Source: Bacillota bacterium
GTDB lineage: Bacteria; Bacillota; Negativicutes; CTSoil-072
Assembly (NCBI GenBank): GCA_017889545.1
Contig: JAGFZV010000001.1
Span: 1-64,000 of the forward strand
DNA length: 64,000 nt
Direction of reading: 5' to 3'
Shown here: positions 1-64,000 of the stretch, in pieces
Layout of the letters: every line of letters starts with the position of its first letter
Numbering within the stretch: position 1 is the stretch's first letter
Position numbers and translations under genes: made by a program
Notes under the pieces: model-generated
The model's database searches: none
The model's input: only the letters and a program-made list of their open reading frames with translations
What the model was told of the DNA's origin: nothing

Positions 1-10
1 TTTTACACCG

Positions 11-49
11 AGAGGCAGGTTCTTCGGAACCCGCCTCTTGTATTTTTTT
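11..49 (+). terminator. Rho-independent terminator at left edge
   Basis: A 12-bp stem with one mismatch (11-22 with 27-38) closes a TTCG loop and is followed by a T-rich run. It reads as the terminator of a plus-strand gene lying left of the window. Confidence 0.75.
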
Positions 50-97
50 ACAAAAAAAAGAAACTGTCCCAATTTTTCTTATTGAGACAGCCCCTTT
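50..97 (-). terminator. Terminator of the DUF3100 operon
   Basis: CTGTCCCAAT (64-73) pairs with ATTGAGACAG (81-90) with one mismatch. The A-run at 52-63 becomes the T-run on the minus strand, so this ends transcription of the leftward membrane-protein pair. It could also work in the other direction. Confidence 0.7.
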
Positions 98-126
98 TAC
101 TATAATTATTATTATGATTAATATAC

Positions 127-149
127 CAGGCTGTTCAAAAAGGATTAAG
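127..149. repeat. Solo end of MITE-like element
   Basis: The 17 bases CAGGCTGTTCAAAAAGG match the terminal inverted repeat of the complete element at 11215-11338, and the next bases (ATTAAG against TTAAG) are also similar. Only one end is present. It sits three bases beyond the stop codon of the leftward gene at 153-605, the same placement as the other copies. Confidence 0.6.
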
Positions 150-152
150 TGT

Positions 153-605
153 TTAAATGATTCCCTCAAGATGCAGCATAATCTGGGCAACCAGCGTAGC
201 GAACACAAAGGTACCGGTGTATACCGCCAGCGCAACAACAACAATGCGCCAGGACATTTTCTGAAACATCTTCAAGTCTTTGCCTACTGCCAAGCCGGCA
301 TACGCCAGAATAGGCGTACACAGCGCCAGAAAATCCATTTTAGCAGTATAAGCGATAATCGTTTTTGCAAACGGCGATATTGGCGAAGTCGACAGCACAG
401 CGACGACCGACACCCAGAACACCATCGGCAGTTTGCCGGGCAGATAACGGCCAAGAGCCATCCCGACCAAGGTGATCACCATCATGATCAGATAACCGGC
501 AGCCGCCTCTTTCCAGGGATGCGGATAGCCCACTGCCGTGCCTACCGTAGATATAATCCCCATGAAAACAAAAATTAAAATCGTATCGAGCCATGCAATT
601 TTCAT
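153..605 (-). CDS. Small integral membrane protein, partner of DUF3100 protein
   Basis: This 150-residue hydrophobic protein has about four or five predicted membrane segments and no soluble domain. Its start codon overlaps the stop of the upstream DUF3100 gene in an ATGA (602-605), so the two are translationally coupled and probably form one membrane complex. Family knowledge gives no firm substrate; a transporter role is inference from the hydrophobic pair layout. A terminator lies just downstream. I recognise it only by its association with DUF3100 proteins. Confidence 0.75.
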   Translation of the reverse strand: MKIAWLDTILIFVFMGIISTVGTAVGYPHPWKEAAAGYLIMMVITLVGMALGRYLPGKLPMVFWVSVVAVLSTSPISPFAKTIIAYTAKMDFLALCTPILAYAGLAVGKDLKMFQKMSWRIVVVALAVYTGTFVFATLVAQIMLHLEGII

Positions 606-1411
606 TTGGATTTCACCTCTTCCGGCGGCCGCTTACCAATGATCGGCGACAATTTTTTATAAAGGAATTCCGTTACCGGCAGCGAGACAAAGAGGCAGAA
701 ATAAACGCCGATGATCGTCGTCAGCAAATTGCTCGCTCCGGCGTACATGAGGATTTCATTGGCATATTCAGGGAACACCGCCTTGATCGCCCCCGAAGAC
801 GCCGCCATCATACTGCCTGAGCCTACGCCGGCGCCCATTGCCAGCGCAAAAGGATGAAAAATTTTCAACGCAGCCAGATAGCCGGCCAACAAGCCCAGCC
901 ACACCGCACCAAATAGGGTTCCGCAGATATAAACAGACATAACACCCCGGCCTTCAGCCGAATCCAGGCCATACTTTTCCGCAATAATCGCCAGGTTCGG
1001 TTCCCGGTCGATGGAATACGTCGCACCGATCGTCTCCCGTCCCAGTCCCAAAAACAGCGCCAACGGCAGTCCCAGCAGCACCGTCCCGGCAAAGTGACCC
1101 AACTCCTGCACCGATAAAGCCAAGCCAGAGGCAATAATTTTTTCCAGGGATGGACCGATAATCACCCCCAATTTTGTCATCAGCATTAAACTCATGATGC
1201 TCAATGCCAAACCAGATCCTGTCATTTCCCGCAAATTGAGCAGCTTCAGCTTCGGCCAGCTGATAAAGCCGCCAATGATCATCGCGTACAGCATGGGCAG
1301 AAATAAAAGAACTCCCGGACCCAACACGATTTTGCGCGTACCGATCAACTCGGAAATAATAACAACAATGATCGCAAAAACATGGACTTTCCAATTTTTT
1401 AACACTTCCAT
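602..1411 (-). CDS. DUF3100 family integral membrane protein
   Basis: This 269-residue polytopic protein has about eight hydrophobic helices and a glycine- and serine-rich stretch (GAGVGSGSMMAASSGA) near residue 195, a type of segment common in transporter cores. It resembles the DUF3100 family of putative permeases, whose substrate is unknown. The ATG at 1411 is preceded by GGGAGAG. A strong promoter (TTGACG, 17 bp, TAAAAT) lies upstream, divergent from the argC promoter. It is co-transcribed and translationally coupled with the 150-residue partner. Calling it a transporter is inference; the family call is fairly safe. Confidence 0.7.
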   Translation of the reverse strand: MEVLKNWKVHVFAIIVVIISELIGTRKIVLGPGVLLFLPMLYAMIIGGFISWPKLKLLNLREMTGSGLALSIMSLMLMTKLGVIIGPSLEKIIASGLALSVQELGHFAGTVLLGLPLALFLGLGRETIGATYSIDREPNLAIIAEKYGLDSAEGRGVMSVYICGTLFGAVWLGLLAGYLAALKIFHPFALAMGAGVGSGSMMAASSGAIKAVFPEYANEILMYAGASNLLTTIIGVYFCLFVSLPVTEFLYKKLSPIIGKRPPEEVKSK

Positions 1412-1466
1412 ACGTCTTCTCTCCCTTCATTTCCATTATTAGTAACTCCGCACAACCCTAAAGCCC

Positions 1467-1495
1467 ATTTTACTGCATCATCGAATATTCGTCAA
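1467..1495 (-). promoter_or_regulatory. Sigma-A promoter of DUF3100 operon
   Basis: On the minus strand TTGACG (1490-1495) is followed after exactly 17 bp by TAAAAT (1467-1472), five of six consensus matches in each box. It lies 56 bp upstream of the DUF3100 start codon. Confidence 0.7.
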
Positions 1496-1528
1496 TTGGG
1501 TTTTCGCGGCCAAGGGGACCGCAGATGA

Positions 1529-1557
1529 TTGCACAACTGCTGATTTTGGCTTATAAT
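1529..1557 (+). promoter_or_regulatory. Sigma-A promoter of argC
   Basis: TTGCAC (1529-1534), a 17-bp spacer, then a perfect TATAAT (1552-1557), 32 bp before the argC start. The leader is too short for an attenuator. I saw no clear ARG box. Confidence 0.75.
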
Positions 1558-1589
1558 CGAGCATAGATACTAAACAAGGGGGTTTAACC

Positions 1590-2543
1590 ATGAAATACAA
1601 AGTGTTTGTTGACGGCCAGGAAGGAACAACAGGCCTGAAAATACATGATTACCTGGTGAACAGGCCCGAAATTGAATTAATGAAAATCGATCAGGAAAAA
1701 CGCAAGGACACTGCCGAACGCAGCCGGTTTCTGAATGAAGCGGACCTGGTATTCCTATGCCTGCCGGATGCCGCTTCGCGCGAGGCCGTTTCGCTGATCC
1801 ATAATGATACAACACGGGTGATTGACGCCAGCACCGCTTTTCGCACCGATCCCACCTGGACCTATGGGCTGCCGGAACTGAACAAAGGGCAGCGGGCAGC
1901 GATCAGGGGCTCACGCCGCGTTGCGGTACCGGGCTGTCATGCGACAGGGTTTGTAGCAGCACTTTATCCATTAGTCAATAGCGGAATCGTGCCCAGCGAC
2001 TATCCCACTTCCTGCTTTTCTTTAACCGGTTATAGCGGCGGGGGGAAATCGCTGATCAACAAATATGAAAACAATCAAACAACGAGCAGCTTAAACAGTC
2101 CCCGGCCCTATGCGCTGCACCTGCACCACAAGCATCTGCCGGAAATGCAGAGGATCCCAGGGCTGGAGAACCCGCCGGTGTTCACTCCCATTGTCGCCAA
2201 TTATTACAAAGGGATGGCCGTCTCCGTTCCTCTCGTTACCCGATTGCTGACAAAAAAACTGTCCGCCGAGAAAATCCGTGATTTTTTCTGTGAGTATTAC
2301 CAAGGCGAAGCGTTTATCCGGGTGATGCCGTACGACGCCGAAGCCAAACTCGACGGTGGCTTTTTGCCGGTGGAAGACTGCAACGATACGAACCGCATTG
2401 ATTTGTATGTGTTCGGCCATGATGATCAAATTTTGATCGTATCCCGGCTGGACAACCTGGGAAAAGGGGCCTCCGGGGCCGCGATCCAGAACATGAACAT
2501 CATGCTGGGTACGGATGAAGCCGCAGGACTAAAGGCTGAATAA
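1590..2543 (+). CDS. argC: N-acetyl-gamma-glutamyl-phosphate reductase, short type
   Basis: Reduces N-acetylglutamyl phosphate to the semialdehyde with NADPH in arginine biosynthesis. The 317 residues fit the shorter ArgC class. The N-terminal nucleotide-binding segment begins VFVDGQEGTTG, and the catalytic cysteine lies in VPGCHATGF near residue 115. The conserved GYSGGGK segment follows. The ATG is preceded by AAGGGGG. It stands alone with its own promoter and terminator, so the other arginine genes must be elsewhere. This short type usually occurs singly, away from an argCJBD operon. Confidence 0.93.
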   Translation: MKYKVFVDGQEGTTGLKIHDYLVNRPEIELMKIDQEKRKDTAERSRFLNEADLVFLCLPDAASREAVSLIHNDTTRVIDASTAFRTDPTWTYGLPELNKGQRAAIRGSRRVAVPGCHATGFVAALYPLVNSGIVPSDYPTSCFSLTGYSGGGKSLINKYENNQTTSSLNSPRPYALHLHHKHLPEMQRIPGLENPPVFTPIVANYYKGMAVSVPLVTRLLTKKLSAEKIRDFFCEYYQGEAFIRVMPYDAEAKLDGGFLPVEDCNDTNRIDLYVFGHDDQILIVSRLDNLGKGASGAAIQNMNIMLGTDEAAGLKAE

Positions 2544-2560
2544 AATCAAATCGTTTTACA

Positions 2561-2614
2561 GAAAAAGATCACGTCTGCTTGTCCGGCATCGGGCAAATAG
2601 ACGTGATCTTTTTC
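2561..2614. terminator. Bidirectional terminator between argC and ABC-F gene
   Basis: The arms GAAAAAGATCACGTCT and AGACGTGATCTTTTTC are perfectly complementary (16 bp). The A- and T-rich ends let the hairpin terminate both the rightward argC transcript and the leftward ABC-F transcript. Confidence 0.8.
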
Positions 2615-2618
2615 TGCA

Positions 2619-2685
2619 GGGAAGCACGGGGACGTTCTTTTTGCTTCGCCCGGGGCGAAGCAAAAAGAACGTCCCCGTGCTTCCC
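2619..2685. repeat. 67-bp perfect palindrome (REPIN-like, type A)
   Basis: Two 33-base arms are perfectly complementary around a single central base. Each arm carries the core GGGGACGTTCT flanked by GAAGCAC and TTTTTGCTTC. Single arms of the same sequence recur at about 42657-42684, 42880-42908 and 42964-42992. The element lies between two convergent genes, downstream of their shared terminator. Confidence 0.85.
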
Positions 2686-2695
2686 ATCCATCTCT

Positions 2696-4660
2696 TTAAT
2701 TTAATTCCATCCATTCTTCGTAGCGGGCATCGAGAAAGGCACGGAGTTCGGCATATTCATCGGCCAATGCCTGACTGGCTGCCGGATCCGCATGGCTGGC
2801 CGGATCGGCAACTTTCTTCTCCAGCACCGACAGCAGTCCTTCATACTCGCGAATCTCCAGTTCCAGCGCCGCCAAGCGCCGCTCCTGCTCCTGCCGGTCG
2901 CGGCTGCGTCCTTTGCCGGCCGTCTTGCCACTCTCCGGCTCCCCGTTCCCAGCGGCAGCACCGCTTCCCCCGGCAGGCGCGCTCTTCGCGGCACCGGCAT
3001 TTTTCGCCTGCGCCGCCGCCAATTCTGCCGCCCGAGTCGCTTCCGCCTTGGCGGCTTCCGCTTTGGCCGCCTGCTTTTTCTCCCGGTAGTAGCTGTAATT
3101 GCCGACATACACCGTCAGCTTCCCGTCGGCCAATTCCACCACATGGTCCGCCACCCTGTCCAGAAAATAGCGGTCATGCGACACGGTCAAAAACGTGCCC
3201 GGGTACTCGCCGAGCGCCTCTTCCACCGCTTCTTTGCCGGGAATATCCAGATGGTTCGTCGGCTCATCCAGCAGCAGGAAATTGGCCCCGGTCAGCATCA
3301 GCTTCAGCAGCGCCAGCCGCGCCTTTTCGCCGCCGCTCAAATCGCCGATCACCTTGAATACATCATCGCCGCGAAACAGCATCGCGCCCAGATAGCCGCG
3401 CGCCTGCTCCTCGCCGAACCCAAACTCATTCATCAACTCATCCAGCATCCGGCTCGCCGGGTTCAAGCCCTCATGCTCCTGGGCAAAATAACCCAACCGC
3501 ACCCGGTTCCCCAGCTTTACCGTTCCCCTGACCGGCGTCAATTCACCGGTCAACAGCTTTAACAGCGTCGTCTTGCCGGCCCCGTTCGGACCGACCAGCG
3601 CCACACCTTCCCCCTTGCGCAGCAGCAAAGACAAATTCGCAAAAATCACCTTCGGGCCATACGCCGCCGTCACCGTATCCAGCTCCGCCACCCGTTCCGC
3701 GCTATCCGCCAGCATCGGCAGTTCCAGCGTGAACTGCGATCGGGCAGTCGGCGCCGCCAGCCGGTCCAGCCGGTCCAACTGCGATTGCCGCCCCCGGGCC
3801 ATGCGCGACTTGATCCCGGCCCGGAACCGGTCGATATACGCCTCCGTTTTGGCAATATACTCCTGCTGCTTTTCGTACGCCTCCAGATGACTGGCCACCC
3901 GTTCTTCCTTTTGCACCAGGTACCGCGTATAATTGCCCCGATAGGCCGTCAACGCGCCATTTTCCAGTTCCAAAATCCGTTCCGTCACCTGATCGAGAAA
4001 ATAACGGTCATGGGAAATCACCAGCACCCCGCCGCTATATTCCCGCAAAAACTCCTCCAGCCATTCCACCATCGCAATATCCAAATGGTTCGTCGGCTCA
4101 TCCAAAAACAAAAAATCCGGCTGGCGAACCAAAGCCCGCGCCAACCCAATCCGCGTCTTCTGTCCGCCGGAAAAATCAGCCACCGGCCGTTTTAAATCCT
4201 CAGCAGAAAACCCCAGACCCGACGCCACCCGCCGGATCGCCGCCTCGTACCCGTAGCCGCCGCCATGCTCGAACCGTTCCATCGCCGACGCATACGCCTT
4301 CATCAAATCTGCCAGCGCTTGTTCGTCCTTTTCCAGTGCAATGGCCTTCTCCAAGCGGCTCATATCCGCCTGATAAGCCAGAACATCGCGAAACCCGGCC
4401 AGCAGCTCCTCATACAGCGTACCGTCACCGAAGCCGCCGTCCTGTTCCACCCAGCCCACCGTTTCCCCCGGCGGAAGCGTGACCGAACCGCTGTCCGCCG
4501 CCTCGCGCCCCAGGATACAGCGCAGCAGCGTCGTTTTACCGCAGCCGTTCGCGCCGATCAAGCCGACCTTCTCGCCCCGCCGCAGTTCAAAACTCACATC
4601 CGCAAACACGGTATGCAGCCCGAACGATTTTGTTAAATTTCCTACCCGAAAAACGCTCAT
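2696..4660 (-). CDS. ABC-F family ATPase with C-terminal coiled-coil domain
   Basis: A soluble protein with two ABC cassettes and no membrane segments, the layout of ABC-F factors that act on ribosomes. The first Walker A is GANGCGKTT near residue 37, with signature FSGGQK; the second is GPNGAGKTT, with signature LSGGEKARLALL. Both Walker B motifs read LLDEPTNHLD or LFLDEPTNHLD. The last 120 residues, rich in Ala, Lys and Glu, form the coiled-coil domain typical of Uup/YdiF-type members. I chose the ATG at 4660 because GAGGTGG lies just upstream; an upstream in-frame TTG at 4672 overlaps that site. The cellular role (translation rescue or antibiotic protection) cannot be told from sequence. 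Confidence 0.88.
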   Translation of the reverse strand: MSVFRVGNLTKSFGLHTVFADVSFELRRGEKVGLIGANGCGKTTLLRCILGREAADSGSVTLPPGETVGWVEQDGGFGDGTLYEELLAGFRDVLAYQADMSRLEKAIALEKDEQALADLMKAYASAMERFEHGGGYGYEAAIRRVASGLGFSAEDLKRPVADFSGGQKTRIGLARALVRQPDFLFLDEPTNHLDIAMVEWLEEFLREYSGGVLVISHDRYFLDQVTERILELENGALTAYRGNYTRYLVQKEERVASHLEAYEKQQEYIAKTEAYIDRFRAGIKSRMARGRQSQLDRLDRLAAPTARSQFTLELPMLADSAERVAELDTVTAAYGPKVIFANLSLLLRKGEGVALVGPNGAGKTTLLKLLTGELTPVRGTVKLGNRVRLGYFAQEHEGLNPASRMLDELMNEFGFGEEQARGYLGAMLFRGDDVFKVIGDLSGGEKARLALLKLMLTGANFLLLDEPTNHLDIPGKEAVEEALGEYPGTFLTVSHDRYFLDRVADHVVELADGKLTVYVGNYSYYREKKQAAKAEAAKAEATRAAELAAAQAKNAGAAKSAPAGGSGAAAGNGEPESGKTAGKGRSRDRQEQERRLAALELEIREYEGLLSVLEKKVADPASHADPAASQALADEYAELRAFLDARYEEWMELN

Positions 4661-4736
4661 ATTCCACCTCAAACCAATTCAAAAACCCGATTGCATTTTG
4701 ATTCACCAGAAAGTATACCATTTTTTTGACGAACTT

Positions 4737-4780
4737 AAAAGCCAGGCTGTGACAATACCTGTCAAAGCCTGGCTTTTAAG
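4737..4780. terminator. Bidirectional hairpin terminator
   Basis: AAAAGCCAGGCT pairs perfectly with AGCCTGGCTTTT around a 20-base loop. It lies between the repeat block behind the encapsulin gene and the start of the ABC-F gene, so it probably ends the leftward ferritin/encapsulin transcript. Confidence 0.75.
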
Positions 4781-5073
4781 AGACCAGTGAAAAAGTCCAT
4801 CTGCTGTGTCACGACTTACGTTTGCTTGCTCGCGTACCTCTTATGTACGCGTCGCCGCGCAAGCCTCGCTGTTCCTTGCAGCTGAAACTTTTTCAACCGG
4901 TCTCTCTACATCGGTTTAAGTCCATCTGCTGTGTCACGACTTACGTTCGCTTGCTCGCGTACCTCTTACGTACGCGTCGCCGCGCAAGCCTCGCTGTTCC
5001 TTGCAGCTGAAACTTTTTCAACCGGTCTCTCTACATCGGTTTAAGTCCATCTGCTGTGTCGCGACTTACGTTC
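4781..5073. repeat. 125-bp tandem MITE-like repeat, two and a quarter copies
   Basis: The unit beginning AAGTCCATCTGCTG starts at 4793, 4918 and 5043, a period of exactly 125 bp; the first two copies are nearly identical and the third is cut after about 30 bp. The first unit is bounded by inverted GAGACC..GAAAAAGT and ACTTTTTCAACCGGTCTC ends. The centre holds a CGCGTAC/GTACGCG hairpin. The truncated copy joins the encapsulin gene inside its stop codon: the GA of TGA comes from the repeat. Confidence 0.85.
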
Positions 5074-5911
5074 AGCCGATCGTGCAGATCGCATCCGGAC
5101 GGCGGATCAAAAGCGCCACCGTTTCCATCAGCCGGAATACATGGTTCATGTTGACCGGCCCCATGTATCCGGTCACCAAATCCTGGCCGACCGCCAAATT
5201 CAAGTTTTGCGAGCCGGTCGCCAGCACAACCGCCTTCGCCCCGCTGATGACATTCGAGTAAAACACGCCGCCGCTGATCAAGGCTTTCACCTGATCCAGC
5301 TCGAGCATACCGGTGTTGGCAAATACGCGAACCATGCGGCCAAACAGCATCGGGCTGACCACCATGGAATACGGGCCGTAATGCCCCGCTTCGCTGAGCG
5401 CCGCCGCCGCTTTCACCACATCCGCCAGCGCACTGCCGCTCTCATCCCACTTGCCGCTCATCGGCATCGTCAAACGGCCTTTCGCCGTAAACAGACCCTC
5501 ATGGCCCAATTCCTTGTTGCCATTGAAAATCAAATCATCCTCTTTTAACGAAACAAAATTGGCTGCCACGGCTGCCGTACTTACATCCAGCGGCAATCCC
5601 AAATGCCGGTCCGCTTCCACGTCCCGCCACATAATCTTAAAGTCTTTATATAGGATCGGCAGATTGATCGTGGCCCGCTGAGTCGCTTCCACCACAAAAT
5701 TATCTTCCTCACCCACCATATCAATCCCGGTCGGCGTCTTTCCGCTGAACGTTGAATACGGAATACTATACACGCCCGAACCCAACGGTCCGAGAACTTC
5801 GATCACCCGTCGGCCCACCAGTGATTGGCGGGCTGTTTTTACTACCGCCTCATCAATACGGGTCCACTCCGCCGACGTCAACGGCGCTGCATCACGATCC
5901 AAAAAATCCAT
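5072..5911 (-). CDS. Encapsulin shell protein (family 1)
   Basis: HK97-fold capsid protein that self-assembles into a nanocompartment. The MDFLDRDAAPLT start, the long N-terminal helix ending QSLVGRRVIEVLGPLG, and the closing segments of the 279-residue protein match the family (about 265-285 residues). I chose the ATG at 5911 because GGGAGGGG precedes it; an upstream in-frame start at 5935 would add eight unconserved residues. It follows the ferritin-like cargo gene in the same operon, the standard arrangement for an iron-storing encapsulin. The stop codon coincides with the edge of the 125-bp repeat. No phage genes are nearby. Confidence 0.93.
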   Translation of the reverse strand: MDFLDRDAAPLTSAEWTRIDEAVVKTARQSLVGRRVIEVLGPLGSGVYSIPYSTFSGKTPTGIDMVGEEDNFVVEATQRATINLPILYKDFKIMWRDVEADRHLGLPLDVSTAAVAANFVSLKEDDLIFNGNKELGHEGLFTAKGRLTMPMSGKWDESGSALADVVKAAAALSEAGHYGPYSMVVSPMLFGRMVRVFANTGMLELDQVKALISGGVFYSNVISGAKAVVLATGSQNLNLAVGQDLVTGYMGPVNMNHVFRLMETVALLIRRPDAICTIG

Positions 5912-5966
5912 CGTATTACCCCTCCCATTCTTCATTTTTGCTTAATCATCCCTGCGGAGCCACTTT

Positions 5967-6320
5967 TCACTTTTGCCCAAACATATTGCCAACCGTCAAT
6001 CCGGAAGTCTCGTCTTCCACTGAGGCAACCCGGTCTGCCGGCGCAGCAGTATGATCCGTCGCAAACTTCATTTTCTGCACCGCATCAATACGGGTCAGCA
6101 GGTGAGTCAATTCCGCCACATGCTCTTTTTCATCGTCCCGGATATGTTCCAGCATACTGCGGATTTCCGGATGATCCATCTGATTAATATGGGCCTGATA
6201 TTGATTAATCGCCTGCAATTCGCCAACCAGGTCTTCCCGCAGCCAGATTACCAGCTGTTCCAACTTCGCGTCAGCAGTTAATTCAGCAGCTGCTTCCGGC
6301 GTTGCTTTTTCATATGCCAT
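5967..6320 (-). CDS. Encapsulated ferritin-like protein (EncFtn), encapsulin cargo
   Basis: A 117-residue two-helix ferritin-like ferroxidase. In this family dimers complete the iron site and form a decamer inside the encapsulin shell, oxidising Fe(II) for mineral storage. The metal-ligand helices are visible as LVGELQAINQYQ and DDEKEHVAEL, giving the Glu and Glu-x-x-His ligands. The tail SGLTVGNMFGQK is a typical encapsulin targeting peptide (LTVG core) after a flexible linker. The ATG is preceded by GGGAGGA. It is first in the operon, followed 55 bp later by the shell gene. The 213-bp intergenic region upstream is AT-rich and shared with the divergent gene at 6534; I could not assign a clear promoter there. 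Confidence 0.93.
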   Translation of the reverse strand: MAYEKATPEAAAELTADAKLEQLVIWLREDLVGELQAINQYQAHINQMDHPEIRSMLEHIRDDEKEHVAELTHLLTRIDAVQKMKFATDHTAAPADRVASVEDETSGLTVGNMFGQK

Positions 6321-6533
6321 ACTGCATTCCTCCCACCTTTGATTTTCGATCTTACTTAGTACTCATTCGTCATTATCCACCAATTCCCTGCAAAATTTTT
6401 CAATTTATGCAGCTTTTAAAAATTTCCAAATCGGTTATTTTTACCATAATCGGAAAAAAGACTTGAAAATCTTTTGAAAATTTGGCACCATAATACATGC
6501 AATATAAACCACCTTTAACGAGGAGTTGAAGCT

Positions 6534-7115
6534 ATGATGCACCACCTGTTATCGCATCCGCAGCAGATTGCCGCTATTTTGCCCCGCTACTGCGAGGATG
6601 GCGATACCACTGTTATTCTTTCCATGGAAGGAGAAACGATCTGCGCGGATGTCCTGGTCCGCAGCCTCTTGAACAAGCTGTCCCATCTGTTCGCCATTGA
6701 CCTGAAAGAGCTGCGCAAAAGGGCCAGCGAAATCAGCCACGGCCATATTCTTCAGCCACTGGCCTTCGGACCCAACATCCTGTTGTGTCCCATGAAAGTC
6801 CGTCACCCCAGCGTCAAGAGAGACAACTGCACCGGCTACATCAACGCATACGCGATCCAAAGCGTCGAGGCGGCCGAACAAGACGGAGAAAAGCCGCACT
6901 GCATCGTCCATCTGACCAACGGCCTGAACCTCGATGTGTTACTGTCGGCCGAGACGGTCCAGCACCATCTGCAAATTGCCCGGCTCGTCCAGGACAGCGC
7001 CCCCTATCAGCTGGCCTTTCATCAGGTGCCGGAAAAGTTGGAAACCCGCACGCGCAACATCAAATTGAAGCCCGGCCAGGATATCCATATCCTTTTGGAA
7101 ATCAGTCCCGGGTAA
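6534..7115 (+). CDS. ComK-like protein (putative)
   Basis: This 193-residue soluble protein has a strong GAGGAG site before its ATG. Residues 72-150 follow the order seen in the competence regulator ComK: a proline-containing ILxP..LLCPM segment, then TGYINAYAIQSVE where ComK has CGWISxxHV, then VHLTNGLNLDVLLS and an HHLQIARLV segment where ComK has SNG, S and QxxRxxxL. This is motif-order similarity read by eye, so the DNA-binding role is inference. It is divergent from the ferritin/encapsulin operon and has its own terminator. It could instead be an unrelated protein of unknown function. Confidence 0.45.
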   Translation: MMHHLLSHPQQIAAILPRYCEDGDTTVILSMEGETICADVLVRSLLNKLSHLFAIDLKELRKRASEISHGHILQPLAFGPNILLCPMKVRHPSVKRDNCTGYINAYAIQSVEAAEQDGEKPHCIVHLTNGLNLDVLLSAETVQHHLQIARLVQDSAPYQLAFHQVPEKLETRTRNIKLKPGQDIHILLEISPG

Positions 7116-7139
7116 GCATCAACTGAAAATAGAAAAAAG

Positions 7140-7168
7140 AGGTCCGGAGAGCATTTTCTCCGGGCCTT
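7140..7168 (+). terminator. Terminator of the ComK-like gene
   Basis: AGGTCCGGAGA and TCTCCGGGCCT form an 11-bp stem with one G-T pair, 24 bp after the stop codon, followed by a T-rich stretch. Confidence 0.7.
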
Positions 7169-7182
7169 CATTTATTTCGTAT

Positions 7183-7467
7183 CTAATTTTTCAAATATTT
7201 TTTTAGTTCTCTGTAGAAATTTTCATGACTTGCCAACGCCAGCAATAACAAATGATCCTCTTCTACTTCGTAAGCCAAAAGCCACAATTCATCGTTCACC
7301 TCAAACTTCTGCACCCGAACCCCGGCAAGATCTCCCTTTTTCATTTCGCCCATAACAGGATTGCTTTGAATTTGTCGGATAGCATCATTAACATGCGCAA
7401 TTCTATTTCGATGTATCTTTTTATACTGCCGCCCAAATAACGGTGTTTGCTTGATATTCATCATCAT
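7183..7467 (-). CDS. RelE/ParE-superfamily toxin
   Basis: This 94-residue basic protein has the RelE/YafQ layout: a helical KKIHRNRIAHVNDAIRQI segment, a central GDLAGVRVQKF strand, and a C-terminal LLLLALASHENFYRELKKYL segment close to RelE-like toxins. Such toxins cleave ribosome-bound mRNA or, in the ParE branch, poison gyrase; which applies here is not decidable. Its start overlaps the antitoxin stop (ATGA, 7464-7467), the usual antitoxin-first order. Three consecutive in-frame ATGs leave the exact start open by two residues. Confidence 0.82.
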   Translation of the reverse strand: MMMNIKQTPLFGRQYKKIHRNRIAHVNDAIRQIQSNPVMGEMKKGDLAGVRVQKFEVNDELWLLAYEVEEDHLLLLALASHENFYRELKKYLKN

Positions 7468-7682
7468 TCGTTTCTGAACTCAAACGTTTCAGCTTGTTTC
7501 CGCTGCGATCTGGCAACCAAAATATCTTGGATAAATTCGCCAGGCAGATCCGGGTTTTCCAGGGCGATTTTCCCAATCTTGGCCCAATATTGAATTTGAA
7601 GGGGTACGGTGCGGGATTCAGCTTTTCCAGTCTCTTCCGCTGCTTTATAAAGTTCTTCATCGATCCGAATCGGTTTCCCCAT
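7464..7682 (-). CDS. ParD-like antitoxin
   Basis: This 72-residue protein starts MGKPIRIDEELYKAAEETG, a ribbon-helix-helix beginning seen in ParD-like antitoxins, with a C-terminal tail expected to wrap the toxin. I chose the ATG at 7682 because AGGAGGTGG precedes it by seven bases; a longer reading to 7724 would run through the promoter. It would bind the inverted repeat in its own promoter and be relieved by toxin ratio. It is partnered with the RelE-type toxin immediately downstream. Confidence 0.8.
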   Translation of the reverse strand: MGKPIRIDEELYKAAEETGKAESRTVPLQIQYWAKIGKIALENPDLPGEFIQDILVARSQRKQAETFEFRNE

Positions 7683-7704
7683 GACAATCCACCTCCTTGT
7701 AACA

Positions 7705-7733
7705 ATTGTAGCATATTGCAACAAAAGCTACAA
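7705..7733 (-). promoter_or_regulatory. Promoter with built-in operator for toxin-antitoxin pair
   Basis: On the minus strand TTGTAG (7728-7733), 17 bp, TACAAT (7705-7710). An inverted repeat TTGTAGC (7706-7712) and GCTACAA (7727-7733) overlaps both boxes, so a bound antitoxin would cover the polymerase site. It lies between the antitoxin start and the pilQ stop. Confidence 0.65.
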
Positions 7734-7743
7734 CATATTCGAT

Positions 7744-9099
7744 TCACTCCACAATTTTCGCCGTCAAAAAGATCACAATCTCCGTTTCGTCGTTGGCGGA
7801 GCTCCGGTTATGAAACAGCTTGCCCAACAGCGGCAAATCGCCCAGAAACGGGATCCGGGAAGTATTCTCCACCTCATTTTTGTTCAGCAGGCCGCCGATC
7901 ACGATCGTCTCGCCGTTTTTCATCCGCACTTCGGTTTCGGCCTCCCGGATGGCAATGCGGTAGGCCTTCAAATCCGCAACATACACCGGCGTGCTGACCC
8001 CCGTATACAACGCGGCGCAAATTTGCCCGTCGGCGTCAATTCGCGGCGTATACTGCAGAATAATCCCCGCATCCTTATACTCGGTCGAAGTCGTCGTCGC
8101 CCCGCCGGATACCGTCGTCGCCGCCACCGGAATCTGATCGCCGATATGAATCCGCGCCGCGCGGCCGTTCAATGTCGTGACCTTCGGCTTGGCCAGCAGA
8201 CGCGCATCATTGCGGCTGATCAGCGCATTGATCTGTGCCTGGTACAAAAATTGATACGGCGTCCCGGCCGGACTGCGTCCATACGAAATCGCCCCCATAT
8301 TCGCCGTCACTGCCGCGCCGGCGCCGGAACCGCCCTCAGCAGCATATTGCGGCGTCGCCTGCCAAGTCCACTCCACACCCAGGTTCTTCGCACCCGACTT
8401 GGTTACGGCCAGGACCTGCGCCTCCACCGTCACCTGCCGGTAGGGAACATCGATCCCGGCCACAAGCTTGCGGATCATCGCCGTTTCCTCATCGGAGCCG
8501 TAAAACAAGATCGAATTGCTTTCCAGATCCGCCCGCAAGCGTCCCGCGCCCTGAATGCGTTTGATCGCCTCCGTCTTCACCAGCGCCGGCCCCTGCACCG
8601 TATACGCCACGGATGATGAATTCGCGGCGGCCGTCCCGCCATTGCCGCCAGCGCTGCTGTTTGCACCGCTCTTCTTCCCCTCGTCACTGCCGTCCGCCTT
8701 GCCCTTGCCGGCCACCATCCCCAGCAGGCCGACCACTTCCTCTGCCCGGGCATACTGCAGCCGAATAATCTGCACCGCGTCAAATCCCCGATGCAGCTTC
8801 TCCGGCGACGCGACCACAATCACCGGGCCGACCCGCTGAACTGCCAGACCCTTCGCTTTAGTCACCAGCTCCAACGCCGTATCAAACGGAACCTCCTCAA
8901 GCCGGAGCGTGATTTTCCCCGTCACCGAATCGTCGGCAATAATACTCGTTCCGCCAACCCCGGCCAGCGCCGTCAGCACATCCCGCACCTCGGCATTCGT
9001 GAAAGTCAAGCTTACCGCCGGCGCTTCTTCCGCCCAAACAGCCGGCATGGGCGCCGTCAATAGAAAACCCACTAAAAAAACAACCATTAACCGTCTCAT
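7744..9099 (-). CDS. pilQ: Type IV pilus secretin PilQ
   Basis: Forms the outer-membrane ring through which type IV pili pass. A 23-residue signal peptide ends AVWA. Residues 28-95 form the STN/N0 domain (LTFTNAEVRDVLTALA..), then comes an N1-type ring domain interrupted by a low-complexity Gly/Ser/Asn linker near residues 135-165. The C-terminal secretin domain (about 215-451) includes LLAKPKVTTLNGRAARIHIGDQIPV and the closing GGLLNKNEVENTSRIPFLGDLPLLGKLF. At 451 residues it is shorter than proteobacterial PilQ because it lacks AMIN domains. It is direct evidence for an outer membrane. It follows pilP by 12 bp. Confidence 0.92.
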   Translation of the reverse strand: MRRLMVVFLVGFLLTAPMPAVWAEEAPAVSLTFTNAEVRDVLTALAGVGGTSIIADDSVTGKITLRLEEVPFDTALELVTKAKGLAVQRVGPVIVVASPEKLHRGFDAVQIIRLQYARAEEVVGLLGMVAGKGKADGSDEGKKSGANSSAGGNGGTAAANSSSVAYTVQGPALVKTEAIKRIQGAGRLRADLESNSILFYGSDEETAMIRKLVAGIDVPYRQVTVEAQVLAVTKSGAKNLGVEWTWQATPQYAAEGGSGAGAAVTANMGAISYGRSPAGTPYQFLYQAQINALISRNDARLLAKPKVTTLNGRAARIHIGDQIPVAATTVSGGATTTSTEYKDAGIILQYTPRIDADGQICAALYTGVSTPVYVADLKAYRIAIREAETEVRMKNGETIVIGGLLNKNEVENTSRIPFLGDLPLLGKLFHNRSSANDETEIVIFLTAKIVE

Positions 9100-9111
9100 C
9101 CCTGACGCGCA

Positions 9112-9651
9112 TCACCTTTCCATTGCCAAAACGGTCTTCCCGTCCGGGCCTGATAGTGTAACCGAATCCTTCTCTATCGCGATCACCTCGTACGGCCCCG
9201 CCCGCTCCAGCAACCGGTAGGAACGGCTCTGGCCGCCAACCTGCAGCACGGCCATCCGCTGCCCGCCGCTCGCGGCGATTCCCTGCAGAACAGGCAGCGC
9301 AGCCTTTGCCGCGCGCAATCCATTCGCATCGGCGGCAACCGGAGCAGCAACACCGCTAACGGACCCCGCTGCCGCAGCTTGCGCCTGTCCGTTGACCGCA
9401 GACTCCTGCCGGAACTCCGCCGGCGCAGCAAACGGATCCCGCATCTCCTTAGCTTCACGCTTCTCCGGTACCGGCCGCACAGCCGGCGCCTTGGCCGGCG
9501 CTGCAGACTGGACCTTGCTCACAGCCGGCGGAGCGGACACCGCGCTATTGACATAAAAAATAACGGCGCCTGCCAACAGCAATCCGCCGAAAGCAACCGC
9601 CGCCACATGTTTCTTTTCAATCACAAACTCTTCCACTGTCTTAAACTCCAT
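9112..9651 (-). CDS. PilP-like type IV pilus assembly protein
   Basis: This 179-residue protein has one N-terminal membrane anchor (VAAVAFGGLLLAGAVIFYV) preceded by a short cytoplasmic segment, an Ala/Pro-rich periplasmic linker, the RDPF motif near residue 70 typical of PilP/GspC proteins, and a small C-terminal beta domain (GQSRSYRLLERAGPYEVIAIEKDSVTLSG). PilP-type proteins link the inner-membrane PilN/PilO complex to the secretin. It is the first gene before pilQ. pilM, pilN and pilO are not upstream; the next gene is an unrelated ATPase. Confidence 0.75.
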   Translation of the reverse strand: MEFKTVEEFVIEKKHVAAVAFGGLLLAGAVIFYVNSAVSAPPAVSKVQSAAPAKAPAVRPVPEKREAKEMRDPFAAPAEFRQESAVNGQAQAAAAGSVSGVAAPVAADANGLRAAKAALPVLQGIAASGGQRMAVLQVGGQSRSYRLLERAGPYEVIAIEKDSVTLSGPDGKTVLAMER

Positions 9652-9752
9652 TTGTGTTCATTCCCAACTCCTTTTTACATTTCTGCATTCCTATAAACCC
9701 TTCGGCGCAAAAAATCGATCTCCTTCGCGCTTCCAAAGAAAATTCCAAGAAA

Positions 9753-9773
9753 TCAGAACCGTCCCCTTAACCG
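9753..9773. repeat. Single arm of GGGGACGG repeat (type B)
   Basis: TCAGAACCGTCCCCTTAACC matches one arm of the palindrome at 22878-22944 with one change. It lies between the stop of the AAA_14 ATPase and the pilP start. Confidence 0.65.
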
Positions 9774-9778
9774 CGCCC

Positions 9779-11086
9779 TCACTGTACAATTTCGCTCAAC
9801 CTATTGATCGCATAGAGCGGCACATTGGTTAGCCAATCCTCTTTTTTGTAATCGGACATGGACGTTCTTACGGCATTTTTCGGTTTATATTTCAAACAAT
9901 AGTTTTTAAGGCTCTTGGCCTGCAAATTCTCCGTCGCTTTTACCTCAAGAGGGACAACATCACTGCCATGCTGGAATAGAAAATCGATTTCCCCTGTAGA
10001 TTTCTCTGCCGACCAGTAATACGGCTGAATTTCACTGTTTGTTAATAATTGCTGCAGAACATACTGCTCGGTTAAAGCGCCTTTAAACTCCTCAAAGATT
10101 TTGTTCCCTTCAAGTAGTGATTTTAGGTCCAGACCGCTCATAGCAGAGAGTAAGCCAACATCCAGCACAAACAGCTTAAAAGCATTAAAATCCTGATAAG
10201 CCATTAGGGGCATATCGGGTTTTGATACACGAGCAACCTTATATACCAATCCACAATCAATCAGCCACGTCAAAGCAAGTTCATATTCTCTCGCCCTTGC
10301 GCCCTGCCTGATCAACCCGTATATAAACTTGCGATTTTCCTTGGCAAGCTGTACAGGAATAGAACCCCATAACATTCGAATGCGCGGCACTGTTTCATTA
10401 GGCGCATGCTTTGAAAAATCCTGCTCATATGCCATCAGTATCTGCTTTTGCACTTCCCGGGCAGCCATAAAATCGTGATTGACAATAAAGTTCGCTACTA
10501 CCTCAGGCATTCCGCCAATATAATAATATTGTTTCAACAGGTCAATATATTTCCCCTTAAAACTCGTGATCATTCCGAAGTCATTTGATTTCAAAAGGTC
10601 AACAAGATTACCATTTCCTACTGCATTCATAAACTCCAAAAAATCAAGCGGATACAGCGTCATAAAATCTACCTTACCGACTGGAAAAGAGGTGCCTGGG
10701 TGCAGCGCAACACCAAGCAAACTGCCTGCGGCAATGATATGATATTCCGGCGCATTTTCACAAAAATATTTGAGTGAGGTTAATGCCCGCGGAACTTCCT
10801 GCACTTCATCAAACAGGATCAGTGTGTTTTCGGCTTCAATCGGTATGCCGGTTTCAATTTGCAGAGCAGTAATGATCCTTTTTGTATCAATGTTGCCTTG
10901 GAAAAGAGTTTCCATTCTTTCATTATTATCAAAATTTATATAGGCGCATTTCTCATAATGTGTTCTACCGAACTCACGCATAAGCCAAGTTTTGCCAACC
11001 TGTCTGGCGCCTCTCAGAACCAAGGGTTTTCTACGCGAACTGTCTTTCCATTTTATTAAATCATTCATAGCAGTTCTGATCATCAT
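9779..11086 (-). CDS. AAA_14/DUF4143 ATPase (copy 1)
   Basis: This 435-residue protein has an N-terminal AAA_14 ATPase: Walker A GARQVGKTWL near residue 26, Walker B ILFDEVQEV, sensor region IIAAGSLLG. The C-terminal DUF4143 domain has nuclease-like features (GEIDFLFQHGSDVVPLEVKA, a D-x(n)-E-x-K pattern). The family is widespread in accessory DNA and its function is unproven. It is about the same length as the paralogue at 19057-20349 and clearly related, but not a recent copy. RBS AGAGGTG precedes tandem ATGs at 11086 and 11083. Its promoter carries palindromes, which suggests self-repression. Confidence 0.87.
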   Translation of the reverse strand: MMIRTAMNDLIKWKDSSRRKPLVLRGARQVGKTWLMREFGRTHYEKCAYINFDNNERMETLFQGNIDTKRIITALQIETGIPIEAENTLILFDEVQEVPRALTSLKYFCENAPEYHIIAAGSLLGVALHPGTSFPVGKVDFMTLYPLDFLEFMNAVGNGNLVDLLKSNDFGMITSFKGKYIDLLKQYYYIGGMPEVVANFIVNHDFMAAREVQKQILMAYEQDFSKHAPNETVPRIRMLWGSIPVQLAKENRKFIYGLIRQGARAREYELALTWLIDCGLVYKVARVSKPDMPLMAYQDFNAFKLFVLDVGLLSAMSGLDLKSLLEGNKIFEEFKGALTEQYVLQQLLTNSEIQPYYWSAEKSTGEIDFLFQHGSDVVPLEVKATENLQAKSLKNYCLKYKPKNAVRTSMSDYKKEDWLTNVPLYAINRLSEIVQ

Positions 11087-11094
11087 AACACCTC

Positions 11095-11182
11095 TTAGGA
11101 AACAGCTTTCCTAAATTATAGCGCCGTGAATCACATAAGTCAAACGACTTTTTGTATTTTCATCACGTAAGTCGATCGACTT
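11095..11182 (-). promoter_or_regulatory. Promoter and paired operators of AAA_14 copy 1
   Basis: On the minus strand TTGACT (11138-11143), exactly 17 bp, TATAAT (11115-11120). A perfect palindrome TTAGGAAA-CAGC-TTTCCTAA (11095-11114) covers the start-point region. AAGTCAAACGACTT (11137-11150) overlaps the -35 box, and the perfect palindrome AAGTCGATCGACTT (11169-11182) lies 32 bp further out, each inside a 26-bp direct repeat. Confidence 0.7.
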
Positions 11183-11214
11183 TTTGTTCTGATTTCCCAA
11201 TATCCAATTTCATA

Positions 11215-11338
11215 CAGGCTGTTCAAAAAGGTTAAGATGCAAGGAACAGCGAGGATTGCGCTGCGATGCGTACTGAAGCGTACGCGAGCAAGCAAACGCA
11301 GATGTGACACAGCAGGTTGGCCTTTTTCAACAGCCTGT
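11215..11338. repeat. Complete MITE-like element, about 124 bp
   Basis: CAGGCTGTTCAAAAAGG at the left end is the inverted complement of CCTTTTTCAACAGCCTG at the right end with one mismatch. The interior matches the 125-bp repeat at 4793-5073 in reverse orientation (TGCAAGGAACAGCGAGG, GCGTACGCGAGCAAGC, TGACACAGCAG). It carries no open frame. The right end supplies the last codons and the TGA of pgi. Confidence 0.8.
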
Positions 11339-12808
11339 CCTTACCCTTCTCTGCTCCTGCAGCAGCGGCCCGAGGATTTTCTTGTACGCTTCCACGCCCG
11401 GCTGATCAAACGCGTCCACTCCTGCCAGTTCCCCTTCATAGGCAATCGACAAAGCCAGGATATACAGCAATTCGCCCAGGTGAAACGCATTCATCTCCGG
11501 CAGATGAAACGTCGCCGTCAACCGTCCGTCCGCGGCCAGAGCCGTCGCATTCGAAGCCAGCGCCGCATCCAGCGCGCGGCTCATCGGCAGACCGGAGATC
11601 TCCGTCAGCTTAGGCACCGCCGGAAACAGATCCGGAATCAGCGGATCCTCGGCCCAGCGGTCCACCTGAACAAACTGGACCACCTTGTCGCGCGGCCCAT
11701 CCTGATGAAGCTGGGTCTGAGCATGCATATCCGTCGTCCCGACCGCCACGACCGGCGTACGGCCATAGTGCACCTCGCGGCCAGTCCGGTCCAGCCGCTT
11801 GCCCAGCGACTCCGCCAGCAGCTGCACATACCATTCGGCCGTTGACTTCAGATAATCGCCGTATGGCATGAAAATCTCCGTCCGGCAGCCGCACCGCTGG
11901 GCCGCCAGATACTTCAGCGCCGCATTCCACAACGCCGGGTTTCGCCGCACCTCCGGCGTCCGGCACGCCTCATCCATGCTTCGCGCCCCCGCCAGAAACG
12001 CCTCAATATCAAAGCCGACACAAGCCCCCAGCAGCAAACCAACCTCGGAAAACACGCTGAAGCGCCCGCCGACCCCGTCCGGTACTGCAAACACCGGCCA
12101 ATTCCGTTCCTCCGCCAACCGTCCCAGCAGCGTCGGTTCCCCGGCAACCGGCGGTCCGGTTACAACGGCAACCGCAACCTCGATTTGCGGCGCCTGCGCC
12201 TGCAAGGCATCCAGCATCACCATGAACGTCGACATCGTGTCCAGCGTCGCCCCGGATTTGGAAATCACGATCAGCAATACCCGGTACGGCTCGGCATACG
12301 AACCGGAGGCCGCCTTACTCTTCGCCTCCGCCAGCAGCTGCGCCAGCAGCTCGCTCGTTCGGCGCGGATCAATATTATTGCCGCTGAAATAGCACTTTGG
12401 CCAGCCATTGCGGGCTTGTGTATCTTTGCTGTTCCAAAACTCGCCGCACTGCACGTCGAACAACACCTTATTGCCCAGAAACGAACCGCCGATCCCGAAC
12501 GAAACGACCGCATCCGTATGATGGCGCAGCCCCTCGCCAAACGAAAGCAAACGGCGCACCGAAGACGGCGTATTCAAATTGCCCTCTTGCACATAAGGCA
12601 ACTGCGTGAATAACACCAGCTCCGGCGCGCCGTCTTTGGACAGATGACCTTCCACCACACCCGTCGCGCGCATCCGCTCCACCGCAGAATGTGCGGCGGC
12701 CAGCTTGGCAGCGACCGAAGCCACATCTTCTTGGGTCACCCGTCCCGGTCCAAACAAGTTGGAAAAATCGAAAGCAAAGCCCGAATCCAGCCGCAATACA
12801 TTGTCCAT
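11327..12808 (-). CDS. pgi: Glucose-6-phosphate isomerase
   Basis: Interconverts glucose-6-phosphate and fructose-6-phosphate, connecting glycolysis with the mannose, fucose and glucose nucleotide pathways encoded nearby. Motifs include SFGIGGSFLGNK near residue 105, the phosphate-binding ISKSGATLDT near 180, VGGRFSVFSEVG near 245, and MHAQTQLHQDGP. I chose the ATG at 12808 (493 residues) because AGGAGGCGG precedes it; an in-frame ATG at 12826 has no site. The last four residues (RTGC) and the stop codon lie inside the MITE-like element, so the natural C-terminus was probably slightly altered by its insertion. Confidence 0.9.
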   Translation of the reverse strand: MDNVLRLDSGFAFDFSNLFGPGRVTQEDVASVAAKLAAAHSAVERMRATGVVEGHLSKDGAPELVLFTQLPYVQEGNLNTPSSVRRLLSFGEGLRHHTDAVVSFGIGGSFLGNKVLFDVQCGEFWNSKDTQARNGWPKCYFSGNNIDPRRTSELLAQLLAEAKSKAASGSYAEPYRVLLIVISKSGATLDTMSTFMVMLDALQAQAPQIEVAVAVVTGPPVAGEPTLLGRLAEERNWPVFAVPDGVGGRFSVFSEVGLLLGACVGFDIEAFLAGARSMDEACRTPEVRRNPALWNAALKYLAAQRCGCRTEIFMPYGDYLKSTAEWYVQLLAESLGKRLDRTGREVHYGRTPVVAVGTTDMHAQTQLHQDGPRDKVVQFVQVDRWAEDPLIPDLFPAVPKLTEISGLPMSRALDAALASNATALAADGRLTATFHLPEMNAFHLGELLYILALSIAYEGELAGVDAFDQPGVEAYKKILGPLLQEQRRVRTGC

Positions 12809-12882
12809 AACTACCGCCTCCTGCATGTTGTATAGTCACTCTCGTTCCGGTCAATCGGAAGGGAAAAGACTTCTCACATAAA

Positions 12883-13292
12883 TTACGGTTCGATTTTTGT
12901 AAGTTCTGCAAATTTTTTGAAATGCTTGTCAAACGTATAAATTTCTTTAATCCCCTTAGCAATGAGTTGCGCGGCCATAAAAGCGTCCGTCCAGTCCACA
13001 TTTTTTTCAACATAGTAATCAAGCGCAATGAGAGCCTGAGATTTGTTCGCGAACTGCAGCCCTTTCAATTCAATAATACGAGTCATCGCAAGCCGTATAT
13101 CTTTTCTCGGCAGTTTGTAATATTTTTCAAGCGTCCAAAAGACATCAGCAAGAGTGATCTCTGCTAAAAAAACAAGTTCCCTGCCATCTTGAACTTTATC
13201 CAGTAATTTTCACAGCGTTCCGCTTGCTCGGGAAGATCGTTCGTTAAAAATCGAAGCAGAATATTTGCATCCAATCCCTTAATTTTTCCCAA
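12883..13292 (-). pseudogene. PIN-domain (VapC-type) toxin, frameshifted
   Basis: Two frames together give one PIN-domain protein. The first begins at a TTG overlapping the antitoxin end and reads GKIKGLDANILLRFLTNDLPEQAERCEN, the usual PIN N-terminus with its first catalytic Asp. The second continues KLLDKVQDGRELVFLAEITLADVFW in the next frame and ends with VDWTDAFMAAQLIAKGIKEIYTFDKHF, carrying the last acidic residues. A one-base deletion in the A-run near 13203-13212 separates them. Joined, they would be about 135 residues, normal for VapC. As read here the toxin is dead unless the frameshift is a sequencing error or is bypassed. Confidence 0.75.
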
Positions 13293-13527
13293 TTCGCTCA
13301 CGCGCAACCTCTCCCATCACGTGTTCCCGGATCTCATTAAAATCCTGTTCCCCTTTGACTTTCACAATCCCGCGCAAAGACGACAGACTTTTTGTTTCGG
13401 GAATCAGACGGATTTCTTCACCGTCAATGGAAATTCGCATATACGTTCCTTTAACGATATTGAGTTTTTTGCGGATTTCGGCAGGTAAAGTTAATTGCCC
13501 CTTTTCCGATACTTTTGCAACCGTCAT
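13279..13527 (-). CDS. AbrB/MazE-type antitoxin
   Basis: This 82-residue protein has an AbrB/SpoVT swapped-hairpin DNA-binding domain (VAKVSEKGQLTLPAEIRKKLNIVKGTYMRISIDGEEIRLIP) and a C-terminal toxin-binding tail. I chose the ATG at 13527 because AGAGGTG precedes it. Its reading frame is intact while the PIN toxin downstream is frameshifted. The genes overlap by 14 bp in antitoxin-first order. It probably represses its own promoter through CTTACTT motifs. Confidence 0.85.
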   Translation of the reverse strand: MTVAKVSEKGQLTLPAEIRKKLNIVKGTYMRISIDGEEIRLIPETKSLSSLRGIVKVKGEQDFNEIREHVMGEVARERIGKN

Positions 13528-13572
13528 ACGAAGCACCTCTTTTCTTACTTACGATATGCATTCCTTACTTTT

Positions 13573-13602
13573 ATTATATGATAGGAATTTATAATAAGTA
13601 AA
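13573..13602 (-). promoter_or_regulatory. Promoter of the AbrB/PIN locus
   Basis: On the minus strand TTTACT (13597-13602), 18 bp, perfect TATAAT (13573-13578). Between it and the gene are CTTACTT motifs (near 13544 and 13564) resembling the palindrome of the other AbrB-type locus at 15238-15255. Confidence 0.6.
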
Positions 13603-13606
13603 CGTT

Positions 13607-14575
13607 TTACCTCGTTTCCCACACCCATGCGCTTCGAAGGATCCGATCCAGACTGCTGTACACCGGCTTCCAGTCCAGTTCCTGCCGGATACGGGCCGCC
13701 GACGCCACCAGCACCGCCGGATCGCCGGACCGCCGGGCCGCCTCGCGCACCGGAAAATCGATGCCTGTAATTTCCTTGGCCTTTTCGATCACTTCCTGAA
13801 CGCTAAATCCGGTTTCCGAGCCCAGATTGTAGACTTTCGGCGCGCCGCCGCCCGCCAGATGCTTCAACGCCAGTACATGCGCCGCTGCCAGATCCGTCAC
13901 GTGAATATAGTCGCGGACGCAGGTCCCGTCGGCAGTCGGATAATCCGTCCCATATATGTCAATCTGAGGCCGCCGCCCATGTGCCGTTTGCAAAATCAGC
14001 GGAATAAGGTGCGTCTCCGGATTGTGATCCTCGCCGATCCCGCCGCCGGCCAGCGCCCCCGCTGCATTGAAATAGCGCAGCGACACATAGCGCAAATCAT
14101 AAGCCGCGGCAAAGTCCTTCAGCATTCCCTCGATCACCAGTTTCGTCCGGCCATACACATTGGTCGGCGCCAGCGGCATTTCCTCCGTAATCGGCCACGC
14201 TTCCGGTTCCCCGTACACCGCCGCCGTCGACGAAAACACCATCTGCTTCACGCCGCACTCCTGCATCGTTTCCAGCAGCGACAGCGTCCCGGCCACATTG
14301 TTGCGATAATATTTTGCCGGCTGCGTCATCGACTCGCCGACCAAACTCGAAGCGGCAAAATGCACGACCGCTTCTACCTCATAGTTCCGCAGCACTTCCG
14401 TCAGCACCAGCCGGTCCGCAATATCCGCCTTAATCAACGGAACATCCTGAGGAACCGCCCAACCATGTCCGGTCGACAAATTATCGTACACCGCCACCTT
14501 GTGGCCCGTCTTCAGCAATTCCTGCACCGTGTGCGACCCAATATACCCCGCGCCGCCTGTCACTAATACTGTCAA
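13607..14575 (-). CDS. galE: UDP-glucose 4-epimerase
   Basis: Interconverts UDP-glucose and UDP-galactose using bound NAD. It is an extended short-chain dehydrogenase of 322 residues: GGAGYIGSHT Rossmann motif at residue 7, catalytic YGRTK near 150 with the preceding SSTAAVYG serine, and the GGGIGEDHNPETHLIPL substrate loop. The start codon is TTG at 14575, supported by AGGAGGGG seven bases upstream and by the conserved N-terminus beginning directly there. It uses UDP-glucose made by galU nearby. The toxin-antitoxin pair between galE and galU breaks what looks like an original sugar-nucleotide cluster. Confidence 0.93.
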   Translation of the reverse strand: MTVLVTGGAGYIGSHTVQELLKTGHKVAVYDNLSTGHGWAVPQDVPLIKADIADRLVLTEVLRNYEVEAVVHFAASSLVGESMTQPAKYYRNNVAGTLSLLETMQECGVKQMVFSSTAAVYGEPEAWPITEEMPLAPTNVYGRTKLVIEGMLKDFAAAYDLRYVSLRYFNAAGALAGGGIGEDHNPETHLIPLILQTAHGRRPQIDIYGTDYPTADGTCVRDYIHVTDLAAAHVLALKHLAGGGAPKVYNLGSETGFSVQEVIEKAKEITGIDFPVREAARRSGDPAVLVASAARIRQELDWKPVYSSLDRILRSAWVWETR

Positions 14576-14601
14576 TTGAACCCCTCCTGAATCACCCTGA
14601 T

Positions 14602-14886
14602 CTATCTTAACCTCTTCTTTAATTCTTCATAGAAATTCTCCCTGGTTCCAATCAGCATCACGACAATGATCTGTTCCTGTTCTTTAATCTGGTATGCAAT
14701 ACGATAGTCTATGCCTTTAATTTTCACATGCCAGGAATAAATAGCGATCAAATCACCTTTTAGTATTTCCCCCTTGCGAGGACTCTCAGCAATTTTTTCT
14801 AACGTATAAACAATTCTTGTTCGTATATGGTCGTCGAATTTTTTCAATTGCCGGGCCGCCATATGCAGAACAACCAGTTCATACAT
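14602..14886 (-). CDS. RelE-type toxin
   Basis: This 94-residue protein has the RelE fold pattern: VLHMAARQLKKFDDHIRTRIVYTLEKI helices, KGDLIAIYSWHVKIKGIDYRIAYQI strands and a C-terminal VVMLIGTRENFYEELKKRL closely similar to the toxin at 7183-7467. It overlaps the antitoxin by 8 bp. It is probably an mRNA interferase acting with the ribosome. Pairing a RelE toxin with an AbrB-fold antitoxin is a less common combination. Confidence 0.83.
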   Translation of the reverse strand: MYELVVLHMAARQLKKFDDHIRTRIVYTLEKIAESPRKGEILKGDLIAIYSWHVKIKGIDYRIAYQIKEQEQIIVVMLIGTRENFYEELKKRLR

Positions 14887-15217
14887 TTTTTTTGTTCCGC
14901 TTTAAATCGGCTATAGTAACGTATTGCTTGCTCTTATACTCTTCTTCCGCTTCCATCACCAGTGAATCTACCGTTTTATTGAAAGCGGTCTGATATTCCC
15001 GAAGCGTTTCTGCGCTTACCTCCCTGCCATCGCGAAGAATATCCGCTAAAAGCAAGTCTTTGAATTCATCCGCTGCCGTGCGCGGCTTGAGAATAATTTG
15101 CTCTCCGTCAACAACTACCTGTATTCTGCTCCCAGTTGTTAATTTGAATTTTTCCCGGACCTCTTTCGGCAAAACAAATTGTCCTTTGGAGCTCATCACA
15201 ACATCGTATTGTTTCAT
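14879..15217 (-). CDS. AbrB-fold antitoxin
   Basis: This 112-residue protein has an N-terminal AbrB/SpoVT domain (YDVVMSSKGQFVLPKEVREKFKLTTGSRIQVVVDGEQIILKPR) and a long charged helical tail that would bind the RelE toxin. The start at 15217 is set by GGGAGGCG; the frame is open further upstream but that part overlaps the promoter. An 18-bp perfect palindrome at the transcription start is its probable operator. Confidence 0.83.
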   Translation of the reverse strand: MKQYDVVMSSKGQFVLPKEVREKFKLTTGSRIQVVVDGEQIILKPRTAADEFKDLLLADILRDGREVSAETLREYQTAFNKTVDSLVMEAEEEYKSKQYVTIADLKRNKKNV

Positions 15218-15237
15218 AATCGCGCCTCCCAAATAAG

Positions 15238-15286
15238 AAGTAAGAATTCTTACTTTAAGAATACGCTTTTCAAAAAAACCTGTCAA
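15238..15286 (-). promoter_or_regulatory. Promoter and 18-bp operator of RelE/AbrB locus
   Basis: On the minus strand consensus TTGACA (15281-15286), 17 bp, TATTCT (15258-15263). The perfect palindrome AAGTAAGAATTCTTACTT (15238-15255) begins two bases past the -10 box and covers the start point. Confidence 0.8.
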
Positions 15287-15310
15287 GACGGTCAATCGCG
15301 CCCTTATCCC

Positions 15311-16192
15311 CTACATTTCCCCATTGAGAATTTTCTTCAGATACGGCAGAAACTTCTCGCGCAGGTCGGGCCGCTTGAGAGCGTATTCGACCGTAGCTTC
15401 CAGATAGCCCTGCTTGTCGCCGATATCGTAGCGCCGGCCTTCGAATTCATACGCGTACACCGGCCGGTCCACCGCCAGACGCCGGAGCGCATCCGTCAGC
15501 TGGATCTCATTGCCGCGGCCCGGCGGTTGATTGTCCAGCAGTTCGAAAATCTGCGGCTCGATGATATACCGGCCCATGACCGCCAGCCGGGACGGCGCTT
15601 CATGAATATCCGGCTTTTCCACCAGATCGTCCGCCTGCCACAACCGCGGCCGGATCAACGTCGGCTGCACAATACCATAGCTCGACACCTTGTCCGCCGA
15701 CACCTGCTGCACGCCGAGAACTGTCCCCGGCTGCGCGTCATACACGTTCATCAGCTGCTTGAGACACGGTACCGGCGAATCGACGATATCATCCCCGAGC
15801 AGCACGGCAAACGGCTCGTCGCCGATAAACTGCCGGGCGCACAGCACCGCATGCCCCAGACCCCGCGGCTCCTTCTGGCGCACGTAGTGAATCGTAATAT
15901 CGGCCAGTTCCTCCACCAGGCTGAGCAAATCATACTTGCCCTGTGCCTTCAGCGTCAGCTCCAGCTCCACCGACCGGTCAAAATGGTCTTCAATCGCCCG
16001 CTTGTTGCGGCCGGTAATCACCAAAATCTCTTCGATCCCCGATTGGATCGCTTCCTCGACAATATATTGGATCGCCGGCTTATCGACGATCGGCAGCATC
16101 TCTTTCGGCTGCGCCTTCGTCGCCGGCAGGAACCGCGTCCCCAGACCGGCGGCCGGAATGACCGCTTTTCGTACTTTATGCTTGTTTGGCAT
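15311..16192 (-). CDS. galU: UTP-glucose-1-phosphate uridylyltransferase
   Basis: Makes UDP-glucose from glucose-1-phosphate and UTP. The 293-residue nucleotidyltransferase has the signature AAGLGTRFLPATKAQPKEMLPIVDKPAIQYIVEEA from residue 14, PRGLGHAVLCA, and the LGDDI metal site near residue 135. Its start lies inside the 3' end of the phosphohexomutase gene (17-bp overlap), so the two are coupled and expressed as manC-pgm-galU. It supplies the substrate of GalE. Confidence 0.95.
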   Translation of the reverse strand: MPNKHKVRKAVIPAAGLGTRFLPATKAQPKEMLPIVDKPAIQYIVEEAIQSGIEEILVITGRNKRAIEDHFDRSVELELTLKAQGKYDLLSLVEELADITIHYVRQKEPRGLGHAVLCARQFIGDEPFAVLLGDDIVDSPVPCLKQLMNVYDAQPGTVLGVQQVSADKVSSYGIVQPTLIRPRLWQADDLVEKPDIHEAPSRLAVMGRYIIEPQIFELLDNQPPGRGNEIQLTDALRRLAVDRPVYAYEFEGRRYDIGDKQGYLEATVEYALKRPDLREKFLPYLKKILNGEM

Positions 16193-17582
16193 AGTGTTCC
16201 GCCTTTCGTAAAATCTCTTTCAACAACTCTTGATCATTCGCTTCGGAATAAATGCGGACAATTGGTTCCGTACCGGACGCACGGAAAATCACCCAGCCGT
16301 CCGGCAGCGTCAATTTGCAGCCATCGCCCTGCTTGACCGACAGCACCTTCAGCCCGTCCAGTTCCACCGGCGGCGTGGTCGCCAGCGCAGCGACCAGCCG
16401 TTCCTTCTGCTCCGGGGATAAATGCAAATCGATCCGGTCATAGTAAAAATAACCCAGCTCGGCCATCATCTCCGCCAGCAGCGCGCCCAGCGTCTTGCCG
16501 TACGCCGCCACCACCTCGATCAGCAAAAAGCCCAGCAAAATCCCGTCGCGTTCGGGAATATAGTTCTTCAGGCCGATGCCCCCGGCTTCCTCGCCGCCGA
16601 TCAGAATATCCTCGCTCAGCATCAGCTGCGTCACATGCTTGAAGCCCACCGGCATTTCGTACAGCTTCAGGCCGTATTTGCCGGCCACCCGGCGGACCAG
16701 CTCCGACACCGTCAAGGTCTGCACCACGCCGCCGCTCCAGCCGCGTTTTTCCACCAAATATTTGATCAGCAGCGCCATAATCTGGTGCGCGTTGATAAAC
16801 CGTCCCTGTTCATCCAGCGCCCCGATCCGGTCCGCATCACCATCGGTCGCCAGCGCCACCCGCGGTTTTTCCGCCAGGACAAACTCCCGCAGCGCCCCCA
16901 GATTTTTCATAATCGGCTCCGGACTGATCCCGCCAAACGACGGATTGACCGTGCCGCGCAATTCCACCAGATCCAGCCCGTAGGTTTTGGCCAGTTCCGC
17001 GCAATAGCCCATGCCCGAACCATGCATGCAGTCAAACACAATCTTGCCGCGCATCGTTTTCAGCACATTTGCGTCCAGCATCGCCCGCACGTGATCCAGA
17101 TACGCCGCCTGCGGCGAGAACAGTTCCACCGCAGCGCCGGGCGCCGGCTGAGGAACCGGAATTCCTGCTGCCTCACGCTGATCCACATATTTCTGCAGCG
17201 CCGCCATCATTTCCGGCGACGCCGAACCGCCAAACGACGCCTTGAATTTCAGACCGTTATATTCCGGCGGATTGTGGCTGGCCGTAATCACAATGCCCCC
17301 CGCCGCGGAGCGGTCACGCACCTGCCAGGTCAGCGCCGGCGTCGGCAATATACGGTCCGACAGCCAGACCTTCACACCCATCGACTGGACCACCGCCGCG
17401 CAGGTTTCGGCATACTGCCGCGACAGGAAGCGGGCGTCATAGCCGATCACCAGCCCCTTTTGCGCTTCCTTCCGGTCCAGCACATAATCGGCGATGGCCG
17501 CCGCCACCAGCCGCACATTGCTGAACGTATAATCATCGCTGATAATGCCCCGCCAGCCATCGGTACCAAATTGTATCGCCAT
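16176..17582 (-). CDS. Phosphoglucomutase/phosphomannomutase
   Basis: An alpha-D-phosphohexomutase of 468 residues, interconverting 6- and 1-phosphates of glucose and/or mannose. Visible are the FGTDGWRG start, the catalytic phosphoserine loop TASHNPPEYNG near residue 100, the Mg-binding DGDADR near 240, the sugar-binding GGEEAGGIG near 325, and the phosphate-binding RASGTEPIVRIY. I chose the ATG at 17582 (RBS GGGAGG); the open frame extends a further 45 unconserved codons inside manC. The flanking genes manC and galU suggest it serves both sugars. Confidence 0.93.
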   Translation of the reverse strand: MAIQFGTDGWRGIISDDYTFSNVRLVAAAIADYVLDRKEAQKGLVIGYDARFLSRQYAETCAAVVQSMGVKVWLSDRILPTPALTWQVRDRSAAGGIVITASHNPPEYNGLKFKASFGGSASPEMMAALQKYVDQREAAGIPVPQPAPGAAVELFSPQAAYLDHVRAMLDANVLKTMRGKIVFDCMHGSGMGYCAELAKTYGLDLVELRGTVNPSFGGISPEPIMKNLGALREFVLAEKPRVALATDGDADRIGALDEQGRFINAHQIMALLIKYLVEKRGWSGGVVQTLTVSELVRRVAGKYGLKLYEMPVGFKHVTQLMLSEDILIGGEEAGGIGLKNYIPERDGILLGFLLIEVVAAYGKTLGALLAEMMAELGYFYYDRIDLHLSPEQKERLVAALATTPPVELDGLKVLSVKQGDGCKLTLPDGWVIFRASGTEPIVRIYSEANDQELLKEILRKAEHYAKQA

Positions 17583-17583
17583 T

Positions 17584-18966
17584 TCAGGACCTCCCATAGA
17601 TATCTTCAAACCGGACAATATCATCCTCGCCCAAATACGGGCCGTTCTGCACCTCGATAATCTCCAGCGGCAGCCGGCCCGGATTTTCCAGCCGGTGCCG
17701 CATCGACTGCGGTACAAAAATACTGCTGTTTTCCTGCAGCATTTTTTCCTCCTCGCCGATGGTCACTTTGGCCGTCCCGCTGATCACAATCCAATGTTCG
17801 CTGCGATGGTAATGCATCTGCAGACTCAGGATCCCGCCGGGTTTCACCACAATTTTCTTCATCTTATAGCCCGGGCCTTCGCCCAGCACCGTATAACTGC
17901 CCCACGGCCGGTACATCGTCGTGTGCTCCGTCGCTTCCTTGCGGCCGCGGTCCCTGAGCTCCGCCACTACATCCTTGACCTTCTGGGACTCGCCTTTTTG
18001 CGCCACCAGAATCACATCGTCCGTCTCAACCACCAGTAAATTCTCCAGACCGATCCCGGCGATCAGGCGGCTCTGTCCGATCAGCAGGGAATTTTTGCAA
18101 TCCAGCGGCAGACAGTCGCCGCGCAGCGCATTGCCCTCGCTGTCTTTCTCCATCACGTCATAGATGGCATCCCAGGAGCCGATATCGTTCCAATACGCCG
18201 TCAGCGGAATGACCGCCGCCCGCGAGGATTTCTCCGCCACCGCATAGTCAATGGAAATATTGGGCAACTCGGAAAAATCCGCCATCAGCCGGTCGAAACT
18301 CATTTCCATCGCCGCCGCAATCGCCGGCGCATGCGCCGCCAGCTCCGCCAGCAGACAATCAATCGTCAACGCGAACATGCCGGAATTCCAGTAATAGCCG
18401 CCCGCCGCCAAATAGTCCTCGGCCGTCTTGCGATCCGGCTTTTCCCGGAACGAAGCCACCTCATAGCCATCGCCGCAGCGCAGCCCAGCCTGGATATACC
18501 CATAGCCGGTTTCGATCTTGTCCGGCGTAATGCCGAACGTCACCAGCCGGCCTGCTCCCGCCAGCTTCGCCGCCTGCCGCACCGACTGCGTGAACACTTC
18601 CACCGGCCGGATGATATGATCCGACGGCGTGACAAACAGCACCTCCGAGCCGGAAACGCCCAGCTCGTCCAAACAATACCGGGCGGCAAAAGCAATCGCC
18701 GGCGCCGTATTGCGGGCTGCCGGCTCTAAAAGCACATGAGCCTCGGCAGCATTGCAGGCCGCCAGCTCCGTATTCACATGATGCACATAATCCCGGTTCG
18801 TGACAATCACAATATCCGCCGGTTTTACCAGCGGCAAAAAGCGCCGAACCGTCTGCGCCAGCAGCGACTGAGCGCCGTTGACCTTCAAAAACTGTTTGGG
18901 AAAACAGGTTCGCGACAACGGAAACAACCGGGTTCCGCCGCCACCGGCCAAAATAATCACTTTCAT
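17584..18966 (-). CDS. manC: Mannose-1-phosphate guanylyltransferase/mannose-6-phosphate isomerase
   Basis: A bifunctional type II enzyme of 460 residues. The N-terminal GDP-mannose pyrophosphorylase domain begins LAGGGGTRLFPLSRTCFPKQFL; the middle carries FVTPSDHII and the EKP-type FREKPDRKTAEDYL. The C-terminal cupin isomerase domain carries PGGILSLQMHYHRSEHWIVISGTA and FVPQSMRHRLENPG. It converts fructose-6-phosphate to mannose-6-phosphate and mannose-1-phosphate to GDP-mannose, the precursor of GDP-fucose made by gmd/fcl at 36-38 kb. One base separates its stop from the start of the phosphohexomutase gene. Confidence 0.93.
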   Translation of the reverse strand: MKVIILAGGGGTRLFPLSRTCFPKQFLKVNGAQSLLAQTVRRFLPLVKPADIVIVTNRDYVHHVNTELAACNAAEAHVLLEPAARNTAPAIAFAARYCLDELGVSGSEVLFVTPSDHIIRPVEVFTQSVRQAAKLAGAGRLVTFGITPDKIETGYGYIQAGLRCGDGYEVASFREKPDRKTAEDYLAAGGYYWNSGMFALTIDCLLAELAAHAPAIAAAMEMSFDRLMADFSELPNISIDYAVAEKSSRAAVIPLTAYWNDIGSWDAIYDVMEKDSEGNALRGDCLPLDCKNSLLIGQSRLIAGIGLENLLVVETDDVILVAQKGESQKVKDVVAELRDRGRKEATEHTTMYRPWGSYTVLGEGPGYKMKKIVVKPGGILSLQMHYHRSEHWIVISGTAKVTIGEEEKMLQENSSIFVPQSMRHRLENPGRLPLEIIEVQNGPYLGEDDIVRFEDIYGRS

Positions 18967-19056
18967 AGGGGGCAGACTCCTCTCGAAATCGCTTAATTGC
19001 TGTATTTTTCGCCGCTAAACGCTCATTTTCCTGCCCAAACAAGAAAAAGGCGGTCA

Positions 19057-20349
19057 CTAGATACAGAACACCGCATATAAGGGTACCGATTTAATTGCGT
19101 TTTCAAAACCAAAATTCTTAGCCGATATCCGTATCGAATAAGGTGTCTTATACCGTCCAACAAACTGTGCCAGGCTCTTGGCTTTTACATGATCCGCAGA
19201 CTTGACCTCAATCGGTATAATATTGCCATTAGGATCTTGGATCACAAAATCCACTTCCGCTCTGCCCTGTGATTCCCAATAAAACGGAGTATAGCCGCTG
19301 GTTGCCAGTGCCGAACAAACATAGTTCTCCGCAAGGGCTCCCTTAAAACCATCCAAGCCATGTGTTTCCACAAGGACCATGTTGGAAGGAATGCCGAACT
19401 TTGAACAGAGCAGACCTGTATCCGTCATGTATACCTTGAAAGAAGAAGTTTCCTGATATGCCGTAAGCGGCACTTTCCCCTCAGTGATTTTTATGCATTT
19501 GATGATCACGCCTGAAGCCTTGAGCCAATCAAGCGGCGCCTCATACTCATATGCTCTTGCTCCGCTTTTGATGATTTTATATTGGAATTTATGATTATCC
19601 TTAGCAAGCTGCGCCGGCATGGAAGCGAACGCCGCCATAATCCTGGTGGTTTCCATCGGGCTGGCATATTTGGCCATATCCGCAATATAGGCGTCGTTGA
19701 TATTTTTTTGTGCTGCTAAAACAAAATTGAAATCCTGTTTTTCAATGTACTCCAGCAATGCTCTTGGCATGCCGCCGGTTACAAGATACGTTCTGTATGA
19801 ATCGAGCGCAGTAGCATGCAACGATAATGGACTATTGAATTCGAAGGAATGCCGAATGATCTGCGCCAAATCCTCTTTACCCAATGCCCAGAGAAACTCC
19901 TCAAAATCAAGCGGATACAACGTCATCATATCAACTTTACCGACAGGAAAAGAATATTTTTCACGGTTCACCGCAATACCCAACAAGCTGCCCGCAGCGA
20001 TAATATGGTACTCCGGCGCATTTTCACAAAAATACTTAAGCGACGTCAGCGCCCGTTCACAGGCTTGGATTTCATCAAAAAACAGGAGCGTATCGCCCTT
20101 GAATATGGTCTGGCCGGACTTTGCCGCCAGTTCCTTTACAATGCGTTCGGGATTCAAGTCACGTTCAAAAATAGCAGCAAATTCAGTGCTATCCTCAAAA
20201 TTGCAATACACGGTATTCTTGTAATGCTCCCTGCCGAAGGAAAGAATAGTGTATGTTTTGCCGACCTGCCTGGCCCCATACAAGATGAGAGGCATTCGAT
20301 TACCGGCATTTTTCCATTCATTGAGTTTTTTCACAATTTTTCGTTCCAT
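19057..20349 (-). CDS. AAA_14/DUF4143 ATPase (copy 2)
   Basis: This 430-residue paralogue of the gene at 9779-11086 has the same layout: Walker A GARQVGKTYTI near residue 26, Walker B LLFFDEIQACERALTSLKYFCENAPEYHIIAAGSLLG in part shared word for word with copy 1, and a C-terminal DUF4143 domain with EVDFVIQDPNGNIIPIEVKSAD. The ATG at 20349 is preceded by AGGTG, which sits in the loop of a 7-bp inverted repeat. The upstream promoter borrows its -35 box from a dispersed repeat. Function unproven in this family; an accessory element is the likely status. Confidence 0.87.
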   Translation of the reverse strand: MERKIVKKLNEWKNAGNRMPLILYGARQVGKTYTILSFGREHYKNTVYCNFEDSTEFAAIFERDLNPERIVKELAAKSGQTIFKGDTLLFFDEIQACERALTSLKYFCENAPEYHIIAAGSLLGIAVNREKYSFPVGKVDMMTLYPLDFEEFLWALGKEDLAQIIRHSFEFNSPLSLHATALDSYRTYLVTGGMPRALLEYIEKQDFNFVLAAQKNINDAYIADMAKYASPMETTRIMAAFASMPAQLAKDNHKFQYKIIKSGARAYEYEAPLDWLKASGVIIKCIKITEGKVPLTAYQETSSFKVYMTDTGLLCSKFGIPSNMVLVETHGLDGFKGALAENYVCSALATSGYTPFYWESQGRAEVDFVIQDPNGNIIPIEVKSADHVKAKSLAQFVGRYKTPYSIRISAKNFGFENAIKSVPLYAVFCI

Positions 20350-20350
20350 A

Positions 20351-20401
20351 AAGTGTGTTCACCTCACACTTATTGTACCTTATTTATGAAGAAACGGTCA
20401 A
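20351..20401 (-). promoter_or_regulatory. Promoter of AAA_14 copy 2, -35 box inside a repeat
   Basis: On the minus strand TTGACC (20396-20401), 18 bp, TACAAT (20372-20377). The -35 box is the end of a type B repeat arm (CCGTCCCCTTGACCG). The inverted repeat AAGTGTG/CACACTT (20351-20371) directly follows the -10 box and encloses the ribosome binding site, so it could be an operator or an mRNA hairpin that hides the start. Confidence 0.55.
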
Positions 20402-20713
20402 GGGGACGGTAATCCGATCGGCCGCCACGCCCAGTTCACGGACAAAATGCCCCTTCACCCCTTCGCTGACAGCGATGCAGCGATGGCGGAACGTCCCTTT
20501 CAGCAGAAAAGCGAGCCGTTCCCCAAGACTGACTTTGCCCTCACGCTGCCTCAGACCCCACACAACGACCTTTCGGGCCCGATATGGCACATCTATCCAC
20601 TCGTAATCTCCCAGCCGCTCCAGCGCCCGTTTCAGCGTTTTCAGCCGATCCCTCCGGCTGCACAATACGACCCTATCCATTCCAACACTTCGCCGCCGAA
20701 CAGTCCCTCCCAA
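20384..20713 (-). CDS. Hypothetical protein, possibly a gene fragment
   Basis: A 109-residue open frame begins at a TTG immediately after the rhodanese terminator; an in-frame ATG lies at 20680. The piece HRCIAVSEGVKGHFVRELGVAADRITV resembles the IAVSEGVK..LG....KITV segment of GT4 glycosyltransferases, but no other part does. The final residues TVPLTVSS and the stop are encoded by a type B repeat arm, suggesting a longer gene was cut there. Base composition fits a coding region. Function unknown; it may be a remnant rather than a working gene. Confidence 0.35.
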   Translation of the reverse strand: MGGTVRRRSVGMDRVVLCSRRDRLKTLKRALERLGDYEWIDVPYRARKVVVWGLRQREGKVSLGERLAFLLKGTFRHRCIAVSEGVKGHFVRELGVAADRITVPLTVSS

Positions 20714-20717
20714 ACAG

Positions 20718-20771
20718 AAAAAAGGCCGATCTGCATTGTACGGCTCCGTGCAAATGCATCCCAGCCTTTTT
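20718..20771 (-). terminator. Terminator of rhodanese gene
   Basis: AAAAAGGC and GCCTTTTT ends plus an inner TGCATT/AATGCA pairing form a long hairpin 21 bp beyond the rhodanese stop, with a T-run on the minus strand. Confidence 0.75.
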
Positions 20772-20791
20772 CAATCGCCTATTTCATCCTT

Positions 20792-21421
20792 TTAATGAGC
20801 AGCGTGCTGCATCTGCGGCATTTGTACCGGCCCCACTTCCATCGTCATCGGGTAGCCATGTTTCTGCCACTCCGGCACGCCGCCGGGAACCACATACGCA
20901 TCATAATCCATCATCCGCAGCGCAAAGGCGGCGAACGCCGCATTGGTGTCCGCAGCGCAGACGACATACACCACCGTATCCGGATGGATCAGCGACAGAT
21001 GGTCTACCAGCATCGGCATCGGGATGTTCAACGATCCCGGAATATGGCCGGCGGCATACATGCTTTGCGGCCGCACATCCAGAACCAGTACGCCCGGTGT
21101 CTGCGAATCAACAATCGTCTTCAGATCTTCAACGCCTACCCGGTAATATGCCTGATCCGGCGCTGTTTTCAAAACCTTATCCATTCCCATGACGACCATC
21201 GGACAGATATGACGTTCGCTCATCATCATCATGCCCATCCCCATACCCATACCCTGCCCAGGCTGATGAGGTCCCATCATCTGATCCTGCGGCGGAGCTT
21301 CCCGCATGCACGGGTTCGATTGACCCATCATTGGGCGATCCGGCGTCGCCGCCAGCGCTGTACTGATTCCTAAGACTACCAACAAACAAGCCAGGGCTAG
21401 AATCATACATTTTCTTGTCAT
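20792..21421 (-). CDS. Exported rhodanese-domain protein with Met-rich segment
   Basis: A 209-residue protein with a signal peptide (ILALACLLVVLGISTALA). Residues 25-75 are rich in Met, Gln and Pro (QGMGMGMGMMMMSERHICPM), a pattern that can bind copper(I). The C-terminal rhodanese fold runs from YYRVGVEDLKTIV through VLVLDVRP and AAGHIPGSLNIPMPML to VYVVCAADTNAAF, where the loop Cys is present but the usual CxSGxRS loop is altered. The start at 21421 has a GAGGGGG site. The protein would act outside the cytoplasmic membrane; sulfur transfer or metal handling is inference. Confidence 0.8.
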   Translation of the reverse strand: MTRKCMILALACLLVVLGISTALAATPDRPMMGQSNPCMREAPPQDQMMGPHQPGQGMGMGMGMMMMSERHICPMVVMGMDKVLKTAPDQAYYRVGVEDLKTIVDSQTPGVLVLDVRPQSMYAAGHIPGSLNIPMPMLVDHLSLIHPDTVVYVVCAADTNAAFAAFALRMMDYDAYVVPGGVPEWQKHGYPMTMEVGPVQMPQMQHAAH

Positions 21422-21476
21422 GAAACAATACCCCCTCTTTATTTTGCGGCCCATCTTATTGTAAGGGCTTACTTCT

Positions 21477-21506
21477 ATTATGGAATAAAAGCAAGGGACT
21501 TGTCAC
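21477..21506 (-). promoter_or_regulatory. Likely promoter of rhodanese gene
   Basis: On the minus strand GTGACA (21501-21506), 18 bp, CATAAT (21477-21482), each five of six matches, 56 bp before the start codon. Confidence 0.5.
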
Positions 21507-21564
21507 TAATTATATCGAAATATTCAGATATTTTTTTTAAGAAACAAACTGCCGGCTCACCAGC

Positions 21565-21591
21565 AAAAGCCCGGCAACAATGCAGCCGGGC
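21565..21591 (-). terminator. Terminator after small protein gene
   Basis: GCCCGGC (21569-21575) pairs with GCCGGGC (21585-21591), followed on the minus strand by TTTTGCT. It lies about 55 bp beyond the stop of the gene at 21645. Confidence 0.6.
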
Positions 21592-21644
21592 AGAAGAGCA
21601 AAACTATAAATTGCCTTGATCATACAACAGCATAGGCATCGCCC

Positions 21645-21818
21645 TTAACTGCGGACTTCCTTGCAGACTGCAGCCATCACCGGAACGGCTGTCTCTTGTT
21701 TCTGCTGCGCTTTGCGCTGCGCGCGCTCTTCCAGTTCATTACGCACGCTTGCTTTGTCGCAAAACCAATCATTGGTTCCATCAAAACTGGGGAATTTGTC
21801 CTGGTAACCAGATGCCAT
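21645..21818 (-). CDS. Small charged hypothetical protein
   Basis: A 57-residue protein starting MASGYQDKFPSFDGTNDWFCDKASVRNELEERAQRK in one open frame, with a helical, charged middle. The start at 21818 has AAGGGGGCAGAGGA upstream; a longer reading to 21890 would overlap the VanZ gene. A terminator follows. No family recognised. It may be co-transcribed with the VanZ-like gene 38 bp upstream. Confidence 0.5.
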   Translation of the reverse strand: MASGYQDKFPSFDGTNDWFCDKASVRNELEERAQRKAQQKQETAVPVMAAVCKEVRS

Positions 21819-21856
21819 TCCTCTGCCCCCTTCTTTCTTGGAGACCGTTGACGATC

Positions 21857-22237
21857 TCATTGTTTTCTTATTCGTCGAACGATCCAGCATATTCCTATGC
21901 CTACTGCTGCTCCGCTTGCATCTATCAGCACATCAGAAATTTGCCCGCTTCGGCCGGGAACAAACATCTGATGAAACTCATCAGTAACAGAATACAGCAG
22001 ACAAAACAAGAACGCAAGAGCATACAGCTTATTTTCAGCCATGATTCCCATTTTGGCCGCTGCACAAACCAATAACATTCCCAGTACAAAATACAAGCCG
22101 CCGTGGGCCAGCTTTCGCACCAGGTTATTAAACTGCTTCACGATGCCATCCAATTTCTCCGCATCCATGTCCGGCGCGACCACTTTCGCTATGGCCGTGA
22201 CAATCCATTCTGTCACCTGCAGACTGGATTGATTCAC
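21857..22237 (-). CDS. VanZ-family membrane protein, N-terminus short
   Basis: A 126-residue protein with three membrane helices and the VanZ signature: LVRKLAHGGLYFVLGMLL and LYSVTDEFHQMFVPGRSGQISDVLIDASGAAVGI. Most VanZ proteins have one more helix before the VTEWI segment. In this frame the upstream codons, with a G-run near 22276, encode no helix, so the gene may be truncated or frameshifted at its 5' end. The GTG start at 22237 lacks a good ribosome binding site. The family includes a teicoplanin-resistance protein, but most members have no known role. Confidence 0.65.
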   Translation of the reverse strand: MNQSSLQVTEWIVTAIAKVVAPDMDAEKLDGIVKQFNNLVRKLAHGGLYFVLGMLLVCAAAKMGIMAENKLYALAFLFCLLYSVTDEFHQMFVPGRSGQISDVLIDASGAAVGIGICWIVRRIRKQ

Positions 22238-22362
22238 TGCTATACATTCCGCCGGTGGGGAATTATCAACGCCCCCCCGCCCTTGACCGCAAAGGATTTT
22301 TTCGTTCTGTGCAGAATACCTTAACTATAGAAAATTTCACACTGGACCATGGAGGGATAACG

Positions 22363-22839
22363 ATGAAAAAAGGATTACTGGTCCCTTTTGACGGATCACC
22401 AAATGCTGTGGAAGCGCTGCATCTGGCCGTTACACTGGCCAAAGCGCTGGGAGAAAAACTCATCGTACTGAATGTTCAGCCCAGCTTTCACACCATCCAC
22501 ACCAAACTGTTTTTCCATGAAAGCGACCTCCGCGAGTACCAGCAAAAGCTTTTTCATGAAATGATGGAAACAGCCGAACCGATGTTGAAAAGTTCCGGCG
22601 TAAATTATGAACAGAAATTGCGGATCGGCGATCCCCGGCAGCAAATCATCGCCGAAGCCAAGGATGCCAAGATCCGGATGATCGTGATGGGATCGCGCGG
22701 CATGAACCCGATTGTCGGCGGAGTGCTGGGCAGCGTCAGCTACGGCATCGTCAATGCGGCGGTTTGCCCCACAACCATCGTCCCGCTTTCGCCGCTGGAA
22801 GTCGAAGTCGCAGAGCAGGCAAATGCTTCGGCAAAATAA
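22363..22839 (+). CDS. Universal stress protein UspA family
   Basis: A 159-residue single-domain Usp protein. The start KKGLLVPFDGSPNAVEAL carries the conserved Asp, and the C-terminal ATP-binding motif G-x2-G-x9-GS is present as GSRGMNPIVGGVLGSVS. ATP-binding members act as soluble stress regulators. The ATG is preceded by GGAGGGA six bases away; the frame is open 36 codons upstream but without a ribosome site. It stands alone on the plus strand, followed by a 67-bp palindrome. Confidence 0.9.
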   Translation: MKKGLLVPFDGSPNAVEALHLAVTLAKALGEKLIVLNVQPSFHTIHTKLFFHESDLREYQQKLFHEMMETAEPMLKSSGVNYEQKLRIGDPRQQIIAEAKDAKIRMIVMGSRGMNPIVGGVLGSVSYGIVNAAVCPTTIVPLSPLEVEVAEQANASAK

Positions 22840-22877
22840 GATACGATAAGTTCCGGTCAAGCAGACGGACGACAGGG

Positions 22878-22944
22878 CGGTCAAGGGGACGGTTCTGATG
22901 ACCAGGCGCAGCCGCTTTGGTCATCAGAACCGTCCCCTTGACCG
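22878..22944. repeat. 67-bp perfect palindrome (REPIN-like, type B)
   Basis: Arms of 27 bases, CGGTCAAGGGGACGGTTCTG onward to GATGACCA, are perfectly complementary around a 13-base centre. Total length equals that of the type A palindrome at 2619-2685, and both share the GGGGACG-TTCT core. Single type B arms occur at 9753, 20396, 36987 and 38232. It lies 38 bp beyond the uspA stop. Confidence 0.85.
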
Positions 22945-22980
22945 CTGAAATAAGGACCGGACCAAGATGATAATCAGTTG

Positions 22981-23012
22981 ATTGCCATAAGCCGAGGTTA
23001 AGCGATTAGCGG
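22981..23012. repeat. 32-bp dispersed repeat, copy 1
   Basis: ATTGCCATAAGCCGAGGTTA and the next 12 bases match 38204-38234 with few changes. Both copies lie beside type B arms, so the two may belong to one larger mobile unit. Confidence 0.55.
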
Positions 23013-23036
23013 CGAAGCGTTGGATATGATCCGGTC

Positions 23037-26000
23037 ATGATCGTTATAGAAAGGAATCGAGCAAGAACGATGTTGATAGAACAAAAAATAAAGTCGGAAG
23101 CGGCCTTAACCACTTCCTACTCCAAAGGCTTGGCATGCTACCGCGCAGGCGACGTGAAGAAACTGCGCTTTTTTCCTACTGGTCGTTGGTTTGAAGCCCG
23201 GGTAAAAGGCAGCAAATGGTACGACATTACCATTGATTTCGATGAAAATCACGAGCTTCTACATTATTCCTGCACCTGCCCGGCCTATTATAACTATGAA
23301 GGCGCCTGCAAGCACATCGTCGCCGTTTTGAAGGCCATTCAAAACAACTGGCACCATTATTTCCGCCCGTTGCCTGCGCCGATGACGCGAATTGGCAACC
23401 CGCTGCCGGCCCTTTCCCTGCTGAACGGCAAAGAACCTCCGAAAAAAGAGCCGTCTTCCCCCTTGCCCCTTACCCATGAAGCGCAAAATTTATTGACTTT
23501 CTTTCAACAGAAAGCCAGCGCTGCCCCTGAAGCGGCTCCAAAAACCGTGGCCCACCTCCAGCCGACCTATGTTTTTTCTGAGCACGGCTATCGCAAGGAG
23601 CACTGCCTGGAGTTGACCATCGGTACCGACCGCATGTACGTGGTCAAGGATATTCCCCAGCTGCTTGCCGCTTTGCAGAGCGGGCAGGACGTCGTCTTCG
23701 GCAAAAATTTTACGCTCCAGCCGCACGCGATGACGTTCGATGCGCCGGCTGCCGCCTTGCTGGCTATGCTGAAGCAAATTTATCTGGACGAGCAGCAGCG
23801 GTCCGATTGGGAGCTTACCTCTGTTTCCAGCCGGGTGTTCGCCGAGCCGCGCCGCCTGCGGCTGACGAATTCGAATCTGCTGCAGTTTTTTGCCCTGATG
23901 GCCGGACATTCCTTTGCGGCGCAAATCAAAGGCTGCCGATACGAAGACCTGACGATCACAGAAGGGCGCCCGCCGCTTGGTCTGGATGTGCAGGCCGTAA
24001 CCGGCGGATTGCGGTGCTCCCTCAAGACGCCGCCCGAACACTGGCACGGGTTGGATCTGGAATTCCGCTATCTTTTCCATCATGGCGCCATTTATCATAC
24101 GGACGCCGAGTTCGCAGGGTACATCAAACCGCTGCTGAATTGTTTTGTCCCCGGCAAAGACTCCGCGCTGGCGATTCCCGATACGGCCGTGTCCGATTTC
24201 GTTTCCGGAACGCTGCCCGCACTGGAAAGCATCGCCGCGATTGAGGTGGAGCCGGCCGTTTACGACCGTTTTCATAAGGAGCCGCTGGAAAGGCGCGTGT
24301 ATCTGGATAAGTTTGGTGACGGCATCAGCGCCCGCATCGAGTTTCACTACGGTTCGGTCGTGGTGGATCCCCTGCACAGCGCGCCGGTTGACGATCCCGT
24401 GTTGCAGGGAAAATGGCTGCTGCGGGCGACCGGTGAGGAAAATCAGCTCATGGCGCTGTTTCGCCACCATGATTTTAGCCAGTTTGCCGACAAGCTGACG
24501 CAGGCCAACGAGGAAGCGACGTACCTGTTCCTCGAGCAAACGCTGCCGGAGGTGCAGGAAATCGCCGAGGTCTATTATTCGGACGAATTGAAGACCGGCC
24601 GGATCCAGCAGCCGGCCAAAATCAGCGCCGGGGTGCGGCTGGATACCGAACGGGACATGCTGGATTTTTCCCTGCACTATGAGGGAGCTTCCACCAAGGA
24701 ACTGCTGGATTTGCTGGCTTCCTACAAGTTGAAAAAACGCTATCACCGGCTGCGCGACGGGACGTTTATTTCCCTGGATTCTTCTGAATTTCAAACCGCT
24801 GCCGCGCTGATCGAACAACTCGGCTTTAAGCCGGCGGATATGGAAAAACAGCAAATTACGCTGCCGAAGTACCGGGCCTTGTATCTGGATAGCCTGGCGC
24901 GCGAGAGCGGGGGTTTTTCCCTGGAGCGCAACGGCGCCTTCAAACGGATGGTGCAGGATATCCGCGAGCCGCATGATGTCGAGTATGCTGTGCCCGCAGG
25001 GATCCAGGGCAAGCTCCGCGACTACCAGAAGACGGGCTACAAGTGGCTGAAGTCCCTGGCCGGTTATGGCTTGGGGGGCATTCTGGCGGACGATATGGGC
25101 TTGGGCAAAACGCTGCAGGTTCTGACGTTCCTCCTGTCGGAAAAGGGGGCGCTGCCGGAGCCGTCGATTGTCATTGCGCCGACCTCGCTGGTCTACAACT
25201 GGCAGGACGAGGTGGCCAAATTCGCGCCCGATCTGAAGGTGGTGGTCGTTTCCGGCCTGCAAAACGCGCGGTTCAGCCAGATGCAGGAGATCGACAATGC
25301 CGACCTGGTCGTGACGTCCTACGCGCTGATCAAGCGGGACATCGCGCTGTATGAAGATCTGCAGTTCAAGTATTGTTTCATCGATGAGGCGCAGCACGTG
25401 AAAAACGCCAACACCTTAAGCGCCAAGGCGGTCAAGCGGCTGAAGGCGAAGTGCTATTTTGCCCTCACCGGCACGCCGATTGAAAATACGCTGACCGAGC
25501 TGTGGTCGATTTTTGATTTTCTCATGCCCGGGTACCTGCGGACCCATAAGGCGTTCACCAGCCAGTTCGAACTGCCGATTGTCAAAAACGGGGATGAAAA
25601 AGCGCTGCAGGAATTGAACCGGCACATCCGGCCGTTTATTCTGCGGCGCATGAAAAAAGCAGTTCTCAAGGAACTGCCGGAAAAAACGGAAATCAAGATG
25701 ATCAATGAGATGACGGCGGCGCAGGCCAAGCTGTATGCCGCCTGGATGCAGCGCGCCCGGGCGGAGTTTGAGCAGGAGGTCCAGGCCAACGGGTTTGAAA
25801 AAAGCCAGATCAAAATATTGGCGCTGCTGACCCGGCTGCGGCAGCTCTGCTGCCATCCGGCGCTGTTCATTGAGAACTATCACGGTGGGAGCGGCAAACT
25901 GAACATGCTGACGGAGCTGGTGAGCGACGCGCTCAGCGGGAAGCACCGGATTTTGCTGTTCTCGCAGTTTACCGGCATGCTCGATCTGATCCGGCGGGAA

Positions 26001-26402
26001 TTGACCGCGCTGCAGGTGCCGTATCATTATCTGGACGGATCGACCAAGGCCGAAGAGCGCATCCGCTTGGTGCACGCGTTCAACGGCGGCGAAAAGGATG
26101 TGTTCCTGATTTCCCTGAAAGCCGGCGGTACCGGCCTGAACCTGACCGGCGCGGACGTCGTCATTCATTATGACCCGTGGTGGAACCCGGCGGTCGAAGA
26201 CCAGGCGACCGATCGCGCGTACCGGATCGGCCAGAAAAACGCCGTCCAGGTGTACAAGCTGATCACCAAAGGCACCATCGAAGAGAAAATCTACCTCCTC
26301 CAGCAAAAGAAAAAAGAGCTGATCGATACGCTCATCCAGCCCGGCGAACACTTCCTGTCGAAAATGAACGAAACCGAAATCCGCGACCTGTTCGCGTTTT
26401 AA
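23037..26402 (+). CDS. SWIM zinc-finger SNF2/SWI2-family helicase
   Basis: A 1,121-residue ATP-dependent DNA translocase of the bacterial SNF2 type. The SWIM finger CTCPAYYNYEGACKH lies near residues 80-95, followed by a long middle region (about 180-640), then the two helicase lobes: motif I DDMGLGKT near 685, DEAQH near 783, GTPIEN, and in lobe two LFSQFTGMLDLI, AGGTGLNLTGAD and QATDRAYRIGQ. It is presumed to remodel protein-DNA or nucleic-acid complexes; no specific role is known. The start is either the ATG at 23037 or the one at 23070, which has a slightly better upstream AAGGAA. Its stop overlaps the stop of the convergent asnB (TTAA, 26399-26402). Confidence 0.9.
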   Translation: MIVIERNRARTMLIEQKIKSEAALTTSYSKGLACYRAGDVKKLRFFPTGRWFEARVKGSKWYDITIDFDENHELLHYSCTCPAYYNYEGACKHIVAVLKAIQNNWHHYFRPLPAPMTRIGNPLPALSLLNGKEPPKKEPSSPLPLTHEAQNLLTFFQQKASAAPEAAPKTVAHLQPTYVFSEHGYRKEHCLELTIGTDRMYVVKDIPQLLAALQSGQDVVFGKNFTLQPHAMTFDAPAAALLAMLKQIYLDEQQRSDWELTSVSSRVFAEPRRLRLTNSNLLQFFALMAGHSFAAQIKGCRYEDLTITEGRPPLGLDVQAVTGGLRCSLKTPPEHWHGLDLEFRYLFHHGAIYHTDAEFAGYIKPLLNCFVPGKDSALAIPDTAVSDFVSGTLPALESIAAIEVEPAVYDRFHKEPLERRVYLDKFGDGISARIEFHYGSVVVDPLHSAPVDDPVLQGKWLLRATGEENQLMALFRHHDFSQFADKLTQANEEATYLFLEQTLPEVQEIAEVYYSDELKTGRIQQPAKISAGVRLDTERDMLDFSLHYEGASTKELLDLLASYKLKKRYHRLRDGTFISLDSSEFQTAAALIEQLGFKPADMEKQQITLPKYRALYLDSLARESGGFSLERNGAFKRMVQDIREPHDVEYAVPAGIQGKLRDYQKTGYKWLKSLAGYGLGGILADDMGLGKTLQVLTFLLSEKGALPEPSIVIAPTSLVYNWQDEVAKFAPDLKVVVVSGLQNARFSQMQEIDNADLVVTSYALIKRDIALYEDLQFKYCFIDEAQHVKNANTLSAKAVKRLKAKCYFALTGTPIENTLTELWSIFDFLMPGYLRTHKAFTSQFELPIVKNGDEKALQELNRHIRPFILRRMKKAVLKELPEKTEIKMINEMTAAQAKLYAAWMQRARAEFEQEVQANGFEKSQIKILALLTRLRQLCCHPALFIENYHGGSGKLNMLTELVSDALSGKHRILLFSQFTGMLDLIRRELTALQVPYHYLDGSTKAEERIRLVHAFNGGEKDVFLISLKAGGTGLNLTGADVVIHYDPWWNPAVEDQATDRAYRIGQKNAVQVYKLITKGTIEEKIYLLQQKKKELIDTLIQPGEHFLSKMNETEIRDLFAF

Positions 26403-28300
26403 GCGATATACTCTTTCCACCAGAGGTAGAAGGCGTAGAGGTACCACAGCTGCACCGCTTGCCCCTGATCGATGAGGCGCTGCACTTCGGTTGCGCTGAA
26501 GAAGTCCGCTTCCCGGCAGAACCCGCGCAGTTCGCTGCGGATCATCCCGCCCAGCCGGCTGCGGTACCAGTCCTGGATCGGCACCCACAGCCCCTGCTTC
26601 TTGCGATGGATCAGCGAATCCGGCATGAAGCCTTTGGCCGCTTTTTTCAGGATAAATTTTGTGACGTTGTTGCGGGTTTTCACTTCTTCCGGGATGCTGA
26701 AGGCCAGCTCGACCAGCTTGTGATCGAGAAAAGGCACCCGGCATTCCAGTCCAACGGCCATGCTCATCTTGTCGATGCGCAGCAAAAACACCTCCGGAAT
26801 GCGAACGCTCACATCGAGATACGAAATCCATTGCTGCGGCGAGGGTTGCCAGGCTTTGGCCTGAAAGCGCCTGTACACCGGCTCGATGACATCCCATGAA
26901 GAATACGCCGCAAATTGTCCCGCCAGCCTTGCCGACAGCAGGGCTTTTTTCTTTTTCTCGGTGAAAACCTCTGCACCGCCCCAAAAAACCGGCTGTCCGT
27001 TGGCGGACCGCTCAAGATACGCATAGCTGGAGGTGTGCTTCCGGCCCAAGAGCGCCAGCGCCTGCATCGCCGCGCGCTTCACACCGCCGGTCATCAGCGC
27101 CCCGTCGTAGCGTTTTTGCAGCTGCAGCGCTTTTTGGTGCCAGGGGTAGCCCCAAAAGAGCTCATCCGAGCCCTCGCCGATTTGGCAGGAAACGACCCCG
27201 TTGTCGCGGGCGCATTTCGCCAAAAAATACGAAGCCAGACTCACCGGCGTCCCGATCGGTTCATCGTAGGACTTGGCCAGTTCGGCGGCCATTGCAGCGC
27301 CATCGTCCGGGTTCACCATGCATTCATGGTATGCGGCACCGACATGCTGTGCCATTTGGGCCGCAAAGACCGTCTCATTGGCATAGCTCGCGTTTTTGCC
27401 GGTATAGCCGATCGTAAAGGTTTTGACCGGCAGCTCCTGGTTTTCCGCGCACAGTGCCGTGACAAAATTGGAATCCAGGCCGCCCGAAAGAAAGACCCCC
27501 ATCTCAACGTCGCTGATTTGGTGCAGCGCGGTAAGCGTTCGCAGTTCTTGGGTCAGCAGTTCGGCGATTTCCGCGTCGGATGCGCCCGTGAGCGCCGTCG
27601 TGTGATCCCAGACATCCCAGTAACGCTGCTCTTGGATCTGCCCGTCCTCCGTAATGCGCAGCCAGGTGGCCGGCGGGACTTTGGCAATCCCGGCGAAAAA
27701 CGTTTCCGGCGCCGGCGCGGAGGCAAAAGACAGATAGTGGAACAGGGATTTTTCGTTCACGGCTCTTTTTTGCAGCGGATCCGCCAACAGCGCCTTGATC
27801 TCCGATGCAAACGAAATCCGCCCGTTATGCACGCTGTAATACAGCGGTTTGATGCCGATGCGGTCTCTGACCAGCCACAATTGGCGTTTCGCGGCATCCC
27901 AGAGCGCAAAGGCGAACATGCCGCGCAATTTATGCACGCAGTCAATGCCCCATTCTTCGAAAGCATGAAGGAGGACTTCCGTATCGGAGTGATCCGTCTT
28001 CCAGCGGTGTCCGCCGAGCCGCTGAAGTTCAGAGCGAATTTCCGCGTGATTGTAAATCTCGCCGTTATACGTCAGCCAGATGGTCCCGTCTTCGTTGCTC
28101 ATCGGCTGGGCGGCGGCGGAACTGACGTCAATAATGGACAGGCGGCGGTGTCCCAGCCCTACCTTGCCGTCGCCGGCGATCCACGTACCGGCGCCATCCG
28201 GGCCGCGGTGTGCGAGACTGTCCCGCATGCGGCAAAGCAGCGCTTCTTCAACCCGGTGGGCAGTATTGGCAAAAATCATCGTCCCTGCAATGCCGCACAA
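26399..28300 (-). CDS. asnB: Asparagine synthase (glutamine-hydrolysing)
   Basis: Class II glutamine amidotransferase plus ATP-dependent synthetase. With the TTG at 28300 as start the protein begins (M)CGIAG, placing the catalytic Cys at position 2 as the family requires, with AGGAGG eight bases upstream. A TTG two codons earlier would give a protein that cannot expose the Cys. The glutaminase domain has LAHRGPDGAG and YNGEIYNH; the synthetase domain has the pyrophosphate loop FLSGGLDSN near residue 265. At 633 residues it is normal length. It closes the peptide-cluster operon behind the Sfp gene, so it may amidate a peptide or sugar precursor rather than only make asparagine (inference). Confidence 0.88.
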   Translation of the reverse strand: MCGIAGTMIFANTAHRVEEALLCRMRDSLAHRGPDGAGTWIAGDGKVGLGHRRLSIIDVSSAAAQPMSNEDGTIWLTYNGEIYNHAEIRSELQRLGGHRWKTDHSDTEVLLHAFEEWGIDCVHKLRGMFAFALWDAAKRQLWLVRDRIGIKPLYYSVHNGRISFASEIKALLADPLQKRAVNEKSLFHYLSFASAPAPETFFAGIAKVPPATWLRITEDGQIQEQRYWDVWDHTTALTGASDAEIAELLTQELRTLTALHQISDVEMGVFLSGGLDSNFVTALCAENQELPVKTFTIGYTGKNASYANETVFAAQMAQHVGAAYHECMVNPDDGAAMAAELAKSYDEPIGTPVSLASYFLAKCARDNGVVSCQIGEGSDELFWGYPWHQKALQLQKRYDGALMTGGVKRAAMQALALLGRKHTSSYAYLERSANGQPVFWGGAEVFTEKKKKALLSARLAGQFAAYSSWDVIEPVYRRFQAKAWQPSPQQWISYLDVSVRIPEVFLLRIDKMSMAVGLECRVPFLDHKLVELAFSIPEEVKTRNNVTKFILKKAAKGFMPDSLIHRKKQGLWVPIQDWYRSRLGGMIRSELRGFCREADFFSATEVQRLIDQGQAVQLWYLYAFYLWWKEYIA

Positions 28301-28335
28301 AATCAATTCCTCCTTCGATGTGTTCTGGTCATTAG

Positions 28336-28992
28336 CTATTTACTACGGTCGTGAGTGACCGTCGCGTGGCCCACATATCCCTCTCCCAACTCCAACGGAG
28401 TGATCTGCCACTCAAGCGAACCCATCCGCCGGCCCGGCAGCGTGTCTTGCAGCGCGGACAGCCCCTGCCCGGTCGCTTTCACATAGGCTTCTTTGCAGGT
28501 CCACAGCGCAAAAAAAGCCCGCTGCCGCTCGTTTTTCGGCAAGGACAGGATCTGCTCCTGTTCTTCCGGTGAACAAAAATGCTTGCTCACCGTCTCCCAG
28601 GGGTACGCCGGGTCGATCTTTTCAATATCCACGCCTGTCTCCCCAACCCTGGAAAAAAGATACGCGGCCAGATTGCCGCTGTGCGACAAGTTAAAATAAA
28701 GCGGCTGGTTGGGGCGCGGGTTCTCGAGGAACGGTTTGCCGTACCGGTTGATGCCCAACCGGACTTGCGCCGGTTCCAGTCCGGTATAAAAGCTGATCAG
28801 CATCCGCAGCAAGCCGCGGCGCAGAATAAAGCGTTCCCGGTCCTGCGGAAAAACATAGCCATCGGCCCGTTTTTTTTCATCACTGCTCAGCATTCCCCAA
28901 GCCTCTTGCCACTGCCAAACCGGCAGGGAAAAGTCCGTTCGCCAGAGGTGCAGGCCGACGGCCAGCAAAATTGGTTTCAGATGGTTAATCAT
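28336..28992 (-). CDS. 4'-phosphopantetheinyl transferase, Sfp type
   Basis: Transfers phosphopantetheine from CoA to carrier-protein serines. The 218-residue protein has the Sfp signatures YFNLSHSGNLAAYLFS, VGVDIEK in the form TGVDIEKI, and FALWTCKEAYVKATGQGL. The start overlaps the NRPS stop by 8 bp, so it is coupled to its likely substrate. It would activate both the PCP domain of the synthetase and the carrier domain of the upstream acyl ligase. Confidence 0.92.
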   Translation of the reverse strand: MINHLKPILLAVGLHLWRTDFSLPVWQWQEAWGMLSSDEKKRADGYVFPQDRERFILRRGLLRMLISFYTGLEPAQVRLGINRYGKPFLENPRPNQPLYFNLSHSGNLAAYLFSRVGETGVDIEKIDPAYPWETVSKHFCSPEEQEQILSLPKNERQRAFFALWTCKEAYVKATGQGLSALQDTLPGRRMGSLEWQITPLELGEGYVGHATVTHDRSK

Positions 28993-31900
28993 GCTTCTGC
29001 CGCGCTTCCTTCAGGCACTCGATCAGGTTGTCCGCCAAATGCCCGATATTTTTTCGATTAATCATTTCGCCATGGGTACTGGGACTCTCACAGACGGTGA
29101 TCCCGCCGGCGATCAGCCCTTCCCAACCCATGGTGCGATCCTGGGATAATGCGTTTTTCTCCCGGTCCAGTGCCCGAAACAGCGTCAGCCTGCCCGGATA
29201 CGGCGCCGGAATGTATTGACGATGCGCTTTTTTAAGCTCTTTTTTTATTTTTCTGATCCGCAGCGTGGCATTTCTCTCCGGCCCGATGAAGGACCAGGCT
29301 TTGCGGAGCTTGCCGATCAGATAGGTTTTGCGGTCTTGCACGGATTTCGCCCAAAATTTGCCGATCCGATGCGCCAATTTAACCGTGGTCGGCGTTGTTC
29401 CCTGCTTGTGCCGCTCGGGATTGGCCGTGTCAATTAACGCGAGAAAATCGACTGCATAGCCGGCCTGCCGCAGCTGCTGCGCCATTTCATAGGCAATCAT
29501 GCCGCCCAGCGAATACCCTATCAGATAGTACGGTCCGTTCGGCTGCACCTTCTGAATTTCCCGGATATAACGCGCAGCCAGGCTGTCAATGTCCAGATCT
29601 TCCGCCGGATCCACGGACTGAAAGTCATAGACAAGCCCGTACAGGGGCTGTTCTTCGCCCAAATACATGGCCAAGTTCCGGTAGGAAATGACCTCGCCAT
29701 CGATGGCGTGCACGCAAAACAGCGGCGGGTTTGCGCCCTTTACCTGGATCGGGACAAGCCGCGACGAAAAAGTTTCTTTGGTGATGAACAACTGGCGGCA
29801 TAATTTTTCAATGGTATCCGCCGTAAATAAAAGCGACACCGGCAACCGTTCGCCGAAGGTTTTCTCGATATCCGCCATCAGGCGCATCCCCAACAGCGAG
29901 TGGCCGCCCAGATCGAAAAAGCCGTCCTGGATGCCAATCGGCCGGCGGTCCAAGATCCGTTCCCACAGTTCGGCCATGGTGCGTTCCTGTTCATTGCGGG
30001 GCCCCAGCACCTGCCGGGCATTGTCTTGAGCCAGGAACTGCGGCGCCGGCAAGGCAGCCTGGTCGATTTTCCCCACCGGGGTGAGCGGCATCTGGGCCAG
30101 AAAGACAAAGGCGGCCGGGAGCATGTAGTCCGGCAGTTTTGTCCGCAGGTAGTCGCGCAATTGCGCGGGATCGACGGTGCGGGATTCTTTGGCGACGACG
30201 TAGGCGACGACGGTTTTTTCCTCACTGCCGCCCTTGCGCACAGCGACATGCACTTGGTTCACAGCCGGGTGGCCGCCTAGGACGGTTTCGATTTCGCCCA
30301 GTTCGATGCGGCAGCCGCGCACTTTCACCTGATTGTCGCGCCGGCCCAGGAAGGCAATCGTGCTGTCCGGCAGCCACTTGACAATGTCGCCGGTTTTGTA
30401 GAGCCGGTCGTGCGGCGTTTCCGGGAACGGATTGGCGATGAATTTTTCCGCCGTCAGCTCCGGATTGTTGGCATAGCCGCTCGTCAGTCCATCGCCGGTG
30501 ACATAGAGTTCGCCGGGAATGCCGATCGGTACCGGCTGTGCCTGCTGATCCAAAATAGCGACGAAATCATTGGCGATCGGGCGGCCGATGGGGACGACTG
30601 CCTCCGCCGGCCACCCCGCTGGCGCCTCGAACATGGTTGTACAGACCGTGTTTTCAGTCGGTCCATAAATGTTCAGCACCCGGCAGCCGGCTTGCTGAAG
30701 GCCGTTTACCAGCGCGGGCGGCAGCACATCGCCGCCGGATAAGACCTGCTGCACGCCGAAAAGGTCTCTGATGCGTGTCTTGACAAACAGGGTCAGCAGC
30801 TCCGGTCCCGCGCAGATGGTCGTGACCTGGTGACGGCGAATCGTCTCGCCGATTTGCTCCAGCGACGGCAGGTCGGCGTCAATCATTGCCAACTGCGCTC
30901 CGTTGAGCAGCGCGCCGTAGATTTCGAAGGTGGAAAAATCGAAGGCCACGGCGGACAGTTGCAGGAAAACCTGATCCGGCTTGAGAAAATCAAAGTCCGG
31001 ATTTTTCACCAGGCGGGCAACTCCCCGGTGGGTGACCGGGACCGCCTTGGGCTGGCCGGTCGAGCCGGAGGTAAACATGATGTAGGCGACCTGGTCCGCT
31101 GCCGTCTGCAAGGCTGGATTTTCCTGACCCTGGCCGGTTAGCTCCGCCTCCAGCCGATCAAGGAAGATGCTGCTGATTTTTCCGGTCCGGATCCGCTTTT
31201 CCTGGGCCTCGTCGGTAATAAACAGCGACAGGTCCGAGGCTTCGGCCATAAAAGACAACCGCTCGGCTGGGTAGGCCGGATCAAGCGGCACATAGATTCC
31301 GCCCGCCTTGAGGATGGCGAAGAAACTGATGATGACCTCCGGCGACCGCGCAAGGCAAACCCCGACCCTGGTGCCGGGACTTACCCCCTGCCCAATCAGG
31401 TAATGGGCCAGCTGGTTGGCTCGCCGGTTCAGCTCCCCGTAACTGAGGAGGCGGTCCTTGTATCGCACGGCAGGCGCGTCCGGGTTTCGCTCCACCTGTT
31501 CTGCAAAGAGCTGGACCAGCGATTTTTCGCGCGGGTATTCGGCCATTCTGCCGCTCCAGGAAACGAGCAGCGTTTGCCGCTCGGCTTCGGTGAGCAGCGG
31601 CAGGTTGGCAATCGGCATGTCGCTTGTGTCGGCGGCAGCTGCCAGCAGCGTGGTGAAGTGGCCGGCCATGCGGGCAATCGCTTCCCGGTCGAATAGGTCC
31701 GTATTAAAAATCAGAGCGCCGGTGAATTCGCCTTTTCGCTCCGTAATTTTCAAAGTGATATCGAACGGCGCCAGGCCGTCGTCGATGGCGAGTTCTTCGA
31801 TCCGCAGGCCGGGGGCCATCTCTTCCGTGTGCGGCATATTGTGCATGTTGATCATGATCTGGGAAAAAGGCTGGCGGTTGATGCTCCGCTGCGGGTTGAG

Positions 31901-32893
31901 TTCGGCTACGAGCTTGGCAAAAGGGATTTCCTGATGATTATAGGCCTCCAGCGTCGTTTTTTTCACTTGCTGCAACAGTTCCCGAAAGGTCGGATTGCCG
32001 GCCAGATTGCTTCTGAGCGCCAGCGTATTGACAAACAGGCCGATCAGGGGCTCGGTGGGCTGCTGATTGCGGCCCGAGGCCATGGAGCCAAGGATGCAGT
32101 CGGTTTGTCCGGTGTAGCGGTAAAGAAGGGCCTGCAAAGCCGCGACAAAAACCATGAACGGAGTGAGCCGCTCCTGCCGGCATAATTGCTTGATGGCCGG
32201 CAGCAAATCGCCGGTGAGCGTGGCAGGGACACTGCCGCCCGCGAACGTCTGCACGGCGGGCCGGTTGTTGGCAAACGGCAGTTCCAGCACCGGCAGCGGC
32301 TCGCACAACTGCTGACGCCAGTACCGCAGTCCTGCCTCGAGTGCCGGACCGGTCAGCCTGTTTCGCTGTTGAGCGGCGTAATCGGCATATTGGATCGGCA
32401 GCGGCGCCAGTGTGGGCGGAACCCCTTGGGCAAAGGCTGCGTACATATTCGCCAATTCGCGGTGCAGGACGGCGACAGACCAGCCGTCAAAAATGATATG
32501 GTGGAACGTCAGCAACAGGATCGTTTCTTCTTCGGTGACGCGGATGAGCAGCGCCCGGACTAAAACGTCCTTTGCCAGGTCAAACGAACGGCGAATTTCC
32601 GTCAGCATCTGCTGCTGCAGGGATGCTTCGCAGTCGACGATCCGAACATCAAGCGGCCTGCTGGGACGGATGGTCTGATACGGTACTCCGTGTTCGCTGG
32701 AAAAACAGGCGCGAAGGTTGTCGTGCCGGTCGAAAATCGCCTGCAGAGCGGCCATCAGGCAATCCGCATCCAGCTTTCCGGTCAGTTTGAGCGCACAGGG
32801 GCGGTTGTAAGCCGGATTGCCCGGATCCATCCGGTCCAGGAACCAGACGCGCTCCTGCTCAAACGATAAAACTTGCCGGTCCTGCTGGTCCAT
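28985..32893 (-). CDS. Non-ribosomal peptide synthetase, C-A-PCP-TE
   Basis: A single termination module of 1,302 residues. The condensation domain (1-440) has HHIIFDG near 133, close to the HHxxxDG active site. The adenylation domain (455-960) has FTSGSTGQPK near 607, NIYGPTENTV and YKTGDIVKW. The carrier domain has DLGGHSLLG with its serine near 997. The thioesterase (about 1065-1300) has GYSLGG near 1125, LALIDTA and the STHGEM histidine. The substrate pocket, read by eye, is roughly D-F-F-C-L-G-I-V-C-K; I cannot assign a residue from it. The C domain at the N-terminus needs an acyl or peptidyl donor, which the acyl ligase-carrier gene just upstream could provide. The likely product is a one-residue acyl amino acid or cyclised derivative (inference). 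Confidence 0.93.
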   Translation of the reverse strand: MDQQDRQVLSFEQERVWFLDRMDPGNPAYNRPCALKLTGKLDADCLMAALQAIFDRHDNLRACFSSEHGVPYQTIRPSRPLDVRIVDCEASLQQQMLTEIRRSFDLAKDVLVRALLIRVTEEETILLLTFHHIIFDGWSVAVLHRELANMYAAFAQGVPPTLAPLPIQYADYAAQQRNRLTGPALEAGLRYWRQQLCEPLPVLELPFANNRPAVQTFAGGSVPATLTGDLLPAIKQLCRQERLTPFMVFVAALQALLYRYTGQTDCILGSMASGRNQQPTEPLIGLFVNTLALRSNLAGNPTFRELLQQVKKTTLEAYNHQEIPFAKLVAELNPQRSINRQPFSQIMINMHNMPHTEEMAPGLRIEELAIDDGLAPFDITLKITERKGEFTGALIFNTDLFDREAIARMAGHFTTLLAAAADTSDMPIANLPLLTEAERQTLLVSWSGRMAEYPREKSLVQLFAEQVERNPDAPAVRYKDRLLSYGELNRRANQLAHYLIGQGVSPGTRVGVCLARSPEVIISFFAILKAGGIYVPLDPAYPAERLSFMAEASDLSLFITDEAQEKRIRTGKISSIFLDRLEAELTGQGQENPALQTAADQVAYIMFTSGSTGQPKAVPVTHRGVARLVKNPDFDFLKPDQVFLQLSAVAFDFSTFEIYGALLNGAQLAMIDADLPSLEQIGETIRRHQVTTICAGPELLTLFVKTRIRDLFGVQQVLSGGDVLPPALVNGLQQAGCRVLNIYGPTENTVCTTMFEAPAGWPAEAVVPIGRPIANDFVAILDQQAQPVPIGIPGELYVTGDGLTSGYANNPELTAEKFIANPFPETPHDRLYKTGDIVKWLPDSTIAFLGRRDNQVKVRGCRIELGEIETVLGGHPAVNQVHVAVRKGGSEEKTVVAYVVAKESRTVDPAQLRDYLRTKLPDYMLPAAFVFLAQMPLTPVGKIDQAALPAPQFLAQDNARQVLGPRNEQERTMAELWERILDRRPIGIQDGFFDLGGHSLLGMRLMADIEKTFGERLPVSLLFTADTIEKLCRQLFITKETFSSRLVPIQVKGANPPLFCVHAIDGEVISYRNLAMYLGEEQPLYGLVYDFQSVDPAEDLDIDSLAARYIREIQKVQPNGPYYLIGYSLGGMIAYEMAQQLRQAGYAVDFLALIDTANPERHKQGTTPTTVKLAHRIGKFWAKSVQDRKTYLIGKLRKAWSFIGPERNATLRIRKIKKELKKAHRQYIPAPYPGRLTLFRALDREKNALSQDRTMGWEGLIAGGITVCESPSTHGEMINRKNIGHLADNLIECLKEARQKHD

Positions 32894-32906
32894 TGCTTCA
32901 CATCCT

Positions 32907-34682
32907 TTAAAGTTTACTCTCCACCAGTTCGGCCAACTCCGCGATCGTTGGCGCAGTGAAGAATTCGGTAAACAATAGATTCACTTTGCTGTAATCCCGG
33001 ATCCGGGCAATGATTTGCATCGCCTGAATGGAGTTTCCGCCCAGCGCAAAAAAGTCGTCGTTCCGACCGATTTGCTGCCGGTCAAACACTTCCGCCCAGG
33101 CTGCCTGGATCATCTGTTCGAGCGGCGTATTCGGCTGAAGCAGACTGTCCTGCGGCGGGATTGCTATGCCGAGGCCCAATTTTTCCGCCAGGCCGACCCG
33201 CTGAATTTTGCCGGTTGGCCCAAGGGGAATGCGCTCCACAAACAAAATGCGGGCCGGCACTTTGAAATAGGCCGCCTGCCCGGCGACATACTGCCGCAAT
33301 TCTTTTTCGCTGATCTTTTCCTCGCCTTCCAGCACGACCGCAGCGGCCAGATCCTCGCCCAGCGTCGGGTGCGGCATGGCAAAAGCCGCTGCCTGTTGAA
33401 CCTTGGGATGGCGCAATAACAGTTCGTCAATCTCCCGCGGGAAGATTTTTTCGCCGCCGCGGTTAATCATTTCTTTGGTCCGGCCGTTGATGAATAAATA
33501 GCCGTCGGCATCCAGACAGCCCTGGTCGCCGGTGCGGAACCAGCCGTCGCGGAAGCTGTCCTGGTTGGCCTTGGCGTTATTTTCATAGCCGCTGATCACG
33601 TTTTCCCCCTGGATGACGATTTCGCCGTTTTGTCCGTGTTCCAAAAATCGGCCTGTTTCGCCCATGATTTGGATCCGGCAGCCTGCGGCTTTGCCTACGG
33701 AGCCGGCTTTTCGCTGACCGGGCGGCAACGGATTGACGGCCATCTGATGGGCGGCTTCCGTCATTCCATAAGCCTCGAGAATCGGAACGGAAAAAAGTTC
33801 TTCGATGTTTTTCGCCGTTTCGGGCGATAGCGGCGACGACGATGAGCGGATAAACCGCAGCGAGTGCCGCAGTGTGTTCGGCGCACATTTTTTCCCCTGT
33901 GCCAGAACGGCCTGATGCAGGGTTGGTACCGCCGTGTACCAGGTCGGCGACAGCTCGGATAGCCAGCCAAAGAACTGCGTGCTGTCAAAGCCCCGCGTGC
34001 AGATGACGCTGCTGCCGGCCGCCAAGGAGGACAGGACGGCGCCAATCAGCCCATGGACATGGAACAGCGGCATCACGTTCAGACAACGGTCCTGCGCGGT
34101 CAGCGCCAGGCTCTTGGCAATATTCTGCGCGGAAATCGTGATGTTGCTATGGGCGATTGGGACGATTTTCGGCCGGCCGGTCGTGCCGGAGGTATGCAAG
34201 ACCAGCGCGGTCTCGTCGGCACGGGCAAAATCAATGGGCTCATCTTTCAGCGTGCCGTCATGCTGCAGGGAAAAAACGCCGGCTTTTCCCTGTTCGTCCG
34301 CGCTCAGCCAAAGAATCGGCAGCCCCAGCGCCTGTGCGGCCGGGATGGCTTGCGTGGACAGTCCGTCCTTGATAATGACGGCTTTGGCGTTCAGATCCGT
34401 CAGATAAAATTTGAATTCCTCGAGTGAATAGGCCGGGTTCAGCGGAGCACAGGCGGCAACGGCAGTCACGGCCAGAAACGCACTCGCCATTTCCGGGCCG
34501 TTCGGCATGACCAGAGACACACGATCGCCCCTGCGGATGCCCAATCCGGCCAATGTGCCGGCAGTCTCCAGCACCTGCGTTTTTAATTCCCGAACCGTCA
34601 ACGGAGTCATTCCGGGCGCCAAAATCGCCAGCCGGTCCGGATCACGCTGTTCACTTTGCCTGACCAAATCAAAAATATTCAT
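32907..34682 (-). CDS. Acyl-CoA-synthetase-like ligase fused to carrier protein
   Basis: A 591-residue loading protein. Residues 1-510 form an adenylate-forming ligase: P-loop TSGTTGRPK near 162, PLFHVHGLIGAVL, TWYTAVPTLHQAVL, EAYGMTEAAHQM and the RTKEMINRGGEKI hinge. The PLFHVHGL and TWYTAVPT pieces resemble the AAE3/Pcs60 (oxalyl-CoA synthetase) branch more than fatty acyl-AMP ligases. Residues 520-591 form a carrier domain with FFALGGNSIQAM, serine near 549. I chose the ATG at 34682. It probably adenylates a carboxylic acid and loads it on its own carrier, to be accepted by the NRPS condensation domain 13 bp downstream. Confidence 0.88.
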   Translation of the reverse strand: MNIFDLVRQSEQRDPDRLAILAPGMTPLTVRELKTQVLETAGTLAGLGIRRGDRVSLVMPNGPEMASAFLAVTAVAACAPLNPAYSLEEFKFYLTDLNAKAVIIKDGLSTQAIPAAQALGLPILWLSADEQGKAGVFSLQHDGTLKDEPIDFARADETALVLHTSGTTGRPKIVPIAHSNITISAQNIAKSLALTAQDRCLNVMPLFHVHGLIGAVLSSLAAGSSVICTRGFDSTQFFGWLSELSPTWYTAVPTLHQAVLAQGKKCAPNTLRHSLRFIRSSSSPLSPETAKNIEELFSVPILEAYGMTEAAHQMAVNPLPPGQRKAGSVGKAAGCRIQIMGETGRFLEHGQNGEIVIQGENVISGYENNAKANQDSFRDGWFRTGDQGCLDADGYLFINGRTKEMINRGGEKIFPREIDELLLRHPKVQQAAAFAMPHPTLGEDLAAAVVLEGEEKISEKELRQYVAGQAAYFKVPARILFVERIPLGPTGKIQRVGLAEKLGLGIAIPPQDSLLQPNTPLEQMIQAAWAEVFDRQQIGRNDDFFALGGNSIQAMQIIARIRDYSKVNLLFTEFFTAPTIAELAELVESKL

Positions 34683-34698
34683 TGCCTGCCCCCCGTTA

Positions 34699-36015
34699 TT
34701 ACAGTTTTGATACGAAGAAGCGCCGTTTTCCCGATGGCGCGGGAGCAATCGAGTCGCAATAGTGAAACGAAAGCCCGATGGCGCTTGTCCTCAGCGTGTT
34801 CAAAATTCCCTGCCGGATGTGCGCTTCAAATTCCGGGGTGTATCCTTCATCCGGAATGATATGGATTTCCAGATGATCGCGGCGGGTTTGCACAAGCTGC
34901 GTCTGGCGGACGGTATGTTTGGGCAGGTTCATGAAAACACGGGTTAAAATGGTGACCATGGAGCGGGTTCTGTCCGGCGCAATGATATAGTCGCCGGATC
35001 GGCCGGTCACTTTGGCCAGAACCGGTAATTTCCGGCCGCAAGAGCAAGGTTCTGGCGACAGCGCGCCAATATCGCCAAGCTTGTAGCGAATGAACGGAAA
35101 GGCAAAATTATCCAGATCCGTGACAATGATGTCGCCAACATCTCCTTTGGCAGCCGGCTGCCCATCCTTGACGATTTCGACGATGAACCGTTCCGCGTTG
35201 ATATGCAGGTTTCCTGCCGGGCATTCGGATGCGATGACGCCAAATTCCCGGCAGGCATAGCGGTTGTAGACCCGGCACTGAAATGCCTGCTCAATGACGG
35301 CTTTTGTATCCTCCCACAGCATCTCGGCCGTCGCAAGAACCGCCGCTGGCCGTACAACAATCCCATGCTGCAAAATACATTCGGCCATATCGCCGAGGAT
35401 CGACGAGTACCCCATGATCAGACCGGGCCGGTAGGCAGCCAGCCTTCGGGCTTGTCGCGCCATTTCGGTCGGACTGGCCTGATAGAGATGGAATTTTTTG
35501 CGGCGCTGGGTCCACTCGCTGATGGTTTGCAGAACGGAACTTTTCTTTTGGCGTACGGGCTGGCCCCATAGCATTGCTTTTCGCGTACTCCAGGGCAGAT
35601 TGCCTGTCCATTCGTAGTCGCTGCGTTTTTCGTACGCCCGGCTGATCACCCGCTGCGCATTGCCCATAAAAAAGCGCACCGGTTCGCCGGTGGTCCCGCC
35701 GGATACTTGCGTATACATTTCGCGCCGGCTCAGATTACGGGCGATCAGCGCTTCCCCGCCGGCTTGCAGATCAGCACGCTGCAGGAGCGGAAGACGACCA
35801 AGAATCCGGATCGTCCCGTCTGGGTCCGAAGGAAAATTTTTCTCGGCATAATACGGCACCTGCACTGCGGCATGAGCCAGCAGTTTTTCCAGTTTCCGGA
35901 CTTGCAGCTCCTGCAGTTCGGCTTCCGACAGCCACTGCGATTGCTGCAAGCCATGGTAATAAGAACCGATCTGCGAATGAAACACTCGGTAAATCGGCTC
36001 GGCAATATTTGTCAT
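34699..36015 (-). CDS. PaaK/CapK-like adenylate-forming enzyme
   Basis: A 438-residue protein of the phenylacetate-CoA ligase superfamily, in the branch often found in polysaccharide and natural-product clusters. It shows QVSGGTTGEPVRFFMG near residue 105, YSSILGDMAECI, NRYACREFGVIASEC, and IRYKLGDIGAL with a Cys-rich CSCGRKLP that may bind zinc. Its stop is 16 bp before the acyl ligase start, so both are in the peptide operon. It may activate an aromatic or other acid for the cluster; the substrate is unknown. Confidence 0.82.
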   Translation of the reverse strand: MTNIAEPIYRVFHSQIGSYYHGLQQSQWLSEAELQELQVRKLEKLLAHAAVQVPYYAEKNFPSDPDGTIRILGRLPLLQRADLQAGGEALIARNLSRREMYTQVSGGTTGEPVRFFMGNAQRVISRAYEKRSDYEWTGNLPWSTRKAMLWGQPVRQKKSSVLQTISEWTQRRKKFHLYQASPTEMARQARRLAAYRPGLIMGYSSILGDMAECILQHGIVVRPAAVLATAEMLWEDTKAVIEQAFQCRVYNRYACREFGVIASECPAGNLHINAERFIVEIVKDGQPAAKGDVGDIIVTDLDNFAFPFIRYKLGDIGALSPEPCSCGRKLPVLAKVTGRSGDYIIAPDRTRSMVTILTRVFMNLPKHTVRQTQLVQTRRDHLEIHIIPDEGYTPEFEAHIRQGILNTLRTSAIGLSFHYCDSIAPAPSGKRRFFVSKL

Positions 36016-36037
36016 TCTGGTTCCTCCTGCCTGTTCG

Positions 36038-36961
36038 CTACCCCTTGGCCCACCAATGGTATGTCGCCGTGATCCCGTCCCGCAGCGAAATGCGCGGTTT
36101 CCAGCCCATGCCGGTCAGGCGGCTGATATCCAGCAGTTTGACCGGCGTTCCGTCAGGTTTGCCGGTATCAAAAACGATCTCGCCGGCAAAGCCGACGATT
36201 TCTTTGACCAATTCGGCCAACGCGCGAATCGTAAGCCCTGCGCCGCAGCCGATATTGACAATATCGCTGCCGCTGTAATTCTCCATGAGAAACAGGCACG
36301 CCGCTGCCAGATCATCGACATGCAAAAATTCGCGGACCGGCTGGCCGGTGCCCCACACAACGACCTGCTTCTTGCCGCTGATTTTCGCTTCATGAAATTT
36401 GCGGATCAGGGCCGGTAGAACGTGCGAAGATTCTAAATCAAAGTTGTCGTTGATCCCGTACAGGTTGGTCGGCATCACGGAAATAAAATCGGTACCGTAC
36501 TGGAGATTATACGAACGGCACAGTTCAATGCCGGCGATCTTGGCAAGCGCATACGCCTGATTGGTGGGTTCCAATGGTCCGGTCAGCAGATACTCTTCTT
36601 TGAGCGGCTGCGGCGCCAGCTTGGGATAAATGCAGGAACTGCCGAGAAACAGCAGCTTTCGGACACCGGTTTCCTTGGCCGCCTGAATGATGTTGGCTTC
36701 GATCATCAGGTTCTGATAGATAAATTCCGCCGGCTGGGTGCTGTTGGCCCAAATGCCGCCGACCCGCGCCGCTGCTAAAAATACATAGTCCGGCCGCTCG
36801 GCCCGGAAAAAATGCTCCACAGCCGACTGACGCGTCAAATCCAGCTCACGGCTGGTTCGTAAGAGTAAATTACCGAAGCCCTTCGCTTGAAGAGCGCGCA
36901 CCAGTGCTGATCCGACCAAGCCCCTGTGCCCAGCCACATAGATCTTCGCTGTTTGATCCAT
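36038..36961 (-). CDS. fcl: GDP-L-fucose synthase
   Basis: Epimerises and reduces GDP-4-keto-6-deoxymannose to GDP-L-fucose. This 307-residue short-chain dehydrogenase has [14 protein letters not shown] at residue 13, AARVGGI, the catalytic Ser in [10 protein letters not shown] and [12 protein letters not shown] with Tyr and Lys, plus the [13 protein letters not shown] segment typical of Fcl. It follows gmd and leads into the peptide cluster with 22 bp to the next gene. Confidence 0.94.
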
Positions 36962-36986
36962 CTGCTTTCACTTCCTTGTTTTCTTC

Positions 36987-37001
36987 GCGGTCAAGGGGAC
37001 G
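36987..37001. repeat. Type B repeat arm fragment
   Basis: GCGGTCAAGGGGACG matches the outer part of the palindrome at 22878-22944. It lies between gmd and fcl, so it does not end the operon. Confidence 0.55.
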
Positions 37002-37018
37002 CGAGCTCCAACCACAAT

Positions 37019-38125
37019 TTACTCAAAGTGGTTGTTGACCTGAAACCCGTTTCCTTGGCACAGCAGGTCCCGTTCGGCCTGCTTCACATCTTCCTCGACC
37101 ATCATTGCCGCAAGCTCTGCAAACGTGACTTTCGGAGTCCAGCCGAGTTTTTCCCTGGCCTTGGTCGCATCGCCGAGCAAACACTCTACTTCCGTCGGCC
37201 GGAAGTAACGCGGATCCACCACTACGCGTACCGCACCGGTCGCAGCATCAATCCCGACTTCCCCCCGCCCGGTTCCGCGCCATTCGATGGTAATGCCGAC
37301 GTTTTGAAACGCCGCTTGCACGAATTCACGTACGGAATGGGTTTTCCCGGTAGCAATGACAAAATCGTCCGGCTCCGCTTGCTGGAGCATCATCCACATG
37401 GCTTTGACATAATCGCCGGCAAATCCCCAGTCCCGCTGGGAGTTCAGATTGCCGAGATACAGCTTGTCCTGCAGTCCCAGCTTGATCCGGGCAACCGCCC
37501 GGGTGATTTTGCGGGTCACGAAGGTTTCACCGCGAATCGGTGATTCGTGATTGAACAGAATTCCGTTGCAGGCATACATGCCGTAGGCTTCCCGGTAATT
37601 GACGACGATCCAGTACGCATACAGCTTGGCGGCGGCATACGGACTGCGCGGATAAAACGGCGTGGTTTCCGTTTGCGGAGTTTCCTGCACCTGGCCGAAC
37701 AATTCGCTGGTTGACGCCTGATAAAAGCGGGTCTTTCCGGTTAGGCCGAGAATGCGCAGGGCTTCCAATAGCCGCAGCGTGCCAAGGGCATCGGAATTGG
37801 CCGTATATTCGGGTGTATCAAAAGAAACCTGGACATGGCTTTGCGCCGCCAGGTTATAGATTTCGTCCGGCTGCACTTCCTGAATGATGCGGATCAGGTT
37901 CGTGGCATCGGTCAGATCACCGTAATGAAGGAAAAACTTGACGTTTTCCTCATGCTGGTCCCGGTACAGATGGTCGATGCGATCCGTATTGAAGGAAGAA
38001 CTGCGCCGTTTGATGCCATGCACCGTGTAGCCTTTTTTCAGTAAAAATTCCGCCAGATAAGCGCCGTCCTGTCCGGTAATCCCGGTGATCAGAGCGACTT
38101 TCCCGGCCGGTTTGTCTTGCAGCAT
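37019..38125 (-). CDS. gmd: GDP-mannose 4,6-dehydratase
   Basis: Converts GDP-mannose to GDP-4-keto-6-deoxymannose. The 368-residue enzyme has [35 protein letters not shown] with the catalytic Thr/Ser region, [10 protein letters not shown] with Tyr and Lys, and [17 protein letters not shown] chose the ATG at 38125 with AAAGGTGG eight bases upstream; an in-frame GTG at 38137 overlaps that site. Together with fcl and the distant manC it completes the route to GDP-fucose. Confidence 0.94.
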
Positions 38126-38148
38126 ATCATGGTCCACCTTTCTCGCCG

Positions 38149-38206
38149 AATCTCAATAACCGATTGCATGATCATGCAGACCGCCTATTGTGCAAAGATT
38201 GAGATT
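38149..38206. promoter_or_regulatory. Nested palindromes upstream of gmd
   Basis: AATCTCAAT (38149-38157) and ATTGAGATT (38198-38206) are perfect inverted complements, and the 14-bp perfect palindrome TGCATGATCATGCA (38165-38178) lies between them. They occupy the gap between rfbD and gmd and could form an operator or a leader hairpin. I found no convincing promoter. Confidence 0.4.
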
Positions 38207-38256
38207 ACCATAAGCGGAGGTCAAGCGATAGCGGTCAAAAGAACCGTCCCCTTGAC
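38204..38256. repeat. Dispersed repeat copy 2 joined to type B arm
   Basis: Bases 38204-38234 match 22981-23012; 38232-38256 carry CGGTCAAAAGAACCGTCCCC followed by TTGACC, a type B arm. The order of the two parts differs from the first site. Confidence 0.55.
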
Positions 38257-38261
38257 CACGG

Positions 38262-39086
38262 TCACTTCAGGTATTGCTTCAGGGCATCCTGCCAGGAAGC
38301 CATGGGATCACCGACCGTCATGCGGAGCATATGGTTGTCCAGCACGGAGTGCGGCGGGCGTTTGGCCGGTCGGGGAAATGCCGGCGTTGTAACCGGGCTG
38401 ATATCCACATCCTTGCCGGCCAGCCGAAAAATCTCGCAGGCGAATTCATACCAGGAACAATAACCTTGGCAAGTCGCGTGATACGTCCCGTAGGCATCGC
38501 TGTCCAACAGCCGTAGGATCGCTTTGGTCAGCTCAACGGTTGATGTCGGTGAGCCGATCTGGTCATTCACGACGTTAATCGGACCTCCCTGCTCCGCCAT
38601 GCGCAGCATCGTCCGCACAAAATTATTGCCTTCGCCGTACAGCCAGGCCGTACGCACGATATAATGGCGACCCAGGATGTGGCGGACAATTTGCTCCCCC
38701 TGCCATTTCGTCAGCCCATACACGTTTTGCGGGTTCACAATATCAAACTCCCTGTGCTGACTGTTGCACTGGCCGTCAAAGACATAGTCTGTGCTGATAT
38801 ACACCATCCGTGCTCCGGTTTCCAAACAGCCGGCGGCGATGTTTTGCGTTCCCACCACGTTGACCCGAAACGCGCCGTCCGGATCGTTTTCCGCTCCATC
38901 CACATTGGTGTAGGCTGCGCAATGGATGACCACATCCGGCCGCGCGGTGCGGAAAAATTCGGTCACGGCCCGGTGGTCCGTGATATCCAGTTCATCCAGG
39001 TCGGTCAGCGTCAATGTGTGCGCATGCGCTTGGCGGGCGATTTCTTTGCCAAGCTGTCCCTTGGCGCCGGTTACGAGTATTTTCAT
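38262..39086 (-). CDS. rfbD: dTDP-4-dehydrorhamnose reductase
   Basis: Last step of dTDP-L-rhamnose synthesis. A 274-residue short-chain dehydrogenase with VTGAKGQLGKEIA at residue 5, AAYTNVDGAENDPDGAFRVN, the catalytic STDYVFDG, YGLTKWQGE with Tyr and Lys, and the GSPTSTVEL segment. The start at 39086 (AAGGGAAA upstream) lies four bases past the rfbC stop, so the rfb genes are coupled. Order rfbB-A-C-D. Confidence 0.94.
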   Translation of the reverse strand: MKILVTGAKGQLGKEIARQAHAHTLTLTDLDELDITDHRAVTEFFRTARPDVVIHCAAYTNVDGAENDPDGAFRVNVVGTQNIAAGCLETGARMVYISTDYVFDGQCNSQHREFDIVNPQNVYGLTKWQGEQIVRHILGRHYIVRTAWLYGEGNNFVRTMLRMAEQGGPINVVNDQIGSPTSTVELTKAILRLLDSDAYGTYHATCQGYCSWYEFACEIFRLAGKDVDISPVTTPAFPRPAKRPPHSVLDNHMLRMTVGDPMASWQDALKQYLK

Positions 39087-39090
39087 CTGA

Positions 39091-39660
39091 TCATTTCCCT
39101 TCTTCGCCGGCATAAAGCGGCAATCGTTCCGTCGGAACGTCTTTTAAACGAATATTTTTTTGATCCTTGGCCGACAACCTGACTTCCTTCAGCGGCCAGT
39201 CAATGCCGATATCCGGATCATCCCAGGCAATGCCGCCTTCGGACGCCGGGCTATAGATGTCAGTGCATTTATAGGTAAAGTAGACGGTTTCGCTCAGCAC
39301 GCAAAAACCGTGGGCGAAGCCGGGCGGAACCCAGAATTGCCGATGATTTTCGCCGGACAATATGACGCCGGTCCACTGTCCGAAGGTCGGCGAACCGCGC
39401 CGGATATCGACGGCTGCGTCAAAGGCTTCGCCATGGACTACGGAAACTAGTTTTCCTTGCTCGTGCGGGTGCTGATAATGCAGGCCCCTGAGTACGCCGC
39501 GGGTGGAAAAGGACAGATTGTCCTGGAGAAATTGTCCCGTAATTCCCAGTGCTTCGTAGCGGCTTTGCTGCCAGGTTTCCAAAAAATAGCCTCTGGCGTC
39601 GCCAAAAACAGCCGGCTCAAGGATCAACACGCCGGGCAGCGTGGTTTCTATGACGTTCAT
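39091..39660 (-). CDS. rfbC: dTDP-4-dehydrorhamnose 3,5-epimerase
   Basis: A 189-residue cupin enzyme. Motifs are the substrate-binding FLQDNLSFSTRGVLRGLHYQ with the catalytic His, GEAFDAAVDIRRGSPTFGQW, and FWVPPGFAHGFCVLSE. Third step in dTDP-rhamnose synthesis. Tightly packed: 11 bp from rfbA, 4 bp from rfbD. Confidence 0.95.
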   Translation of the reverse strand: MNVIETTLPGVLILEPAVFGDARGYFLETWQQSRYEALGITGQFLQDNLSFSTRGVLRGLHYQHPHEQGKLVSVVHGEAFDAAVDIRRGSPTFGQWTGVILSGENHRQFWVPPGFAHGFCVLSETVYFTYKCTDIYSPASEGGIAWDDPDIGIDWPLKEVRLSAKDQKNIRLKDVPTERLPLYAGEEGK

Positions 39661-39671
39661 TAGAGTCCCCC

Positions 39672-40550
39672 TTATATTTCTTCGGCCAACCGCAGCAGGT
39701 AGCGTCCATAGCCGTTTTTCTTCATTTCATCGCCTAACTGCCACAACTTTTCCCGGGAAATATAGCCCATGCGGAAGGCGATTTCTTCGGGGCAGGCGAC
39801 CATCAGCCCTTGCCGTTCCTGAATGGTGGCAATGTAGTTGGCGGCTTGCAGCAGCGAGTCATGGGTTCCGGTATCGAGCCAGGCGTAGCCCCGGCCGAGG
39901 GTCTCGACGCGCAAGGCGTTTTGTTCCATGTAGAGACGGTTGAGGTCGGTGATTTCAAGTTCGCCGCGCGCTGACGGCCGCAATGATTTGGCCAGTTCGA
40001 CGACCTGCCGGTCGTAAAAATAGAGCCCGGTGACGGCGTAGTGGGATTTGGGCTTGTCCGGTTTTTCTTCGATGCTGACGGCTTTGCCCGCAGAATCAAA
40101 TTCGATGACGCCGTAGCGTTCCGGATCTTTCACCCGATAGGCGAAGACTGTCGCGCCGCTTGCCTGCCGGGCCGCTTCCTGCAGTTTCTGGCTGAAGCCG
40201 TAGCCGTAGAAGATATTGTCGCCGAGGACAAGGGCGCAGGGATCGCCGTTGATAAAGTCTTCTCCGATCAGGAAGGCCTGGGCCAATCCGTCGGGACTGG
40301 GCTGGATGGCGTAGGAAATGTTCAGTCCCCAGTCGCTGCCGTCTCCCAGGAGGTTGCGGAAGCATTCTTGTTCATGGGGATTGTTAATGACCAGTATGTC
40401 TTTGATCCCGGCCAGCATGAGGGTGGCCAGCGGATAGTAGATCATCGGCTTGTCGTAAATGGCCATCAGCTGTTTGCTGGCGGCGCGTGTGATTGGGTAG
40501 AGCCTGCTGCCGGATCCGCCGGCCAGAATGATGCCTTTTTGCACTGTCAT
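39672..40550 (-). CDS. rfbA: Glucose-1-phosphate thymidylyltransferase
   Basis: Makes dTDP-glucose from glucose-1-phosphate and dTTP. The 292-residue enzyme starts [37 protein letters not shown], with [10 protein letters not shown] at the metal site and VEEKP-type [22 protein letters not shown]. It uses glucose-1-phosphate from the phosphohexomutase. It is 6 bp behind rfbB. Confidence 0.96.
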
Positions 40551-40556
40551 ATGTGG

Positions 40557-41585
40557 TTATCCTCCTATGATTCTCTGGCTCCATTCTCTATTCTGCAGAT
40601 ACCAGTCGACGGTCTTGATCATGCCGGTCTCGAAGGTTTCGGCCGGCGTCCAGCCGAGTTCGCGCTCGATTTTTGCAGCGTCAATGGCATAGCGCAGGTC
40701 ATGGCCGGGGCGGTCTTTGACGAAGGTGATCTGTTCTTTGTAGGATTTGCCGTCCGGCCGTGGTTGTTTGGCATCGAGGATGGCGCATAGGGCGTGCACG
40801 ATGTCCAGGTTGGTTTTTTCATTGTGGCCGCCGATGTTGTATTTTTCACCCGGCGCCCCGTTGGTGAGGACGGTGAGGATGGCCCGGCAATGGTCTTCGA
40901 CGTACAGCCAGTCGCGGATATTGCGGCCGGTTCCATAGACGGGCAGGGGCTTGCCTTCGAGGGCGTTGAGGATCATCAGCGGGATCAGTTTTTCCGGGAA
41001 TTGGTACGGGCCGTAATTGTTCGAGCAGTTGGTCATGAGAACCGGCAGGCCGTAGGTGTGGTAATACGCCCGCACGAGATGGTCGGACGCGGCTTTGGAG
41101 GCCGAGTAAGGCGAATTCGGGGCATAGGGCGTTTCTTCGCTGAAATAGCCAGTTTCGCCGAGCGAGCCGTAGACTTCATCCGTGGAGACGTGCAGAAAAC
41201 GAAAGGCCGCCTGTTTTGCTTCCGGCAATGACCGCCGCCAGCTGCGAACTGCCTCTAATAAGGAAAAGGTCCCATTGATGTTGGTCCGGATGAAGGCTGC
41301 CGGGCCGTCGATCGAGCGGTCGACATGGGATTCGGCCGCAAAATGGACGATGGCGGAGGGTTGAGCTTCCGCCATCAGTTTTTCGACGAGCGCCTGATCA
41401 CAAATGTCGCCCTGCACTAAGCGGTAGCGCGGATGCTGTTCAACGCTTTGCAGGGAATCCAAGTTACCGGCGTAGGTAAGCTTGTCGAGATTCAAAATAT
41501 GAAATTCCGTCTGCTGCAGAGCAAGCCGGATAAAGTTGCTGCCGATAAAACCGGCCCCGCCGGTGATGAGAAGCGTTGTTTTCAC
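40557..41585 (-). CDS. rfbB: dTDP-glucose 4,6-dehydratase
   Basis: First committed step to dTDP-rhamnose. The 342-residue enzyme starts (M)[17 protein letters not shown], has [15 protein letters not shown], the catalytic [11 protein letters not shown] and [12 protein letters not shown], and [17 protein letters not shown]. The start is a GTG at 41585, fitting the conserved N-terminus; AAAGGAGA lies 12 bases upstream, slightly far. The frame is open for 71 further codons that look non-coding. It is the first gene of the long minus-strand run that ends with asnB. Confidence 0.94.
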
Positions 41586-41694
41586 GATTGAACACGGTCT
41601 CCTTTTGTTATCTCCGAATTGAAATTCGCTTAATCTCGCTGATTTCCTGCTTCCCAGCTGATCCTGCGCTGCCATCCAGGAAAATTTTACTGTC

Positions 41695-41723
41695 TTGTAT
41701 TTCCCGGAATGATGCGTTATCAT
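41695..41723 (+). promoter_or_regulatory. Promoter of beta-barrel protein gene
   Basis: TTGTAT (41695-41700), 17 bp, TATCAT (41718-41723), 65 bp before the start codon and divergent from rfbB. Confidence 0.6.
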
Positions 41724-41788
41724 AAAGAAGTCTTGGTTTACACGGAAAAAACTAGATGTTTCTACTGGAAATTGGGAGGGTATACAAA

Positions 41789-42571
41789 ATGAATCCATTA
41801 ATGCGATCCTGTTTCATTATGCTTTTGTCAGCGGCAATGCTGCTTTGCGGCAGCAGCCTTTCTTTTGCCAACGGCGATGTCGATTTTAGTTATCGCTATT
41901 GGCTGTCATCCATCGATGCACAATCCGGCCCGGCTGTGGTCGGCTCTGCGAGCGTCGACATGGTTGACGCCAAGGATGCGCTCGGCATCCAAGACGAGAA
42001 TATCGGCGACTTTCAGTTGGATTGGCATATTGATCATACCCATAAAGTGCAGCTCAATTATTTTTCTTCCGAAGTATCCGGAACGGCCGTCCCCAACATG
42101 CGGATCAATGGCTGGGATTTGACCGCCGGAACGTTCCATACGGAAGTGTCAATCAAAAACTTTCAGGCGGCCTATGTTCGCTATTTCGATAATGAACTTA
42201 CCCCCGATAAGCGCTATGGCTTGATTCTCGGCCTGCGCAACGTTCGCGTCAATGCGGATTCCACCCAACTCGACGGATCACTGCGGTTCACCAAAGATTT
42301 CAACCTGAATTTCCCAACAGTCGGCTTTACGGTTGAAACCGGATTGACCGGCAAGCTTCAAGGTTTCGCCGGTTTGTCGGGCGCCTATGCCGGCAGCCGA
42401 GGCTATTTTTATGACGGCGAAGCCGGACTCCGGACGTACCTGGACAAAAAACACGACGTCAGCCTGACAGCAGGCTACCGGTTGTTAAAGGTGAAAGCGG
42501 AAAAAAGCAACGGCGATAAACTGGATGCCAAACTGAGCGGACCATTCTTTGCGGCAAGTTATCGTTTCTAA
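41789..42571 (+). CDS. Outer-membrane beta-barrel protein
   Basis: A 260-residue protein with a signal peptide ([19 protein letters not shown]) and no other hydrophobic helix. The mature part shows alternating amphipathic strands ([65 protein letters not shown]) and ends SYRF, the aromatic C-terminus recognised by outer-membrane assembly machinery. The start at 41789 has GGGAGGG. No specific family recognised; small porin or adhesin-like barrels are possible. It supports the two-membrane envelope. Confidence 0.8.
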
Positions 42572-42575
42572 TCAT

Positions 42576-42992
42576 AAGAAAAGCAGCAGCCATGCGACAC
42601 AAAAGTGAAGCATGACTGCTGCTTTTTTTATTCTGAATGAAACACGTGAGAAAACGAAGCAAAAAGAACGTCCCCTTGCTTCTCTTAGTTATCGTTTCTA
42701 GAAGTCTGTTATAAAAGCGCAAACTTCCAAAAAAAACAGGAGACTAGTTGAAAATGCTCCAGCTGCAATGGACTTTTGCAACGGTCTCCTAGTACGGATA
42801 AGAAAAGCAGCAGCCATGCGACACAAAAGTGAAGCATAACTGCTGCTTTTTTTATTCTGAATGAAACACGGGAAACAGCGAAGCAAAAAGAACGTCCCCT
42901 TGCTTCTCCAAAAGTGAAGCATGACTGCTGCTTTTTTTCTCTGAATGAAGCACGGGAAAAGGAGAAGCAAAAAGAACGTCCCCTTGCTTCTC
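42576..42992. repeat. Three tandem copies of a terminator plus type A arm
   Basis: This 428-bp gap has no gene. Copy A (42576-42684), copy B (42800-42908) and copy C (42909-42992, missing its left part) each hold a hairpin AAGCAGCAG..CTGCTGCTT with a T-run, then TCTGAATGAA(A/G)CACG, then the type A arm AAGCAAAAAGAACGTCCCC. Copy A is followed by TTAGTTATCGTTTCTA, nearly repeating the last codons of the barrel gene, so the duplicated unit included the gene end. The hairpin at 42580-42632 is the terminator of that gene. Confidence 0.8.
42738..42790. repeat. Short 53-bp MITE-like derivative
   Basis: AGGAGACTAGTTGAAAA at the left is the near-complement of TTTTGCAACGGTCTCCT at the right (14 of 17). 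The ends and the inner AGCTGCAA resemble the 125-bp element at 4781-5073. It separates copies A and B of the terminator repeat. Confidence 0.6.
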
Positions 42993-42999
42993 TTCAATC

Positions 43000-45393
43000 T
43001 TACATTCCGTTAAAGGTTCCGTTCGAATAAATGTACTTGTTAAACCCATTTTCGGCGATGCCGAAGCGGAAGGCGTAATTTTCATAACCGCCGGTGATTT
43101 GCAGCACATCGTCGCCGTAGGTAATCGTCATGGTGGTGCCGCTGGTCACGACCGCGATATCGGACAGTTTCAAATCGGTAAAGTCGATGCAATTGTTGAT
43201 TGTCGTGCTGACTGTGTCTACGATCACATCCTGCCCCCAGCCGCTGGCAAAACGATAGACATCATAGCCGCTGGCGCCGCCGGCCAGGGTATCGCTCCCG
43301 TCACCGCCGACCAAAATATCGAACGCACCGATGGAAGAAGCGCCGACCAGAGAATCATTGCCATCGCCGCCTAATAAGATATTGCGTTTACTGTTGGCTA
43401 TACTGCTCAGCGTGTCGTTGCCTGTTCCGCCGACCAAATAATTCTGCCGATTGCCGCCGACAATGGAATCATCGCCGTCCATTCCGAAATACAGGTGATC
43501 CGTTTCATCGGCCAACTGTATGGAATCATTCGCCGCGCTGCCGATCCCCAGCACTCCTTCGAAGGAAAATCCGCCGCCCACGTCATTATGGATTTCGACC
43601 GAATTCAGTTGATAGCCGGAGCCGGCCGCGTAATTGTTCAAGACGACCGTGCCGTATATGGAGAAATCCAGCCACAGGTCATTGCCCGCCATCAGCGCTT
43701 CCGGACAGTGATCCCCTTGATCGTCGGTTGTATTGATAAAGAAATTATTGAATGTAATCCCCATAAACGACCGTTCGCTTTCCTGAATCACCAGCCGGTC
43801 CTGGTTGTTGGCTGCGCTGCTGGCGATGATCGCTTCGCCGCAGCCATTCCAAAGCGTGTAGTCGTCTTGGCCGGTATCGCCGTACAGCGTATCGCTGCCG
43901 CTGCCGGCAATTAACGTATCCGCCCCCGCCCCGCCGTACAGCAGGTTGTTGCCCTGTGCGGAGTCGTTCGTACGGCCGCCCATCAACGAGTCATTGCCGT
44001 AATCACCGTACAAGGTGTCGTTGCCTGCCCCGCCGGTAATGGTATCATTGCCGGCCAAACCATGGAGCAGAACGCCGCTGTCGTTGGCAGCAGAGATGTT
44101 GTCTGCATTGATCGTGGCAAAATTATGGTCGAGCCCGCCAAAAGAATAGTAACCGGGCGCAATTTCCGCGGGCAAGATCTCCGTGCCGTCCGCCTGTATA
44201 AAATGCGGAGAAACTCCCCCGGAAAAATCATAGTCTTCGATCGTCACTACATCCTGTGAATCGCTGCAGATGATCACTAATTCATTTCCCGCTGTCTTAT
44301 AGGCGTATAAATTATCGCTGGTCCAGCCTTCGCCAAAGGAGATCCAGTCATTGCCGTCAATGCCGCGCAAGGTATCGTTGCCGGGCTGTGTTCCAATGCG
44401 GAACGTCTCGGCCCCGGCGCTGGAAACCAGCAGATCATTGCCGCCGCTGCCGTCAAGAGTGTCATTGCCGTCGGCCGAGCCGGTCAGTGTGTCGTTAAAA
44501 GCACTGCCGACGACCATTTCTATTCCGCTGTACATGGTTCCTGCCGTCAAATTGACCAGCACTCCCGCCGGCGCCGCTTGTGCCGTCAGCAGGTCATTGC
44601 CGGAGCCGCCATTCGCATACGCCAGCCCAGTGTAGTACATGAGTGTGTCATTGCCGCTGCCGCCATAAAGACTATCTTTGCCGCCCAACCCATCGATTTT
44701 GTCATTCTCCGCGCCGCCCAGAAGCGTATTGGCCAGCGCATTGCCGCTCAGCGTATCGGCGCCATAGCCGCCAATCACGATTTCAATATCATTGTGCGTA
44801 TAGTCCGCCAGCGCAATTGCCACGCCAGTTTCGGTCCGGCTGGCATCCAGCTTGTCTTGGCCGGCTCCGCCCAGAACGTTCGCCGGGTTGTGCTGCGGGT
44901 TATACACGAGGATGTCATTGCCGAGACCGCCGTTCAAAGTGCCTGTACTGCCGGCGGCACACAGAAGGTCGTTCCCGGATGCGCCGTCAATGCTGCTGCC
45001 CGGACCTTGCCCGACGAGTATGTTGTCCGCCGCATTGCCGGTCAGCGTGACGTCAGATCCGGCAGCGACAAGATTTTCAATATCGGAAAAGTTTGCCAGA
45101 CTGATCGTCGCAGAGGATATCAATGGAGCGGCATACAACAAGTCCGCGCCGTCATTGCCCCGGAGGATTAGATCAGCCGGATCATAGAGTAATGCATCGT
45201 CGCCGGTACCGCCAAACAGCGAATCCCCGCCGGTTCCGCCGTCGAGGGTGTCCCGGCCGGCTTCGCCGTACAACGCATCATTGCCGGATCCGCCCAGTAT
45301 CCAGTCGGCCCCGTCATTCCCGTAAAGAGTGTCGTTTTCTACTGATCCCGCTAATGTGTCGGCCCAAGCTGTGCCGTTGATTATGGCTGCCAT
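43000..45393 (-). CDS. RTX-type calcium-binding repeat protein, 797 residues
   Basis: The protein is built almost entirely of hemolysin-type nonapeptide repeats (GGSGNDALYGEAGRDTL, GGAGNDTLYGDYGNDSL), each block separated by 40-60-residue beta segments. Calcium folds such arrays into parallel beta-rolls outside the cell. There is no signal peptide, as expected for type I secretion, but no type I transporter genes are in the window. The last 80 residues (VVTSGTTMTITYGDDVLQITGGYENYAFRF) lack repeats and may hold the export signal. RBS GAGGAA. It lies 100 bp behind another RTX gene with a hairpin between. Confidence 0.85.
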   Translation of the reverse strand: MAAIINGTAWADTLAGSVENDTLYGNDGADWILGGSGNDALYGEAGRDTLDGGTGGDSLFGGTGDDALLYDPADLILRGNDGADLLYAAPLISSATISLANFSDIENLVAAGSDVTLTGNAADNILVGQGPGSSIDGASGNDLLCAAGSTGTLNGGLGNDILVYNPQHNPANVLGGAGQDKLDASRTETGVAIALADYTHNDIEIVIGGYGADTLSGNALANTLLGGAENDKIDGLGGKDSLYGGSGNDTLMYYTGLAYANGGSGNDLLTAQAAPAGVLVNLTAGTMYSGIEMVVGSAFNDTLTGSADGNDTLDGSGGNDLLVSSAGAETFRIGTQPGNDTLRGIDGNDWISFGEGWTSDNLYAYKTAGNELVIICSDSQDVVTIEDYDFSGGVSPHFIQADGTEILPAEIAPGYYSFGGLDHNFATINADNISAANDSGVLLHGLAGNDTITGGAGNDTLYGDYGNDSLMGGRTNDSAQGNNLLYGGAGADTLIAGSGSDTLYGDTGQDDYTLWNGCGEAIIASSAANNQDRLVIQESERSFMGITFNNFFINTTDDQGDHCPEALMAGNDLWLDFSIYGTVVLNNYAAGSGYQLNSVEIHNDVGGGFSFEGVLGIGSAANDSIQLADETDHLYFGMDGDDSIVGGNRQNYLVGGTGNDTLSSIANSKRNILLGGDGNDSLVGASSIGAFDILVGGDGSDTLAGGASGYDVYRFASGWGQDVIVDTVSTTINNCIDFTDLKLSDIAVVTSGTTMTITYGDDVLQITGGYENYAFRFGIAENGFNKYIYSNGTFNGM

Positions 45394-45431
45394 AAAAATT
45401 CCTCGCTATCATTCCATCATAGATATGCTGA

Positions 45432-45464
45432 AACAGGGACGGCGAAAAAACCGCTGTCCCTGTT
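45432..45464 (-). terminator. Hairpin between two RTX genes
   Basis: AACAGGGACGGCG pairs with CGCTGTCCCTGTT around an A-rich loop with one mismatch. No long T-run follows, so it may be a weak terminator or an mRNA-stabilising hairpin. Confidence 0.45.
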
Positions 45465-45493
45465 CATTTGTTGCACCAAACCCGTAGGCCCGT

Positions 45494-48400
45494 TTATACG
45501 AGGGAACCGAAAATATTGCCGATCCCATACTGTGTAACGCCTTGTTTGAAATGGCCCTGCGTGGTCGATCCTTCGTCCAGTTCGATGGTGAACGTGTAGG
45601 AACTGGAACCGAACAGGAAGCTGAAATCGCTGTAGTTCTGCAGATCCAGCGTGGAGCCGTTATAGGAAATCGTCGCGTTCGCTCCGTCAACCGCGATATT
45701 GAAGCCTGAGTTGTCCTGACCGGTGATGAAGGCGATCCAATCCCTGGTTCCGTCGCCATCCTCTTCGATCAGGTCGCTGCCCCAGGAAGAACCGAACAGG
45801 TATACATCATTCCCGGATCCGCCATTTAAGATGTCAAATCCGTCTCCGCCGGCAATAATATCGCCGCCGGCTCCTCCGATGATGGAGTCGTTGCCGCTGC
45901 CGCCAAACAGGATATCATTTTTCGTGCCGCCGTCAAGAATGTCGTTTCCGCTGCCGCCGTACAGCACATCCTGGTCTCCGCCGCCGGCAAGATTGTCATT
46001 GCCGCCCAAGCCGAACACCAAATCGGAGCCGTCCGTGCCGGCAAACGTATCATCGCCGGTTTTCATCGCCTGGAAGCCGCTGAAGGTCAACGTACCGCCG
46101 AACATCGAAGTTTCAAAGGTGCTGATCCTGTACCCGGCTTCATCGTTGTGGTAGTAATCCTGCAGGGTTACGCTGCCGTAATTGCCAAAGGTCATCAGGA
46201 GATCGTCGCCATCCTGTTCCATTGACAGCCCGCCGCCATTTGCCAAATCGCTCAGCATCCCCAGCGGATCGGCCGGAGTTTCGACAACCAGTTTGTCCTG
46301 ACTGTTCTGGTTGTCGCCGCCGATGACCAGATAGTTTCCTTGACCCGGTGTAAATACATAGGTATCGGCGCCCGCACCGCCAAAAAGCGTATCATAACCC
46401 CAAGCCGCAATTGGCTCTTCATCAATATCATAGCCGCCGCCTACCATGAGATCAGCGCCCTTTCCGCCCATCAGCAGGTCATGACCTGCGCCGCCGTATA
46501 GGGTATCGGCGTAGTCGCTGCCGGTGTGCGTATCATCGCCGTCCGTACCGTTGAAGAGTTGTCCGGTGAGCGCGGAAGGAACGGGATCATTGGATTCAAT
46601 CGCAACAAACGTATATTCATTGAGCGATCCGTTTTGCTGCAGGGCAAATACATGACCGGCATCGTCAATGAAGGTTTCCTGATAGTCATCGCCTTGGAAA
46701 TAGCCTTGCAGAGTCAGGCTGTCGCCATGCGATCCTGTGATGATGAGATCGTTGCCGGCCGTCGAGGTTCCCCTGGTCGCAATGAGGGTGCTGATATCCA
46801 GTCCTGCACCGGTAAACTGCACATAGTCATTATGATTGTCCGCGCTTTTAGTGACAACGGCAGCGCCATAGCCTGCGCCGAAAACATACAGATCGCTTCC
46901 CAGTCCGCCGGTCAGGGAATCTTTGCCTGTCAGAGCGCCGTTGCCGTCCAGAATATCGTCGCTGTCACCGCCGATGATGGTATCGCCATAATAGCTTCCG
47001 GTCACTTTTTCAATGCTGTTGTAAACCAGCGTTGCTGACGTCCCGACTTTTTTGCTGAGGCTGATGTTCACGCCGGCTGTCGATGAGGAGGCATCGAGCA
47101 CATCGGTTCCTTCGCCGGCGTTCACAAAACCATACGCATAGCCGGTCTTGAAAATCACCGTATCGCTGTCGGCGCCGCCAATGACTGTGTCTGCGCCGCC
47201 TTTCCCGTCAATTGTATTGTAGCCTTCGCCGGCGATGATGCTGTTGGCGCCGGTGGTGCCAGTCAGAGTATCGTCGCCGCTGCCGCTGATCAGATTTTCA
47301 ATGGAGGTGAACGGAGCCGCACTCAGATTGATCGCGACCGCATCGGTCGCCGCACTCGCATCCAGCCAGTCGCTGTTGTACCCGCCATCAAATTTGAAGG
47401 CATCCACATTGTAGGTCAACGTATCGTTGCCGGTTCCGCCGATCAGCGTATCCGCTCCGGTACCGCCATCCAACAGATCGTTGCCGGCATTGCCGTTCAA
47501 ATACTCATTGGCAGCCGTGCCGGTAATCACATCGTTTTTGGTTCCGCCGAAGAAGCCTTCGATGCTGTTGTAATTCGCCAAATCAACCGTCAAGCCCGTG
47601 GTCATGCTGCCGGCATTGATGAAGTCAAGGCCGTCGCCGCCATCAATGAAATCTTCTTCTCCGCCTTTGTAGACGATCGTATCATTGCCCGCCCCGCCCA
47701 GGATGGCCTCGCTGCCCAGCGTGCCGGTAATCAGGTCCTTGTTTTCCGTGCCAATGACGGTTTCAATGCCGGTGAATTTCGACGAGTTTAAATCGATGGT
47801 TGTTGTCCCGCTGACAACCCAGCCGCTTGCATCGACCGTATCGTCGCCTGCACCGCCGTCATACTTGGTCACGGTAGATGTATACACGAGGAGATCAGCG
47901 CCGTCATCGCCGTACAACTGGTCGGTGCCGCCGCCGCCGCTGATTGTGTCGTCGCCATCGCCGCCGCGCAGGACATTGGCCACGCTGTTGCCGGTAATCA
48001 TATTATCCAGGCTGTTGCCGGTAATGTTGACGCTGCCGGCTCCTGTCGCCACAAAATTCTCAATATGATCATAAGCCACAGTCAGGGAAACGCTGGTCCG
48101 GACAGTATCCGTGCCTGCATCGGCCTCTTCCACGACCAGACCGGTTGCATTATCGACAACGTATACATCGTTTCCTGCACCGCCGTATAAGGAATCCCGC
48201 CCGGTTCCCCCATCGACGGTGTCGTCGCCCGCCCCGCCGAAGATACTGTCATTTTCCGTCCCGCCGGACAGGTAATCCTGTCCATCGCTGCCGAACAGAA
48301 TATCATTGCCGGCTTCGCCGTACAGCACATCGTCCCCGGACTGCCCGGTCAAAATATCGTTTCCCGCGCCGCCAAAAATAGTTTCTGCCAGTGCGGTTCC

Positions 48401-48853
48401 GGTAACAGTGTCATCGTATTTCCCAAACCGGAATACTTCGATGTCCTGATAGTCATACTCGGCCAAATCAACATTGACAGCGCCCGGCCTTGCCGCAGAA
48501 TCAAGCGTATCCTGACCGTCGCCGCCATCAATGCTTTCCGTAGAACTGCCGTAGAGAATGAAATCGTTCCCGGCGCCGCCATCGATGATATTGGAGCCGA
48601 TCTTCCCCCACAACGTATCGTTGCCGCCGGCGCCGTTCAGTGTATCGTTTGCAGCGCCGCCGAAGATGCTGTCGGCCATGTCGCCGCCGGTAAAATCAGC
48701 AATCTCCGCCGTGCCAACGTTCATCTTCCATTTGCGGGATAAATCAGAAGCGATGTCTGCCGCATCAAAATACGCTAACGTATCATCCCCTAAAGTTGTC
48801 CCGTTCACATAGCCTGTTGAACTGGATGTCGGTCGATTTACAAGTACTGGCAT
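45494..48853 (-). CDS. RTX-type calcium-binding repeat protein, 1,119 residues
   Basis: This protein has about eight clusters of GGxGxDxLx repeats spread over residues 60-1050 and separated by beta-rich spacers of the kind in hemolysin-related domains (DLIITGSHGDSLTLQGYFQGDDYQETF). The C-terminal 90 residues repeat the spacer pattern and end NIFGSLV. No signal peptide and no enzyme domain are visible. RBS GGGGGAGA precedes the ATG. The 206-bp region upstream (48854-49059) is AT-rich and probably holds its promoter, though I saw no strong box pair. A large extracellular adhesive or matrix protein is the likely role. Confidence 0.87.
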   Translation of the reverse strand: MPVLVNRPTSSSTGYVNGTTLGDDTLAYFDAADIASDLSRKWKMNVGTAEIADFTGGDMADSIFGGAANDTLNGAGGNDTLWGKIGSNIIDGGAGNDFILYGSSTESIDGGDGQDTLDSAARPGAVNVDLAEYDYQDIEVFRFGKYDDTVTGTALAETIFGGAGNDILTGQSGDDVLYGEAGNDILFGSDGQDYLSGGTENDSIFGGAGDDTVDGGTGRDSLYGGAGNDVYVVDNATGLVVEEADAGTDTVRTSVSLTVAYDHIENFVATGAGSVNITGNSLDNMITGNSVANVLRGGDGDDTISGGGGTDQLYGDDGADLLVYTSTVTKYDGGAGDDTVDASGWVVSGTTTIDLNSSKFTGIETVIGTENKDLITGTLGSEAILGGAGNDTIVYKGGEEDFIDGGDGLDFINAGSMTTGLTVDLANYNSIEGFFGGTKNDVITGTAANEYLNGNAGNDLLDGGTGADTLIGGTGNDTLTYNVDAFKFDGGYNSDWLDASAATDAVAINLSAAPFTSIENLISGSGDDTLTGTTGANSIIAGEGYNTIDGKGGADTVIGGADSDTVIFKTGYAYGFVNAGEGTDVLDASSSTAGVNISLSKKVGTSATLVYNSIEKVTGSYYGDTIIGGDSDDILDGNGALTGKDSLTGGLGSDLYVFGAGYGAAVVTKSADNHNDYVQFTGAGLDISTLIATRGTSTAGNDLIITGSHGDSLTLQGYFQGDDYQETFIDDAGHVFALQQNGSLNEYTFVAIESNDPVPSALTGQLFNGTDGDDTHTGSDYADTLYGGAGHDLLMGGKGADLMVGGGYDIDEEPIAAWGYDTLFGGAGADTYVFTPGQGNYLVIGGDNQNSQDKLVVETPADPLGMLSDLANGGGLSMEQDGDDLLMTFGNYGSVTLQDYYHNDEAGYRISTFETSMFGGTLTFSGFQAMKTGDDTFAGTDGSDLVFGLGGNDNLAGGGDQDVLYGGSGNDILDGGTKNDILFGGSGNDSIIGGAGGDIIAGGDGFDILNGGSGNDVYLFGSSWGSDLIEEDGDGTRDWIAFITGQDNSGFNIAVDGANATISYNGSTLDLQNYSDFSFLFGSSSYTFTIELDEGSTTQGHFKQGVTQYGIGNIFGSLV

Positions 48854-49059
48854 ACCATGATCTCCCCCTTTTATTTGTGCTGCGTTGTGCTGGTCCGTCT
48901 ATTGCTCGGATGATTTCTAACGTCACCGATTAACAATCCTGCAAAGTTCTGAGCTTTTTCATATACATTATGTAAATTCCCTGTTTACTACAATTATCCT
49001 GCCAACTTCCAGTAAAAATTAAAGGTTTTTCCAATTTTTACGAACGATCTTTCTTTCGT

Positions 49060-51342
49060 TCAGCGGTTCTGCATTTCCGGCATCCGCTCCAGCAGCTGAC
49101 GAGTCAGTTCCGGCAAACGCCCAAGCATTGTCCGGTACCACTCAACCCGTTTTTCATAATGCTGCCACAGCATGCGGTTTTTCTTTACGTAGTCATATGC
49201 GCTGACCGCCATTTTTTGCCGCAATGCGGTGTCGGCAATCAGCCGGGACAGTTTTTCGGCAAATTGGCTTTCATTTTCATAGAGAAATCCGGTTGCACCG
49301 TCCGTCACCGAATCGGCATAGACCGTAGGGCTGGCCAGCACAACAGCGCCCCGGGCCGCGCACTGGATGAATTTCAAATCGGACTTGCAGCGGTTGAAGC
49401 GATTATTAAGCAACGGCAGCAGGGCAATATCGACCGTGCTGAGAATATGCAAAAATTGCTCATAAGGGCACAGCGGGACAAATTGTTTATTGGTACACTG
49501 CAGCCGGTCAAAAAACAATTTATCGTATACAACGACGACTTTTACCCGATCCTGATGCTGGGCAAGCACGCGGTTCAAGGCCGGCATCACCGGTTCCCAG
49601 TCTTTTTCGCGGTTAAACGCGCCAAAAAAAATGGTAACGGGTTGGTCGTGCGAAAAACGGCGCAAGGGCGGCAGGGAGGCGATCTGGTTGGGAAACACAC
49701 CGACATTGGGGTTGAGTTCCCGCAAAATATTGGCCAGATATTCGGTGGAGGTTTGCACGCAATGCGCACTGCGAAAGGTGACAAACTGATTTTCCGCATG
49801 GTCCGGCCAAAACAATGGGTCGTCGTCAATTTCCGCCACGATCAAATAACCGCGGCGCAGCAATTCTTTTTGTTTCGCCAAATCCTCCGGATATTTCAGG
49901 CGCTGGCGCTGCCAGATAAATACCTTGTCTTCCCCGGGCCGGGCGATATTCAATTCCGCAGTCCCCACGGCGGAAACGGTCCGGACGCCGGGAATGGTGC
50001 TGATCATTTGGTCCGGTTCATATACGCGGATCACATCGGAACACATCCGCGACAACAGCATGGTCTGCACCAGCAGCGGGCGTGGCACAGGGTCGTTCAG
50101 CATTTCGGCCAGGGCATTCTTCACTTGTTCGACTGTGACTTGCTGAATGCAATGGGCTTTTGTCTGGCTGCACATCTCCGTGCACGGCGGCAAGGGTCTT
50201 TCCGGCTGCAGGATCAAATGGGGAATGTTCCAGGGACCAAACCGCAGCGGACTTAAAAAATGGTCCGGGTCGCCCTGGCGCGGATGGCAGGAAATTTCAA
50301 CGACCGGCCGGCCGGCAGCCGCCGCCAGATGCATAACACCGGTGTCACGGCCCAGATATGCATCGCAGTTTGCCAAAAGAGCCGCCGTCTGCCGGAGGGT
50401 CGTGCGACCGCAAAAATCGATCACAGCACCGGGCAGCAGACTGGCCAGCCGCTGTCCGCCAGCTCGTTCCTCCGGACTCCCCAGGAGCAGCATCCGTGCG
50501 CCATACTTTTGCGCCAGCCAGCGGCCGATTTGCACATACCGATCGACGGGCCAGCAGCGTTTCCCATCCTCAGGCCCGAGCGATATGGCAATTTTTCGCC
50601 CGGGATACGGCAATAACGCCTGCCGGGCGAATTGTTCATCCTCGTTGTCCGGCCACACTTCCAGCTGTTCGTCATTTACTGCAATCCCAAGATGGCGCAG
50701 AACAGCCAAATTGCGCTCCGCTTCGTGTTTCACAGAACCGCCCGGCACGCTGTGCGTGAGCAGTTGATCATATCCGGCATTGTATTTTCTTTTTACGGCG
50801 GTAGCCTGCTCTGAATAGCCCACCCGCAAGGCGGCCCCGCTCAGATACGACAATAACGTGCTTCCATACCGGTCATAGTCATAACGGGGATTGATGCACA
50901 GATCGTACTGCTGCCGCCAAAGATGGCGGCGGCACAATTCCAGCAGAGGCGCGAGGCCGGACACGACGACATTGCTCTCACGGCGGCCCGGCACATCGCA
51001 AAAAAGCACCTCATCCACATAGGGGCATGTTTGAACCAGATTGTAGACCTTGCGGCTAACCACCAACGTGATGAAGGCCTGCGGGCAGCCCTTGCGCAAT
51101 TCGCGCAGCAGCGGACTGGTCAGCACCGTATCGCCGATCTCATCCAGCCTCAGAATCAAAATGTTTTTGATCGCCCTTGGGTCAGCAATGCTGCGTGGCT
51201 TCCGAAACCCGTACTTTTCAAAAAACGGCTCCAGCGCCGCCCGGATTGCCGGAATGGCAAGACCTCCATCCCGTTCTAATTTTCGCAGCGCCGTGGTCAT
51301 CCCGGCAAAAAGCTGTTCCCCGTCAACTACATCCTCTATCAT
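49060..51342 (-). CDS. Two-domain glycosyltransferase (GT9 plus GT4/GT1-like)
   Basis: A 760-residue fusion. Residues 60-400 resemble heptosyltransferases (GT9): NILILRLDEIGDTVLTSPLL, SLGPEDGKRCWPVDRYVQIG and YLGRDTGVMHLAAAAGRPVVEI. Residues 410-740 resemble a GT-B enzyme: VTIFFGAFNREKDWEPVMPAL, then the donor-site region LKFIQCAARGAVVLASPTVYADSV and GATGFLYENESQFAEKLSRLI. The N-terminal 55 residues are helical. It is flanked on both sides by RTX genes on the same strand and likely glycosylates them or a surface glycan (inference). A GT9 enzyme without other lipopolysaccharide-core genes nearby favours protein modification. Confidence 0.82.
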   Translation of the reverse strand: MIEDVVDGEQLFAGMTTALRKLERDGGLAIPAIRAALEPFFEKYGFRKPRSIADPRAIKNILILRLDEIGDTVLTSPLLRELRKGCPQAFITLVVSRKVYNLVQTCPYVDEVLFCDVPGRRESNVVVSGLAPLLELCRRHLWRQQYDLCINPRYDYDRYGSTLLSYLSGAALRVGYSEQATAVKRKYNAGYDQLLTHSVPGGSVKHEAERNLAVLRHLGIAVNDEQLEVWPDNEDEQFARQALLPYPGRKIAISLGPEDGKRCWPVDRYVQIGRWLAQKYGARMLLLGSPEERAGGQRLASLLPGAVIDFCGRTTLRQTAALLANCDAYLGRDTGVMHLAAAAGRPVVEISCHPRQGDPDHFLSPLRFGPWNIPHLILQPERPLPPCTEMCSQTKAHCIQQVTVEQVKNALAEMLNDPVPRPLLVQTMLLSRMCSDVIRVYEPDQMISTIPGVRTVSAVGTAELNIARPGEDKVFIWQRQRLKYPEDLAKQKELLRRGYLIVAEIDDDPLFWPDHAENQFVTFRSAHCVQTSTEYLANILRELNPNVGVFPNQIASLPPLRRFSHDQPVTIFFGAFNREKDWEPVMPALNRVLAQHQDRVKVVVVYDKLFFDRLQCTNKQFVPLCPYEQFLHILSTVDIALLPLLNNRFNRCKSDLKFIQCAARGAVVLASPTVYADSVTDGATGFLYENESQFAEKLSRLIADTALRQKMAVSAYDYVKKNRMLWQHYEKRVEWYRTMLGRLPELTRQLLERMPEMQNR

Positions 51343-51441
51343 ACCCGATCCCTCGCTTGCTTCTTCCTGTGAATATACTGTTTCGCCGCGGTTCTTGTTT
51401 TCCCTGCCATTTTTTTCATGCCTGTTCCCCTGCCCCGCTAC

Positions 51442-51471
51442 AAAAAAGGGGCCGGCGCTACTGCGCCAGCC
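51442..51471 (-). terminator. Terminator of the adhesin/RTX transcript
   Basis: GGCCGGCGC pairs with GCGCCAGCC around a TACT loop with one mismatch, followed on the minus strand by CCCTTTTTT. It lies 28 bp beyond the stop of the RTX gene. Confidence 0.75.
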
Positions 51472-51498
51472 TCCATTTCCTCATTCTTTTTCAGAGCG

Positions 51499-54400
51499 TT
51501 AAACCAGTGTCCAGCCATTCGTTTGGTCGTAGTAGTAAGTGGCCCCCGTGCCTGAATTATCGCCGCTCACAAACAGCTGCGGAAGCAGTATGCCTTCCGG
51601 GGTTACGCAGTTGAGCACCGTGACGGAACCGATTTGATAGTTGGCGCCATTCTGGCTCATGACCAAATCTTGAAATTCGATCCCGCCCTCAAAGCGGATC
51701 ATATCATTGGCATACCATTGCGGATCGTCAGAAATAAAATCCTTGCCGTCGCCCAGCCGGAAGGAATAACTATCGTTGCCTTCGCCGCCGGTCAGCGTGT
51801 CATTTCCGCTTCCGCCATCCAACAGATCATTGCCGCTCTGCCCATACAGCGAGTCATTGCCGCCTTTTCCGGACAAGCTATCGTTGCCGGCGCCGCCGTC
51901 GAGCAGGTTTCGCAGGGCATTGCCGCTGAGCGTATCGTCATAGCTGCTGCCCATCAGGTTTTCCAGATCATTGGCCGTATATTTCAAAAGGTCAATCGCG
52001 GCCGCTGCTGCCGCACTGCCGGCGTCGAGTACGTCATTGCCCGACCCGCCTTTGACATTCCCTGCGGGATCGGCGGCATCATAGATCAGAGTATCGTTCC
52101 CCAACCCGCCCAGCAAGGTGTCGCTGCCGCCGTTTCCGGCCAGCAGGTCATTGCCGCTTCCGCCGTCCAGATAATCATTCCCTGCCGTTCCGTTCAATGT
52201 ATCGCTTCCGCCGCCGCCGAGGACCCGCTCGAGTCCGGCAAACATTGCCGCACTCAGATCGATTGCCGCCGCATCATTGCCCTGCACCAGCAGAATATCT
52301 GTCCCGTCGCCGCCGTCCAGCAACCCGTCCGCCGCATCATAAATCAGCGTATCATTGCCCAAACCGCCGTATAGCGCATCACTGCCCAGACCGCCGTACA
52401 GCCGGTCATTGTCATTGCCGCCGTACAGGCTGTCGCTGCCGGCGCCGCCGGTCAGCGTGTCCGCCCCCCGGTTGCCAAACAGAGTGCTTCCGCCGGCATT
52501 TCCGCTGATCTTATCCGCTCCGCTGCTGCCGCCGGCGGCTTCGATGCCGAAATAGGCCGCTTTATTCAGGTCAATCGTTACCGCCGCAGTCCCGGAGGCC
52601 TGCAAAATATCAAATCCTGCCCCGCCATCAACCAGCCCGTCAGCAGCATCGTAGATAAGAGTATCCTCGCCGTCGCCGCCGTAGAGGCTGTCTTTTCCCG
52701 CTCCTCCGTCAAGACGATCGCTGCCGCCGAAGCCGGTCAACACATCATTGCCGGAATTCCCTGCCAGTACATTGTCTTCATTATTGCCGGTTAACGTGTC
52801 CGCCCCGCTGCCGCCATATATTCCTTCAAAATCGGCATACATCTCCAAAGACAGATTTTTCCCCGCCGTTTGCGCCGCGGCGCTGAGAAGGTCAAATCCG
52901 TCTCCACCGCCTAAACTGTCGCCAAGCCCGTAGACCAGGGTATCGTTGCCCGCACCGCCGTCCAGAACGTCATTGCCCACACCGCCGTCCAGGAAATCAC
53001 TGCCGTTTCCACCCAGGAGTATATCATTCCCGCCGGAGCCGGATAATTTATCATTGCCGCCGAGTCCCAGCAAGCGGTCGCCCGCGGCTGTCCCGGTCAG
53101 CGTATCATTGCCTTCCGTGCCGGAGAAGAATTTGTAGACCGGTCCGCCGGTGCCGAATTGGTACTGGGTAATTCTGTTGCCTGCGGCGTTTTTCCAGCCT
53201 TCCACCGTAATCGCGCCTTCTTGCCCGACAACGCTGATCTGCATGTCATTGCCCTGCGCGGTAAAGCCGATATCGTCCGGAAGAATGCCTTCGCCAAACC
53301 GGATGATATCGGCTGAGTTAGCCGCGTCCGCTTTAATGGTATCGCTTCCATCGCCAAACACATAGGTGTCATTGCCGCCTTTTCCCGCCAGGAGATCATT
53401 GCCGGACCCGCCGTCCAGCAAGTTTCGCAGGGAGTTGCCGGTCAGCGTATCATCATAACTGCTGCCGGCCAGGTTTTCCAGATCATTGGCCGTATATTTC
53501 AAAAGATCCATAGCGACCGCTGTTGCCGCACTGCCGGCGTCGAGTACGTCATTGCCCGACCCGCCTTTGACATTCCCTGCGGGATCGGCGGCATCATAGA
53601 TCAGCGTATCGTTGCCGGCTCCACCCAGCAAGGTGTCGCTGGCGGCACTTCCGTCCAGCAGATCATTGCCGCTTCCGCCGTCCAGATAGTCGTTCCCCGC
53701 CGTGCCGGTTAGCGTATCGCTCCCGCCGCCGCCGATGACCCGTTCGAGTCCGGCAAACAGGTCCGTACCCAGATGGATTGCTGCCGCATCATTGCCCTGC
53801 ACCAGCAAAAAATCGGTTCCGTCTCCGCCGTCAATCAAGGTGTCCGCCGCATCATAAATCAGCGTATCATTGCCCAACCCGCCCAGCAGCGCATCCATTC
53901 CCAAACCGCCGTACAGCCGGTCATTGTCATTGCCGCCGTACAGGCTGTCGCTGCCCGCGCCGCCGGTCAGTGTGTCCGCCCCCCGGTTGCCAAACAGAGT
54001 GCTTCCACTGGCATTTCCGGTGATTTTATCCGCTCCGCTGCTACCGCCGGCGGCTTCTATGCCGGTATAGATTGTCTTGCTCAGATCCATCGTCACCGCC
54101 GCAGTCCCGGAGGCCTGCAAAATATCAAACCCCGTACCGCCATCAACCATCCCGTCGGCAAGATCATAGACCAGAGTATCATCGCCGTCGCCGCCGTAAA
54201 GACTGTCACTGCCGCTCCCGCCATCCAGCACATCATTGCCGGCCTGGCCGTCCAGCAGGTCGTTCCCGCCATTACCGCGCAGTTCATTGTCTGTCTCTTC
54301 GCCGGTCAATGTGTCTCTGCTGCTGCTGCCATAAATAGTTTCAAGCCCGGCAAACCGGCTGTCGCGCAGATCAATTGCAACTGCCGCCGTACCCTGTACC

Positions 54401-55191
54401 AGCAGGACGTCCGTTCCTTCCCCGCCGTCAAGCCAGCCGTCTGCCGCATCATAAACCAGTGTATCGTTTCCGGCCTCGCCAAAAAGGCTGTCGCTGCCGG
54501 CTCCTCCGTCCAAACGGTCATTGTCATTCCCGCCGTATAAGGTGTCGCTGCCGGTTCCGCCGTTCAGCGTGTCCGCTCCGGCATACCCAAATAACCCGTC
54601 GTTTCCTACTTTTCCCGTCAGACTGTCATTCCCGGCGCCGCCGTACAGAAAAAGATCGGCAACGCTTTCCAAATAAACGCTCCTGGATTTATAAGTACTG
54701 ATGATCCCGTTCATTTCCGCAGTCGAAAAACCCACTTCCTCCCAGGAATAATCAAATACCAGCCCTTGCGACAGGGCTTCCTGGAACATCGTGTAGAGTT
54801 CGGTATAACTGTACGTCCCTTCGGCCAGGACGAAGGTCTCAATCCGGTTGGCCGTCTGCCTCCAGTCAAAGATGATGATGCTCAGGTTGCTGGCCTCGTC
54901 CGCCACCACTAGATGACGGTTGTCAATGCTCGCAAAAAACGAACTGTACAGACTAATTCCCGGAGCAATGACCGTGTCATTGGCGGAGTTTCCCGTTTCT
55001 TCGATCATCATCCCGTTGTTGCTTCCGGCCAGATACGTGTCATTCCCCTGTCCGCCCAAAAACATCACGGCTTCTTGATATTCCGCCGCTGCAAACAAGG
55101 TGTCATTTCCCTGCAGGCCAAAAGCAGCCGTTCCTTGCGGAACTGAAATATTGTCATCCAGCGACGTGCCTACCAGTTCGTCTAACGCCAT
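51499..55191 (-). CDS. RTX-type calcium-binding repeat protein, 1,230 residues
   Basis: The largest of the three repeat proteins. Residues 1-180 are not repetitive (LVGTSLDDNISVPQGTAAF, then a beta/alpha region). RTX blocks then alternate with FAGLE- and YTGIEAAG-type spacers. A block of about 260 residues occurs twice, 505 residues (1,515 bp) apart: about 54190-53390 and 52680-51880, with stretches identical at DNA level. No signal peptide. I chose the ATG at 55191 with GGGGGTGG five bases away; a GTG at 55200 overlaps that site. It begins 30 bp after the TPS adhesin ends, so it is probably co-transcribed under the c-di-GMP riboswitch. Confidence 0.87.
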   Translation of the reverse strand: MALDELVGTSLDDNISVPQGTAAFGLQGNDTLFAAAEYQEAVMFLGGQGNDTYLAGSNNGMMIEETGNSANDTVIAPGISLYSSFFASIDNRHLVVADEASNLSIIIFDWRQTANRIETFVLAEGTYSYTELYTMFQEALSQGLVFDYSWEEVGFSTAEMNGIISTYKSRSVYLESVADLFLYGGAGNDSLTGKVGNDGLFGYAGADTLNGGTGSDTLYGGNDNDRLDGGAGSDSLFGEAGNDTLVYDAADGWLDGGEGTDVLLVQGTAAVAIDLRDSRFAGLETIYGSSSRDTLTGEETDNELRGNGGNDLLDGQAGNDVLDGGSGSDSLYGGDGDDTLVYDLADGMVDGGTGFDILQASGTAAVTMDLSKTIYTGIEAAGGSSGADKITGNASGSTLFGNRGADTLTGGAGSDSLYGGNDNDRLYGGLGMDALLGGLGNDTLIYDAADTLIDGGDGTDFLLVQGNDAAAIHLGTDLFAGLERVIGGGGSDTLTGTAGNDYLDGGSGNDLLDGSAASDTLLGGAGNDTLIYDAADPAGNVKGGSGNDVLDAGSAATAVAMDLLKYTANDLENLAGSSYDDTLTGNSLRNLLDGGSGNDLLAGKGGNDTYVFGDGSDTIKADAANSADIIRFGEGILPDDIGFTAQGNDMQISVVGQEGAITVEGWKNAAGNRITQYQFGTGGPVYKFFSGTEGNDTLTGTAAGDRLLGLGGNDKLSGSGGNDILLGGNGSDFLDGGVGNDVLDGGAGNDTLVYGLGDSLGGGDGFDLLSAAAQTAGKNLSLEMYADFEGIYGGSGADTLTGNNEDNVLAGNSGNDVLTGFGGSDRLDGGAGKDSLYGGDGEDTLIYDAADGLVDGGAGFDILQASGTAAVTIDLNKAAYFGIEAAGGSSGADKISGNAGGSTLFGNRGADTLTGGAGSDSLYGGNDNDRLYGGLGSDALYGGLGNDTLIYDAADGLLDGGDGTDILLVQGNDAAAIDLSAAMFAGLERVLGGGGSDTLNGTAGNDYLDGGSGNDLLAGNGGSDTLLGGLGNDTLIYDAADPAGNVKGGSGNDVLDAGSAAAAAAIDLLKYTANDLENLMGSSYDDTLSGNALRNLLDGGAGNDSLSGKGGNDSLYGQSGNDLLDGGSGNDTLTGGEGNDSYSFRLGDGKDFISDDPQWYANDMIRFEGGIEFQDLVMSQNGANYQIGSVTVLNCVTPEGILLPQLFVSGDNSGTGATYYYDQTNGWTLV

Positions 55192-55221
55192 ACTGTCCAC
55201 CCCCTTATGTTTTTCATTCTA

Positions 55222-58200
55222 TCATAGATCTTCCGGCAGCCAATCGTCTTCATCCGTATTTTGGCTGCCTATGGCCGCCTGGATCGCCGGCAAGGCAAAG
55301 AATGGCTGCACCAACGGCTGAAGGAAGCTGGACGCTTTATTCAGCGAACTGCTTCTGGTCACAATATCCGCGATGGTGAACGCGAATGTATTTTGCAGGG
55401 TATAGTTGCCGGCAGCGGTTCCACTGAGACGAATGTCCGTAACGCTGACCGGTTTGTCATCGCCAGGATTGGGATCACTGAAGGCCGCTGTTCCGGTCAC
55501 TGTGAGATTGTCGCCATTGATCCGGTTATCGTTATAAATGACCGAAGCGAAAGTTGTTCCGTCATAACTCTTGTTTTTGCCCACCGCAGTGACAGAGATC
55601 GGGCGGGGCGTGATCGTCAGTATGCCGTTGGCATAGCTAATGCTGTAATTGGCTGCGCTGCCGCGCTGCAGGGTGACGGCGCTTGGCGTCAGACTGTAGG
55701 CGCCCACACTGCTCGTGACGGCAGCCGGGCTGACCAGGTTCGCATTGCCGAGAGCATCGGTGCCCACCAGGCTGCCGGAAACCACATTGACTGGACCGTT
55801 TGCCGGGTTGGCATCGCCATACACCCGACTGGCATTCGCGGTGACGGTGATCGGCCTCGGCGTGATCGAGAGCGTTCCGTCCGCGTAAGTAATCGTATAA
55901 TTGTCCGCCCTGCCGTGGATAAACGTGATGCCGCTTGGTGTCAGACTGTAACTGCCCACATTGCTCGCAGCGGTAGCCGGGCTGCTCAAGGCAGCAACGC
56001 TGCCGAGAGTATCTGTTCCGGCCAGGCTGCCGGAAGTCAAACTGACCGTACCGCTGGCCGGATTGGCATTGCCATACACCCGGCTGGTATTGTTCGCTGT
56101 GACAGTGAGCGGCCGCGGTGTGATCGAGAGCGTTCCGTCCGCGTAAGTAATCGTATAATTGGCTGCACTGCCGCTGGCAAAGGTGACGCCGCTCGGCGTC
56201 AGGCTGTAGCTGCCCACATTGCTCGCAGCGGTAGCCAAGCTGTTCAAGGAAGCATTGCCCAGAGCGTCGGCACCCGCCAGGCTGCCGTTAATCACGCTGA
56301 CTACGCCGCTGGCCGGGTTGGCATTGCCGTATACCCGGCTGGCATTGGCCGTGATCGTGATCGGCCGCGGGGTAATCGAGAGTGTGCCGTTCGCGTAAGT
56401 AATCGTATAATTGGCTGCGCTGCCGCGGGTAAAGGTGACGCCGCTTGGCGTCAGGCTGTAGTCGCCTACGCTGCTCGCAGCAGCAGCCGGGCTGCTCAAG
56501 GCAGCATTGCCGAGTGTATCCGTCCCCACCAGGCTGCCGGATGTCAGACTGACTGGACCGTTTGCCGGGTTGGCATCGCCATACACCCGGCTGGCATTGT
56601 TTGCCGTAACGGCAATCGGCCGCGGTGTGATCGTCAGCGTGCTGTCCGCGTACGTAATCGCATAGTTTGCTGCACTGCCGCTGGTAAAGCTGACGCCATC
56701 CGGTGTCAGTTTGTAAGTGCCGACGCTGCTTGCGGCGACAGCCGGAGTACTCAAGCCGGCAGTACTGCCCAGAGCATCCGTTCCGGCCAGACTGCCGGCA
56801 GTTACATTGACAACCCCGCTGGTGGGATTGGCATCGCCGTATACCCGGCTGGCGTTGTTCGTTTTGACGGTGATCGGCCGTGGCGTGATCGAGAGCGTTC
56901 CGTCCGCGTAAGTAATCGTATAATTCGCTGCACTGCCGCTGGCAAAGGCGACGCCGCTCGGCGTCAGGCTGTAGCCGCCCACATTGCTCGCAGCGGTAGC
57001 CGGGCTGTTCAAGGAAGCATTGCCCAGAGCGTCCGTCCCCGCCAGGCTGCCGGACGCCACCGTGACCGCGCCGCTGGCCGGGTTGGCATTGCCGTATAAC
57101 CGGCTGGCATTGGCCGTGATCGTGATCGGCCGCGGGGTAATCGAGAGCGTGCCGTTCGCGTACGTAATCGTATAATTGGCTGCGCTGCCGCGGGTAAAGG
57201 TGACGCCGCTTGGCGTCAGGCTGTAGTCGCCCACGCTGCTCGCAGCGCCAGCCGGGCTGCTCAAGGCAGCATTGCCGAGGGTGTCCGTCCCCACCAGGCT
57301 GCCGGATGTCAGACTGACCGCGCCGCTGGCCGGATTGGCATTGCCATACACCCGGCTGGCATTGTTTGCCGTAACGGCGATCGGCCGCGGTGTGATCGTC
57401 AGCGTGCTGTCCGCGTAAGTAATCGCATAGTTTGCTGCACTGCCGCTGGTAAAGCTAACGCCATCCGGTGTCAGCTTGTAATTGCCGACGCTGCTTGTGG
57501 CGGCAGCCGGAGTAGTCAAGCCGGCGGTACTGCCCAGAGCATCCGTTCCGGCCAGGCTTCCGGCAGTCACATTGATCACCCCGCTGGTCGGGTTGGCGTC
57601 GCCGTATACCCGGCTGGCGTTGTTCGTTTTGACAGTGATCGGCCGCGGCGTGACCGTCAGCGTTCCGTTCGCGTACGTAATCGTATAATTTGCGGCGCTG
57701 CCGCTGGCAAAGGTGACGCCGCTCGGCGTCAGGCTGTAGCCGCCCACATTGCTCGCAGCGGTCGCCGGACTGCTCAAGGCAGCGCTGCTGAGCGCATCCG
57801 TGCCGGCCAGACTTCCGGACGTCACCGTGACCGGACCGCTGGCCGGGTTGGCATTTCCGTATACCCGGCTGGCATTGGCCGTAATGGTGATCGGCCGCGG
57901 GATAATCGAGAGCGTGCCGTTCGCATACGCAATGTCATATCCTTGCTGGCCGGAATACAGGCCGCTGGGGACAATCGTATACTCACCGGCATTTTTGGCC
58001 GCCTGCGCCGTGCCGCCATAAGCAAGCGTCCCGAAAAGCGAACCCGTTGGAGTGGCGGAATAAGACACCCCTGCATTTCCGGCATAACCGGTTGTCCCAT
58101 TATAGGTTCGGCTAAAATCATTGGCCGTCACGGTCAGAGGCGTCAAAAAAGACTTGAGCAGCGGATAGGTATACCCGCCGTATATCCGCCAGGTATTGCC

Positions 58201-60204
58201 AAAATCCCAGCCGCTGAAATTGCTTTGGTTCATCATCCCGGCTGTTGTTAATCCAGTGCCCCCGTCGCTGACCGTTTGGCCGGACGTGGTCTTATTCCAG
58301 AAGCTGCTGCTGACGCTGCCGCTGTTTGCTCCGACCAGGCCGCCGACATCCGAGCTGCCGCTGCCGCTGGTCACGGCGCCCGCGCTATAGCTATTGCTGA
58401 TACTGCCGCCCGGCAAGCCGTCATCGTTGCCGTTATGTCCGACCAATCCGCCGACATATTGGCTGTCGCTGCTTCCGCTTACCGTACTTGTGCTGTAGCT
58501 GTTGCTGATACTGCCGTAGGTATTGCCGCCAATCAGGCCGCCGACATGATTGGTTCCGCTCACCGTTCCGCTGCTGTAGCAGTTGCTGATGCTGCTATGG
58601 ACATGGTTATCTCCAACCAACCCGCCAACGTACTGGTACCCGGTAACTGAAGCGCTGCTGTAACTGTTGCTGATGCTGCCATAATTCAGTCCAACCAAAG
58701 CGCCGGTGTACATATTGCCGCTCACAGACATATTAACAAGTCCCACATTCTTGACCGTACCGGTTAATTCGCCAAACAAGCCCACATAGCCTTGACTTGG
58801 CCGATGAATATACAGATTGCTGATCGTATGGCCATCCCCATTGAATTTTCCGGAAAATTTACCACTGCTGCCAATCGGCGCAAAACCTGCGCCGCTATTC
58901 CAAGCGGCGGAAGCACCGGCATCGATGTCTTTTCCCAGCGCATAAGCGCCGGCCAGGTTGGTGTTCATCGCTTGCAGCTGGTTCACATTATTCACCAGCA
59001 TGTAAGCCGTCAACGTCCCGCCTGTTACTTTGCCGGCATAATCGGCAGGCGACGTATACGCGACAGGGTTGTAGTAGATCTCCGCTGCCCCGCTGCCGCT
59101 CAAGGCGACCGAGCCGCTTTCCTGAAAATTTACCGTTCCGGCGCCGGTTCCGTTATGATCGGCCCGCAGGATGATATTCGCATTGGTTCCGGCCGACAGG
59201 TTATTGCTGATTGTAAGATCGCCAACCGCGCTCACTTTCACTGTTCCGCCCGTCGTACCGGATGCATCGATATTTGTGGTCGAATCGAGCTGGACATTGC
59301 CGCCCCGCAGCGTAATTGACCCGCCGTTCTCATAGTCATCCAGCCCTGCGGCGGACAATGCTCCAGTATTGACAACAATCCCTTGATCACCGCCGTCCAG
59401 ACGAATGACTCCATTCACCGTACTGATGCTGTTGGCCCGAATGGTTCCGCTGTTATTGATTACCGTACCGGCCAATTCATCAGCAGTGCGTGCCGTCATC
59501 AGAATTCTGCCGCCGTCCGCCTTGAGCAGGTTATTGTTGGTTATTTGCGCATTGACCGTTGCCTGGCTGACCGCCAGATTGATCAGTCCGTCTCCCGCCA
59601 TATCCAATGTGACCGCATTTCCGGCTCCGAGGGCGATCGTGCCTGATTTGACTACAATCGTTCCCTGGTTGACAATCTGCCCGCCGAGCAGGGCTACGTA
59701 ACCCCCGTCGGCGGCCTTAATGTTGCCCTGGTTGATGACGGAGCCACCGGCGCCGGAAAACGTATATGTTCCGGCCGTAAAATCACTGTCGCTGATATTC
59801 AGCGTGGAAGCTGCCAGAGCGCCTACATTGACTTGAGCGGTAGGCGCGAATAAAATTCCTTGCGGGTTAATCAAAAAAACCTTGCCGTTGGCAGTCAGCT
59901 GCCCGTAAATAGCGGAAGGTTCACTGCCAATTACCCGGTTAAGCGCAATGGAGGAGAAGCCCGGTTGAACAAAAACCACCGTTTCGCCGGAACCGATGCT
60001 GAAGGTCTGCCAATTTATGCCGAGTTTATTGCTGGTTTGGCTAATCGTCGTTGTATCGCCGCTTTTTGTAATCGTTCCGGATCCGGTCGTTACCGCGCCA
60101 TTGGACGGAGCGGCAAAACCGCTTGGCATGAACATCGCCAGAAACAGGAGCGCACTGAAAAAGGCCAATACTTTTCTTGATAATTCGCGGCCCTCGCTAG
60201 CCAT
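55222..60204 (-). CDS. TPS-type filamentous adhesin with GLUG and MBG repeats
   Basis: A 1,660-residue secreted protein. The signal peptide (FFSALLFLAMFMPSGFAA) ends near residue 32. Residues 33-290 form the filamentous-hemagglutinin TPS domain, with LINPQGILF at 111-119 (NPxGI motif). Residues 470-680 hold GLUG motifs (VGGLVG..GSISNSYS). About 690-1540 contain one diverged and nine clear MBG repeats of 84-86 residues, each ending TITPRP or a variant, then a YDG-type repeat (GKNKSYDGTTF). The C-terminus ends WLPEDL. No TpsB transporter gene is in the window. The start at 60204 has GGAGGAG. Its leader carries a cyclic-di-GMP riboswitch. Confidence 0.9.
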   Translation of the reverse strand: MASEGRELSRKVLAFFSALLFLAMFMPSGFAAPSNGAVTTGSGTITKSGDTTTISQTSNKLGINWQTFSIGSGETVVFVQPGFSSIALNRVIGSEPSAIYGQLTANGKVFLINPQGILFAPTAQVNVGALAASTLNISDSDFTAGTYTFSGAGGSVINQGNIKAADGGYVALLGGQIVNQGTIVVKSGTIALGAGNAVTLDMAGDGLINLAVSQATVNAQITNNNLLKADGGRILMTARTADELAGTVINNSGTIRANSISTVNGVIRLDGGDQGIVVNTGALSAAGLDDYENGGSITLRGGNVQLDSTTNIDASGTTGGTVKVSAVGDLTISNNLSAGTNANIILRADHNGTGAGTVNFQESGSVALSGSGAAEIYYNPVAYTSPADYAGKVTGGTLTAYMLVNNVNQLQAMNTNLAGAYALGKDIDAGASAAWNSGAGFAPIGSSGKFSGKFNGDGHTISNLYIHRPSQGYVGLFGELTGTVKNVGLVNMSVSGNMYTGALVGLNYGSISNSYSSASVTGYQYVGGLVGDNHVHSSISNCYSSGTVSGTNHVGGLIGGNTYGSISNSYSTSTVSGSSDSQYVGGLVGHNGNDDGLPGGSISNSYSAGAVTSGSGSSDVGGLVGANSGSVSSSFWNKTTSGQTVSDGGTGLTTAGMMNQSNFSGWDFGNTWRIYGGYTYPLLKSFLTPLTVTANDFSRTYNGTTGYAGNAGVSYSATPTGSLFGTLAYGGTAQAAKNAGEYTIVPSGLYSGQQGYDIAYANGTLSIIPRPITITANASRVYGNANPASGPVTVTSGSLAGTDALSSAALSSPATAASNVGGYSLTPSGVTFASGSAANYTITYANGTLTVTPRPITVKTNNASRVYGDANPTSGVINVTAGSLAGTDALGSTAGLTTPAAATSSVGNYKLTPDGVSFTSGSAANYAITYADSTLTITPRPIAVTANNASRVYGNANPASGAVSLTSGSLVGTDTLGNAALSSPAGAASSVGDYSLTPSGVTFTRGSAANYTITYANGTLSITPRPITITANASRLYGNANPASGAVTVASGSLAGTDALGNASLNSPATAASNVGGYSLTPSGVAFASGSAANYTITYADGTLSITPRPITVKTNNASRVYGDANPTSGVVNVTAGSLAGTDALGSTAGLSTPAVAASSVGTYKLTPDGVSFTSGSAANYAITYADSTLTITPRPIAVTANNASRVYGDANPANGPVSLTSGSLVGTDTLGNAALSSPAAAASSVGDYSLTPSGVTFTRGSAANYTITYANGTLSITPRPITITANASRVYGNANPASGVVSVINGSLAGADALGNASLNSLATAASNVGSYSLTPSGVTFASGSAANYTITYADGTLSITPRPLTVTANNTSRVYGNANPASGTVSLTSGSLAGTDTLGSVAALSSPATAASNVGSYSLTPSGITFIHGRADNYTITYADGTLSITPRPITVTANASRVYGDANPANGPVNVVSGSLVGTDALGNANLVSPAAVTSSVGAYSLTPSAVTLQRGSAANYSISYANGILTITPRPISVTAVGKNKSYDGTTFASVIYNDNRINGDNLTVTGTAAFSDPNPGDDKPVSVTDIRLSGTAAGNYTLQNTFAFTIADIVTRSSSLNKASSFLQPLVQPFFALPAIQAAIGSQNTDEDDWLPEDL

Positions 60205-60240
60205 TTTGTCTCCTCCTTTTCGCTTCTGAAGAAAACGAAA

Positions 60241-60350
60241 ACTGCCGGGAACCATCCGGATAAATCCGAAGCGGCCCGGCAGTCATTAGCCCAGCATTTG
60301 GGCTTTTAGACCCGCGGCTTTGCGTCCTTGCTTTTCGGCAAGTTTGCCAA
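60241..60350 (-). ncRNA. Cyclic-di-GMP-I (GEMM-I) riboswitch with terminator
   Basis: On the minus strand the leader reads GGCAAAC (from 60348), a CTTGC-CGAAAA-GCAAG hairpin with a GAAA-type loop, the hallmark GGACGCAAAGCC (60315-60326), GGGTCTAA, a second hairpin AGCCC/GGGCT, then AATGACTGCCGGG. This is the order of the GEMM-I aptamer. The segment ACTGCCGGG (60275-60283) is also the 5' arm of a perfect 9-bp terminator with CCCGGCAGT (60241-60249), followed by TTTCGTTTTC. The aptamer and terminator therefore share bases. Ligand binding should hide the arm and allow read-through, an ON switch (inference). The start codon lies 37 bp beyond. Confidence 0.85.
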
Positions 60351-60387
60351 TTCTGCATTCTTCCATTGTAGAAGACACTCATGAAGT

Positions 60388-60416
60388 AATTTACATTTTC
60401 GACATCTATTAGTCAA
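60388..60416 (-). promoter_or_regulatory. Promoter of riboswitch-adhesin transcript
   Basis: On the minus strand TTGACT (60411-60416), 17 bp, TAAATT (60388-60393), placing the start near 60381, about 30 bases ahead of the aptamer. Confidence 0.55.
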
Positions 60417-60484
60417 TTCCTGCCTGAATTCATGCTTCTTTAAGAGAATTGTGAATTTTCGCAATACGTGGCCGTAGGCTGCGG

Positions 60485-61699
60485 CTACTTTCGCAGCAGC
60501 CCCTTGAGAATCTCCATCTGCCGCGGCAGGCAATTCTTGATGGCGTAGCGGTCCAAAATCGTCTGCCGGGCGTTTTTGCGCAAACGTTCCATGGCAGCGC
60601 GATTGTCCAGCGCTTCGCAGACCCGGTCCGCAATTTTTTCCGGTGAAAAGAAATCGACCAGCAGGCCGTTTTCGCCGTCGCGGATGACTTCCCGCACCGG
60701 CTGGGTATCAGACGCCACCAGCAGGCAGCCGGCGGACATTGCTTCGAGCATCGACCAGGAAAGGACAAACGGGCGGGTAAGGTATACATGAACGGAGGAC
60801 GCCTGCAAAACCTGGCGGTAACGGTGAAAAGGAAGCAAGCCGGTGAAATGCAGCCGCGACATATCGGGCTGCAATTTCTGCAGCATGAGATCCTTGTAGG
60901 ACTGGCCTTCCGGCAGCTGCCGCCCATAAGCGACCCGATCGGCGCCAACAACGACAATCTGGCATTTGGGACGCCGCGCCATGACCAGCGCCATCGCTTC
61001 CATGAATTGCGGGAAACCGCGGTACGGCTCCATGCCGCGCGCGACATACGTTACAATTTCATCCATCCCCGTCAGATCAATGCCCTGTTCGGGCAGCACT
61101 AAGGCCGATCCGGGCTGCGGCTGCAGATAATCGGTATCAATCCCGTCATGAATGACGTCGATTTTCGGTTGAAACTCAGGCGGGAACTGGCGGTGCTGCC
61201 ACTGCGTCGGCGAAATGCCGCGGTCGCAGCTGTACAAATCAATTAGGATCGGCGCATTCTTCAGGCGAATACGGGCTTCGTCATCCGGCGTCAGCGGCTG
61301 GGAAGGATCAAAGTCGGCATCGGTACCGTGCGCATGATAAAACCATTCAAAAAAACAGACGAGCGGCGCGCGGGGAAAAATGTCTTTGATCAGCATCGTC
61401 GGTCCCCAGCCGGAATGGCCGTAAACAATATCCGGAACAAACCCCTGCTCCTTGAGCTGGGTTCCCATTCGGTACACGGCCTGCGCCTGAATCACAGCCC
61501 CTTCGAGCGGCTTGATATAGCTGTGCGTGTCCGGTTTGGGCTCACGGTGGTTGGTATACATCACTTTAAACACGTTGGCCAGACTGCCTTCCTGCCGCTG
61601 CGTGCCGAACACGACGCGGTTGGCGGGATCAGCCGCCAACATGCTGGCCAGGCGGACAAACTGGGCGGGAAAATTGGGATGCAAAAACAAAATTTTCAT
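60485..61699 (-). CDS. GT4-family glycosyltransferase
   Basis: A 404-residue GT-B enzyme. The start KILFLHPNFPAQFVRLASMLA and an N-terminal domain of the Glyco_trans_4 type (VIQAQAVYRMGTQLKEQGFVPDIVYGHSGWGPTMLIKDIF) are followed by a C-terminal donor domain with VTYVARGMEPYRGFPQFMEAM, VVGADRVAYG, and the E-x7-E type region FVLSWSMLEAMSAGCLLVASDTQPVREVI. The gene overlaps the GT41-like gene by ATGA (61696-61699). It lies just upstream of the riboswitch and adhesin and may extend glycans started by its neighbour (inference). Confidence 0.87.
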   Translation of the reverse strand: MKILFLHPNFPAQFVRLASMLAADPANRVVFGTQRQEGSLANVFKVMYTNHREPKPDTHSYIKPLEGAVIQAQAVYRMGTQLKEQGFVPDIVYGHSGWGPTMLIKDIFPRAPLVCFFEWFYHAHGTDADFDPSQPLTPDDEARIRLKNAPILIDLYSCDRGISPTQWQHRQFPPEFQPKIDVIHDGIDTDYLQPQPGSALVLPEQGIDLTGMDEIVTYVARGMEPYRGFPQFMEAMALVMARRPKCQIVVVGADRVAYGRQLPEGQSYKDLMLQKLQPDMSRLHFTGLLPFHRYRQVLQASSVHVYLTRPFVLSWSMLEAMSAGCLLVASDTQPVREVIRDGENGLLVDFFSPEKIADRVCEALDNRAAMERLRKNARQTILDRYAIKNCLPRQMEILKGLLRK

Positions 61700-64000
61700 A
61701 GCGCACCTCGCTCTATGCGTTCATTCCACATCCGGAGCAACGCTTCTTCATACGCCGGCTGGGCGGCGGAACCATTAAACAATGTTTCGCGGACATGGGC
61801 CTTGATATGGGTGTGGAGACGTTGACGCAACATGGCATCTTCAGCCAGCGTTACCGCCCAATCGACATATTCCTGTTCGCTGGCGGCGATCCCCTCGGTA
61901 ACGCCCAGCGCCCGCAGCAAATACGCACCCCAGCGGCTGCGTGCCATATCGCCTTCCTGCGTGATGATGGGCAGACCCATAAACAGCGCTTCCATATTCG
62001 TGGTCCAGCCGCCATAGGGGTAGGTGTCCAATTGAACGTCGGACAGTGCCAAAAGCCCCATCAGATCGCTCGCCTGCCGCAGCGGGGGCAGAATGATCAG
62101 CCGGTCGGCAACCTTGGCCTGCCGGGCCGCGGTAAGCAAGCGGTCGGTCAGTTGATGATGAATGCTGGGCGGGTTCATATAGGGTTTCAAAACAATCCAG
62201 GCCTGCGGCGCGCGCTGCAGGATTTGGACCAGCAAACGGTCCCGCTGCGGCGCATGCTTAATTCCGTTGGCGCAGGAAACGAAAACTACTGCCTCCTCCG
62301 GCAGGTTGAAGTCGCGCCGATTTGGCATCTGCTGCGGCATCAACGGCGGATATTGCGCCGCACCAAGATTCGGCAAGCGGATCAGTTTTTCCCGGTAATG
62401 GCTGTCGCCGTCCGGCGGCTCATGGTCGCCGCTGACATAGTAATCAATCGTCGGCAAGCCGGAGGTGATCCCGTGGCCGACCAAGACAGCCTGCACCGGT
62501 GCGAGCCGGAAGGCGGCCAGCATATACGTGACCGGATCCATGCCCAGGTCGGCATATACGAGAATATCCAAGTCCTGCTCCCGGATCGTTTGCGCAATGC
62601 TTTGGATATCCTGAAGATTTTTCATCTGAATAAACTGATCGCAATTCCGGCGGAATAATTCGGTCATATCGTCCTGCCGTTCACCCAGGGCAAAAACAGT
62701 GACCGCAAATTTTTCCCGGTCGTGATGCAAAATGCGGTTGACCATATAGTAACTGACAGCCTGGCTGGCAAAGTTGCGGGAAACATAGCCCACCCGGAGT
62801 TTTCCGTCCGCCCGGCCCGGCCGCCGTTTCGGCGTCTCTTTGACCCCGGGATACAAGCGGTGCATATTGAAAACCAGGAAGTCACCAAGCGCATTCAACG
62901 CTTCCAGGTTGTTGCCGCCCACATAGGTGGAGCGCCAAAATGCAGTCATCGCTTCTTCAATGAATGCATTGAAAAAAGCCGGCGTCATCAGGCGTTTTTG
63001 CTTGACTGCCTCTCCGCACAGATCCAGGGCGTATTTCAGCAGCTTTTGCCGGTGTTCTTCGCGGGCGTTGAAATACGGCAGGTTGAGCATCCAGAAAATA
63101 ATGATCGCTTTGCAAAAAACGGGGATATATTTTGAACTCCACAATTTTCCGGCGTCAAGAGCAATCCGGTCAGCCGAAAACGGGGCATAGAGGGATGTGA
63201 GCAAGAGACGCGGATACCAGTTATTGTCATTTGAAGTCAATAGCTTGGCTGCCAGATCCTGTTCTTCGGCCGGAATGGTCAAACGCAGATTGAGAGCCGA
63301 AAAGACGTTCAAAAAAACTTGACGCCAGAGGCTGACCAGCAGCCACTGCTGTTTATCGTTGATTTGTTTTAGGGCGGTTACCGGCGTTTGGCTGAAATAG
63401 TCATGCAGTTTGCTGCGCAAGGTAAGACAGATGCGCAGCAGCGCCGCTTCCTGCACGGGATGAAGTCCCCCGCAGCGCGGCGGCAGTCGGCGGGCAGCGA
63501 ACCATTGCCCGGCAAATTCCCAAAGCAAAGAACTCTGCGTCATGGAATCGATAGACCGCAAGCAATAATCAAAATACAAATCCGTAAACAAGGCCCGATC
63601 GGCTGTTTTTTGTTTTTCAAACCCTTCGTACCGGGTCCGGAATTCCTGAATGACCTGTTTCCAGGAGACTGTTCGCGCCTTGTCGACTGTTGCAGGGATC
63701 TGAAACTTCGCTTCCAGTTCGGCAAAGTTTACCGGGTTCCTGGTTTCGCGCCGGGCAGACAAGTCCTGCGACAGCAGCGGCTGAGCTGCGGGAAGTTTTG
63801 GCTGTGGCCGGACCGGTTTTTTCCCCGATAACAATTCCTTGTAGAGTGCCAGGTACTCATCAGTCATGCGGCGCGCCGTGAATCGATCCATAACAGACTG
63901 CCGGGCGGCTTCACCGACAATTTGACTCCGCCCCGGATCGTTCAGGAACAGAGCCAAGCCAGCAGCCAAATCCTCGCTGTCGCGCATCCGGGCCAGATAG
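61696..64000 (-). CDS. GT4-GT41 (SPINDLY-like) glycosyltransferase fusion, partial
   Basis: At least 768 residues; the frame is open to the right edge, so the 5' end is missing. The first 55 visible residues (GLALFLNDPGRSQIVGEAARQSVMDRFTARRMTDEYLALYKEL) look like the end of a GT4 domain. A helical middle follows. The C-terminal half is a GT41/SPINDLY-type O-GlcNAc-transferase-like domain: LRVGYVSRNF, VLVGHGITSGLPTIDYYVSGD, VVFVSCANGIKHAPQRD and LDTYPYGGWTTNMEALFMGLPIIT. GT41 enzymes add sugars to protein side chains in the cytoplasm, including the HMW1C enzymes that glycosylate TPS adhesins. The nearby adhesin and RTX proteins are the likely targets (inference). Confidence 0.87.
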   Translation of the reverse strand, partial: YLARMRDSEDLAAGLALFLNDPGRSQIVGEAARQSVMDRFTARRMTDEYLALYKELLSGKKPVRPQPKLPAAQPLLSQDLSARRETRNPVNFAELEAKFQIPATVDKARTVSWKQVIQEFRTRYEGFEKQKTADRALFTDLYFDYCLRSIDSMTQSSLLWEFAGQWFAARRLPPRCGGLHPVQEAALLRICLTLRSKLHDYFSQTPVTALKQINDKQQWLLVSLWRQVFLNVFSALNLRLTIPAEEQDLAAKLLTSNDNNWYPRLLLTSLYAPFSADRIALDAGKLWSSKYIPVFCKAIIIFWMLNLPYFNAREEHRQKLLKYALDLCGEAVKQKRLMTPAFFNAFIEEAMTAFWRSTYVGGNNLEALNALGDFLVFNMHRLYPGVKETPKRRPGRADGKLRVGYVSRNFASQAVSYYMVNRILHHDREKFAVTVFALGERQDDMTELFRRNCDQFIQMKNLQDIQSIAQTIREQDLDILVYADLGMDPVTYMLAAFRLAPVQAVLVGHGITSGLPTIDYYVSGDHEPPDGDSHYREKLIRLPNLGAAQYPPLMPQQMPNRRDFNLPEEAVVFVSCANGIKHAPQRDRLLVQILQRAPQAWIVLKPYMNPPSIHHQLTDRLLTAARQAKVADRLIILPPLRQASDLMGLLALSDVQLDTYPYGGWTTNMEALFMGLPIITQEGDMARSRWGAYLLRALGVTEGIAASEQEYVDWAVTLAEDAMLRQRLHTHIKAHVRETLFNGSAAQPAYEEALLRMWNERIERGAL

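Follow-up and report, generated by a model that had tools for sequence, protein, structure and literature searches.

In the window, as we call the whole 64,000-nt stretch of DNA that was analysed, a c-di-GMP-I riboswitch precedes the gene of a very large two-partner secretion (TPS) adhesin. Its aptamer family and binding-pocket letters are clear, aptamer and terminator pair in mutually exclusive ways, and similar elements elsewhere in the genome make up a paralogous regulon. We consider it very probable that this is a transcriptional ON switch for the adhesin, and probably for the RTX gene behind it, sharing its mode of regulation with an unlinked tpsB-tpsA operon.

When all of the window was scanned with cmscan against Rfam 15, the sole hit was RF01051 (c-di-GMP-I, or GEMM-I), at 60358..60267 on the minus strand; no other family matched, and the c-di-GMP-II riboswitch was likewise without a match there. 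The alignment covers the full model (positions 1-87 of 87) and scores 67.6 bits (E 4.2e-11) where the gathering threshold is 35, in agreement with the first-pass annotation, which had recognized the GEMM-I hallmark between characteristic hairpins and named the Rfam search as a check. The hallmark GGACGCAAAGCC and both flanking hairpins are present in the leader. Rfam positions 11, 38 and 83 are G, A and C, and positions 12 and 37 form a G-C pair. We take these to be the counterparts of Vc2 G20, A47, C92 and G21-C46, a correspondence worked out in part from a published account of the junctions J1/2, J2/3 and J1/3 (PMC6274999). G11, A38, C83 and the G12-C37 pair thus mark the window copy as of c-di-GMP type rather than cGAMP type, which would have A at Vc2 position 20, the selectivity position; the RNA of the window copy is expected to bind c-di-GMP. 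Two irregularities are a weak P1 of about 3 bp and a C-A mismatch adjoining the tetraloop of P2.

Directly behind the aptamer is an intrinsic terminator hairpin, GACUGCCGGGCC..GGUUCCCGGCAGUU (60284..60240, minus strand; in full GACUGCCGGGCCGCUUCGGAUUUAUCCGGAUGGUUCCCGGCAGUU), assigned from its fold energy, its register and the covariation of its helix. It folds at -27.8 kcal/mol (z -5.06), a value reached by 0 of 200 shuffles, and is followed by the U-tract UUUUCGUUUUC. Its 5' arm, GACUGCCGGG, starts at -17 counted from the end of the aptamer and doubles as the 3' strand of helix P3; aptamer and terminator therefore exclude one another. Earlier this had been called a perfect terminator with a shared arm; the shared arm and the strong hairpin stand, and 'perfect' is slightly generous because a CG interrupts the U-tract. 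Counting against the switch, as do this interruption and the weak P1, the minimum-free-energy (MFE) fold of the free leader pairs UUGGCA with UGCCGA inside the aptamer and does not form P2. The terminator state of the free leader is favoured by 9.5 kcal/mol over the aptamer-forced fold (rows L018, L022 and L062 are left out of the table of aptamer-forced energies), a gap that tight ligand binding could pay. An IUPAC pattern for the whole terminator, too strict in its spacing, had 0 matches with up to 3 mismatches allowed.

Both alternative folds are supported by covariation in a MAFFT alignment of 29 shared-arm leaders from this genome, its relatives and Sporomusa malonica. In the aptamer helices 97.3% of cells are paired, with 44 double-sided changes against 12.8 in shuffles. 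The terminator helix is paired in 96.2% of cells, a percentage biased upward because the set was picked for shared arms, and has 10 double-sided changes against 1.9 in shuffles; slid versions of the same helix pair in 15-50%. The columns shared by the two folds provide the strongest evidence. At column 84, where most leaders have A, the window uniquely has G, and C replaces U in its aptamer partner and in its terminator partner; at column 85 three sequences have A, with U in both partners. A single letter is thus kept complementary to two alternative partners.

At low c-di-GMP, the strand GACUGCCGGG would quit P3 and build the strong terminator, and transcription would halt ahead of the adhesin ATG. 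At high c-di-GMP, the ligand would lock P2/P3 and hold this strand in the aptamer; with the terminator blocked, RNA polymerase would enter the TPS adhesin gene and probably continue into the RTX gene. The unlinked tpsB-tpsA operon would be governed by the same type of switch, so that production of the adhesins would be coordinated with that of their likely transporter.

Known c-di-GMP-I aptamers serve ON as well as OFF platforms (PMC9262584). In the pilM riboswitch of G. metallireducens, as in the window, an aptamer strand is the terminator arm, the folds are mutually exclusive, and ligand activates transcription, although the ligand there is cGAMP and the targets are pilus genes (PMC9262584). 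Bc2 of B. thuringiensis, also of the c-di-GMP-I family, is an experimentally proven ON switch for the collagen adhesin gene cap and resembles the window in having an intrinsic terminator just before the ORF of a surface adhesin (PMC4933901). It differs in its selectivity nucleotide (A11 in Bc2, G11 in the window) and in its target, a cell-wall-anchored collagen adhesin of a monoderm rather than a TPS exoprotein of a diderm Firmicute. Since the window shares the mutually exclusive geometry of these proven ON switches, c-di-GMP should activate the adhesin, a direction that we infer on good grounds. The shared-arm ON logic proposed at first reading is supported by covariation with both partners, by the like arrangement of 12 of the 25 copies in the genome, and by these precedents.

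The opposite direction is exemplified by Cd1 of C. difficile, which has the same aptamer family and also acts by transcription termination; there the terminator is compatible with the bound aptamer, the two coexist, and the result is an OFF switch (PMC9262584). For c-di-GMP to promote termination in the window, through some unrecognised antiterminator, is very improbable: OFF needs bound aptamer and terminator together, the window terminator uses up the P3 strand, and covariation backs both alternatives on the same columns, even though the family includes both platforms (PMC9262584) and roughly half of the genome's copies have a terminator that does not overlap the aptamer. The P2 mismatch and the competing hairpin of the MFE fold could be signs of a decayed or chance aptamer-like sequence in front of a terminator that works alone as an ordinary attenuator. 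We give this reading little credence in view of the Rfam score, the retention of every pocket nucleotide, and the compensated change in both alternative helices.

The identity of the ligand turns on the selectivity nucleotide (Vc2 G20), which is A in five genome copies (L007, L016, L021, L024, L025) and C in one (L018); all six are among the 12 shared-arm copies, against 0 of the 13 others. This change is associated with cGAMP sensing, and in another genome it improved c-AMP-GMP binding (PMC9481103). The A and C copies may have different thresholds or a different ligand. For the window copy to sense 3',3'-cGAMP, as a GEMM-Ib aptamer, is nonetheless very unlikely, as it has G where GEMM-Ib has A, and Bc2 with A at this position still responds to c-di-GMP (PMC4933901). 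Furthermore, the genome encodes 19 GGDEF domains; the canonical Asp is retained in every one, with a GHxxGD-type motif, and none has the Asp change expected for Hypr enzymes; nothing therefore points to a Hypr-type cGAMP synthase, and Hypr/cGAMP signalling as the cause of the A and C variants was set aside as unsupported. c-di-GMP remains the expected ligand of the proposed ON switch.

The switched gene begins at ATG 60204, behind the ribosome-binding site AGGAGG (60212..60217, minus strand), and runs to a stop at 55222 (55222..60204, minus strand). Its 1660-aa product is a TpsA-type exoprotein with a TPS secretion domain (PF05860) at residues 32-282 (123.4 bits, 1.9e-35), followed in the Pfam results by PF18676 (2.3e-112), PF18657 (3.9e-32) and PF07581 (3e-16), and is annotated with GLUG, 10 MBG_2 and YDG domains. 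This domain, together with the Rfam match and the pocket nucleotides, confirms the initial reading of a c-di-GMP-I riboswitch before a TPS adhesin. The RTX gene of 1,230 residues that had been placed 30 bp behind the adhesin is indeed there, on the same strand with its ATG at 55191 (51499..55191, minus strand), and encodes 24 HemolysinCabind stretches (PF00353, 1.9e-105), which are glycine-rich nonapeptide repeats. A terminator, previously put at 51442, follows it as a 9-bp hairpin with CCTTTTTT (51471-51450, minus strand).

The 30-bp gap, with no terminator found between the two genes, fits an adhesin-RTX operon, which we consider likely; a promoter-like site before the RTX gene counts against it. 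This site, TTGGCT-16-TAGAAT with TG before the -10 (55216..55243, minus strand; a consensus match only), is of the extended -10 kind and ends 25 bp before the RTX start. It raises the alternative that the switch acts on the adhesin alone, the RTX gene being separately regulated from its own promoter. Such sites number about 0.65 per kb on each strand, so that the chance of one in 60 bp is about 4%, and the second TpsA gene of the genome has no RTX gene behind it; set against this are the common strand, the short uninterrupted gap, the position of the terminator after the RTX gene only, and the frequency with which consensus promoter matches arise by chance. Separate regulation is thus a rather unlikely alternative, though one to be reckoned with. 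The original proposal of one switch for two surface proteins is accordingly supported for the adhesin and plausible for the RTX protein.

RF01051 is abundant in this genome (3.27 Mb in 50 contigs): there are 25 copies, all above the curated threshold, and the window copy ranks 14th among them by score. This number is unmatched in the 39 other genomes searched alongside, where the highest counts are 17 and 16. In 12, the window copy and 11 others, the 5' arm of the terminator starts at -17 in the same register, and in the rest the terminator is mostly clear of the aptamer, with a few ambiguous cases. Targets of the shared-arm switches are the window adhesin, tpsB-tpsA, a YadA-type trimeric adhesin, PglD-like O-acyltransferases, a GlgC-type nucleotidyl transferase, an FAD oxidoreductase, DUF202, secreted proteins, and an AsmA/DUF748-like protein that scores below Pfam's cut-off. 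The other copies precede a flagellar operon (recognised from sequence), chemoreceptors, GGDEF proteins, capsule or exopolysaccharide genes, and others. Flagellar, chemoreceptor or GGDEF targets account for 6 of 13 separate-platform loci versus 0 of 12 shared-arm loci (hypergeometric p ~0.01, calculated by hand). A rule by which a shared arm means adhesion and a separate terminator motility was rejected, since outside this genome shared-arm leaders of relatives also precede chemoreceptor-like genes, as judged from sequence.

Some shared-arm leaders have upstream sequence in common as well. The window has AAAATTCACAATTCTC (60444..60459, minus strand), one mismatch from the motif RAAATTCANAATNRTC, which is found in five other shared-arm leaders; half of the shared-arm set (window, L015, L016, L021, L023, L025) has it, some 85-100 bp ahead of the aptamer. 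With at most one mismatch, RAAATTCANAATNRTC has 25 matches genome-wide versus 5 for a reversed control pattern, and 6 of the 25 fall within 200 bp before shared-arm riboswitches. Several of these leaders also contain GCAGGAATTGAC, and the two motifs together suggest either duplication of a promoter-riboswitch cassette or a shared site for an activator. Nearer to the aptamer is a promoter-like TTGACT-17-TAAATT (60388..60416, minus strand), a consensus match only, such sites being near chance frequency (13 found in 10 kb against 6.0 expected, sd 2.7). Between its -35-like and -10-like hexamers is TGTCGAA, with a similar ATGTCGAAA before L022; to our eye the heptamer looks like a Spo0A box.

The genome encodes two TPS exoproteins only. 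A full ShlB/POTRA_2 transporter gene (tpsB) occurs once, on contig C31 and unlinked to the window, the second ShlB match being a 24-bit partial; there tpsB is followed by the gene of the second exoprotein, in an operon headed by a shared-arm RF01051 leader. No tpsB is found beside the window adhesin, which is thus an orphan exoprotein; a cognate TpsB in the same operon is typical, not strictly required. Over 1131 aa the two exoproteins share 61% identity, so that a common transporter is plausible, and the window adhesin presumably uses the unlinked TpsB. As the window adhesin has no adjacent tpsB, the predicted control spans unlinked loci that hold both adhesins and the likely transporter.

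Shared-arm RF01051 leaders are also found before tpsB in S. malonica (L062) and in two other genomes (G011, L310; G036, L311), all Negativicutes, while most tpsB/tpsA loci of the class have none. The link between riboswitch and TPS is recurrent, not universal. A conserved direct link with tpsA was rejected, the conserved link being with tpsB: in the 1.5 kb examined ahead of the match, RF01051 occurs at 0 of 29 tpsA loci of other Negativicutes. Another riboswitch, RF01055 (molybdenum/tungsten cofactor), was observed near TPS loci of Sporomusa, other Negativicutes and a Geobacter MAG (L058 4715-4838, L059 4715-4838, L061 5386-5508, L095 from the MAG 7178-7296, L313 1074-1197, L315 1167-1289, L357 3398-3518). 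In L313 and L315 some 300 nt separate it from the tpsB downstream, a position that c-di-GMP-I occupies in other genomes; within the literature collection searched, no paper joined 'Moco riboswitch' with 'two-partner secretion'.

The mechanism is an established one: Bc2-cap is a known c-di-GMP-I ON switch for an adhesin, and CdrA, through FleQ, a known TPS adhesin under c-di-GMP control. In P. aeruginosa, c-di-GMP raises the TPS adhesin CdrA and its transporter CdrB, as we predict here, but through the DNA-binding protein FleQ and a single cdrA-cdrB operon instead of riboswitches at two unlinked loci (PMC2847200). Titles and abstracts on c-di-GMP, riboswitches and two-partner secretion, in a search outside which most subscription journals lay, described no such switch on a TPS system. 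The window switch would tie the second messenger of sessile life directly to a very large TPS adhesin of a diderm Firmicute without a DNA-binding protein, and a switch of this type at another locus would govern the likely TPS transporter. With 25 copies, one cell offers a natural series that varies in aptamer pocket, terminator strength and target function and that could help to test how a change of lifestyle is ordered by riboswitch thresholds.

A broader proposal, which we put forward only tentatively and hold to be somewhat doubtful, is that a promoter-riboswitch-terminator cassette was duplicated to give a 'sessility regulon' of 12 paralogous ON switches that share one register, with G/A/C variation and terminator strength setting thresholds or a second ligand. 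If true, two TPS adhesins, the sole clear transporter, a YadA-type adhesin and sugar-modifying enzymes would be under c-di-GMP at unlinked loci, each target with its own c-di-GMP threshold, or a second ligand, according to its selectivity nucleotide and terminator strength.

We finally note some peculiar arrangements: (i) On contig C8 a tandem pair, L025 (16076-15984) and L018 (15504-15412), is of ON-ON type and precedes a PglD-like acyltransferase. (ii) On C23 the separate-terminator L013 (297003) is followed by the shared-arm L023 (297356) before DUF202; a short ORF alone lies between them and resembles the start of the small-protein genes of L001 and L008. (iii) RTX-repeat proteins are directly behind c-di-GMP-I riboswitches at L232 (G005), L263 (G015, a tandem pair) and L019 (own genome, C23:135701); the terminators of L232 and L263 do not overlap the aptamer, and these two may therefore switch in the opposite direction. 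(iv) Upstream of the window switch are genes for a GT4 glycosyltransferase (60485-61699) and a GT41-type glycosyltransferase (61696-63999), whose Pfam family includes HMW1C-like adhesin glycosyltransferases; both are candidates for glycosylation of the adhesin. (v) The surface-protein cluster goes on beyond the RTX gene, on the same strand, with a two-domain glycosyltransferase (49060-51342) and two more RTX-repeat genes (45494-48853 and 43000-45393).
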